A DNA stretch of 37,469 nucleotides, taken from a virus. Positions within the stretch are counted from its first letter, which is position 1. Each line of letters opens with the position of its first letter. The stretch spans positions 1 through 37,469 of IMG/VR virus record IMGVR_UViG_3300020467_001053, one strand, 5' to 3'. Position numbers and translations under genes: made by a program. The notes below the pieces were generated by a model. That model was not told the DNA's origin, did no database searches, and saw only the letters and a list, made by a program, of their open reading frames with translations. Shown in pieces: positions 1 to 37,469 of the stretch.

Positions 1-87
1 AGTCGGCTTACTTGCGTCTCCTATACGGGAGATGAACGTTGTGTTAATACTAACACATTTCAACTATTTAGTCAAGTTAATATGTAA
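1..87 (+). CDS. C-terminal end of a plus-strand gene, possibly PhyH-type oxygenase (partial)
   Basis: An open frame enters from the left edge and ends in TAA at 85-87, giving 28 residues that begin SRLTCVSYTGDERCVN. The arrangement Arg-hydrophobic-x-x-SYTGDE-R resembles the end of phytanoyl-CoA dioxygenase (PhyH) family proteins, where a conserved Arg that binds 2-oxoglutarate lies in a late strand followed by a GDD/GDE turn. That likeness is from memory and rests on very few residues. The gene converges on the minus-strand oxygenase gene that ends at 158. Family assignment is tentative; that this is coding at all is moderately likely. Confidence 0.4.
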   Translation, partial: SRLTCVSYTGDERCVNTNTFQLFSQVNM

Positions 88-99
88 ATTTGTTACATC

Positions 100-135
100 G
101 ACCCTACAGGTCAAAAAAATTGCGGAGTTTTTTTT
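100..135. terminator. Possible terminator between convergent genes
   Basis: A small inverted repeat GACC-ctaca-GGTC (100-112) is followed by seven A (113-119), TTGCGGAG and eight T (128-135). The A/T runs can pair with each other, and the T run lies downstream on the plus strand. The element sits between the plus-strand gene ending at 87 and the minus-strand gene ending at 158, where a terminator is expected. The stem is short and AT-rich, so this is weak. Confidence 0.3.
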
Positions 136-157
136 CCCCGATATATGGAATTAAAAG

Positions 158-703
158 TCAATTTTGGGGTGGCAGTAATATATTAAATGATATAGTAATT
201 CTATCTTCATCTGAATCATTAACACCAACCTCATGTTCTAACCACGATGGAAACAATATTAACATATTGTCTATTGGAGTTAAACAATTAGGTTCTTTAG
301 GTGGATAAGAATTATAATCTCCCACCATACAAAACCATGTTCCTTTAGGATCATGAAAAATAATTTGTCCAGAATTTTCAGGAGCCTTTACATGGTAGAT
401 ACCTGATAACAATACATTAGTTACAGAAAACGAATTGGTAGCATTTATATGTTGTTTAATAGAACCACCTTTTGGTGTAATGTTTACCCATGATTGTATA
501 TCATATTCACCATCATATCTTTTATATGCATTAGAAGAATTGGAAAATGGTTCAGGAATAGATTGTTGAATAGCATCTATAAATTCCTCATCATAAAAAT
601 TCTTTCCAGAAAAATCTCTTACTACTGTTTCTAATCTATCAGTATCTAACCACAATTTATCTGTCCACACTCTAACAGGAAAGAGTGTATGTTCCTGCAT
701 CAT
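158..703 (-). CDS. 2OG-Fe(II) oxygenase family protein (TIGR02466-like), copy 2
   Basis: This 181-residue protein resembles the TIGR02466 / 2OG-FeII_Oxy_5 family of double-stranded beta-helix oxygenases, common in marine myophages and mostly of unknown substrate. Visible family signatures are LLSGIYHVKAPENSG (98-112), FHDP (116-119), FPSWLEHEV (151-159) and RITISFN (168-174). Likely iron ligands are His85, Asp118 and His157, and Arg168 would bind 2-oxoglutarate. I start it at the ATG at 703, which overlaps the upstream stop (ATGA) and aligns with the start of its neighbour; a TTG at 718 is possible but would lengthen the overlap. It is a tandem paralogue of the next gene. The substrate cannot be told from sequence. 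Confidence 0.8.
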   Translation of the reverse strand: MMQEHTLFPVRVWTDKLWLDTDRLETVVRDFSGKNFYDEEFIDAIQQSIPEPFSNSSNAYKRYDGEYDIQSWVNITPKGGSIKQHINATNSFSVTNVLLSGIYHVKAPENSGQIIFHDPKGTWFCMVGDYNSYPPKEPNCLTPIDNMLILFPSWLEHEVGVNDSDEDRITISFNILLPPQN

Positions 704-1266
704 AAGTACATTTTCCAATCACAATCATTCTTACGTATGATATTAAATGATATACTAATTCTTTCTTCATCAGAATTATTAACATCTACCTCATGCTCCA
801 ACCAAGATGGAAAATAAAATATTTTATCTTCTTCAGGAATAATAGCAGAATATGATGCCTGATTATAATATCTTTGATCTGCCATAGAATGTAATATAGG
901 TCCTCTAGGATCATGAAACACAATTGATCCAGAATTTTCAGGAACCTTCACATAATAAACACCAGATAACAACACAAGACCATTAGTATGAGTATGTCTC
1001 ATATTATAAGCATCTTTTGGATTTATATTAACCCAAGTATGAACATATAACTCACCCAAATCTTCATCAGTCTCTGGTACATTATTTTTTATACCATTGA
1101 CCAATTCCTCATCATCAAAACGATGACCCTGATACCCATTAACATTTGAGAATCTTTGAGATGGATTTTCATCAGCAAACTCTTTTATTCTAGATATTAA
1201 TCCTTCTTTCTCTATATTTAATTTGGTTGACCATACTTTACTGCTGAATAAAGAATACTCTTCCAT
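700..1266 (-). CDS. 2OG-Fe(II) oxygenase family protein (TIGR02466-like), copy 1
   Basis: A 188-residue paralogue of the downstream gene with the same layout. It has HTHTN (91-95), LLSGVYYVKVPENSGSIVFH (99-118), HDPR (118-121), FPSWLEHEV (152-160) and RISISFN (169-175). Probable metal ligands are His91 or His93, Asp119 and His158, with Arg169 for 2-oxoglutarate. Its ATG overlaps the preceding stop codon (TAATG) and its own stop overlaps the next ATG, so the two oxygenases are likely translationally coupled. Two adjacent copies that have diverged in the N-terminal half suggest duplication followed by change in substrate or partner. Such proteins hydroxylate proteins, sugars or small molecules; which one applies here is unknown. 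Confidence 0.82.
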   Translation of the reverse strand: MEEYSLFSSKVWSTKLNIEKEGLISRIKEFADENPSQRFSNVNGYQGHRFDDEELVNGIKNNVPETDEDLGELYVHTWVNINPKDAYNMRHTHTNGLVLLSGVYYVKVPENSGSIVFHDPRGPILHSMADQRYYNQASYSAIIPEEDKIFYFPSWLEHEVDVNNSDEERISISFNIIRKNDCDWKMYL

Positions 1267-1646
1267 TATTTTCTTTTTTTCTTCTTAACACCTGGTGACT
1301 GGTATCCCCATAACTTAGGACTTATAGTTCCCTTACCATATTCAATACTTTTCAATCCATCCTTAAATTTATCCCAATACATATCAAAAAGTTTAGTCTT
1401 AGATCCTCTACTCAAATCTAAAAGAGTTTTATCATCAACAACATATTTGATAACAAAAGCATCATTAGGTGCATGAGTAGCATAAACATCTTCTAAAGTA
1501 CCATTAGAAACTAAAATTTCACAAGCATAGATTGTCTTAGAACTTTCCTTCTCTTCCTTACTCCAAGGATCAAATTTAGGTTGTGGTTTAGCTTCTAATT
1601 GTTTCTTCTCTTGTTTCTTCTCTTCTGTTGCTACTTCTTCACTCAT
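1266..1646 (-). CDS. Small charged protein of unknown function
   Basis: A 126-residue protein with an acidic and lysine-rich low-complexity start (Glu/Lys/Gln to about residue 25) and a basic end (KKKKRK). Between them is a compact region with SSKTIYACEILVSNG (35-49) and VIKYVVDDKTLLDLSRGSK. I do not recognise a named family, though proteins with this outline occur in marine T4-like phages. It overlaps the upstream gene by ATGA and the downstream oxygenase by TAATG, so it is part of one translationally coupled set. The charged ends suggest a nucleic-acid or protein-binding role, which is inference only. Confidence 0.6.
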   Translation of the reverse strand: MSEEVATEEKKQEKKQLEAKPQPKFDPWSKEEKESSKTIYACEILVSNGTLEDVYATHAPNDAFVIKYVVDDKTLLDLSRGSKTKLFDMYWDKFKDGLKSIEYGKGTISPKLWGYQSPGVKKKKRK

Positions 1647-2311
1647 GATCTACCACCCCATCTAATTTCTGGATATGCTTCCCCTGCTACTTCCTTTGTA
1701 ACTTTATATTTGTCAGTCAATTTCTTATCCTTAACAAGAATAAGAATCTCTGCCTCTAATGGATGCAATCCTGTAAGAATATTAATAAACATAGTCTCTC
1801 TACGAAGACCTGACAAACTTGGATTACCACCTTTTAAGAAATTATAGAACCTCTTAAATTCCTTACGGATTGTTGTTCTCCCTTGATCATTAGAACCCAA
1901 TGAACTAGATCCCATTTCATTCATCTTACTGACAGCATCCTCAATCTTTTCAGATAAAGTTCCTGTCATTGTTTCATCTTCTAAGTTACTACCAAAAGGA
2001 ACATAACCTTCTGGTAATAATGAAATAGCTGTCTCATCAAAATTCCAGATAAGAAGTGCCATGATTGACGGATGAGAATACTTCTTAAGTACCTCTACTT
2101 TCTTGGCAGCAGTTCTCATCTTATTAACTGCATCAAGAACCTCAAAAGCAAATGGATTTGCAGGTAAATCAGGAACAACCTGTGCTATTGTTTTTGCTTT
2201 TGGTTTTGCAGTTGCCCTTGGTTTTGCAGTTGCCCTTGGTTTTGCCGCAGTTGCTTTTTTTGGTGACGCTTTCTTTCTAGTCGTCGCTGTCGTCTTCTTC
2301 GCTGGTGTCAT
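1643..2311 (-). CDS. Conserved myophage protein with Lys/Ala/Pro-rich basic N-terminal tail
   Basis: A 222-residue protein. Residues 1-45 are a basic, low-complexity tail rich in Lys, Ala, Pro and Thr, with ATAKPR/PKAT repeats resembling the tails of histone H1-like proteins. Residues 50-222 form a helical globular domain (PANPFAFEVLDAVNKMR, YSHPSIMALLIWNFDETA, GLRRETMFINILTGLHPLEA). I believe the globular part matches an uncharacterised family conserved in T4-like cyanophages (possibly DUF6433), from memory. The ATG at 2311 is preferred over the TTG at 2323. The tail suggests binding to DNA or RNA; the function is unknown. The gene overlaps both neighbours. Confidence 0.65.
   Translation of the reverse strand: MTPAKKTTATTRKKASPKKATAAKPRATAKPRATAKPKAKTIAQVVPDLPANPFAFEVLDAVNKMRTAAKKVEVLKKYSHPSIMALLIWNFDETAISLLPEGYVPFGSNLEDETMTGTLSEKIEDAVSKMNEMGSSSLGSNDQGRTTIRKEFKRFYNFLKGGNPSLSGLRRETMFINILTGLHPLEAEILILVKDKKLTDKYKVTKEVAGEAYPEIRWGGRS
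2202..2237 (-). repeat. Tandem 18-bp repeat inside the basic tail
   Basis: Two identical 18-bp units (plus-strand GGTTTTGCAGTTGCCCTT) at 2202-2219 and 2220-2237, with a third partial unit following. They encode the repeated (R)ATAKP element of the basic tail. The number of units could change by slippage without breaking the frame. Confidence 0.85.
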
Positions 2312-2504
2312 AATTGTTTTCAAATCTAAATGCTACAATGTCATCTGGAACTAAATTTCCATTTTGATCAAACATCTCAGGATGTATTTTAGGTATTTCT
2401 TGGTAGTTCATCATATATTCTCTGGCAACCCAACCACCAATTGCTCCTACTATAAGAAACAATACTGTTAGAAAAGATCCAAATACTAAACTTACTGCTA
2501 ACAT
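2277..2504 (-). CDS. Small single-pass membrane protein
   Basis: A 75-residue protein that begins MLAVSLVFGSFLTVLFLIVG, a hydrophobic helix at about 2-25, followed by GGWVAREYMMNYQEIPKIHPEMFDQN and a very acidic end (DTSEEDDSDD). The start at 2504 is chosen because AGGAG lies seven bases upstream of that ATG. The open frame itself continues upstream to 2690, deep into the glutaredoxin gene; a longer 137-residue product is possible but would overlap glutaredoxin by 77 bases. Likely an inner-membrane-anchored protein with its acidic tail in the cytoplasm. Small proteins of this kind recur in cyanophages, with unknown role. Confidence 0.6.
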   Translation of the reverse strand: MLAVSLVFGSFLTVLFLIVGAIGGWVAREYMMNYQEIPKIHPEMFDQNGNLVPDDIVAFRFENNYDTSEEDDSDD

Positions 2505-2613
2505 GTCTCGTTCTCCTATTTTAAGTGTGGTGATATGTAGTGGTTTGGTTTTTGGCTTACCTCCAGATAGAATAAATTCAAACCCTCGATCAATATGATC
2601 TGGTTTATTTATG

Positions 2614-2862
2614 TCAGACGATTTGATTTTCTTTAAGAAATTCAACTGTCTCAGTACATCCTCCAAGTTTTTTCCTTTCTCCATGCTCATCGCATATTAT
2701 TTGAGGAAATGTAGAACCCTGACCAAATTCGGCATAGAAGTTTTCCCTATTAAAATCTGTACCAAGATTATACACCACATAACTACTATTTGTCAACTCC
2801 ATAACCTCTTTTATCTTGTTGCAATATGGGCAACCATCTCTACTATAAATGGTAAAGTTCAT
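2614..2862 (-). CDS. grx: Glutaredoxin
   Basis: An 82-residue thioredoxin-fold protein of classic glutaredoxin size. The dithiol active site CPYC is at residues 11-14, the cis-proline motif TFPQI near 52-56, and the glutathione-binding LGGCTET near 66-72. Glutaredoxins reduce disulfides and mixed disulfides with glutathione and donate electrons to ribonucleotide reductase; T4-like phages commonly carry one for deoxynucleotide synthesis. It is the first gene of the leftward set, downstream of a possible sigma70-like promoter at 2894-2923. A further possible role here is keeping the unusually cysteine-rich fibre proteins reduced before assembly, which is speculation. Confidence 0.92.
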   Translation of the reverse strand: MNFTIYSRDGCPYCNKIKEVMELTNSSYVVYNLGTDFNRENFYAEFGQGSTFPQIICDEHGERKKLGGCTETVEFLKENQIV

Positions 2863-2893
2863 TACTTTTTTATAAAAAATTATTTAGATAACT

Positions 2894-2923
2894 ATTATAT
2901 CTTATTTGTGTTATAATTAACAA
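2894..2923 (-). promoter_or_regulatory. Possible sigma70-type promoter for the grx gene set
   Basis: On the minus strand TTGTTA (2918-2923) and TATAAT (2894-2899) are separated by 18 bases, about 30 bases upstream of the glutaredoxin ATG. The -35 match is only 4 of 6. It lies back to back with the hldD promoter. Confidence 0.4.
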
Positions 2924-2934
2924 TAGTATTAGGA
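2909..2934 (+). promoter_or_regulatory. Extended -10 promoter and ribosome site for hldD
   Basis: TGTTATAAT at 2909-2917 is a perfect extended -10 element. AGGA at 2931-2934 lies nine bases before the TTG start at 2944 and decides that start; an in-frame stop (TAA, 2914-2916) rules out any start further upstream. Confidence 0.5.
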
Positions 2935-2943
2935 TATCACCAA

Positions 2944-3783
2944 TTGATTATACTAACAGGATCAAAAGGATTTATAGGTCAGAACTTTCTTAAGTATCTG
3001 ATAGAGCATTCGGATGAAGAGATTGTTACAGTTGATGAGCATGACTGTTGGGATTGGATAGCATACTTTAAGGACTGGGATAAAGTATCCCTCATACTGC
3101 ATCAAGGAGCGATCTCAGACACGACAGAGAGAGATATAGATAAACTCCATAGGATGAACGTTTGGTTCACTATAGAGTTGTTTGAGAGGGCAATAGAGCA
3201 TCAAATAGATGTTAAGTTTGCCTCATCCGCATCAGTATATGGCAATACAAGAAAAAGTTTGATGGGAAGTACTCCCAATAAAATATCTCCACTAAATTAC
3301 TACGCAATTACTAAGTTGCAGATGGATTATTACATCCAAGATAACTTAGATAAGTTTTCATCTATTCAGAGTTTCAGATACTTTAATGTGTATGGACAAG
3401 GAGAAGATAAAAAAGGAGATCAAGCGAGTCCTGTACATAAGTTTACACAACAGATAAAAGAAACAGGTAAACTAAAACTATTTGAGGGATCAAGTAAATA
3501 CCTAAGAGATTTTATTTGGGTTGGAGATATAGTAGAAGTCGTTCTTAATAATGATAAACCATCTGGTATCTATGATCTAGGAACCAGTAACCCAGTCAGT
3601 TTCAAGACTGTTGGTGAACTAATAGCATTAAAATATAAGGGAGAAATAGAATACATTCCATTCCCAGAACATCTAAAAGGAAAATATCAATACTTAACTA
3701 TAGCAGAAAAGGTTTGGGATCATCAATTTATAAACATAGCACAGTATCTTAATCTTATCTCAGAAGATCTACCGTCAAATTAA
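2944..3783 (+). CDS. hldD: ADP-L-glycero-D-manno-heptose 6-epimerase
   Basis: A 279-residue short-chain dehydrogenase-type epimerase that converts ADP-D-glycero- to ADP-L-glycero-D-manno-heptose, the last step of heptose activation for LPS. The NADP-binding loop is G6SKG9FIG12, the catalytic pair Tyr120-x3-Lys124 lies in NYYAITK, and the stretch from FRYFNVYG (144-151) through KLFEGSSKYLRDFIWVGD to EYIPFPEHLKGKYQ follows bacterial HldD closely, which separates it from other sugar epimerases. It is about 30 residues shorter than typical HldD. It starts at TTG with an AGGA ribosome site. It is the only complete plus-strand gene; its pathway partners lie on the other strand and its end overlaps the gene at 3755 by 29 bases, tail to tail. 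Confidence 0.92.
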   Translation: MIILTGSKGFIGQNFLKYLIEHSDEEIVTVDEHDCWDWIAYFKDWDKVSLILHQGAISDTTERDIDKLHRMNVWFTIELFERAIEHQIDVKFASSASVYGNTRKSLMGSTPNKISPLNYYAITKLQMDYYIQDNLDKFSSIQSFRYFNVYGQGEDKKGDQASPVHKFTQQIKETGKLKLFEGSSKYLRDFIWVGDIVEVVLNNDKPSGIYDLGTSNPVSFKTVGELIALKYKGEIEYIPFPEHLKGKYQYLTIAEKVWDHQFINIAQYLNLISEDLPSN

Positions 3784-4336
3784 AACTAAGAGTTCTTCTT
3801 TCTGAAATACATTTTTGTGCAAGTACCCAATGTTTTAATTGACTATCAAATAAAAAAGTTTTACCAGTTACTTGCTCTGGTCTATACGTTTCATTACTCC
3901 ATACAAATTCTAGATTATGTAAGTCATCAACATTAGACTCTTCTGGTAAATCTAAGATAGTAATACCAGATATATTTCCAGAGTGGCAATGAAGAGGTGT
4001 ATAATCACCTTTAAAATATCTATTTACCCAAACATCAGCATATAATTTAGAGAAATCAGCTTCCTTATAGGTTATTCTTGTATGTTCTTTATCAAAATCC
4101 CCAAACTGTTTTAGATATTCGTTTGCGGATTGAGAAATAAAAGTTGTAAATCCTATATCATTTAATTGATTTCTAGTTAAAAATATAATCTCAAATCCTC
4201 TGTCTAACATGTCTGGAGGATTTTGATCTTTACTATACTTCCCACTATTAACAAAATCATTAAAACTTTTAAGTACATCATCAGGACAAATGCACTCCAA
4301 AATATAAGGTCCAAAAGGTCTAAACAAATTATACAT
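3755..4336 (-). CDS. Divergent 2OG-Fe(II) oxygenase-like protein
   Basis: A 193-residue protein whose second half follows the double-stranded beta-helix oxygenase pattern: DVWVN (101-105), LHCHSGNISGITIL (115-128), GKTFLFDSQLKHWV (158-171) and ERRTLSFNL (179-187). Possible metal ligands are His116 or His118 and His169, with Arg180/181 for the co-substrate. The usual aspartate of the FxDPR motif in the two oxygenases at 158-1266 is not evident here, so activity is uncertain; it may be a binding protein or use different ligands. It is the last gene of the minus-strand glycan set (its ATG overlaps the cupin stop), suggesting it modifies the same glycan or a precursor. Residues 20-51 resemble the extended frame at 2505-2690. 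Confidence 0.6.
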   Translation of the reverse strand: MYNLFRPFGPYILECICPDDVLKSFNDFVNSGKYSKDQNPPDMLDRGFEIIFLTRNQLNDIGFTTFISQSANEYLKQFGDFDKEHTRITYKEADFSKLYADVWVNRYFKGDYTPLHCHSGNISGITILDLPEESNVDDLHNLEFVWSNETYRPEQVTGKTFLFDSQLKHWVLAQKCISERRTLSFNLTVDLLR

Positions 4337-4716
4337 TAATCACCTACAAATATTCTATGGGAATCTTCATCAAAATGTTGTGTAGAGAACTCAAATAATT
4401 CTGAATCTGTAAGAGCAACCATTTGATGTCTCATCTTTCTTGGAATATGAAACTTATCTCCAGGTTCCAATATTTTACTTTGAGAAAGTCCTATGTCACT
4501 ATTGAAACCATAATATAAATGCATCTTACCTGACTGTAGATAAAAAGTTTCATCCTTTAGAAGATGATAATGCCAAGAGCATCTCTTACCTTTACTAAAA
4601 AATAAAAGTTTACCACAATACTCTGGACTATTAACAATCCATTTCTCATATCCCCAACCTTTAGGTACAAATTTTATTTCACTAGATTCTTTGTACATCT
4701 TCTTCTTGTAAAACAT
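4336..4716 (-). CDS. Cupin-domain protein (sugar isomerase/epimerase-like)
   Basis: A 126-residue single-domain cupin. The metal-binding motif is WHYHLLKDETFYLQSGKMHL (His49, His51 and Glu56 counted from the first Met), with the second motif PGDKFHIPRKMRHQM giving His97. The start PKGWGYEKWIVN is typical of cupins related to the C-terminal half of type II mannose-6-phosphate isomerase, often found in polysaccharide clusters. Family members bind or isomerise sugar phosphates or sugar nucleotides; the substrate here is unknown. Two starts are possible: ATG 4716 (overlap of 35 bases with the kinase gene) or ATG 4698, which matches the family start better. Confidence 0.75.
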   Translation of the reverse strand: MFYKKKMYKESSEIKFVPKGWGYEKWIVNSPEYCGKLLFFSKGKRCSWHYHLLKDETFYLQSGKMHLYYGFNSDIGLSQSKILEPGDKFHIPRKMRHQMVALTDSELFEFSTQHFDEDSHRIFVGD

Positions 4717-5416
4717 AAGTTCCAGGATGCTGTACTGCTATAGCAGCACCTCTATTACCCATCATTAATGCTTGATCTATATTATCAGTACTTATATATC
4801 CATAAACTAATGCAGCAAGAAAAGTATCCCCTGCACCTACAACATCATATACCTTAACCTTTTCTGCTGGATAAATTTTGTTATTAAAAAAACATCCTTC
4901 AGACCCTTTAGTAACTATCAAATTATCAATAAAACAATCATCACTTAACGAACTACATTCTAAATCATTAATCTTAACAAAACAATTACTCTTGTTTGGA
5001 AGATATGATTTCTTACTATCAATAAAAACAGGGCATCTTGCACCTTCCACAATCTCAAATATTTTTTCAGTAGTAAGATATCCTTTATTATAATCTGAAA
5101 TAACAACAGCATCAAAACTATCTGTCATAATTGGTATCATAAGAGGTCTTACTGAATCTTCATTATCAACTCTTAGAATTTGTTGATTAGATTTTTCATC
5201 AATGAATCTAGTCTTAACTATTTTTTCAGGGTTAGTTAAAAATGTAATGTCAAGATCAAATGCTTGTAGATTTAGACATACGTTACCAGCCATTCCAGAC
5301 TTAGTTTCTACCCTATTAAAATTTAATATAGGTACTGGTGCTTCGGGACTAATTCTAGTACAGTTACCATAGATGTATTCATCTTCGCAACTATCACCTA
5401 CTAATAATACTTTCAA
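4682..5416 (-). CDS. hldE1: HldE-type heptose 7-phosphate kinase domain (PfkB family)
   Basis: A 244-residue ribokinase/PfkB-fold protein that best resembles the N-terminal kinase half of HldE (RfaE), which phosphorylates D-glycero-D-manno-heptose 7-phosphate at C1. Seen in it are GDSCEDEYIYG (7-17), RISPEAPVP (21-29, a strong HldE signature), GMAGNVCLN (41-49), NQQILRVD (77-84), SDYNKG (107-112) and VVGAGDTFLAAL (192-203) with catalytic Asp197. It is about 70 residues shorter than the usual kinase half; some of the loss lies between residues 60 and 70. It starts at TTG with GAGGAG just upstream. The gene sits between fkbM-like and cupin genes and overlaps both. Confidence 0.82.
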   Translation of the reverse strand: MKVLLVGDSCEDEYIYGNCTRISPEAPVPILNFNRVETKSGMAGNVCLNLQAFDLDITFLTNPEKIVKTRFIDEKSNQQILRVDNEDSVRPLMIPIMTDSFDAVVISDYNKGYLTTEKIFEIVEGARCPVFIDSKKSYLPNKSNCFVKINDLECSSLSDDCFIDNLIVTKGSEGCFFNNKIYPAEKVKVYDVVGAGDTFLAALVYGYISTDNIDQALMMGNRGAAIAVQHPGTYVLQEEDVQRI

Positions 5417-6236
5417 TTAAATCTCCTCTATTCCTATTAACCATAATATAATTTGGACCTATAAGATCGTCTAGATCCCAAAAATAACCCTCATTAAATT
5501 CAATATGAGTTGGAAAAATTTTTCCAATCATATACCTATCATTATAATCTCTATAATAATCATGTAAATTATACTTTGAGAATATGGATGCCTTTCCATA
5601 CTCAAACTGAATTATATCAATACATTCTAGTATATCTCCAAATCCAGTCAACACCTTAGACTCATAACCTTCAGTATCAACCTTAAGTAAGATCAATTTA
5701 TCTTTATCAAATTTATCCTTTAATATATCATCACCTCTACAAACTTGAATCTCACAAGGATCTGTAGAAGTTGGTCTAAGATCTAATATTGAAGACATTG
5801 TATGATCATTATGAACATTAATGTTCATTTTATCATTAACATCACCCAATGCCATATTATAACTTTCAATTTCAGTGTTATACTTACCTATGTTATAAAC
5901 TAATTGACTGTAAGTATCTGGAACAGGTTCAAAAGAATATACATGTGCACCTGTTATTTCTTGAGCAGCAATACTATACTCTCCAACATTTGCACCTACA
6001 TCTATAATATAATCTATCTTATGATCTTCCGATAATGCTTTTAATAAATTACATTCACCATTAGTCTTAAAATCATAATTTAGATTTTCATACTTCTTAT
6101 GATAGATAGTCGCTACAGAATCAACCCATCTATAAAAGTCACTTTTTCTATTGCCATGACTGGATGCTCCCAAGTTTCCCAAATCCCAAGCAAGATTATA
6201 AAAACGATTGGCAATGTCTTTCAATTCTTCATCCAT
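5394..6236 (-). CDS. FkbM-family methyltransferase
   Basis: A 280-residue SAM-dependent methyltransferase of the FkbM family. The SAM-binding motif is IIDVGANVGEYS (77-88), followed by VYSFEPVPDTYSQL (99-112) and a late KVDTEGYE motif, the usual FkbM set. FkbM enzymes mostly O-methylate sugars or polyketides, and in polysaccharide loci they cap or decorate glycans. I start it at ATG 6236, eight bases inside the previous gene, because AGAGGA lies seven bases upstream; an upstream ATG at 6275 would overlap by 47 bases. It lies between the two halves of the HldE activity. Confidence 0.85.
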   Translation of the reverse strand: MDEELKDIANRFYNLAWDLGNLGASSHGNRKSDFYRWVDSVATIYHKKYENLNYDFKTNGECNLLKALSEDHKIDYIIDVGANVGEYSIAAQEITGAHVYSFEPVPDTYSQLVYNIGKYNTEIESYNMALGDVNDKMNINVHNDHTMSSILDLRPTSTDPCEIQVCRGDDILKDKFDKDKLILLKVDTEGYESKVLTGFGDILECIDIIQFEYGKASIFSKYNLHDYYRDYNDRYMIGKIFPTHIEFNEGYFWDLDDLIGPNYIMVNRNRGDLIESIISR

Positions 6237-6633
6237 TAGAAATCCTCTTAATAACATTACTGCTGGAATATCCACCCACTCTAGGAAGATGTCTTACCTC
6301 ACCAGCGTGTTCCCAACCAACTACATCACCATCCCTCCAATCATCACCAAGTAATAATATATCGGGTTGATATAGTTCAATCAAATCCTCTAACTCCTTT
6401 CTACTACCAAAAGTATGTACTACATCAATATACTTGATTGCCTCAAGCATAGCAACCCTATAATGAAGATCATTTATAGGGCGATGCTCTCCTTTATCAG
6501 TACGAATCTTCTCATCCGTATCAGTAGCAACTATTACTTTGTTCCCTAGAGATCTAGCAACCTTGAATAGTTCTATGTGTCCTGGATGAAGAATATCGAA
6601 TGTGCCGTTGCACCAAACAATATCATTTTCCAT
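6229..6633 (-). CDS. hldE2: HldE-type heptose 1-phosphate adenylyltransferase domain
   Basis: A 134-residue nucleotidyltransferase corresponding in size and motifs to the C-terminal half of HldE, which adenylylates D-glycero-D-manno-heptose 1-phosphate to ADP-heptose. Key elements are NGTFDILHPGHIELF (9-23, with the HxGH nucleotide-binding motif His16-Pro-Gly-His19), HRPINDLHYRVAMLEAI, PDILLLGDDW and GYSSSNVIKRI (121-131, equivalent to the ISTT site). Glycerol-3-phosphate cytidylyltransferases share this fold, but the HldE-like kinase and hldD nearby favour heptose. Its ATG overlaps the carbamoyltransferase stop (TAATG). Confidence 0.82.
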   Translation of the reverse strand: MENDIVWCNGTFDILHPGHIELFKVARSLGNKVIVATDTDEKIRTDKGEHRPINDLHYRVAMLEAIKYIDVVHTFGSRKELEDLIELYQPDILLLGDDWRDGDVVGWEHAGEVRHLPRVGGYSSSNVIKRISNG

Positions 6634-8435
6634 TAGGTACTTTTTAATTCTTCTGCTTTATTTTCGGCAAAATTGCCCTTAATACCATCATCAGCAGGTC
6701 CACTAAAATTAGGTTCTATATACTCTCGTTCTACCTCAACAGTAACAAGTTTCTGAATTTCTGGTAGATATAAGTATTTCATTGAACTCATCTCCAATGT
6801 ATTAATTGCATCCTCTAAAGTTTCTACAAGTGGTTGTCCACCAAGATTAAAAGATGTATTAAACAAGATAGGAACATCAGATAATTTCTCAAATTCACTA
6901 ATCAAATTATAGTAATGCTCATTCTCTTCCTTAGTAAGAGTCTGAATTCTACAAGTGCCATCCTCATGTATAACTGATGGTATTTTCTCCTCTACACCTG
7001 GTACACATTCAACAGCATACATCATATGAGGTGTATCTTCTCTTCCAGCAAGATCAAACCAATCATTAACCTTCTCTTTAAGAATTGTACATGCAAATGG
7101 ACGGAAAAATTCTCTCTTCTTAACATAGTTAACAATATCTTTTCCATCCTTAATAGTAGGATCAAAAAGTATTGAACGATTACCAAGTGCTCTTGGTCCA
7201 CCCTCAGACCTTCCTTGGAAAATAGTAACTATATTTCCATCACGAATCATCTTTGCAATATCTTTAGGAGATGTATCACTAACATATTCAGGATCAATAA
7301 AATCTAGATAATTATCTGGATCATATTTTGGTCCATAATAAATTGAACTTACTCTTGGTTCTGCTTTAGGCATCCCATATTCCGATGCGTATACAAATTT
7401 TGCACCGCCAATTGATGTTCCACCATCATGAGAAATAGGTTCAACATATATGTTCAAGTCAGGGAACTCTTTCCAATACTTATAATTGGCAACACAATTT
7501 AATCCATAACCACCAGAAACACATATATTTGTTTCTCCAGTTTTCTCATGTGCTTTACGAATTAAATTAACCATCTGCTCTTCAGTTTCTTTCTGAACAG
7601 CATATGCCATATCTTTCTGAACTTGTGTATACTTTTTCTTCTGATGAACATTTAGATCTTCTTTCAATATCTTATATCTTGATACATTAAGATAAGAATT
7701 ATTTGGGTAATTAGGTATAAAGACTTCTCTATTTCCCCAATTATCCCTAAACAATGGCGGTATCTCAGGATTCTCTTTACCATAGGCAGAGAGACCCATA
7801 GTTTTTCCAGCATCAATAGATTGAAATCCACAAAACTCTGTTACAGCTTCATATATTTTAGTAAGACCTGGATATTCAGTAATAAGAATGTCAGCATCAT
7901 TCTCATCAGCTATTTCATTTAATCCAATAGGATCTTTAGTTCCAAGATGTCGGTAAACATACTTAAGACTATCCTGATTGAATGGATATTCTGCAGTTAG
8001 TATAGTCTCAAACTCATAACATACACTTGGAGATAGTTGATTCTGTAAGAAACTTCCTGCACCATCAGCAATTACTATTGCAGCAGTATCAAATCCAGAA
8101 TTTAAGAAAGCACAAGCACCATGCATCTTATGATGAATAGTATCAACATAATGAACCTTTGGATTAAATCGTAACTTAGCAAGTTTTCTTACAAGACCAT
8201 AGTATGCACTCTCACCTGTCCAATCTAACTCAGGTCCAGCACGATGAGTATGACATAAAACTAAATGATCAATATGATCAACATATTTTGTACACTCTAA
8301 TAAACCAAGTAAAGGTGCACCATCATATTTTCTTCTAGATAATCTTTCCTCTTCAATATAAAATACAATTTCACCATCAACCATTAATGTTGTACTTGCA
8401 TTATGACCACGAGCAATAGAAACAATAACACTCAT
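6633..8435 (-). CDS. NodU/CmcH-family O-carbamoyltransferase
   Basis: A complete 600-residue carbamoyltransferase that moves the carbamoyl group of carbamoyl phosphate, through carbamoyl-adenylate, to a hydroxyl of a sugar or other acceptor. The N-terminal Kae1-like domain shows ARGHNAST (8-15), EEERLSRRKYDG (28-39), His101 and His105 of HHKMHGA (metal ligands), IADGAGS (122-128) and SGGYGLNCVAN (307-317). The C-terminal YrdC-like domain has FQGRSEGGPRALGNRSILFD (406-425). NodU acts on Nod factors, and a related enzyme, WapO, carbamoylates a core heptose in Pseudomonas LPS, so a heptose acceptor fits this locus; that acceptor is inference. Confidence 0.92.
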   Translation of the reverse strand: MSVIVSIARGHNASTTLMVDGEIVFYIEEERLSRRKYDGAPLLGLLECTKYVDHIDHLVLCHTHRAGPELDWTGESAYYGLVRKLAKLRFNPKVHYVDTIHHKMHGACAFLNSGFDTAAIVIADGAGSFLQNQLSPSVCYEFETILTAEYPFNQDSLKYVYRHLGTKDPIGLNEIADENDADILITEYPGLTKIYEAVTEFCGFQSIDAGKTMGLSAYGKENPEIPPLFRDNWGNREVFIPNYPNNSYLNVSRYKILKEDLNVHQKKKYTQVQKDMAYAVQKETEEQMVNLIRKAHEKTGETNICVSGGYGLNCVANYKYWKEFPDLNIYVEPISHDGGTSIGGAKFVYASEYGMPKAEPRVSSIYYGPKYDPDNYLDFIDPEYVSDTSPKDIAKMIRDGNIVTIFQGRSEGGPRALGNRSILFDPTIKDGKDIVNYVKKREFFRPFACTILKEKVNDWFDLAGREDTPHMMYAVECVPGVEEKIPSVIHEDGTCRIQTLTKEENEHYYNLISEFEKLSDVPILFNTSFNLGGQPLVETLEDAINTLEMSSMKYLYLPEIQKLVTVEVEREYIEPNFSGPADDGIKGNFAENKAEELKST

Positions 8436-8444
8436 TTTAATACC

Positions 8445-9563
8445 TCAAGACTTAACGTTGTTCATTTCCAATACCTTTTCTATTGGTTTTTTCTTACTTG
8501 CTTTATTAGTTTTACTACTCTTAAAACCCTCAAACTTTACAGAACTTGGAGCAAGTGACTTAGGTGCTGCACCAGTAATCATTGCTGGTGCATGTGGAAG
8601 ATTCTTGTTTATATTAGTAGCACCTGTTAGAGTAGTCTTTGTTCTACTTACACCTATCTTATCTCTTACAGATTTTACAATCTTTTTAACTGTAGAATCA
8701 TCTAGTACCATAAGATCTTCATTATTTCTATCACAACAATCATCAAATGTCATTCTAATAGGACTGTATCTTCTATTATCTTTACCATTATCAATAATAG
8801 TAAAGTTTTTATTACCAGGATAAGTTATATTCTCAGGATATGTAGATCCTATAACAACTGTAGCAGGTTTCTTGACAGCATGTGCCATATGCTGTCCAGC
8901 ACTATCACATCCTATGAAATAATCAGCACCATTTATAACCCCACACCATTCATTAAGACTCATCTTCTGAGGCATGGCGATTCCCATTTCTTGCCAATTA
9001 GGAATCTCAATCTGTGACATTACTATTATACCATAATTCTTCTTCAATTGTTCTATTAAAGAAATGATATTACTTGCCTCAAAACTTCTACCACTGCTAT
9101 CAGAAATAAATCTTCCCTCTGCAGAACAAGACTGTCCAAATGGTTGAATAACTACTATCTTTTCTTTCTGTGTTCCTCTCTTTACTTCATCAACAACATT
9201 ATGACCTGTTATCTGTTCTTTCTTATTAAGATCTAATTTAATTTCTCTCGTTTCTGGAACTTCATCAAGATTATTAATCTGCATATCAAAAGCTTGAATC
9301 AGATTACACTTCTGATTAAAATAAGCATTCAATCTATAAGGTTCTAGAGTTATTACTTCTTTATCTTTTATATGATCCTCAAATAAATCCTTATGGTTCA
9401 TTAAATATACTTTATCTCTAAGTTTTTTACTTAAAGAAAAAAGTTCGGCCCAAGATTCAGATACAATAACAAAATCGTCATTGGTTTCTGCAAATCTCTC
9501 AAAACCTGGAATGGAGCAAAGCACACGCCCTGCTCCACCATTTATAAAAAAAGCTTTATTCAT
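8445..9563 (-). CDS. GT9 (ADP-heptose:LPS heptosyltransferase-like) glycosyltransferase
   Basis: A 372-residue protein resembling GT9 heptosyltransferases, which transfer heptose from ADP-heptose to LPS core. It has an N-terminal turn FINGGAGRVLCSIPG (6-20), VVIQPFGQS (137-145) and the C-domain nucleotide-binding signature FIGCDSAGQHMAHA (216-229, with Asp220), followed by PATVVIGSTYPENITYP. The N-terminal Rossmann half is divergent. Residues about 305-372 are a Thr/Lys/Ala-rich, probably disordered tail not typical of GT9. It is the first gene behind the promoter at 9588-9616, nine bases upstream of the carbamoyltransferase. Donor identity is inferred from the hld genes. Confidence 0.75.
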   Translation of the reverse strand: MNKAFFINGGAGRVLCSIPGFERFAETNDDFVIVSESWAELFSLSKKLRDKVYLMNHKDLFEDHIKDKEVITLEPYRLNAYFNQKCNLIQAFDMQINNLDEVPETREIKLDLNKKEQITGHNVVDEVKRGTQKEKIVVIQPFGQSCSAEGRFISDSSGRSFEASNIISLIEQLKKNYGIIVMSQIEIPNWQEMGIAMPQKMSLNEWCGVINGADYFIGCDSAGQHMAHAVKKPATVVIGSTYPENITYPGNKNFTIIDNGKDNRRYSPIRMTFDDCCDRNNEDLMVLDDSTVKKIVKSVRDKIGVSRTKTTLTGATNINKNLPHAPAMITGAAPKSLAPSSVKFEGFKSSKTNKASKKKPIEKVLEMNNVKS

Positions 9564-9587
9564 TCAAGTCAAACCTCAATGTATAAT

Positions 9588-9616
9588 ATTGTAGCATTGT
9601 TGACTTATATAGTCAA
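9588..9616 (-). promoter_or_regulatory. Sigma70-type promoter of the glycan cassette
   Basis: On the minus strand TTGACT (9611-9616) and TACAAT (9588-9593) are exactly 17 bases apart, 5 of 6 matches to each consensus box. The -10 lies about 25 bases upstream of the GT9 start codon. It is unlike the ATAAATA late promoters that precede the fibre genes. Confidence 0.7.
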
Positions 9617-9617
9617 C
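9599..9617. promoter_or_regulatory. 19-bp perfect inverted repeat over the -35 box (possible operator)
   Basis: GTTGACT-TATAT-AGTCAAC has perfect 7-bp arms. One arm contains the -35 hexamer of the cassette promoter and the other arm lies in the spacer. There is no T run after it on either strand, so an operator or processing hairpin is more likely than a terminator. Confidence 0.5.
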
Positions 9618-9650
9618 CAAAAGAATAATGTTAGGTAATGATTATACTAC

Positions 9651-10742
9651 TTATTTGTAAGATACGCAAACCATTCCACCTTTACCCATATCTCCACACA
9701 ATCCGTTGTTACCACCCATTACATTAGATGCCCATCCACCTGCACCAGGAACAGCCATATATCCACAACATCCTTGACACTGCCTTCCACAACAGGTTCC
9801 ACTAGACCAAGAGTAACAACACTTAGTTTCATCAGCAAAACAGAATATTGGTGCGTGTTGTTGCCATCCATAATGGTTGGTATCATAACATATCTTAGGC
9901 CAAATACCAGGAATACCGTATACGATTCCCATATTTGCCACATTTTCTAATGAAGTATATGCATCTGGGTGTGTTACACATCCACAATATCCAGAACCTG
10001 GTGTATAGTCAATAGGTCCTTGACATATAGCACAACTATTATCAAAACAATAATTAGTACCTTGGTTACATATACAACTTCCAGAGTCTCCGCAACAAGC
10101 AGATGTCTGTTTATACATGTTAAATGAACCAACGTTTCCTTGCCAGTTCACTTTAGAACCAACACCACCTTCGGCACAAACTCTTAATAAACCATATCCT
10201 TGAACATAAGAAGGACAACCTTGAACTCTTCCTTGAGAACTGGTACTAGGCATACAGCAATAAGCACAACCAGCACAGATAGTATATTGACAACCTGCTT
10301 TTACTGGAATCCTAACCATTGCATAAGCACCTGTAGATCCATATGAAGATCCACCACAGTACTGTCCACCACCTGATCCACTACCTGCACCCCACATTTG
10401 GAATTTAGCACAAGTTACACCAGCAGGAACAGTCCATGTACAACTACAACCACATTGCCACTGTGTAGTTTGTGCAGCATTTCCTGAACAACAAACCTTA
10501 AAACCGTCTGTCCAGAAACTATCAGCATTACCAGCATCAACAATATGTTGCCATAATTCTTCACAAGCAGGAGCATTTAGGATCTGACCTCTAGTACAGT
10601 CCAGCCACTCCTTAACACAATCTATATTATAGCTACTACTACCTGCAGATCCGCCTATTTTATGTAAGCACTCATCTTTCTCAGCGATTTCTTTTCTAAG
10701 TGCTACCTGTTGATTAAAAGCACTATAAACTAATACATCCAT
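9651..10742 (-). CDS. Cysteine-rich glycine-rich tail-fibre tip protein 1
   Basis: A 363-residue protein with about 38 cysteines (roughly 10%), many as CC, CxC or CxxC, and no signal peptide. After a helical start (1-90) comes CSCTWTVPAGVTCAKFQMWG (99-118), the entry strand of the glycine-rich adhesin domain found in phage fibres, then GSTGAYAMVRIPVKAG, CAGCAYCC and a C-terminal GGMVCVSYK. The fold element WTVPxGVT...GGGAGG...VSY is shared with the proteins at 22367-23278 and 25602-27221, but those have few cysteines. Probably a receptor-contacting tip, with the cysteines forming disulfides or binding metal. It is the last gene of a late unit and is paralogous to 11451-12542. Confidence 0.75.
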   Translation of the reverse strand: MDVLVYSAFNQQVALRKEIAEKDECLHKIGGSAGSSSYNIDCVKEWLDCTRGQILNAPACEELWQHIVDAGNADSFWTDGFKVCCSGNAAQTTQWQCGCSCTWTVPAGVTCAKFQMWGAGSGSGGGQYCGGSSYGSTGAYAMVRIPVKAGCQYTICAGCAYCCMPSTSSQGRVQGCPSYVQGYGLLRVCAEGGVGSKVNWQGNVGSFNMYKQTSACCGDSGSCICNQGTNYCFDNSCAICQGPIDYTPGSGYCGCVTHPDAYTSLENVANMGIVYGIPGIWPKICYDTNHYGWQQHAPIFCFADETKCCYSWSSGTCCGRQCQGCCGYMAVPGAGGWASNVMGGNNGLCGDMGKGGMVCVSYK

Positions 10743-10756
10743 TTAATCAAATCCTC

Positions 10757-11422
10757 TTATAATTCTGGTGGTGCAGTATAATCTGGAACTTCTTTCAATT
10801 CACTTACAGCAGTGATTGGTAATTTAGGCATAGTACCAACAATAGGTTGATTTATAAACTTCCAATGCTTCATTGGAGGATTATTACTAATAAAGGTATC
10901 CAATTCTGTTATATAAGTGTTAACCGCAGTTGCAGTTGCCGAACTAAATGCATATTTATTTGCATAGCTTTCAATATAAGCTTTCTGAACCTGTGCTTTT
11001 TGTGCCCAAACATTAGTTTGATCTACAACTATCTGATCAAACTTAAACTTATTTGTACCATGATCATATTCTAAAAGATAATTATCTTTTATTTGTGGAT
11101 TATCAACCTTCTTAAATTTCTCACCATTACTTAAAGTTTCTTCAGTATAAGTATAATCCCATATAACTTCTTTATAGGATTGTAACATATACATTAAAAC
11201 AGGTAGATCATCTGCCTCTTTAGCATCAAGAGTTTTCTTTTCCCATTCAGTCTCTGCTGGTGGATCAGGTAATCCAACACCTGCAGTATGAACACTACCA
11301 CCTGTAGTCACATAAACATCTAACAGCTCAGGTCCATCATAAGTATAAGTCGCTGTCTGTGTAGTAGATATTCCCGAAACCCACATTTCGTTGGGTAAAG
11401 CATAAGTAAAAGTTGCTATCAT
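10757..11422 (-). CDS. Fibre-associated protein, possible assembly factor
   Basis: A 221-residue protein, not cysteine-rich, placed between the two cysteine-rich tip genes. The N-terminal part has a beta-strand pattern (TYALPNEMWVSGIS, TYTYDGPELLDVYV). The middle and C-terminal parts look helical (EADDLPVLMYMLQSYKEVIW, AQKAQVQKAYIESYANKYAF). A helical ~200-residue gene next to a fibre tip gene is typical of tail-fibre assembly chaperones, so that is the best guess, but I cannot assign a family. A late promoter at 11452-11459 lies about 30 bases upstream of its ATG. Confidence 0.55.
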   Translation of the reverse strand: MIATFTYALPNEMWVSGISTTQTATYTYDGPELLDVYVTTGGSVHTAGVGLPDPPAETEWEKKTLDAKEADDLPVLMYMLQSYKEVIWDYTYTEETLSNGEKFKKVDNPQIKDNYLLEYDHGTNKFKFDQIVVDQTNVWAQKAQVQKAYIESYANKYAFSSATATAVNTYITELDTFISNNPPMKHWKFINQPIVGTMPKLPITAVSELKEVPDYTAPPEL

Positions 11423-11450
11423 TGTTCCGATCTATCCAATTAACCTTTGA

Positions 11451-12542
11451 TTATTTATAAGACACACAAACCATACCCATTCTACCTGCATCACCATAAG
11501 GATCGTAAGATGTGTATCCACCACACTTAAATCCAAAGGTTCCACCCATAGCTGGCATCTGTCTGTAACCATATTGTGCCTGTCTGCAGCATCCACCTGT
11601 GTATATACTTGTGTAACACATAGGAGCATCACAACATCCTAACCAACCATATATTGATGGATATTGTCCACAGTGTGACCAACTTTCACTAATACCAACA
11701 GAACCGAAGTTACCATTAAGTGTATAAACTTGCCCATCAGTAGCAGATCCAAATGCTTGCTTACAAGATCTTACTGTAGGTAATCTATAACGGTTTGCCC
11801 AATAAGGTCTTCCAACAGAAGTGTAAACAATACCATCTGGATAACAAATTTGTGTACCAGAGTTACATATACATCCACCTAACATCAAGCACCAGTCACC
11901 TGTACTCTGAATAAAGCATTGCATACCAGTACAACCAAATCCACCTGACCAGTCTGCTCTAACCTTTCTCTCACAGGATAACATACCTTCACCACCCATA
12001 GCACAGAAGTTAGTTAATCCTGGACCCTGAACGTAAGATGTTTCTCCATCTACAGTACTATCACCACTATAATGATAGCAGCAATAAGCACAACCAGCAC
12101 ACATAGTATAAGATTGTCCTGATGATACTGGCATAATTACAGATGCATATGCTCCAGTACTACCCATAGGAGATGTAGCACAACAACATCCAGCACCTGA
12201 AGGAGCACCAGCACCCCAGATTTGGAATCTAGCACATGTTACGCCACTAGGAACAGTCCATGTACAGTTACATCCACATCTATAATATCCTGTTTGGTCA
12301 CAAACCTTAAATCCACTAGTCCAAGTTGACCCATCAGCAGGATCTTTTGGTATCATACACCATAAAAATGCTTCCTGTGCAGAGGTTGTACAGAGAAACT
12401 GTGCTTTTGCCTCATCAGTATCTCCACCTCCACCACCATCACCTAATCTCATGCTAATAGCACTACTCAATCCTACAGAATGAGCACGTAATTCTTGGTT
12501 TACTGCCTGTATAGCATTATACGATAATACATCAGCTGCCAT
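11451..12542 (-). CDS. Cysteine-rich glycine-rich tail-fibre tip protein 2
   Basis: A 363-residue paralogue of 9651-10742 with about 31 cysteines. It keeps the same order of elements: helical start, FKVC, CGCNCTWTVPSGVTCARFQI (about 93-112), WGAGAPSGAGCCC, GSTGAYASVIMPVSSG, MCAGCAYCC, SYVQGPGL and the final GMVCVSYK. The middle segment between about 190 and 330 differs strongly from copy 1, the usual pattern where a tip domain contacts variable receptors. The C-terminal codons Tyr-Lys-stop read TATAAATAA and so also form a late promoter for the next gene. It follows the MGR-module protein at 12548-12844 by only five bases. Confidence 0.75.
   Translation of the reverse strand: MAADVLSYNAIQAVNQELRAHSVGLSSAISMRLGDGGGGGDTDEAKAQFLCTTSAQEAFLWCMIPKDPADGSTWTSGFKVCDQTGYYRCGCNCTWTVPSGVTCARFQIWGAGAPSGAGCCCATSPMGSTGAYASVIMPVSSGQSYTMCAGCAYCCYHYSGDSTVDGETSYVQGPGLTNFCAMGGEGMLSCERKVRADWSGGFGCTGMQCFIQSTGDWCLMLGGCICNSGTQICYPDGIVYTSVGRPYWANRYRLPTVRSCKQAFGSATDGQVYTLNGNFGSVGISESWSHCGQYPSIYGWLGCCDAPMCYTSIYTGGCCRQAQYGYRQMPAMGGTFGFKCGGYTSYDPYGDAGRMGMVCVSYK
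11452..11459 (-). promoter_or_regulatory. T4-type late promoter
   Basis: TATAAATA on the minus strand, about 30 bases upstream of the ATG at 11422, lying within the last codons of the upstream gene. It is an exact match to the T4 late consensus. Confidence 0.7.
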
Positions 12543-12547
12543 GTTTC

Positions 12548-12844
12548 CTATACCTCAGTAATATTTGTAACTAAATTTGTTGTTGAATCGTATTCCATTG
12601 TAAACGATTTCTCCGTACCGCCTATTTTTTCAGTGAATGATGTAATTAATCCAGTAAGAGTGTTATATCCTACATTAGAATATATAACTTCATTTGTTCC
12701 TGAACCTACAGTGAGTCCAATAACATGGTTATAACTATCAGTTGTAATACCAGATGTACGTGTAAATTCTAGAGTCTTAGAGGAACCACCTCCTCCAGCA
12801 CCACCAGAATTTATATTGATACTACTACCTAGAAACCGTCCCAT
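12548..12844 (-). CDS. Stand-alone MGR-module fibre protein
   Basis: A 98-residue protein beginning MGRFLGSSININSGGAGGGG, then EFTRTSGITTD, IYSNVGYNTLTGLITSFTEK and ending LVTNITEV. The whole protein matches the first ~95 residues of the proteins at 24089-25570 and 25602-27221, so it is that module with no tip attached. The ribosome site AAGGAG lies seven bases before the ATG. It may act as a docking piece to which the adjacent cysteine-rich tip associates. Confidence 0.75.
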   Translation of the reverse strand: MGRFLGSSININSGGAGGGGSSKTLEFTRTSGITTDSYNHVIGLTVGSGTNEVIYSNVGYNTLTGLITSFTEKIGGTEKSFTMEYDSTTNLVTNITEV

Positions 12845-12855
12845 GTATTCTCTCC

Positions 12856-13176
12856 TTAAGCAGGTTGTTCAAGACCATATACATTCACGCTTAATGATGA
12901 AGAAGACCCATATGCTACAATATTCGTACCTGCATTAACTGCAATAGCAGTTCTTTCAAGTATACCCTTAACAGGTATAGTTGTATCATACTCAATCCAA
13001 TCTTTATTGGTTGGATTTATCTGTGTGCCTATTGCAATTCTAACATCTGCTGGATTTGCAGTAGACCGATTAAGTACGTTAATATTAACAACCGCAAGAG
13101 TAGATGCAGGAACTGTATACACAGTAGTTAAAGTAGTAGAAGCCAAGGATACTTGACCTAGAATTCCAGATGCCAT
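12856..13176 (-). CDS. Small beta-sandwich fibre/baseplate protein
   Basis: A 106-residue protein, MASGILGQVSLASTTLTTVY at the start, then AVVNINVLNRSTANPADVRI, WIEYDTTIPVKG and VYGLEQPA at the end. The pattern (start strands, VPAST.., NRS...ADVRIAIG, EYD..I, a late IVAYGSS) is the same as the first two domains of the 507-residue protein at 20812-22335 and loosely the 113-residue protein at 33978-34319. It is probably a structural trimer component of the fibre base. It is the first gene of a late unit (promoter 13203-13210). Confidence 0.65.
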   Translation of the reverse strand: MASGILGQVSLASTTLTTVYTVPASTLAVVNINVLNRSTANPADVRIAIGTQINPTNKDWIEYDTTIPVKGILERTAIAVNAGTNIVAYGSSSSLSVNVYGLEQPA

Positions 13177-13202
13177 TTTTTAATGTGTTCCTTTGTCTGT
13201 AG

Positions 13203-13210
13203 TATTTATA
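13203..13210 (-). promoter_or_regulatory. T4-type late promoter
   Basis: TATAAATA on the minus strand about 27 bases upstream of the ATG at 13176, in the short gap after the 1324-residue fibre gene. Confidence 0.75.
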
Positions 13211-13226
13211 CAAATAATAGATGTTA

Positions 13227-16200
13227 TTAACTTTGACCAACAAAGAAAGTATTAACTCTAGACTCATTAGTAAGAGTTGTAATTCCTGCATTAGCAAAAG
13301 TCATCACTGTTGTTAATCCAACATTGGTATGATTTTGTAGCATGATAGAATAATTCGTATCAGCAGTATCAATATATGATTTAGCAGCAGCCTGTGTTGG
13401 GACTTTCTCATGACTATTTTGTGAGAAAGTAACGTCAGTAGAGAACTCATTAATTTGAGCACCTAACTGAGCACCAATTGAACCCAATCTCAATGAAGTT
13501 AGACCAGATAGATCGAATGCACTAGCGTTCAATGTTGCCGAACCAGTTGCTTGGTTAACACGGAAGTACTTACCAACACGGAAGTTACCATCTTGGTCAG
13601 TTGAAACATAAAATACACGACCAGGAAACTCTTCATTAATTTCCTGAGTTGGAATTGGATCTACTTTTGGAACTGATGGCCAATTAGTAGTTGATGTTCC
13701 ACCAGTACCGACTTGTAAGAAGTCATGACCTGTCAATCTTGTTTGACTGTATAAGTAACGAATCTTAACTTCCTGTTCATCAAAACATCTAGCAGCCTTT
13801 TCTTCAACAAGTGTTAATGTAGTAAGACCGTGTGGATCAGTTGAAACTCCAGTGACAGAAACAAACTCATCATCAATCTTAAGATAGTCTCCGTTTGCTA
13901 CAGAGAATGAGTTTGCAACAGTTGCTCTAAATGAAGTTGAAACACCAGTATAGTCCTTAAAGCATTCTGCGTTAGACAATAGAGTGGATGCACCAATAGC
14001 AACTAGAGTATCACCAATAACATAACTGGTAGCAATACCAGCACCATCTTGTTCTCTAGTAACTGTCATAGAGTTTGATGTTGGTAGACTTACAATCTTA
14101 ACCAACTCAGTTCCTATCCTAGCATATTCACCAGGGTTGAATCCAGCAATACTATTAACACTAAATGTTGTGTCTCCAGGAGCTGCTGGAACAAGGAACT
14201 GTGAAGTGTTTGTAGTAATAGGATATCTAACAAAGTATGTTTGTCCACCAGTATGTGCAGCACCAGTAGAATCTAACTGTGCTCTAGTAATCGATACACT
14301 ACCTCGACCATCAGCACCAGATTGACTTACGCCATTAATAACAAACGTAAATGCATCAGCACCACTAATACTATCATTACCAAATCCACCATTACCAGAT
14401 CCAGTAATAAATTCTATACTACCATTCTCTTCAAGAGTAGGTGAAGTTCCTAATCCAGAAAGAACAATACTAAATCCTGACTGACCTCTGTTAGCATCAG
14501 TATTATTAAGTAAAGTAGCAGTAGTTCCAGAACTTAGTCCTTCTACAGTTTCACCAGGAGCAAAACCAGTTCCAACACCTGCAGGACCAGCAGTAATTAA
14601 TGAATGATATAATTTTTCTTGCTTGGTTCCCTGAATAGTAGTAATCTTTCCTATTGCTGTAGATGATTGACCTCTAAACCTTTCACCCTGTTGGAATCCA
14701 CCTCCAGTTACAGTGCTAGGATCAAATTCACAAACCAATCCTTCTATGTTACCTTCTCTAGGAACTTCAAGTGGACTAAATCCAGAACTCACAACACCAT
14801 ATGTTCCCCAAGAACTATTTCCAGCAAGAGATCTAATTCTTCCTCCACGAGTAGCAGAGTAACTAATATGGTTATAATAAGTGAAACAGGAAACCATTTC
14901 GGCAGAACCACCATCTGTCACCCAGAATGCCATTCCATCATCATGCATGTTAGTGAACGAGTCAAACACAATTGACTTGTTAGATGGGTTTACACCATCT
15001 CTAAATTGTCTATGAATTCCACCATCAACAATTGCACCAATACCTTTTACTGATTTTGCAGAACAGTTTGATATGTAAGGTGATTTTTCAATTGGACTTT
15101 CAGGATTCATCTGAACAAATACACCCCTAGAAACTGAGTTGTTAGGATCATATGCATTTGCAGTATAAGTTAAATCAGTAGAAGCAACTGTTTGTCCTAT
15201 TGAAACCTCAATAGATGTTGGACTAATAAAGTTAGTAACTTTAGTTCCAGCAGATACACCAGCACCAGTTACAGATGTTCCAACTAAATCTGGATATAAA
15301 TTAGTACCAGTAACAATTGTTCCTGAAATAGATCCAGTTATAGTTCCAGCAATTCCTGCTGGCTCAAAACCAGTCATACCATCCATAAAGATATCTTTAA
15401 GCATGGTGGCATCACTTAGCAAGAACATTACAGACTCTTCGTTCTTTAATGTCTCAACATTAGTAATAGAAATATCATTGTTACCATTCTCCCATGTATC
15501 ACTAGTTGACCACAATCCACCTATTGTTGGACGAATTGCAATTGTTTTCTCATCAAAACTAGAATCTAAAACACTAGCAACTTTACCACCTGTACCATTC
15601 CTTATGGTAGCTCCATAACCAACTGGTGCAGTTGTGCCCATTGTAATACAATTAGCAGCAGCAGATACAAAATTATGTGCTGTTGTATCTGTAATAGCAC
15701 CCTCACCACCATTCACATTAACAGTAATTGATGTTGATGTTGTTGCTATAACTTTAATTTCTGTATTATAAACATAATCATGCCCAGAAGCAGTTCCAGT
15801 TGCACCACTAGCACGAGGATATGTTTTTTGTGTAGTATTTGCATCATTATTATAATCACAAGTAAATGTTAATGAATCAGTTGCAATATTAATATAATCT
15901 AAAGTAGAAAATATATGATTACCAATTGTCATTTCCATGTCACCAGTGACTGGATTATAGCTAATGTCAGTTGGAGTGTATGTTGCTAAAGGTGCAGATT
16001 GTAATGTTAATAATTGATGATGAGAATCATTTCCTACCTTTGGTGTAATCTTAGACGTTCTTAAGTTATCACCAACAATTGATACTCCTGGTGGAACAAC
16101 TATAGGAAGATCTTCCTGATATGTACCTGCTTTTACATAAATTGTAGCAGGACCAGTTGCTATACCACAAGCATACTTAACAGATGCAAATGATCTACTA

Positions 16201-17201
16201 ATATTTGATCCATCATTAGAGTCACTTCCTTCTTCTGTTACATAATAAACTGGATGAGTTACACTATTATCTTCCCAGTTAGGTACACCTGAAGAACTTA
16301 CAGATAATACTTGACCATTAGTTCCTACAGGTAATCTTGCAGCACCAGTGGTGTAGTAAACCAAGTCACCCTGAGTGGTCATTACATTATTGGAAGCACC
16401 CTCAACTAGTGAATTCCAATAGTTACCTAAACTATCAGTTGTAGGATCTTGATTCTGGTTTCCAGTTGAAGAAACACCAATATAACTATTTGCTTGTTTC
16501 TTTACAGCATCACCTAATTGATAATTAGTTGCTGCATCCCATTCTCCTCTCCATCTAATACCTTCAACAACCAATGACCAATTATTACTTTCAGTTGGTT
16601 GAACATTAGTACTAGTTGTTATAGCAACATAAGTATTACCACCATATCTTACAACATTACCTTGAGTATAATCTGTTGTAGAACTCCATGCACCAGATAC
16701 ATTGAATCCAGTAGTTAAGATATCCCAATCATTAGCTAAATTATATGCTGGTGGTTTATTAGTATGAATACTAGTTGCAACATAAGTATATCCACCATAA
16801 TTTACAACGTCACCAACCTGATACTCAGTAGTAGATTCCCAAGTATCTTCATAATTAAATGACTTGATATACTCCACCATATTAGAGGTAGAGAATCCTG
16901 TCGTAGAAAATCCTGTGGTTACTCTAAATTGAGTATTACCATATTTAATTATATCGTTTACTTTATAATATCGTCCTGACTCCCATTCTCCCTGATTGGT
17001 AATTCCCTCTGTGTGTAGAGACCAATTAGCACTCAGGTCATTATTATAGAATAAATTTTCACTATTGGTAGAGGTATGATTCGTCTTACAGACATAAGTA
17101 TTCGCACCGAATTTTACGATGTCATCGATGACATAAGCAGTACTAGCAACCCAGTTACCACGCCAATTAAACTTAAGTCTACCTAATCTAAATTCGGCCA
17201 T
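13227..17201 (-). CDS. Very long tail fibre with carbohydrate-binding-like repeats and beta-helix
   Basis: A 1324-residue structural protein. Residues 12-270 hold five tandem ~50-residue repeats with the pattern W..(S/T)..Y..(G/D)D(V/I)V.YG...Y......NW, resembling CBM5/12 chitin-binding modules. Then VYYVTEEGSDSNDG and TIYVKAGTYQEDLPIVVPPG start a pectate-lyase-type right-handed beta-helix (about 312-900), as in receptor-degrading or receptor-binding spikes. A later part has STDQDGNFRVGKYFRVNQ, shared with the 825-residue protein at 34320-36797, and a final segment (NSHEKVPTQAAAKSYID) that may form a coil. No catalytic residues are recognisable. Probably a long side fibre or spike. Confidence 0.8.
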   Translation of the reverse strand: MAEFRLGRLKFNWRGNWVASTAYVIDDIVKFGANTYVCKTNHTSTNSENLFYNNDLSANWSLHTEGITNQGEWESGRYYKVNDIIKYGNTQFRVTTGFSTTGFSTSNMVEYIKSFNYEDTWESTTEYQVGDVVNYGGYTYVATSIHTNKPPAYNLANDWDILTTGFNVSGAWSSTTDYTQGNVVRYGGNTYVAITTSTNVQPTESNNWSLVVEGIRWRGEWDAATNYQLGDAVKKQANSYIGVSSTGNQNQDPTTDSLGNYWNSLVEGASNNVMTTQGDLVYYTTGAARLPVGTNGQVLSVSSSGVPNWEDNSVTHPVYYVTEEGSDSNDGSNISRSFASVKYACGIATGPATIYVKAGTYQEDLPIVVPPGVSIVGDNLRTSKITPKVGNDSHHQLLTLQSAPLATYTPTDISYNPVTGDMEMTIGNHIFSTLDYINIATDSLTFTCDYNNDANTTQKTYPRASGATGTASGHDYVYNTEIKVIATTSTSITVNVNGGEGAITDTTAHNFVSAAANCITMGTTAPVGYGATIRNGTGGKVASVLDSSFDEKTIAIRPTIGGLWSTSDTWENGNNDISITNVETLKNEESVMFLLSDATMLKDIFMDGMTGFEPAGIAGTITGSISGTIVTGTNLYPDLVGTSVTGAGVSAGTKVTNFISPTSIEVSIGQTVASTDLTYTANAYDPNNSVSRGVFVQMNPESPIEKSPYISNCSAKSVKGIGAIVDGGIHRQFRDGVNPSNKSIVFDSFTNMHDDGMAFWVTDGGSAEMVSCFTYYNHISYSATRGGRIRSLAGNSSWGTYGVVSSGFSPLEVPREGNIEGLVCEFDPSTVTGGGFQQGERFRGQSSTAIGKITTIQGTKQEKLYHSLITAGPAGVGTGFAPGETVEGLSSGTTATLLNNTDANRGQSGFSIVLSGLGTSPTLEENGSIEFITGSGNGGFGNDSISGADAFTFVINGVSQSGADGRGSVSITRAQLDSTGAAHTGGQTYFVRYPITTNTSQFLVPAAPGDTTFSVNSIAGFNPGEYARIGTELVKIVSLPTSNSMTVTREQDGAGIATSYVIGDTLVAIGASTLLSNAECFKDYTGVSTSFRATVANSFSVANGDYLKIDDEFVSVTGVSTDPHGLTTLTLVEEKAARCFDEQEVKIRYLYSQTRLTGHDFLQVGTGGTSTTNWPSVPKVDPIPTQEINEEFPGRVFYVSTDQDGNFRVGKYFRVNQATGSATLNASAFDLSGLTSLRLGSIGAQLGAQINEFSTDVTFSQNSHEKVPTQAAAKSYIDTADTNYSIMLQNHTNVGLTTVMTFANAGITTLTNESRVNTFFVGQS
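16391..17165 (-). repeat. Five tandem CBM5/12-like protein repeats
   Basis: Repeat starts within the protein: NWRGNWVAST, TNQGEWESGR, NYEDTWESTT, NVSGAWSSTT and RWRGEWDAAT. Each is followed by Y.(V/L/Q)(D/G/N)(D/N)(I/V/A)V and a strand such as YGGNTYVA. Unit length is about 45-57 residues and identity is patchy, consistent with old duplication. Confidence 0.7.
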
Positions 17202-17215
17202 TGTTTTTTAATCTC

Positions 17216-17596
17216 CTATTTTGGTCCTACTGAATAATCATAATCACCAAACTTTGCAACAAGATATCCATCATCGTCAATATAGTAAGAGATTCGCCTA
17301 AAATCGAATCTGAACTGCTGGTATTTATCTTGGGTGTGATTTTTATAAGTTTTCTCTTCTGTGGTTTCTTCCACATAATCAATACCAGATAAGAAATCTG
17401 GATATTGAGTTCCATCTAAACGATGAAAATCTGCAACTGCAGTGTCAGTAGTCTTTACTTTAGTATACTGAAGCATACCATCATCATCTCTTCTCAATGC
17501 ATGAACAAAGAAACTATTCTGTTGTCCAAACTGGAGGCCACCGCCGCCTCCACCACCGCTACCAGAAAGCATACTTTCACTTAAAAACATTGTCAT
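17216..17596 (-). CDS. Small fibre-associated protein
   Basis: A 126-residue protein starting MTMFLSESMLSGSGGGGGGG, where a glycine run links a short helix to a mixed domain (FFVHALRRDDDGMLQYTKVK, FRFDFRRISYYIDDDGYLVA). The start at 17596 is chosen because GGAGG lies eight bases upstream and the ATGA overlaps the previous stop; the ATG at 17626 would overlap by 34 bases. The family is not recognised. Its place between a short fibre and the 1324-residue fibre suggests a connector. Confidence 0.6.
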   Translation of the reverse strand: MTMFLSESMLSGSGGGGGGGLQFGQQNSFFVHALRRDDDGMLQYTKVKTTDTAVADFHRLDGTQYPDFLSGIDYVEETTEEKTYKNHTQDKYQQFRFDFRRISYYIDDDGYLVAKFGDYDYSVGPK

Positions 17597-18258
17597 GTCA
17601 TTACCCTCCAGTAAGCTCCTTGCCATACCAAGGTAACAGTAGCTCCTGCAACGTCACATGCCAAAGGGGAGTCAACCAAACCTGTATAGTTTTTAAAGTA
17701 CTCATTATTTTGAGTTTCTACCATAAGATTATTTAGATCCCAAGAAGATTCCGTATCTATGAGTTGAACAAAATCACCAGGTTGCTTATCATTAGGTAAT
17801 ATAGCTGTAACTACACCAGCAATAGTTCTAACAGAATACTTTTGATTAAACTCTAAATTTGTAGTAACATCTATAAGAGTATATCCTGGTATTGCTGCTT
17901 CTGCCCTTACAGATAAGTTTGTAAAGTCAACAACAACCGTGCTTCCATAACCAGTAACACTAAGACCAGCACCAACAAAATTAATATCAGTTAATCCAAT
18001 ACCAATTCTATCTGCAATGACCCCAGATAAAGGATTAGAAACAGTAGATCCAATACCAACACCAGCAGTAAACTTAACTCCGTCTTGATAAAGAAGACCA
18101 GTAAAGTTTACATCACCTGTAACATCTAATTTAAATTGTGGGTTGTCTGTACCAATACCAACATATGGTGTTTCAGTACTAGTAATACCAATCTTGCCAG
18201 TAGAATCATCTACTACAATAAATGATCCAAGTTGGGATAGCTCTCTATTCCTTGCCAT
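17593..18258 (-). CDS. Short tail-fibre protein with GIGT-x-NP motif
   Basis: A 221-residue fibre protein. It contains VGIGTDNPQFKLDVTGDVNF (about 33-52), a beta-repeat motif widespread in marine phage fibres, then GIGLTDINFVGAGLSVTGYG. The C-terminal half (QPGDFVQLIDTESSWDLNNL, YWRVMT) resembles the end of the 255-residue protein at 19977-20744. First gene of a late unit (promoter 18279-18285). Confidence 0.7.
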   Translation of the reverse strand: MARNRELSQLGSFIVVDDSTGKIGITSTETPYVGIGTDNPQFKLDVTGDVNFTGLLYQDGVKFTAGVGIGSTVSNPLSGVIADRIGIGLTDINFVGAGLSVTGYGSTVVVDFTNLSVRAEAAIPGYTLIDVTTNLEFNQKYSVRTIAGVVTAILPNDKQPGDFVQLIDTESSWDLNNLMVETQNNEYFKNYTGLVDSPLACDVAGATVTLVWQGAYWRVMT

Positions 18259-18278
18259 CTAAATGACTACTTTTAATA

Positions 18279-18285
18279 TATTTAT
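18279..18285 (-). promoter_or_regulatory. T4-type late promoter
   Basis: ATAAATA preceded by G (GATAAATA) on the minus strand, about 20 bases upstream of the ATG at 18258. Confidence 0.6.
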
Positions 18286-18299
18286 CTAACTAATTAATG

Positions 18300-18560
18300 T
18301 TATGTTATTGGAGGTGGAATTGTACCTGGTATTACATCAGATCTTATTTCAACTGGTTCTGTTAATGATACTGTTTCTATACCAACTCTATTTGCCTTAT
18401 CCTCTAATCGATGTAAATCATCACGATAAGCCATTATATTATCCTTAAGACCTAATTTTATATAATTAGAATCTTCAGCTAACCACTGTAGAGACTCTGC
18501 TAATTTAGCATCCCTATAAGTCTGTAAATTTGATAAAGAAGTGAATGTAGTTATAGTCAT
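18300..18560 (-). CDS. Small helical protein of unknown function
   Basis: An 86-residue protein that looks mostly helical (NLQTYRDAKLAESLQWLAED, DNIMAYRDDLHRLEDKANRV) and ends in a Pro-rich tail (IPGTIPPPIT). Its ATG overlaps the end of the 471-residue gene by one base, so the two are coupled. Possibly a chaperone or cap for that adhesin. Family not recognised. Confidence 0.6.
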   Translation of the reverse strand: MTITTFTSLSNLQTYRDAKLAESLQWLAEDSNYIKLGLKDNIMAYRDDLHRLEDKANRVGIETVSLTEPVEIRSDVIPGTIPPPIT

Positions 18561-19975
18561 TAATCAATACCCATAGAAATAAACATTTTAGATAGATCGT
18601 AAGTTCTTACCCTAATTTTATGATTTTGCCTCTCTGCTGTAACTAGGATGTTATTATTTGTACCTGCCCATCCATAACCAAAGCTATTATTACCTGGTAA
18701 ACTACCTGGTTTTGCTATGTAAGGATTGGCATAAGCATATTCCATCTCAAATACATTAGAATCATCAAGAGTATATTTCTTAACCATAAACCCGTCTTTC
18801 CACCACTGACTTGTATATAAAGTCTTCTTGGCGTTCTGTGTTTGGGGTGATCTAATTGGTTTTTCATATTTATTCCAAGATGATGGTGTTACTTCCTTAT
18901 ATCTCTTGAAATTAGCAGCATCCATCTGTAAAGGACTTCCAGTACTTTGCTGGAAACTAGTTGCAGATGGATCTTGAGTATAGTATTCACCAGTATCATT
19001 ATTCATCCATACAGTTTTATCTTCAGCCATTCTAAATGGAGTGATAGGATATGATGTACGGTTCCACTGTTTAGGCCAACAACCCTGCATAGTATTAATA
19101 TTATTAACATCACCTGTCGCACTAATTAAACCAAAGGAATAATCACTACCAGTATTATGATGCCAATAACCTGCATGATGATCCCAACCACAATCCCAAG
19201 TTTGAGGAACTGGATATGCTCCACCACTACTAGTATAAGTACTTAACTGGTTATTTGTATTATAGTTAGGTGCAGCACTAGCATACTCAAATCTTGTTTG
19301 ATATATGTAACTATTCTGCTGATATCCAACCATATGGTAATAAGCAGTGTGAGTTTTACCACCACTCATTACCCAAGTTCCACTACTTGGATGAGGATAA
19401 CTGGCACTATAATCACTATTAGAGTTTCTGCCCATTGATTGAACTGAATTAGAAGCAGTGTTTATATAACCACCCCAATTCATACAGTTATAACTACCAG
19501 ACCAGTGCATCCTACCATACAGGTTTAGATGAGCACTATTAGCAGGAATATTCTGAACTGTAGCAGAAGTAGGATTCGTATGACCTGGTCCACATCCGAA
19601 GGTAGTAGAAACAGAAGTACTAGAACTATTCTCTGCTGTAGAACAAACTCCTTTGGTTACAGCACCTGTATTAAGATCTACTTGAAACGGTATAATAGTC
19701 CAATAAATTCTATTACTTTGATTACTATTGTTAGATCTCCAAGCAGTTGCAAATTGTTCATTGGAACATTGTACTATTGAATGTTCATGTCCATGACCAG
19801 CTTGATCATTAACATACTGATTAGCACCTTCATCTTTAAGTACCCAAAGTTGATCATCTAAGATATCAAAATCTGCTTCTGCACCGTAACTAGGTAAGTT
19901 AACAGCACCTCCAGTTGCGGTTCCCTGTCCAGAAAAACCTGTTAATGTACTTAATTTCGTAGTTGTTTGTGTCAT
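18560..19975 (-). CDS. Large fibre/adhesin-like structural protein
   Basis: A 471-residue protein rich in Asn, Ser, Tyr and Trp, typical of surface-exposed beta structure. Notable are GHGHEHSIVQ (61-70), several cysteines in the first half (IVQCSNEQ, TKGVCSTA, TFGCGPGHT) and many aromatic clusters (DCGWDHHAGYWHHNTGSDYS). I do not recognise a family, and no catalytic motif is evident. It sits between a GIGT-type short fibre (19977-20744) and a small helical protein, and probably forms a receptor-binding tip. Confidence 0.6.
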   Translation of the reverse strand: MTQTTTKLSTLTGFSGQGTATGGAVNLPSYGAEADFDILDDQLWVLKDEGANQYVNDQAGHGHEHSIVQCSNEQFATAWRSNNSNQSNRIYWTIIPFQVDLNTGAVTKGVCSTAENSSSTSVSTTFGCGPGHTNPTSATVQNIPANSAHLNLYGRMHWSGSYNCMNWGGYINTASNSVQSMGRNSNSDYSASYPHPSSGTWVMSGGKTHTAYYHMVGYQQNSYIYQTRFEYASAAPNYNTNNQLSTYTSSGGAYPVPQTWDCGWDHHAGYWHHNTGSDYSFGLISATGDVNNINTMQGCWPKQWNRTSYPITPFRMAEDKTVWMNNDTGEYYTQDPSATSFQQSTGSPLQMDAANFKRYKEVTPSSWNKYEKPIRSPQTQNAKKTLYTSQWWKDGFMVKKYTLDDSNVFEMEYAYANPYIAKPGSLPGNNSFGYGWAGTNNNILVTAERQNHKIRVRTYDLSKMFISMGID

Positions 19976-19976
19976 G

Positions 19977-20744
19977 TTATTTAACCAACCATCCAGTAGT
20001 TTGTATTCCAGTATATGTTAATGTTATCTCTGCCCTAGTCACATTCATTTCAAGATCATTACCACTTCCATGAATAACAGAAGAAGGACCTGTCTGAATA
20101 CTACTATGTGTCTGAACGATTAACGGATTAACACTCATATATCCACCATAATCTATGATCTTAACAAAATCATTTACATCTGGTGTAAGGGGCAAAGTAG
20201 CATATATTGTACCAACACCAGTAGTATCAGCATAATATGTTCTATTAACCAATAATGAAGTATCAGAATTAAATGGTATAGGTGTAGGTTTCATAAGATC
20301 CCTACTCTTACCTTGAGAATCTGTTAGATAAAGTGCACCTGATTCATGCTGAGATACTATAAGATTTCCAGTTTGTGATGTTAAAGTAATGTTTTGGGTA
20401 TGTGCTTCTTGCAGTCCATGTATTCGACAATCAACAGCATCAAAAGTAACTGTATTACCTATTGAAACATTATCTGTAAACTTACCTTGTCCATTAACTG
20501 TTAATGGTTGTGTATGTGTTGTAGCAGCACCAATAACTACATTTCCAAAAGTAGCTATACCTGCATTTGTATCAAAACTTGCTCCTCCAGAAAGTGCAAA
20601 GGAACCTGCAACATTTAAGTTACCAGTTACATTGGTGTCTCCGATAATCGATCCAATACCAGTAACTGCCAAAGTTTGTCCTTCTGGAATAGTAACAATA
20701 CTACCAGTTCTGGATTTGATATTATCTACTCTTAAAGTGGACAT
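19977..20744 (-). CDS. Tail-fibre protein with beta-repeats
   Basis: A 255-residue protein with the N-terminal docking motif MSTLRVDNIKSRTGS, well known at the start of marine phage fibre proteins, then repeated beta elements (NVTGNLNVAGSF, VVIGAATTHTQPLTVNGQGK) and a C-terminal globular part (VNDFVKIIDYGGYMSVNPLI, TGIQTTGWLVK). It probably attaches the downstream 471-residue adhesin to the baseplate. Promoter at 20781-20788. Confidence 0.75.
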   Translation of the reverse strand: MSTLRVDNIKSRTGSIVTIPEGQTLAVTGIGSIIGDTNVTGNLNVAGSFALSGGASFDTNAGIATFGNVVIGAATTHTQPLTVNGQGKFTDNVSIGNTVTFDAVDCRIHGLQEAHTQNITLTSQTGNLIVSQHESGALYLTDSQGKSRDLMKPTPIPFNSDTSLLVNRTYYADTTGVGTIYATLPLTPDVNDFVKIIDYGGYMSVNPLIVQTHSSIQTGPSSVIHGSGNDLEMNVTRAEITLTYTGIQTTGWLVK

Positions 20745-20780
20745 ACTATTTTATACCGTAGATTCATTTTACCCTTCAGT

Positions 20781-20788
20781 TATTTATA
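20781..20788 (-). promoter_or_regulatory. T4-type late promoter
   Basis: TATAAATA on the minus strand about 37 bases upstream of the ATG at 20744. Confidence 0.75.
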
Positions 20789-20811
20789 CATTTTTGCTTA
20801 ATGGGTATTAA

Positions 20812-22335
20812 TTAACCCTGACCGAGGAACCATGCCTCCTCATCCGTAGTATTTCTAGAAGTCTTAGTTACATATTCATCATGACTATGACTATGAGTAT
20901 GTGCAGGTACTCCAGCAGCCTCTGCAGATCCAGACTCAGCACTACCACTAGATATCAATCCAGCACCACCACCAATATTTAAGACGGACATGTCACCAAT
21001 AGAAACCGTAACACCCTCCTCTATATCACAACCAATTGTATCTTGAAAACCACTTGGAATCATTACATACCCAACTTTTCTTTGTGCAGCAAATGAAACA
21101 TCATTATCAAATGCTGATCTTATATTATCAGCAAATCCATCAGAAGAAAGTAAATTAGTTTGTACTGTTGGACTTGTAAATGAATCAAAAGTATCTTTAT
21201 CTGTTATTACTAAAAGACAATCCTCATTAACAGTAACAGTAACACCTTCTTCAACATCTACAGCAGCATCCTCATGTGAGAATATTTCATGAAACTTTTG
21301 AGGAGATTTAATAGTATTATCCTGATTAAATCCACCATAGTGAATAAAAGCACATCCCAATTTATCATCAGCACTAACACCCGATATAGATCCAGTATCA
21401 ATTCGTAAAAGTTCTTCTTCAGCTTGATAAGCAAATGTATTTCCTAGACCAACAAAATCTAAAGTTCTTATTGGTAGACCACCAGTAGTATTAAATATAG
21501 TAGAACCAAGACCAGTCTTAGTTGAAGTAATACCAAGTGAGAATCCACCAGTTGGAGTAATAGCAACCTTCTCATTTACACTAATACCACCTTCCCTAAT
21601 ACGAACTTGACCAAGAACATCAAGTCTTGCATTAGGTGATGCAGTTGTTCCAATACCAAGATTACCAACAATACTAAGGTCATCTACAGAAATAATATAA
21701 GATAATTCACCATGTGCTATAAAACTTAAATTTGATGAATTACTAGAAGCACATATAATACTCTGTCCCTCATCTAACTTAAGATTAGATCTAGTATAAG
21801 TTTGATTAGCATTTATCCTTACATTATACTCAATATATTCAGTCGTATCAAAATCAGATAAACCAGAATTAGAAATACCAATCCTTGCATCACCAGGTTC
21901 TGAATCTAAATTAACAATAGTTAAAGTTACTGTTGCTTTAGAATCAACGGGAGCAGTATATAATAACTTATTATTAGTATCACTAGATATTAATTGATTA
22001 AAAATACCAGATTTAACTGGATTCTGTGTATCAGTAAGTGTTTCTCCATATAATACAAAATTTACACCTGGTTGATCAGATCTTACAATTAAATCTGTAA
22101 GTTCACTTACATATAAGGTATCAACCTCTAAAGATTCACCATAATTAACAAGTCTATTATACTCAAAATATTTTATATCACCAGCATCCTCATAACCCAA
22201 TCTAACTCTTGCAGGGTTATAATTTTTATTACATATAGAAACTTTTCCTTTTGTTATATGGCTTTGTATACCAACATATAAAGTCGTATTCTGATTAACC
22301 TGTGGTATAACAGATCCTAACAGTCCAAACGCCAT
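20812..22335 (-). CDS. Fibre protein with two small beta-domains, GIGT motif and His-x-His tip
   Basis: A 507-residue protein. Residues 1-210 are two copies of the small beta-domain seen alone in the 106-residue protein at 12856-13176 (e.g. PGDARIGISN, EYIEYNVRINANQT). Then LGIGTTASPNARLDVLG, a middle part with an internal duplication around VEEGVTVTVNEDC and IEEGVTVSIGDMS, and a C-terminal AHTHSHSHDEY (about 483-493). Alternating His-x-His-x-His is the metal-binding arrangement of T4 gp37 and gp12 tips, so this end may bind iron. It forms a single-gene late unit (promoter 22361-22367). Confidence 0.75.
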   Translation of the reverse strand: MAFGLLGSVIPQVNQNTTLYVGIQSHITKGKVSICNKNYNPARVRLGYEDAGDIKYFEYNRLVNYGESLEVDTLYVSELTDLIVRSDQPGVNFVLYGETLTDTQNPVKSGIFNQLISSDTNNKLLYTAPVDSKATVTLTIVNLDSEPGDARIGISNSGLSDFDTTEYIEYNVRINANQTYTRSNLKLDEGQSIICASSNSSNLSFIAHGELSYIISVDDLSIVGNLGIGTTASPNARLDVLGQVRIREGGISVNEKVAITPTGGFSLGITSTKTGLGSTIFNTTGGLPIRTLDFVGLGNTFAYQAEEELLRIDTGSISGVSADDKLGCAFIHYGGFNQDNTIKSPQKFHEIFSHEDAAVDVEEGVTVTVNEDCLLVITDKDTFDSFTSPTVQTNLLSSDGFADNIRSAFDNDVSFAAQRKVGYVMIPSGFQDTIGCDIEEGVTVSIGDMSVLNIGGGAGLISSGSAESGSAEAAGVPAHTHSHSHDEYVTKTSRNTTDEEAWFLGQG

Positions 22336-22360
22336 CTATAATTCCACTATGGATTGTAGT

Positions 22361-22367
22361 TATTTAT
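22361..22367 (-). promoter_or_regulatory. T4-type late promoter
   Basis: ATAAATA (context TAATAAATAAC) on the minus strand, about 25 bases upstream of the ATG at 22335 and five bases from the end of the upstream gene. Confidence 0.6.
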
Positions 22368-23278
22368 TATGTGTACGCACTAGGGAATGATCTTCCACTA
22401 CCCCATATAACATAAACAGTTCCTGCACCACCTTGTCCACCGATTCCACCATATTGACCAGCACCGCCACCGCCACCATAATGTCCACCCAGACCACCAT
22501 TTCCAGACCCACTTCCATTACCATAATAAGCACCAGTTCCAGCAGCACCATTGGTTCCACCATTATATCCACTACCGCCCATTGGAGTACTAACATTATT
22601 ATTATTGATTATATCATATGTGCCAGCACCATTTACACTGCTACTAGAAGTACTAGTTGGGAAAGCACCAGCACCGCCATTAAATCCAGTACCACCGCCT
22701 CCTCCACCAGTTCCGTATCCACCACATCCACCAGAAAAATTACCAGTTCCATCTAAATCAACCCTTTGATTGCCATTTCCACCAGCACCACCCGTAAGAG
22801 AAGCATCACCAGCACCTAATCCTCCACCATCACCAACTACAACATTTCCAGCATTAGAAGAATTACTACCACTCCATGTTCCACCACTTGCATGGCATAC
22901 AATACTATTATCACTATTCCTTTTAATTTTACTATCACCACCATCTCCACCTTGTGCTGTTGGGTGTTGAGAACCAGATCCACCAGATCCACCGTCACCA
23001 ACAGTTACAGTGAATATTTCTCCAGGAGTTACAGAAATATTATTCTTCCAAGCACCACCACCGCCAGCTCCACCAACAGCTCTATATCCACCTCCTCCTC
23101 CTCCACCACCGCCAGCTCCACCACCAACACATGCAACAGATATTGATGTTACACCATCAGGTACAGTAAAGCTATAATTAGCACCTCCACCAGTAAACAT
23201 TTGTTGTCCAGGTTCAACTGACCCACCAACAATACCATCAGGTGTAGATGTGAGTAGCATTATTGTTTGTAATAACAT
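22367..23278 (-). CDS. Glycine-rich tail-fibre tip protein
   Basis: A 303-residue protein of which about 40% is Gly. After a short start it has YSFTVPDGVTSISVACVGGG (about 35-54), then Gly runs separated by Ser/Asn, as in polyglycine-II bundles of phage adhesin tips, and ends VYVIWGSGRSFPSAYT, a C-terminal signature common in marine myophage fibres. It shares the TVPxGVT strand with the cysteine-rich proteins but has only four cysteines. It follows the cupredoxin-like gene by one base. Confidence 0.78.
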   Translation of the reverse strand: MLLQTIMLLTSTPDGIVGGSVEPGQQMFTGGGANYSFTVPDGVTSISVACVGGGAGGGGGGGGGYRAVGGAGGGGAWKNNISVTPGEIFTVTVGDGGSGGSGSQHPTAQGGDGGDSKIKRNSDNSIVCHASGGTWSGSNSSNAGNVVVGDGGGLGAGDASLTGGAGGNGNQRVDLDGTGNFSGGCGGYGTGGGGGGTGFNGGAGAFPTSTSSSSVNGAGTYDIINNNNVSTPMGGSGYNGGTNGAAGTGAYYGNGSGSGNGGLGGHYGGGGGAGQYGGIGGQGGAGTVYVIWGSGRSFPSAYT

Positions 23279-23279
23279 C

Positions 23280-24083
23280 TTAGGTTAATCCACCACCAGA
23301 TATTGTAAACTCATCAGCACCAACACATAATACAGTAGCAACTCCCCTCTGAGCAAGAGTCCTATCTCCAGTCGTAGCAGTTCCTGCCATATACATTGTT
23401 GTACTAGAACCTTCAGTAATGGTTATATCTGAACTACTGTCATTATAAACTGTAACGGCATCTCCAATAGTAAAAGTACCTGCAACAATTGTTACTCCAG
23501 CACTAGCACTAACTAAAGTTCCTATATCACTTTCATCTAAATTATATGAACTAGATTGTGCATTAACTGCTAATTCAGGTCCAATATTAAATCTTCCACC
23601 CATATTAGGATGAGCAGTACACTGATAAAATAAAACATTAGGTGCATCATGCGGAACATCAAATGTAATATCTACTGGTGCTGCACCATCATTATTAGTT
23701 ACACCAGTATTATACTGTGTACCTGCAGATCCATTTTTATCAGTCTGAATTCTAAATGGATGACCAGTACTTCTATTATGGAAAACATATTTCTGTCCTT
23801 TAACTAATCTTAAAGTTGGATCATTTACAGTACCATTTAATCCAGGACCAGTAAATGTATAATGATTTGTCCCATCATTACCGAGTATCCAACCAGATAT
23901 TGCACCATCAAATTCTACTGCAGTACATGTACCACCAATAGAACAAGTACCACCAATAGAAATTGCAGTACTAATAGCAACATTAACAGCATTTAGATAT
24001 AGATCAGAAGTACTCTCAATAGTAGGAGTTCCAGCAGCTCCTACTAAATTGAGTTCTCTTACGCCAAATTTTTTATCTGCCAT
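23280..24083 (-). CDS. Fibre protein with cupredoxin-like (amicyanin-type) domain
   Basis: A 267-residue structural protein. Residues 1-20 are a docking-like start (MADKKFGVRELNLVGAAG). Residues 60-168 resemble a cupredoxin: LRLVKGQKYVFHNRSTGHPF (91-110) with His108, then TFDVPHDAPNVLFYQCTAHP with Cys155 and His158, and Met161 in NMGG. The order His, Cys-x2-His-x2-Met equals the type 1 copper site of amicyanin (CTPHPFM versus CTAHPNM). Residues 170-267 are a common fibre C-terminal domain (SYNLDESDIGTLVSASAGVT, RGVATVLCVGADEFTISGGG). Either a copper-binding fibre or a cupredoxin fold that keeps a metal site. Confidence 0.78.
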   Translation of the reverse strand: MADKKFGVRELNLVGAAGTPTIESTSDLYLNAVNVAISTAISIGGTCSIGGTCTAVEFDGAISGWILGNDGTNHYTFTGPGLNGTVNDPTLRLVKGQKYVFHNRSTGHPFRIQTDKNGSAGTQYNTGVTNNDGAAPVDITFDVPHDAPNVLFYQCTAHPNMGGRFNIGPELAVNAQSSSYNLDESDIGTLVSASAGVTIVAGTFTIGDAVTVYNDSSSDITITEGSSTTMYMAGTATTGDRTLAQRGVATVLCVGADEFTISGGGLT

Positions 24084-24088
24084 TTAAT

Positions 24089-25570
24089 CTACCTATACAT
24101 GTAATAGAATGCACCTGCAACAGTTCCAGAATGATCTGAGTTAAAGTAAACTAACCCATCAGAATGTTGTGCAACAATAGTTCTAGTATAGTTTTCATTC
24201 ACAACCATTCCACCAACGCTGAAACTTGAAGGTCTTCCATACCGTGCTTGCCATTTTACTTGTCCAGTATTATTATCCCAACAAGTAATATTACATGGGT
24301 TGTTAGAATGGTTATTAGCATAAACAAGCATCACTTCTTGTGCTGGTTTTGGTGGTCTCCATAATATCATACCACCATCACTATCTCCTTGCCCATGTCC
24401 ATCAGGGTTCCATTGTGGACTATGAGATGTAAGTGTATTAATAATATCTGGATATTTGTGATTACTACTGTTACTATCTGAATAGAATGATGCGAAACCA
24501 TCGCCAAAACTATTAGTCCATTCAGTAGCATCATATTCTAGATCATTATAATTGGTAGTTACAATTCCAGCAGTGGTTCCACTTTTCTGTGTTGAACTAC
24601 CACGAACATTACTAAAATGTGTTGTATGTGGTCCACCAGTAGCAGCAGTACCAAAGGTAAAGTTATAACCACCACCTGGACTTTGTGCTTTCTGATAGGT
24701 ATAAATTCCATGCTTCTGACCCCATCTAGAAGGAGTATCACTTCCACCGAAGTTTATACCAATATACCATTTATTAGTACCATCACTAACCCATGGACCC
24801 CAATCATCCTCAGTTGGAGTTTCATTTGCATTAAAGCTGAATTGATTAGAATAAGATCTATAAACTTTAATATTATTCCAAGTATCATTATTATTGGTAA
24901 TCCAACTTGATTCACCATCCGCATCATAAATGGGAGTTGAAGAAGGAGGACCAGTACTAGTATCGTTAATAGTTATTGCAGGACTTGTACCAAGTAATGA
25001 AGTAAATGCATTATCACTGTAAAGACCAACAGAAAATATTTCATCACCTTCTGTGTTACCTAATGCAGTAGTTGCAACACTAACGGTTCCAGAAGCAGCA
25101 GCAACTTGAAAACTTCCATCAGTAGCACCATAAAAATCTGCTGCTTCTGTAGTACTATGAACTATCTGCCAATAAAGAGTTTGTCCATCTGGAACATTTG
25201 TAGTTTGTAATGTGAATACTACTGAATTACCTTCATCTACACTTAATGCAGAAGGAGCTAGATTGTAAGTTGGTACTGGTTCAACATACCCAACCTCAAC
25301 AATACTTTCAACTAAATTTGTTTGTGTATTACCATATGCAACATTAAATCCTTGCTTAGAACCACCAATAGTTTCCTCAAAGGCAGTAATTAATCCAACA
25401 TTACTATAGTGTATATTTTCATATAATGCACCACCAGTTTCAAGTCTAATAACTTGATTGAAAACATTAGTAGTAATACCAGTGGCAGCATCAAATTCTT
25501 CTGAAAGAATGGATCCACCTCCACCACCTCCAGTTCCTTTATTAATACTACTTCCAACATAACGTCCCAT
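24089..25570 (-). CDS. MGR-module fibre with Calx-beta-like domain and C-terminal adhesin domain
   Basis: A 493-residue protein. Residues 1-95 are the MGR module (MGRYVGSSINKGTGGGGGG, IHYSNVGLITAFEETIGGSK). Residues about 105-205 resemble a Calx-beta domain (SVDEGNSVVFTLQTTNVPDG, GDEIFSVGLYSD). Residues 215-493 are a Trp/Asn/Gly-rich region (WITNNNDTWNNIKVYRS, GMILWRPPKPAQEVMLVYAN) that I do not recognise, probably the tip. It shares its module with the two proteins at 12548-12844 and 25602-27221. A TATTTAT on the plus strand abuts the ATG too closely to be its promoter, so it is likely read through from 27246. Confidence 0.75.
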   Translation of the reverse strand: MGRYVGSSINKGTGGGGGGSILSEEFDAATGITTNVFNQVIRLETGGALYENIHYSNVGLITAFEETIGGSKQGFNVAYGNTQTNLVESIVEVGYVEPVPTYNLAPSALSVDEGNSVVFTLQTTNVPDGQTLYWQIVHSTTEAADFYGATDGSFQVAAASGTVSVATTALGNTEGDEIFSVGLYSDNAFTSLLGTSPAITINDTSTGPPSSTPIYDADGESSWITNNNDTWNNIKVYRSYSNQFSFNANETPTEDDWGPWVSDGTNKWYIGINFGGSDTPSRWGQKHGIYTYQKAQSPGGGYNFTFGTAATGGPHTTHFSNVRGSSTQKSGTTAGIVTTNYNDLEYDATEWTNSFGDGFASFYSDSNSSNHKYPDIINTLTSHSPQWNPDGHGQGDSDGGMILWRPPKPAQEVMLVYANNHSNNPCNITCWDNNTGQVKWQARYGRPSSFSVGGMVVNENYTRTIVAQHSDGLVYFNSDHSGTVAGAFYYMYR

Positions 25571-25601
25571 ATTTATTAATGCCAGTAGATACTATTCATA
25601 T

Positions 25602-27221
25602 TTAGGTGTTTCCAGATGCATAATCTTCAGATGCTCCAGCACCATAACTTATATAAACCAGTCCAGCACCACCAGCACCAGCAACAGCATTAGAATCGGA
25701 GTGACCTGCACCACCTCCTCCACCACCGAAGGCTCCACCGCCTCCACCACCAGCGTTTTGACCATTACCTACACCTTTTTCACCACGGTTGTTAGATGGT
25801 CCACCACCATCTCCACCAGTGTTATTGTTGTTTGTCCCTGTATTTTGTCCTTGTCCTCTTTCACCATCTTCATCTCCACCATATCCACCTGACGCATTAT
25901 TACCATCGGTTCCTCCACCGCCTCCACCAAATCCTTTGGTGTCTCCAGTTGACCAACTTTCATTCTGAACCACTAACGATCCACCATCACCACCATCACC
26001 ACCTACTCCATTATCAGCTCCACCGCCGCCGCCACCACCAGCGAAGTAGCTTCCATCTCCACCTGTCATTCCTGTTCCATTATCATTTCCACCGCCGCCG
26101 CCACCGCCAGCACCACTAGTTCCATCTGCCTGAGGTCCCTTATTATTAGAATGACCCCATCCACTAGCATGGTATGGATATCCTCCACCACCAGTACCGT
26201 TAATAGCACCATTACTACCTTGACCACCAGATCTATAACTATTACCACTTCCTTGGTTATTACCGTATCCACCTTCTCCACCACTAGCAGATATTGTTAG
26301 ACCTGGACCTTGGAATTCACTAGTGCCTCCTGCATTTCCCTGTGCATTATAACTTCTAGATCCACCAGATCCAACAGTTAAACTATATGAAGTTCCAGGT
26401 ACTAAGTTAGTATATTTCTTCAGAGCAGCACCACCGCCAGCTCCACCACCATATTGTCCACCAGCACCTCCACCTCCAATAACAATTACTCTTGCTTGAG
26501 TTACTCCAGCAGGTACAGTCCAACTAGTAGATCCAGGACTATAGAATGCAACATGAGTTAGAGGACCACCACCGCCACCGCCACCTGGATCAGATGAAGT
26601 TCCATTAATTTTTACGGCAACACTAGATCCAACCATTTTATCTTTAGTTCTATCTGAGTTAACATAAAGACTAACACCAAAAAAACTATTAGGTCCTTCA
26701 CTACTAATACCAGTACCAGTCCTTACATCAAATGTCCCTATACCAGCAGTAACAGTAAAGTCTCCTTGCGTTGAACCAGTACCAACCAGATTAGTACTAT
26801 TTGCTGACCAATATAATGTAGTTCCATCAGGTACTTTACTGGTATTACAAGTAAATAAACAAGGAGTATCTTCATCTACAGATGTTACAATACCAGCAGT
26901 AGTCGCACCCGTTGGACTTAATAAGTAGGTTGGAAATTCATCTACTTTTTGTATCTTACTTATTAAATCATTACCTGTATTATAAATTACTTGCCATCCT
27001 TGAGTTTGACCAGAAACAGTTTCATTATAACCTGTAATTAATCCAACATTGTTATATAATACCGTTTCATATTTCTTATCTCCCAAAGTTATATTACTTA
27101 CATTATTAGAAACCGCAGTAGATATACCAGTAGCTCTAGTAAATTCCCTAGTAAGAAGTACTCCAGCACCACCACCGCCACCAGTTTTTTTGTTAATACT
27201 ACTTCCTACAAATCTTCCCAT
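25602..27221 (-). CDS. MGR-module fibre with Calx-beta-like and glycine-rich tip domains
   Basis: A 539-residue protein. Residues 1-95 are the MGR module (MGRFVGSSINKKTGGGGG, LYNNVGLITGYNETVSGQTQ). Residues 100-215 resemble a Calx-beta domain (SVDEDTPCLFTCNTSKVPDG). Residues 225-539 are the glycine-rich tip (TSWTVPAGVTQARVIVIGGG, then long Gly runs), ending GLVYISYGAGASEDYASGNT. So it joins the module of one neighbour to the tip type of another. The first gene of a late unit (promoters at 27246-27256). Confidence 0.8.
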   Translation of the reverse strand: MGRFVGSSINKKTGGGGGAGVLLTREFTRATGISTAVSNNVSNITLGDKKYETVLYNNVGLITGYNETVSGQTQGWQVIYNTGNDLISKIQKVDEFPTYLLSPTGATTAGIVTSVDEDTPCLFTCNTSKVPDGTTLYWSANSTNLVGTGSTQGDFTVTAGIGTFDVRTGTGISSEGPNSFFGVSLYVNSDRTKDKMVGSSVAVKINGTSSDPGGGGGGGPLTHVAFYSPGSTSWTVPAGVTQARVIVIGGGGAGGQYGGGAGGGAALKKYTNLVPGTSYSLTVGSGGSRSYNAQGNAGGTSEFQGPGLTISASGGEGGYGNNQGSGNSYRSGGQGSNGAINGTGGGGYPYHASGWGHSNNKGPQADGTSGAGGGGGGGNDNGTGMTGGDGSYFAGGGGGGGADNGVGGDGGDGGSLVVQNESWSTGDTKGFGGGGGGTDGNNASGGYGGDEDGERGQGQNTGTNNNNTGGDGGGPSNNRGEKGVGNGQNAGGGGGGAFGGGGGGAGHSDSNAVAGAGGAGLVYISYGAGASEDYASGNT

Positions 27222-27245
27222 TGTGAATTTCCAATCCTATCTATC

Positions 27246-27256
27246 TATTTATTTAT
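27246..27256 (-). promoter_or_regulatory. Tandem overlapping T4-type late promoter
   Basis: CATAAATAAATA on the minus strand contains two overlapping ATAAATA cores (27250-27256 and 27246-27252), 25-35 bases upstream of the ATG at 27221. Confidence 0.65.
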
Positions 27257-29484
27257 GAAGTATAATGTATTTTAACTCCCGAAAGAGTAAGACCATCACC
27301 AGGTTTTATTGTAAATGGATAATTCTGTACTTCTACTGGAGGATATAATTCATTATAAGTCAATGCTTGCCAAGGAACAATTCTCTTTCCACCCTCAAGA
27401 CCTGCTTGCTGATCCCAATTAGTAGTCATAGCAGTAGTAGACTCTGTTCCCTGATGAAAATCTGTAGCAGGTAATTCCCCACAATCATTTTCTAACCAAT
27501 CTTTTACATCCTGCCAAGTCCATTCTCTATTATACTGAACCCTAGTAGCAATCATACCAGCAGTACTTGGACAAGCAGAACTAGTTCCACCAAACCAAGT
27601 ATCATATGCATCTTCAGATAATCCAGTATAACTATCTTGTCTTAAATAATTACTGCTTCCAGTATTTTCTTTTCCATAAGTAGTTAAAGATCCATCACCA
27701 GGTGCATAGCAAACAACTGCTTCACCACAACAACTATAATTAGCTTTACTCTCTAAATTATTAGAGTACACAGTTCCGCTATATGCAGAAGTTTGACCAC
27801 TATAAGTATCATTAAGAGCACCAACAGAAAGAACAGGGTAAACTCTTTTACCAGTAGCACCATCAGTATAACTTCCTATTTGATTAGGAAAACCATGTCT
27901 ACTCGTAGTCATATAAAAAGTTCTTCCATTATAATTATAAATTGCATTAATTAATGCAGTATTCTGATTACCACTATCTGCTGTTACATAATTATTATAA
28001 TCTGGATGATCAGAATTCACCACCTTCTGACTAGAATTTCCAGCAGCAGCAACAAAAATAACACCTGATGCGATCAATTCATCACCAGCAGTTAATTCCG
28101 AATTACTCATCATTTCACCAGTAGCTCTCATACCATCACCAGTATAACCTATATGTCTAGTAAAATTTGGTCTTATAGTTAAAGGAAACCCTGTACCAAA
28201 TGGAACACCTGTAGGTTGACTATTCTGATCATATCCACTAGTTCCAACTCTAAAATAATAGCTTCCACCAGAAGGATTACCAGTACTATAACGATATCCC
28301 CAACTGTTACTTGATATTGTTGGATTCTTATTACCATAAGTTGGATTAGATGGTTTATTCACATGAAATATCTTTTGCATATCAAATGTCTCTTCAAAAC
28401 TTAGAGTATACCAACCCATACATGCTACTGAAATTTTATTACAATTGTATGCCCAACCCATAGTTTTACCATAAGTTTGTCCCATACATTCTGTTCCATG
28501 CACATTATTAACATAATCTACAGGATATGCTGCAGGGGTTCCATTATTATTCGCCCTAGTATAACTACTAGTAAAACTAGATACTTGACCCCAACCCTGA
28601 GCATTTGTTGATCTCTGAGAAGAATTCTGCCACCAATTTCTTGCAACACTTTCAACAGGAACAGTAGTACCATCCCAACGTAAAGTTAATCTATTAGTTG
28701 AATCTGCCTCAAACCACTCAGGATCAAGATAATAAGGAATATCCAAAACCAAATCTAAAATATCACAAGTTCCTGTAGTAGCAGAAGTAGCAGATGAGTG
28801 GAATCCAGCTTTTAATAAATTTCCACCAACATATCCATTAGGATGTACTTCACCAGTATTATTCTGAAATTCTGGATGAGCCATCCAATATGGAGTATCA
28901 CAAACAATCACATCAACATCTGTTCCATCACCATTATAATTTACTTGTGATGTGATCATAGTATCATTAGAAGGACTCCAAGGATCTGCCTTCTGTTCAA
29001 GTCTTGCGACAGTATATCCTCCTCTGTTAATATCATCAGTAGAAGTACTATCCAGATAATAACCACTTCCATGATACCTATAATATCTTTCAGCACCATT
29101 AGGCCATCTTACTGCCTGAATTAAATCTTTTGGATTTTGTTTATATGTTCCTGGATATGCAGAATAATCTATATTAACCGATTTAACTTTAGGATGTTTT
29201 TTAACATCTTCCGCTTCAGCATCTGTCAATAGATAAGTTGCATGTAATTTACTATGCTCTTTTATTTCAGGACACTCAATCCTATCTGATGGAATATTAT
29301 CTTCTAATGTACCATCCTTCATTAAAAGTTCATGTATATCTAACCAATCACATTCTCTATAACAATTAACAACATATCTTTTTTTACCAGTACCTTCAGG
29401 TTCTCTAGGAAGAGTTCTTTTGACACCCTCAAAATCAAGGGAATAAGATTCTGGTATATGATCGCTATTATTAACTACAGTCAT
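27253..29484 (-). CDS. Subtilisin-family (S8) serine protease in the fibre operon
   Basis: A 743-residue protein with a complete subtilase set: Asp196 in DVDVIVCDTPYW, His329 in NNVHGTECMG, the oxyanion Asn483 in VAAAGNSS and catalytic Ser635 in FGGTSSACPSTAGMIA (GTSxxxP box). Long insertions lie between Asp and His (200-325) and between His and Ser. The N-terminal 1-170 could be a propeptide-like or docking part (HATYLLTDAEAEDVKKHPKV resembles the end of an I9 inhibitor domain). The C-terminus (TIKPGDGLTLSGVKIHYTS) matches fibre proteins. It has no signal peptide. It probably is a virion-bound protease for fibre maturation or for digesting host surface protein. Confidence 0.85.
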   Translation of the reverse strand: MTVVNNSDHIPESYSLDFEGVKRTLPREPEGTGKKRYVVNCYRECDWLDIHELLMKDGTLEDNIPSDRIECPEIKEHSKLHATYLLTDAEAEDVKKHPKVKSVNIDYSAYPGTYKQNPKDLIQAVRWPNGAERYYRYHGSGYYLDSTSTDDINRGGYTVARLEQKADPWSPSNDTMITSQVNYNGDGTDVDVIVCDTPYWMAHPEFQNNTGEVHPNGYVGGNLLKAGFHSSATSATTGTCDILDLVLDIPYYLDPEWFEADSTNRLTLRWDGTTVPVESVARNWWQNSSQRSTNAQGWGQVSSFTSSYTRANNNGTPAAYPVDYVNNVHGTECMGQTYGKTMGWAYNCNKISVACMGWYTLSFEETFDMQKIFHVNKPSNPTYGNKNPTISSNSWGYRYSTGNPSGGSYYFRVGTSGYDQNSQPTGVPFGTGFPLTIRPNFTRHIGYTGDGMRATGEMMSNSELTAGDELIASGVIFVAAAGNSSQKVVNSDHPDYNNYVTADSGNQNTALINAIYNYNGRTFYMTTSRHGFPNQIGSYTDGATGKRVYPVLSVGALNDTYSGQTSAYSGTVYSNNLESKANYSCCGEAVVCYAPGDGSLTTYGKENTGSSNYLRQDSYTGLSEDAYDTWFGGTSSACPSTAGMIATRVQYNREWTWQDVKDWLENDCGELPATDFHQGTESTTAMTTNWDQQAGLEGGKRIVPWQALTYNELYPPVEVQNYPFTIKPGDGLTLSGVKIHYTS

Positions 29485-29486
29485 AT

Positions 29487-30176
29487 CTAAATTATAGTCT
29501 GTCTAGTAAATTTATAATTTATAGTGCCGCCTTGGTTAGGTAAAGTCTTTAACCACAATTCAACAGTAGTACCACCAATAAGAGTAGATGCAATAGAAAC
29601 TATTCTATCTTCATGATACATAACAGCATATTCTTGATCATATGCAAATCCTGAAGCACTATCATCCATCACAAGAATCTTCTGTGCTTGAACATTTCCA
29701 GTATTATTAATAAAGAAAGTATATTCAGCAGTACTAAAATCAGTAAGACTCCAAGAATCTACAGTCTGTGCATAACCAACTATTGCAGTATACTCACCTT
29801 TACCTGTCTTAACACCATATAAATCTTCAACTTGCAATGGAGTAATAGGATTTGTAGTTCCTATACCCACACTCTTGTTTGTATGAATACCTACATCACT
29901 AACACCCCATGTTCCTGCAGTTCCAACAACATTTCCACCACCACCTGTGAAAATACAGTTAGCTACATCATTAATAATAGATACAGTAACTCCACTACCA
30001 ACAAAATTTACTGTCCCTGCTGTACCAACATTAGTACCTTCATCTTGAATACCTATTAAAATAGTTGATCCAGGATTTGCAACTACCTTCCAAGTAGTCC
30101 CATCCCATCTCCAGGATACACCTAGACTATTATAAGTATCATTTACTGTAGGATTACTAGGAAAATTTAATGCCAT
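29487..30176 (-). CDS. Short tail-fibre protein
   Basis: A 229-residue protein with start MALNFPSNPTVNDTYNSLG and the WRWDGTTWKVV element seen at the start of many phage fibre proteins, then GIGTTNPITPLQVEDLYG (about 103-120) and a beta-rich C-terminus (GTINYKFTRQTII). It precedes the protease gene by two bases and may dock it. The ribosome site overlaps the upstream stop (GGTGGATAAATG). Confidence 0.7.
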   Translation of the reverse strand: MALNFPSNPTVNDTYNSLGVSWRWDGTTWKVVANPGSTILIGIQDEGTNVGTAGTVNFVGSGVTVSIINDVANCIFTGGGGNVVGTAGTWGVSDVGIHTNKSVGIGTTNPITPLQVEDLYGVKTGKGEYTAIVGYAQTVDSWSLTDFSTAEYTFFINNTGNVQAQKILVMDDSASGFAYDQEYAVMYHEDRIVSIASTLIGGTTVELWLKTLPNQGGTINYKFTRQTII

Positions 30177-30515
30177 TTATCCACCCTCTGGAATAATTAA
30201 TATATTATAACTAGTAACTCCTGACGTTGAAAAACCTTTACCAGTTGGCAATACAAATTCCAAAGGTACACCATATCTTGTATTATATCCACCAGTATTA
30301 GTTTGATTCTGTCCATATTGTCCTTGATCATTATGAGATCCAAGATACTTACCCACAATAGTGTATGAGGGCATACTTATATTATTCATATCACCAATAC
30401 TAAAAGATCCAGGACTACTATCAACTTGTATAAAATACACAATAACTCGCACATTTTGACCTGTACTATTAGACCAACTTACGTTTGAGGTTCCTTGTAA
30501 GACTTCGCTTGCCAT
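30177..30515 (-). CDS. Small fibre-operon protein
   Basis: A 112-residue protein (MASEVLQGTSNVSWSNSTGQ start, NVRVIVYFIQVDSSPGSFSI, YNILIIPEGG end). Beta-rich, no family recognised. The first gene of a late unit (promoter 30538-30544). Size and place resemble the other small beta proteins that begin fibre units at 13176 and 34319. Confidence 0.6.
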   Translation of the reverse strand: MASEVLQGTSNVSWSNSTGQNVRVIVYFIQVDSSPGSFSIGDMNNISMPSYTIVGKYLGSHNDQGQYGQNQTNTGGYNTRYGVPLEFVLPTGKGFSTSGVTSYNILIIPEGG

Positions 30516-30537
30516 TTTTAATACGTTATTATTTTTA

Positions 30538-30544
30538 TATTTAT
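30538..30544 (-). promoter_or_regulatory. T4-type late promoter
   Basis: ATAAATA (context CCATAAATATAAA) on the minus strand, about 22 bases upstream of the ATG at 30515, overlapping the stop codon of the 1141-residue fibre gene. Confidence 0.6.
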
Positions 30545-33500
30545 GGAGGAGAACTAAATCCCTTAGTTACGAATGGATTTTGAGATCCAACAGTAGCATC
30601 AACATTTATCTTCTGCCAATCATCATCAGTATATGCACTATTAGCATTACCATCAATCATTTCAGATGGATATAGATCTGTAATCTCTGTCTTAGTATTA
30701 TCTAGAGAAGTTAGATACGCTATAAGATCTTGTAATGTTAATTGTTTAAGTTGAGTTTTAGCAGGACTATACCCAAATATAGTATTAGCATGTGAAATTG
30801 CACCACTACCATCACCACCAAGATCGGTAATTGACTTAGGAAGAGATTCTATATGTCTCTTCTTCATCTTCATATCACCTGTACTGGTATCAATCTTATT
30901 CTGATCACCAAGCCAAATTGAATTATCAGATAAGAACAAGTGTCTTATCTTTTTATCTGCAGATCCTATATCAAATTGCTCATGTCTTATTGGAAGTAAA
31001 TGACCACCAATCCAGTTTTGATATGCATTCAGATGGATTTTCTCTCCACCCAATTCAAGAACATTTTGTTGAATACCACTACCCCAATGAGCAGGAATAG
31101 TACCAATACCAATTGTTGCACCATAACCAGTGTAACTAATTGCACTAGTAGCAATTGAAACTGATCCAGCACCGAAAGATCCAACTCCAGTAACTCTAAG
31201 ATCACCATCAACCAACAATGCAGTTGTTGCTCCACCCACTACAACATTATTACTATTAGCAGAGAATGTAGTAACACCAGCAATACTTACATTATCTAAA
31301 TTGGTATGTCCATCTACATCAATATCATTAGCAATTATAGATCCAGTAACAGTTGTTACTCCAGAAACACTTACATTATCTAAATTTGTATGACCTTCTA
31401 CATCTAATTCTCTAGCAAATACATCACCATAAAAATCTACAGCAGTTATAGAACTAGATGAAGATACATTTCCTGTAACTTCTATACCAGATGTAGTTGT
31501 TTCTATTCTCAAACTTCCATTATGTAATATTCTAGTAAACGAACTAGATCCATCAACATATGTTGCTGTTGGAGATTTAAGTGCAACAGTTCCTCCAGTA
31601 GATTCTACAAATAAATCACCACTAGCATCAGTATTTTTTAATAATACATCACCACCAGATCCTTCAAGAAGCATATCATTAGAGATATACCTAGAGGCGG
31701 TTACAACTCCAGCAGCAACAATTCCACTAGCATCTATTGTAGTAGCACTACCAACACTTACTTCCAGTGCTGTTGCTATACCAGCAATTGATACATTAGT
31801 ACTAAACGTACCATCAGCAGCATATAATGAAGTAGATGTTATAATACCTGTAATATTAACATTACCAGTTCCTGTAATATTTTTATTGTAAAGATCTAAA
31901 TCCCCACCCAACTGTGGTGTAGGATCATTTATTATTTCAATAGTACCAGCACCACCACCTGTTGGTGAAGCGTCAACCCATTGACCACTATCTACATCAC
32001 TATAATAAACTTTTAATGTACCTTCATCAGATTTCCACCATAACTCACCATCACTCGGAGAAGTTGGTGCAGTATCATCTGTTACAATACTAGGACGAAG
32101 AACACCAGTTATTCCAGAACCATCACCAACAAAGGATGTAGCACTTACAACACCAACAGCATTAATACCACCAGAAAGAACTTTAATTCCATCTCTTGCA
32201 GTTACAATACCAACTGAATCTATATTTGTTACGTCCTCATAAGTTAATGTTCCTCCAATAGAAACATTACCAAGGAAAACTGCATTAGTAGCTTGAATAT
32301 CTCCACTAATTGTTGCAGTATTTACATTTACTGATGTACCTGTAAGATTACCAACTAAATTTCCAGAGAAAGTTTGAGAGGTTATAACACCAGCATTTAC
32401 AGTTATACCTGTAGCATCTACTGATCTAACATCTAAATTAGGTCTACCTACTATACCACTAGCAGTACTAGCATTACCATTTAGAGTACCATTTACAGTA
32501 CCAACTAAGTTAGCATTAACAACAGAAAGAGTTAAAGCATTTGATGCTGGATTATATGTAAAATCATTATCAGTTTTAGGAGTACGCTTACCACTTATCG
32601 CATCAGAAAAAAGAGGATAGAAAGTACTATTAGTAAAACTATCTGATTGAACATCTACCTTAACATTAGAAAGAGTAGATCCATCACCATAATAACTACC
32701 ACTAGTAATGGAACTTCCGATTGTTAGATTACTACCATAGTAGGTTAAAGCATATCCAGATTTTGCAGTAATTACACCAGCAACACTAACTGTAGTATTC
32801 TCATTAGCACCTGGAGGTCCATCAAATGTTATACTATCAGAACTTCTAATAGATAATGGATATGTAAATGAATTTAATAAGTTAGACTCAAGGTTTGTAG
32901 TTCCAGCATATTGAGATACTAACTGGAAATTTCCAAGAGGACCAAGAGTAAGTACTCCAGTCTTTACACCACCTCTACCAGTACCATAAGTATCATGTAG
33001 TGTATCAATCTCTTGATATACCTTTAATCCATTAGTAGCAGTTTCAAATTTGGTATCTCCATTATACTTAAATGTAGATAGACCAGCAACTTCTATTCTC
33101 TCAAAGAATGTAAGTCCTTCAGTGTTTATACCAGTAGCACCTCCTCCACCTGATATACTAATATCTACAGTATCAGTAGTTGAATTATATAAGAATGTAT
33201 TTCCTGTTCCAACAAAATTTAATTGAGTAACTCCTGTTCCAATAATAGTACCACCAGAATGGACACCAACACCAGATATAACTCCAGTTAATTCAGTACC
33301 ATCACCAACAAATTTAGTAGCAGTTATAACTCCAGATACATTAAGATTACCAGTACCCGAAATATCAAAACCATTTAGATCTAAATCACCACCAAGTTGA
33401 GGAGTAGTATCTTCTACAATATTCTGTATTCCAACACCAGCAGCACCACCACCAGCAGCAAGACTAGTAGCATTAAATGAAATTATTTCAACACTATCTC

Positions 33501-33966
33501 CAGCAAAACATCCACTATTTAAAACAATTTCACTACCACTGCTAGAATCATATTCACTACCACTTAATTTAACACCATTAAGATATACATCAACAAACTG
33601 AGTATTATAAACAAAACTAAATGTCGTTTGACCTGCAGTTGCAACAAATGTTTGAGTATTTCTAACTGAGGGGAAAGATGCCCAAAGAACACCAGTTTCT
33701 GTTCTTTGTAAGAATTGTCCTGGAGAACCTTCCGAACTACCTGCAGTTATAGGTCCACCAAAGGTGGCAATACCAGTTACAGTAAGATTCCTAGTCTCAA
33801 TATCACCATCAATAATTCCATCAGTTCCCGTAACCTTAAGTTGAGGAACACTTAAAATACCACTAATTCTTGTGTTTCCTATTACATCAAGGACAAGCTT
33901 ATTATCGGTAAAAGAACTTATACCGATATGTTGATGTGTTAATCTACCGCTTCTAAACCTTGTCAT
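30541..33966 (-). CDS. Long tail fibre with many beta-repeats
   Basis: A 1141-residue fibre. It starts MTRFRSGRLTHQHIGISSFT and is built largely from short beta-repeats of the type GNLNVSGVITATKFVGDGTE and (V/I)TG(I/V)(A/I)T, repeated throughout, with the element TPQLGGDLDL appearing twice. Such repeats form trimeric beta-helical shafts. The C-terminal part (QNVLELGGEKIHLNAYQNWI, DLYPSEMIDGNANSAYTDDD) is distinct and probably the tip. The length and repeats suit a distal long tail fibre; an intramolecular chaperone is not evident. Confidence 0.8.
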   Translation of the reverse strand: MTRFRSGRLTHQHIGISSFTDNKLVLDVIGNTRISGILSVPQLKVTGTDGIIDGDIETRNLTVTGIATFGGPITAGSSEGSPGQFLQRTETGVLWASFPSVRNTQTFVATAGQTTFSFVYNTQFVDVYLNGVKLSGSEYDSSSGSEIVLNSGCFAGDSVEIISFNATSLAAGGGAAGVGIQNIVEDTTPQLGGDLDLNGFDISGTGNLNVSGVITATKFVGDGTELTGVISGVGVHSGGTIIGTGVTQLNFVGTGNTFLYNSTTDTVDISISGGGGATGINTEGLTFFERIEVAGLSTFKYNGDTKFETATNGLKVYQEIDTLHDTYGTGRGGVKTGVLTLGPLGNFQLVSQYAGTTNLESNLLNSFTYPLSIRSSDSITFDGPPGANENTTVSVAGVITAKSGYALTYYGSNLTIGSSITSGSYYGDGSTLSNVKVDVQSDSFTNSTFYPLFSDAISGKRTPKTDNDFTYNPASNALTLSVVNANLVGTVNGTLNGNASTASGIVGRPNLDVRSVDATGITVNAGVITSQTFSGNLVGNLTGTSVNVNTATISGDIQATNAVFLGNVSIGGTLTYEDVTNIDSVGIVTARDGIKVLSGGINAVGVVSATSFVGDGSGITGVLRPSIVTDDTAPTSPSDGELWWKSDEGTLKVYYSDVDSGQWVDASPTGGGAGTIEIINDPTPQLGGDLDLYNKNITGTGNVNITGIITSTSLYAADGTFSTNVSIAGIATALEVSVGSATTIDASGIVAAGVVTASRYISNDMLLEGSGGDVLLKNTDASGDLFVESTGGTVALKSPTATYVDGSSSFTRILHNGSLRIETTTSGIEVTGNVSSSSSITAVDFYGDVFARELDVEGHTNLDNVSVSGVTTVTGSIIANDIDVDGHTNLDNVSIAGVTTFSANSNNVVVGGATTALLVDGDLRVTGVGSFGAGSVSIATSAISYTGYGATIGIGTIPAHWGSGIQQNVLELGGEKIHLNAYQNWIGGHLLPIRHEQFDIGSADKKIRHLFLSDNSIWLGDQNKIDTSTGDMKMKKRHIESLPKSITDLGGDGSGAISHANTIFGYSPAKTQLKQLTLQDLIAYLTSLDNTKTEITDLYPSEMIDGNANSAYTDDDWQKINVDATVGSQNPFVTKGFSSPP
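31286..31408 (-). repeat. 84-bp direct repeat in the fibre shaft
   Basis: Two near-identical segments around CTTACATTATCTAAATT on the plus strand, at about 31286 and 31370, encode GHTNLDNVS(V/I)(S/A)GVTT in each copy. The 84-bp period is 28 residues. Confidence 0.7.
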
Positions 33967-33977
33967 TACTTGATATA

Positions 33978-34319
33978 CTAATTAAGAGTTTCTAATATAC
34001 TTCCAATAAATTTTACATGATTAGGATTGCTCGCTGCTAATTTAAGAGTATCACCAGACTCAAGAACCAATTTTCCTGCAGTCAAATTCATAGTATCATG
34101 ACCCGAAATAGGCATTTGCTTCACTACCTCAGTAGTAACTGCTATTCCAGCAGTTGATCTTACATGATCTAATGAGACTGTATGTGATACAGAATCAACA
34201 TTAGTTGCTTGTGCTAATAATATGACACCACTATATCCAGTTGGAGCAGTATAGATTCCAACCTTATCTGCTGGTGCAACATATGTTATTGTCTGAAAAA
34301 CGTTTAATGGTAATGCCAT
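33978..34319 (-). CDS. Small beta-sandwich fibre-base protein
   Basis: A 113-residue protein, MALPLNVFQTITYVAPADKV start, then GIYTAPTGYSGVILLAQATN, a CAD-like strand pattern and the end KFIGSILETLN. The layout parallels the 106-residue protein at 12856-13176 and domains of the 507-residue protein. GGAGGGG lies upstream, inside the last codons of the 825-residue gene, and the ATG follows its TAA directly. Confidence 0.65.
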   Translation of the reverse strand: MALPLNVFQTITYVAPADKVGIYTAPTGYSGVILLAQATNVDSVSHTVSLDHVRSTAGIAVTTEVVKQMPISGHDTMNLTAGKLVLESGDTLKLAASNPNHVKFIGSILETLN

Positions 34320-36797
34320 TTATTGATCCCCTCCTAATGCTAGAATTAATGGTGTAACGTTTGCAAATAAACTCTTAGAATAAAAATTACCTGTAATTGT
34401 TCCAGAGATTTGATCTATCTTTACACCCTCACCTATTCTGAAGTTTCCACCTTGATCAGTACTAGTGTAAATTACCAACCCACCATCACGATTATCAACT
34501 TCATTTTCCTGTATAGTAACTCCTCCACGAGAAGGAAGAGAATTAACAGGATCAACTCCACTACCAATATATTGGAACGAATGACTGGATGCCAATATCC
34601 TACTTTGTCTAGAGAATGGAATAGTTACACCAACTCCAATTGAGTATGGTAGATTTTCATTCAATGTAATAGTACAAATTCCAGCAGATATTGGAGTTGA
34701 AGACTTAACAGAATAATAGGTTGGTTCTAATTCTATTGTAGCCGTTGCTGTATTTATCCCAACGTCAGGGGTAGAGAATGTAATTGATGGGAGACTAGTA
34801 TATCCTCTACCATTAGATACCATTTCCACATCATGTATTTTATTACCAATAAGAGTAGCAACTGCTGTTGCCTTAACACCCCAACTAGTTGAAGGTGCAT
34901 CTATTGTAATTGTAGGTGGATTATTATAACCACTTCCAGGATTAGTAATTTTTAATCTACCAATACTATTATATAATGAATCAAAATAAACTACCTTACC
35001 ATCAAAAGGTCTTATTGTATTAATATGAACTTTACCACCATCAAGATAAGTATGTGGAAATCTATTAGGTCCAACATATGCGGTAAATGAATTACTTGTA
35101 GGAATACTGTTTACACTAAAGACTCTACCATTCTTATCAGGAAAACTTTCATGAGTTGCTATTCCAACATTAACAGTAAAGGTATCAGCATCTGCTGAAG
35201 ATTCGATTCCTAGTATCTGATTATTAGCTGGATCAGTTGATCTTGGATATGTATGATTTGTAGTATGACTATCTTTAGCACAAGTAAATGTTAAAGAATC
35301 AGTATCAATTGTAATCGTTGTACCTGCCTTCTTATATCCATTAGTAATAGAAGACTTAAACCAATGCTCAGAATTATCCTCAGTAGATCCAACATTAATA
35401 TCAAACTTATTGTTTGGAGTATCAACATTAGAAACTTCTAACCATTTATTATATGAAGGATCAGTAGTTCTTGGATAAGAATGATCCGTAGCATGACTAT
35501 CTTTTGCACAAGTAAATGTCAATGAATTTGGTAATAGTTTAATCCTATCACCATTTGATAAACCATGACCAGCACTAGTGATAGTTAAAACACCAGTAGA
35601 TGGTATATAAGTAGCTGTTGAAATCGTAGCAGAAGTAGCAGCAGTTAATCCATGACCAGTAACTGTAAATTCAAGATCACCAGTCTGTGGATTGTAGATA
35701 GCATCAGTAGGAGTAGTTTGACCTGCTCCTGTTATATTAATAGAGTCATCAAGTGACGATACAAAAGTATGTACAGAACTACCATAACCACAAGTAAAAC
35801 CTAAATTTGATAATGATACTCCCATACCAACAGAGAATCCATGATCTCCATAAGTTGTAATTGTAGCTAATCCTGAAACTCTATCATAAACAGCATTACT
35901 AACACTTGTTACGGGATTACTTAGATTAACCTCAAAGGTATCAGAATTATCTTTAGCACTTGTTGCTAAAGTACCAGTATATTGAACAGGACCTTTTCCA
36001 TCAGCAATTAATCCATAATTACCAAATGATGAGTTAGAGTTTGTTACATCACACTGTCCACCAGAATGGCAAACTACTGCAGCATCAAGATTCATTGTAA
36101 ATAATGAAACTATCTGAGCATACCCCTCATTACTAACAGAAACTCCTATACCATTTACATTGTACTGGGTATAGGAGTCAGTGACCATACTCTTAAATGG
36201 TCCTATAGAATTATTACCATCTACCTTCAATCCAATACTATTAGCAACTCTATTAGTACAGAATCTAATATATGGTGATTGTGGATTATATTGAATCTTA
36301 TCTGGATCAAATGCAACTACTGCAACTCCAGCATCTACTGTTCCTGAAAAAGTAAGTTCACTCATCATGACTCCAGGAGAGACATGAAATAAATCTTTAT
36401 CTACATTTTGAGGAGATATAGTAACTTCTCTTAAACTATCTCCTACAATACTAATTTGCTCTGGTACTTTAATTGGGTTATCTTCTACGTAAGTTCCAGC
36501 AGCAACTTTAATAATACTTCCTGTTGATCCAACTCCGACTGCTCCCTTGATTGTTGCTTTTGCGTCTGCAAGCGTGAGTCCTGTGTTTTCGTCGTCTCCA
36601 TTCTTATTAACATATAAAACATTCTTTACCGATGCACCACCAATCTTAATAACTTCCGTTCCAATGCCTGGTCTTGACCGTAGTGTATACAGTTCAGCAT
36701 CGTAGGTATTAAGTGCTAATTCACCTAATTGTAGGTCTGATACTGCAGGAGCCTTTCCAGGAACCGCAGATCGTTTAATCTTAAACGGAGTCGCCAT
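34320..36797 (-). CDS. Long fibre/spike with beta-helix domain
   Basis: An 825-residue protein. Residues 1-60 (MATPFKIKRSAVPGKAPAVS, LQLGELALNTYDAELYTLRS) are the attachment domain common in phage fibre proteins. VLYVNKNGDDENTG and KVAAGTYVEDNPIKVP begin a pectate-lyase-type beta-helix, similar to that in the 1324-residue protein. A duplicated element (SLTFTCAKDSHATDHSYPRT and SLTFTCAKDSHTTNHTYPRS) follows. The C-terminus has YTSTDQGGNFRIGEGVKIDQ, shared with the 1324-residue fibre. No catalytic site is recognisable. The first fibre gene, behind promoter 36848-36854. Confidence 0.8.
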   Translation of the reverse strand: MATPFKIKRSAVPGKAPAVSDLQLGELALNTYDAELYTLRSRPGIGTEVIKIGGASVKNVLYVNKNGDDENTGLTLADAKATIKGAVGVGSTGSIIKVAAGTYVEDNPIKVPEQISIVGDSLREVTISPQNVDKDLFHVSPGVMMSELTFSGTVDAGVAVVAFDPDKIQYNPQSPYIRFCTNRVANSIGLKVDGNNSIGPFKSMVTDSYTQYNVNGIGVSVSNEGYAQIVSLFTMNLDAAVVCHSGGQCDVTNSNSSFGNYGLIADGKGPVQYTGTLATSAKDNSDTFEVNLSNPVTSVSNAVYDRVSGLATITTYGDHGFSVGMGVSLSNLGFTCGYGSSVHTFVSSLDDSINITGAGQTTPTDAIYNPQTGDLEFTVTGHGLTAATSATISTATYIPSTGVLTITSAGHGLSNGDRIKLLPNSLTFTCAKDSHATDHSYPRTTDPSYNKWLEVSNVDTPNNKFDINVGSTEDNSEHWFKSSITNGYKKAGTTITIDTDSLTFTCAKDSHTTNHTYPRSTDPANNQILGIESSADADTFTVNVGIATHESFPDKNGRVFSVNSIPTSNSFTAYVGPNRFPHTYLDGGKVHINTIRPFDGKVVYFDSLYNSIGRLKITNPGSGYNNPPTITIDAPSTSWGVKATAVATLIGNKIHDVEMVSNGRGYTSLPSITFSTPDVGINTATATIELEPTYYSVKSSTPISAGICTITLNENLPYSIGVGVTIPFSRQSRILASSHSFQYIGSGVDPVNSLPSRGGVTIQENEVDNRDGGLVIYTSTDQGGNFRIGEGVKIDQISGTITGNFYSKSLFANVTPLILALGGDQ
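35230..35528 (-). repeat. Imperfect direct repeat pair in the 825-residue spike gene
   Basis: About 70-bp segments at 35230-35300 and 35458-35528, both carrying GCACAAGTAAATGT on the plus strand, encode SLTFTCAKDSH(A/T)T(D/N)H(S/T)YPR(T/S)TDP. A more distant third copy lies in the 1324-residue gene near 15810-15870. Confidence 0.75.
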
Positions 36798-36826
36798 TTA
36801 TAATATGATCGGTATGTACCTTATGT

Positions 36827-36844
36827 CAGCAGTATATACTGCTG
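36827..36844. promoter_or_regulatory. 18-bp perfect palindrome in the leader of the 825-residue gene
   Basis: CAGCAGTAT/ATACTGCTG, with 9-bp arms and no spacer, lies between the late promoter core (36848-36854) and the ATG at 36797. It would fall at or near the 5' end of the late transcript. No T run follows, so it is not a normal terminator. Confidence 0.55.
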
Positions 36845-36847
36845 AGT

Positions 36848-36854
36848 TATTTAT
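36848..36854 (-). promoter_or_regulatory. T4-type late promoter
   Basis: ATAAATA (context TTGAATAAATAAC) on the minus strand, directly after the stop codon of the HNH gene and about 50 bases upstream of the 825-residue gene. Confidence 0.6.
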
Positions 36855-37226
36855 TCAAGTAGCGTTATTCCTTCTTGGACGATACACAAATAGATCCTTT
36901 GGGGGATCAGGTCTCATCCATTTTCTAATCTCATGGTATCGTTCTAAAGAAAAAAACTTTTGATTAAAAAACCATTCTTCCCAATCTTCATGTCCTTTAT
37001 CTTGATTACAAGAATGGCAACAACACAACACATTCTTTGTAAAATCAGGACCACCTTTTGCTCTAGGAACTATGTGATCTATTGTAAGATGATCTTCACT
37101 ACCACAATAGGCACATTTAAAATCCCAACTCTCTTTTATATCCCTCCTCCATAATCGTTTTGCTTCTGATGAACTTGTAGTTTGTAAGTTAAACACATAA
37201 GCCTTCGGAGTATGGAGAATAGTCAT
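36855..37226 (-). CDS. HNH endonuclease
   Basis: A 123-residue HNH nuclease. A zinc knuckle C38AYC41 is followed by LTIDHIVPRAKGG (47-59, with catalytic His51 after Asp50), Asn65 and the second knuckle C70HSC73 with NQDKG. This is the McrA/HNH_5 type often found as free-standing homing endonuclease in T4-like phages, cutting one allele of a nearby site. It stands between ho1 and the first fibre gene with its own ATAAATA (37247-37253). It may instead act in DNA packaging, but no terminase gene is in view. Confidence 0.88.
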   Translation of the reverse strand: MTILHTPKAYVFNLQTTSSSEAKRLWRRDIKESWDFKCAYCGSEDHLTIDHIVPRAKGGPDFTKNVLCCCHSCNQDKGHEDWEEWFFNQKFFSLERYHEIRKWMRPDPPKDLFVYRPRRNNAT

Positions 37227-37246
37227 AAACTATTGCGAGTTACAAT

Positions 37247-37253
37247 TATTTAT
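37247..37253 (-). promoter_or_regulatory. T4-type late promoter for the HNH gene
   Basis: ATAAATA (context CAATAAATAATT) on the minus strand, about 20 bases upstream of the ATG at 37226 and just after the ho1 stop codon. Confidence 0.5.
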
Positions 37254-37259
37254 TGATTA

Positions 37260-37469
37260 CTATTCGCTTTTTCTTTTCTTTAGAATTGATGTAATAAAAC
37301 TAACTATCATTTGTATCAAAGACTTAAACCAATTACCTTCTAATGTATCAAACATATACATGTTTAATCTAAAAGCATAGTTTGCTTCTACTATAATAGC
37401 ATCTACTTGATGTTGATCTATATCAAGTCCGTTAAGAATTGCTCTATATCCTTCCTTATATTCTTTAGG
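37260..37469 (-). CDS. ho1: Heme oxygenase, C-terminal part (partial)
   Basis: The last 69 codons of a gene that enters from the right edge and ends TAG at 37260-37262. Its residues DAIIVEANYAFRLNMYMFDT followed by LEGNWFKSLIQM match the C-terminal helices of cyanobacterial HO1, which has EAN.AF..NM.MF.ELEGN. HO1 opens heme to biliverdin IX-alpha with ferredoxin as electron donor, the first step to phycobilins; ho1 is a known auxiliary gene of cyanomyoviruses, often near other bilin genes. The lysine-rich end (KKRKSE) replaces the longer tail of host enzymes. The heme-binding His is outside the window. Confidence 0.8.
   Translation of the reverse strand, partial: PKEYKEGYRAILNGLDIDQHQVDAIIVEANYAFRLNMYMFDTLEGNWFKSLIQMIVSFITSILKKRKSE

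Follow-up and report, generated by a model that had tools for sequence, protein, structure and literature searches.

The cysteines of two tail-fibre proteins, A and B (Table 1), encoded in a 37.5-kb virus record (37 469 nucleotides, hereafter the window) are, we suggest with a probability of roughly 0.55, attachment sites for sugar, S-glycosylation being the putative activity of a GT9-like enzyme of the heptosyltransferase family encoded downstream of them. The window corresponds by synteny to the region of Prochlorococcus phage P-SSM2 (Kyanoviridae) that encodes the tail fibres. Proteins of about 10 % cysteine that are synthesised in the cytoplasm and end up on the outside of a virus are very unusual. 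Among the viral loci compared here, cysteine loading tracks the neighbouring GT9-like gene and not the fold of the protein that bears it. Since the cysteines follow this gene, lie mostly at polar sites and mostly show no sign of pairing, acceptor sites are the simplest account of them.

Table 1. Features of the window, in order of position
Feature	Coordinates	Strand	Remarks
Phage glutaredoxin	2614-2862		Rejected as linked redox partner (see text)
HldD-like ADP-glyceromanno-heptose 6-epimerase	2944..3783	+	Best NCBIfam match TIGR02197 (2e-61), below equivalog cut-off
HldE-N-like heptose-7-phosphate kinase	4682..5416	-	Best NCBIfam match TIGR02198 (1e-42), below equivalog cut-off
HldE-C-like heptose-1-phosphate adenylyltransferase	6229..6633	-	Best NCBIfam match TIGR02199 (4e-31), below equivalog cut-off
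NodU/TobZ-type carbamoyltransferase	6633..8435	-	PF16861 (2.5e-57), PF02543 (1.7e-24); in 64 loci with the module
GT9-like glycosyltransferase (heptosyltransferase family)	8445..9563	-	372 aa; P-SSM2 gene 307 / T4-GC 302; downstream of the twins
Cys-rich fibre-tip protein B (predicted)	9651..10742	-	363 aa, 38 Cys (10.5 %); homologue of P-SSM2 gene 306
Cys-free 221-aa protein between the twins	10757..11422	-	Homologue of P-SSM2 gene 305; probable fibre-assembly chaperone
Cys-rich fibre-tip protein A (predicted)	11451..12542	-	363 aa, 31 Cys (8.5 %); homologue of P-SSM2 gene 304
1324-aa tail fibre protein	13227..17201	-	phrog_9851 tail fiber; upstream of the module, present in 59 loci
Cys-poor ORF	22367-23278		Matches PF21722 (Gly_rich_2)
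Cys-poor ORF	25602-27221		Matches PF21722 (Gly_rich_2)

An earlier note on this DNA had pointed to two paralogues of 363 residues packed with cysteine, and this is confirmed by the ORFs, which were called mechanically: CC occurs six times in B and five times in A, CxC four times in each and CxxC four times and twice respectively, with CCC clusters also present. In the remaining 34 ORFs of the window, cysteine accounts for 105 of 11 220 residues (0.94 %), and the binomial probability relative to this frequency is 2e-27 for the 38 cysteines of B and 5e-20 for the 31 of A; glycine makes up 15 % of the twins overall. Chance or a frame artefact is ruled out by these binomial values (P <1e-19) and by a median dN/dS of about 0.16 in the subfamily of phage S-SSM7, and neutral drift from glycine to cysteine is ruled out by the conservation of cysteine in the S-SSM7-type set, which equals that of tryptophan. 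The twins are real, conserved genes. Their equal length is a matter of chance, since full-length relatives span 327 to 438 aa. Genes 304 and 306 of P-SSM2 are both annotated 'hypothetical', the PHROGs families in which the twins are placed (35878 and 4205) are of unknown function, and a literature search found no paper on these Cys-rich proteins.

Predicted fold and synteny point most readily to fibre-tip adhesins with a probable chaperone: the models of the twins match the fibre gp24 of cyanophage Pam3, and in S-SSM7 the gene equivalent to the one between them matches PF16778. AlphaFold2 models built from alignments of 111 and 109 sequences (mean pLDDT 83.7 for A and 86.6 for B) align with Pam3 gp24 (7ypx) at Z 11.8 for A (rmsd 3.1 over 188 residues) and Z 13.0 for B (rmsd 3.1 over 193 residues), in keeping with the proposal of the earlier note that cysteines were added to a known adhesin fold. 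The Bxb1 tail tip is also matched (Z 11.9 and 12.2), the glycine-rich domain of ALK/LTK more weakly (Z about 8), and unrelated structures fall below Z 3; PDB profile searches with the twins and the chaperone-like protein gave chance matches only. The 221-aa protein itself has no Pfam match, and its syntenic S-SSM7 gene matches Phage_tail_APC (PF16778, 1e-9) and phrog 4912 (tail fiber assembly), which suggests that it is probably a fibre-assembly chaperone like Pam3 gp25. It is correct, as had been said, that the twins have a TVPxGV motif and a Gly-rich scaffold in common with Cys-poor ORFs of the window: two of these ORFs match PF21722, Cys-rich S-SSM7 relatives pass the curated cut-off of this family, and phrog_4205 joins Cys-rich and Cys-poor proteins. 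Neither A nor B matches PF21722, and 12 of 111 relatives do so at E-values up to 0.1; because the S-SSM7 relatives pass, the twins of the window can be placed as sequence-divergent neighbours of Gly_rich_2. The middle segment was said to be where the paralogues diverge most, and this holds for residues 241-320, which are 15-16 % identical compared with 60-62 % at residues 81-160.

Single-protein queries against viral contigs found no match and alignment queries were required; with these, 67 further viral loci with the Cys-rich family were recovered, and the family alignment had no match in GTDB genomes. Two Cys-rich paralogues are present at 67 loci (phage records included) with a spacing that is always 654-936 bases, and in all 67 of these paired loci a gene of about 220 aa with 0-3 cysteines lies between them. 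Members of the family contain 6-12 % cysteine, with a median of 9.3 % as compared with 0.8 % for 713 other gene-like ORFs of the same loci. Phages S-SSM7, Sf-FS3, S-CAM1 and S-CAM3 have three Cys-rich copies together with the chaperone-like gene, triplets being found in 82 of 84 loci of the S-SSM7-type set, and one virus collection contains 247 S-SSM7-type and 579 GT9-like matches. The Cys-rich family is absent from Syn9, which is among the phages whose virions have been analysed (with S-SM1 and S-PM2; PMC3037559), and we found no virion proteomics of any carrier phage in the literature. Conservation of the cysteine positions among homologues, on which the earlier note had laid weight, is partial, extending in the window subfamily to 8 of 40 majority-Cys columns at a level of at least 90 %; the S-SSM7 subfamily has 22 cysteine columns that are at least 95 % conserved (194 sequences). 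Near-invariance of about 22 cysteines in that type is as expected of structural residues and runs against acceptor sites.

The GT9-like protein matches PF01075 (E-value 1.8e-7; 31.2 bits, cut-off 22) and keeps the donor-site motif GCDSxGQH, of which D and H are invariant in 11 sequences, and its scores of 25-28 bits against the NCBIfam equivalogs of LPS heptosyltransferases I-III lie below their cut-offs of 170-467. The gene is present in 66 of the 71 loci found via the Cys-rich proteins, and every phage-collection record that holds a close match to it also holds Cys-rich fibre genes. Cys-enriched tail proteins are likewise encoded next to its more distant relatives, in Vibrio phages K479 (39 cysteines in 1643 residues) and SBP1 (41 in 925) and in Aeromonas phage HJ05 (23 in 559), and AG-345-P14 and AG-345-O18 pair a GT9-like gene with Cys-rich proteins built on other scaffolds, among them one with 73 cysteines in 758 aa. 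When the search was reversed, with an ORF of 150 aa or longer and 4 % cysteine or more sought within 5 kb of the GT9-like gene, such an ORF was present at 65 of 80 viral loci among the matches listed, and at 54 of the 58 whose upstream flank spans 4 kb or more. Because these loci are related to each other, the counts overstate how much of the evidence is independent, and sorting by scaffold leaves roughly five or six separate cases, as estimated by eye. Only 1.6 % of more distant genes at GT9-like loci reach 4 % cysteine, and four loci with sufficient flank (L179, L180, L209 and L214) have no Cys-rich ORF nearby. Most of the Cys-rich partners are Gly-rich relatives, and those that are not carry 26-73 cysteines (for example 40 in 300 aa, 40 in 536 aa and 58 in 760 aa). 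Seven of seven phage-like contigs with a GT9-like enzyme in GTDB have a Cys-rich ORF (8.8-11.4 % cysteine), compared with a neighbouring maximum of 4.1 % at 12 canonical bacterial GT9 loci from the same source. Gene linkage in itself gives no pointer to which residue is modified.

One fibre lineage can be compared in both states, by way of weak alignments (24-39 % identity). The fibre of SBP1, which has a GT9-like gene, contains 43 cysteines over 930 aligned residues and its homologues in Vibrio phages 11E33.1, 1.037.O and 1.261.O contain 3; no GT9-like gene was found in these three, whose records are partial or contig-level, so that its absence from them is not certain. Of the 43 residues that lie opposite an SBP1 cysteine, 32 are polar, a larger share than the 465 of 887 at other positions (p 0.005), and at the variable cysteine columns of the window subfamily the replacement residues are likewise polar more often than the background (0.64 and 0.40).

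Several genes next to the cyanophage modules, ADP-heptose genes among them, could supply or modify the sugar. An HldE-like kinase is encoded in six of six cyanophage or marine records with a GT9-like gene that were tested, and is absent from Syn9 and from all three of the Vibrio and Aeromonas GT9-positive phages tested. Hosts of the latter genera are expected to make ADP-heptose for their LPS, and the LPS of marine Synechococcus is not known to contain heptose. Phage S-SM2 has HldE- and HldD-like genes in a separate sugar cluster and lacks both the GT9-like gene and the Cys-rich family, so heptose genes also serve other pathways and are not exclusive to the module. The carbamoyltransferase possibly tailors the sugar. 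Two other candidates were rejected: the phage glutaredoxin matches 453 phage records, mostly cyanophages, and is therefore not specific to the Cys-rich module, and the 'cysteine dioxygenase' of P-SSM2, which might have indicated a link to cysteine metabolism, is a short cupin within a sugar cluster.

The main rival to S-glycosylation is a disulfide network, to which we assign a minor but substantial share of the probability. The cysteines would stay reduced while the virion assembles in the cytoplasm and be oxidised once the cell lyses, so that the Gly-rich loops, and perhaps neighbouring subunits, become cross-linked with a gain in seawater stability, and the GT9-like enzyme would then modify the Ser/Thr residues of the fibre or the host LPS, for example. 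Disulfide networks are known in virion tails, as in phage Milano (PMC10811340), the fibres of Pam3 are disulfide-linked to its baseplate (PMC11821841), and the 22 near-invariant cysteines of the S-SSM7 type are an even number. Cysteines C89 and C154 (numbered as in A) are coupled in 115 of 116 sequences, occurring together in 102 and missing together in 13, with one sequence having only one of the two; this is as expected of a disulfide and speaks against acceptor sites, but their five coincident changes on the tree have a nominal P of 7e-5 that becomes 0.18 after correction for 2628 pairs. The variable cysteines of the S-SSM7 type change independently and show no pairwise covariation, odd cysteine counts are as common as even ones (54 and 58 full-length family sequences respectively), and a disulfide tip offers no account of cysteine loading beside GT9-like genes on coiled-coil, Gly-rich and other scaffolds. 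Strict intramolecular pairing finds no support in the random parity, in the C89-C154 coupling once corrected or in the S-SSM7 type, which has no such coupling, and a conserved core may hold disulfides.

Binding of zinc, iron or copper by the thiolates of CC, CCC and CxC clusters, in the service of fold stability or receptor mimicry, seems improbable: CCC, CxC and CxxC clusters are indeed present and the S-SSM7 type has one conserved CHC motif, but the window subfamily has no conserved His column (the best reaches 48 %), the cysteines are scattered across the whole domain, no metal-site family was matched by the Cys-rich proteins, and linkage to a GT9-like gene is not expected. That linkage is equally unexpected if free cysteines of the tip bond covalently to host-surface thiols or disulfides at adsorption, the least probable of the explanations considered; the polar and probably exposed positions of the cysteines would suit such an exchange, but far fewer than 30-70 would suffice, and free thiols are expected to oxidise in oxic seawater. 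The linkage might also be indirect, with Cys-rich fibres binding a receptor that the phage GT9 alters on the host (blocking re-adsorption, for instance) and the enzyme not acting on the fibre at all. Remodelling of host surface sugars by phage enzymes is known in general. The description of the neighbouring heptose genes as LPS genes (PMC3037559) points the same way, but an indirect linkage gives no reason for cysteines on unrelated scaffolds or for a Cys-poor version of the same scaffold where the GT9-like gene is lacking, and we consider it about as improbable as metal binding. The earlier note was thus sound as to the fibre-tip fold, the loaded cysteines and the variable middle, and less so as to what the cysteines do: the disulfide, metal and host-thiol roles that it put forward are not favoured over acceptor sites, given the random count parity, the lack of significant covariation between cysteine pairs and the lack of a conserved His column.

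In the S-glycosylation reading, the twins would be tail-fibre tip adhesins of a T4-like cyanophage, with a predicted α-helical N-terminus followed distally by a β/glycine-rich domain like that of Pam3 gp24, and both would probably be folded by the 221-aa protein encoded between them, to judge from its relatives. Their cysteines would most likely be acceptor sites and not structural pairs. The GT9-like enzyme, for which we infer both action on cysteine and ADP-heptose as the donor, would attach a sugar, probably heptose, to many cysteine thiols in the host cytoplasm, so that the tip would be densely covered in S-linked glycan, which the carbamoyltransferase and other enzymes encoded nearby may tailor and which could function in receptor contact, shielding or hydration. 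More tentatively, and at somewhat less than even odds, this may be one instance of a widespread phage system in which GT9-like enzymes S-glycosylate (S-heptosylate) tens of fibre-tip cysteines, cyanophages also encode the genes for the ADP-heptose donor, and cysteines are loaded onto whichever fibre scaffold adjoins the enzyme. If the link between GT9-like genes and cysteines does reflect S-glycosylation, it would represent a new kind of virion modification that is common in ocean phages, it would assign a function to what have been catalogued as phage 'LPS genes', and many cyanophages would meet their hosts with a glycoconjugate surface and not with bare protein. Cultured carriers exist in P-SSM2, S-SSM7 and Vibrio phage SBP1.

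In the S-glycosylated bacteriocins (sublancin, SunS) sugar is carried on cysteine sulfur, although SunS belongs to another glycosyltransferase family and modifies one or few cysteines of a peptide. In the Pam3 fibre gp24, whose folding chaperone is gp25, a Gly-rich tip that binds the receptor is combined with a TNF-like domain and an α-helical stalk (PMC9608196; PDB 7ypx, 7yfw). The twins resemble gp24 in predicted distal-domain fold, in their α-helical N-terminus and in the adjoining gene for a probable assembly chaperone, but its Gly-rich domain is 39 % glycine, whereas the twins are 15 % glycine overall and 8.5-10.5 % cysteine; cysteine is unmentioned in the fibre-chaperone paper (PMC9608196), and the module of the window differs further in having a GT9-like gene. 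With Gly_rich_2 (PF21722) the likeness lies in the S-SSM7 relatives, which belong to this family, and the difference in the twins, which are unmatched, and in the Cys-poor members in the window, which have 0.4-1.0 % cysteine. Agrobacterium phage Milano, with its disulfide-networked contractile tail, likewise has Cys-enriched virion proteins (PMC10811340); the Milano structural proteins average 2.1 % cysteine, however, compared with 8-12 % here, where the enrichment is confined to fibre proteins near the GT9-like gene. The BAHT heptosyltransferases TibC and AAH, which bear a four-Cys iron finger, load many heptoses from ADP-heptose onto serines of autotransporter adhesins (PMC4358343). They differ in their acceptor, serine as against the cysteine proposed here, and the GT9-like protein of the window matches the general GT9 model only. 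Both belong to the heptosyltransferase family and both would place many sugars on a surface adhesin, as we propose for the twins, and TibC and AAH are the closest functional analogue of the system suggested here.

Marine virus AG-345-O18 (locus L160) carries a cysteine-rich pair adjoining GT9-like and carbamoyltransferase genes, and the TWTVP scaffold is absent from both members: a fibre-like protein of 758 aa with 73 cysteines (10012-12288) and, directly after it, a 290 aa protein with 31 cysteines (12285-13157). Beside the GT9-like gene of L255, a contig binned as Woesearchaeota, a 593 aa protein contains 52 cysteines (7040-8821). Four loci with at least 4 kb upstream of the GT9-like gene (L179, L180, L209 and L214) have no cysteine-rich ORF (at least 150 aa and 4 % Cys) within 5 kb of it, and the enzyme of L179 and L209 sits amid other small enzyme-like genes.

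Additional genes were seen in two other loci. Locus L060 encodes a third cysteine-rich protein (10.1 % Cys; 15035-16078, minus strand) on the opposite strand, and also holds a second chaperone-like ORF. In Vibrio phage SBP1 (L163), another tail protein (5246-7786), the second one lying upstream of the GT9-like gene, contains 15 cysteines, which are grouped in its second half.

Features near the cysteine-rich module, with window coordinates and strand
Feature	Coordinates	Strand
2OG-Fe(II) oxygenases (three)	158-718, 700-1266, 3755-4336	(-)
Short cupin (PF07883)	4336-4716	(-)
FkbM methyltransferase	5394-6275	
98 aa protein	12548-12844	(-)

The 98 aa protein has an N-terminal MGR(F/Y)(V/L)GSSIN..GGGG segment in common with the long fibre proteins at 24089-25570 and 25602-27221, and may be a free-standing docking domain. 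The 2OG-Fe(II) oxygenases and the FkbM methyltransferase might act in sugar tailoring or in fibre-protein hydroxylation. The cupin is a homologue of a P-SSM2 gene annotated as 'cysteine dioxygenase'; since this homologue is short and lies in a sugar cluster, the P-SSM2 annotation is doubtful.
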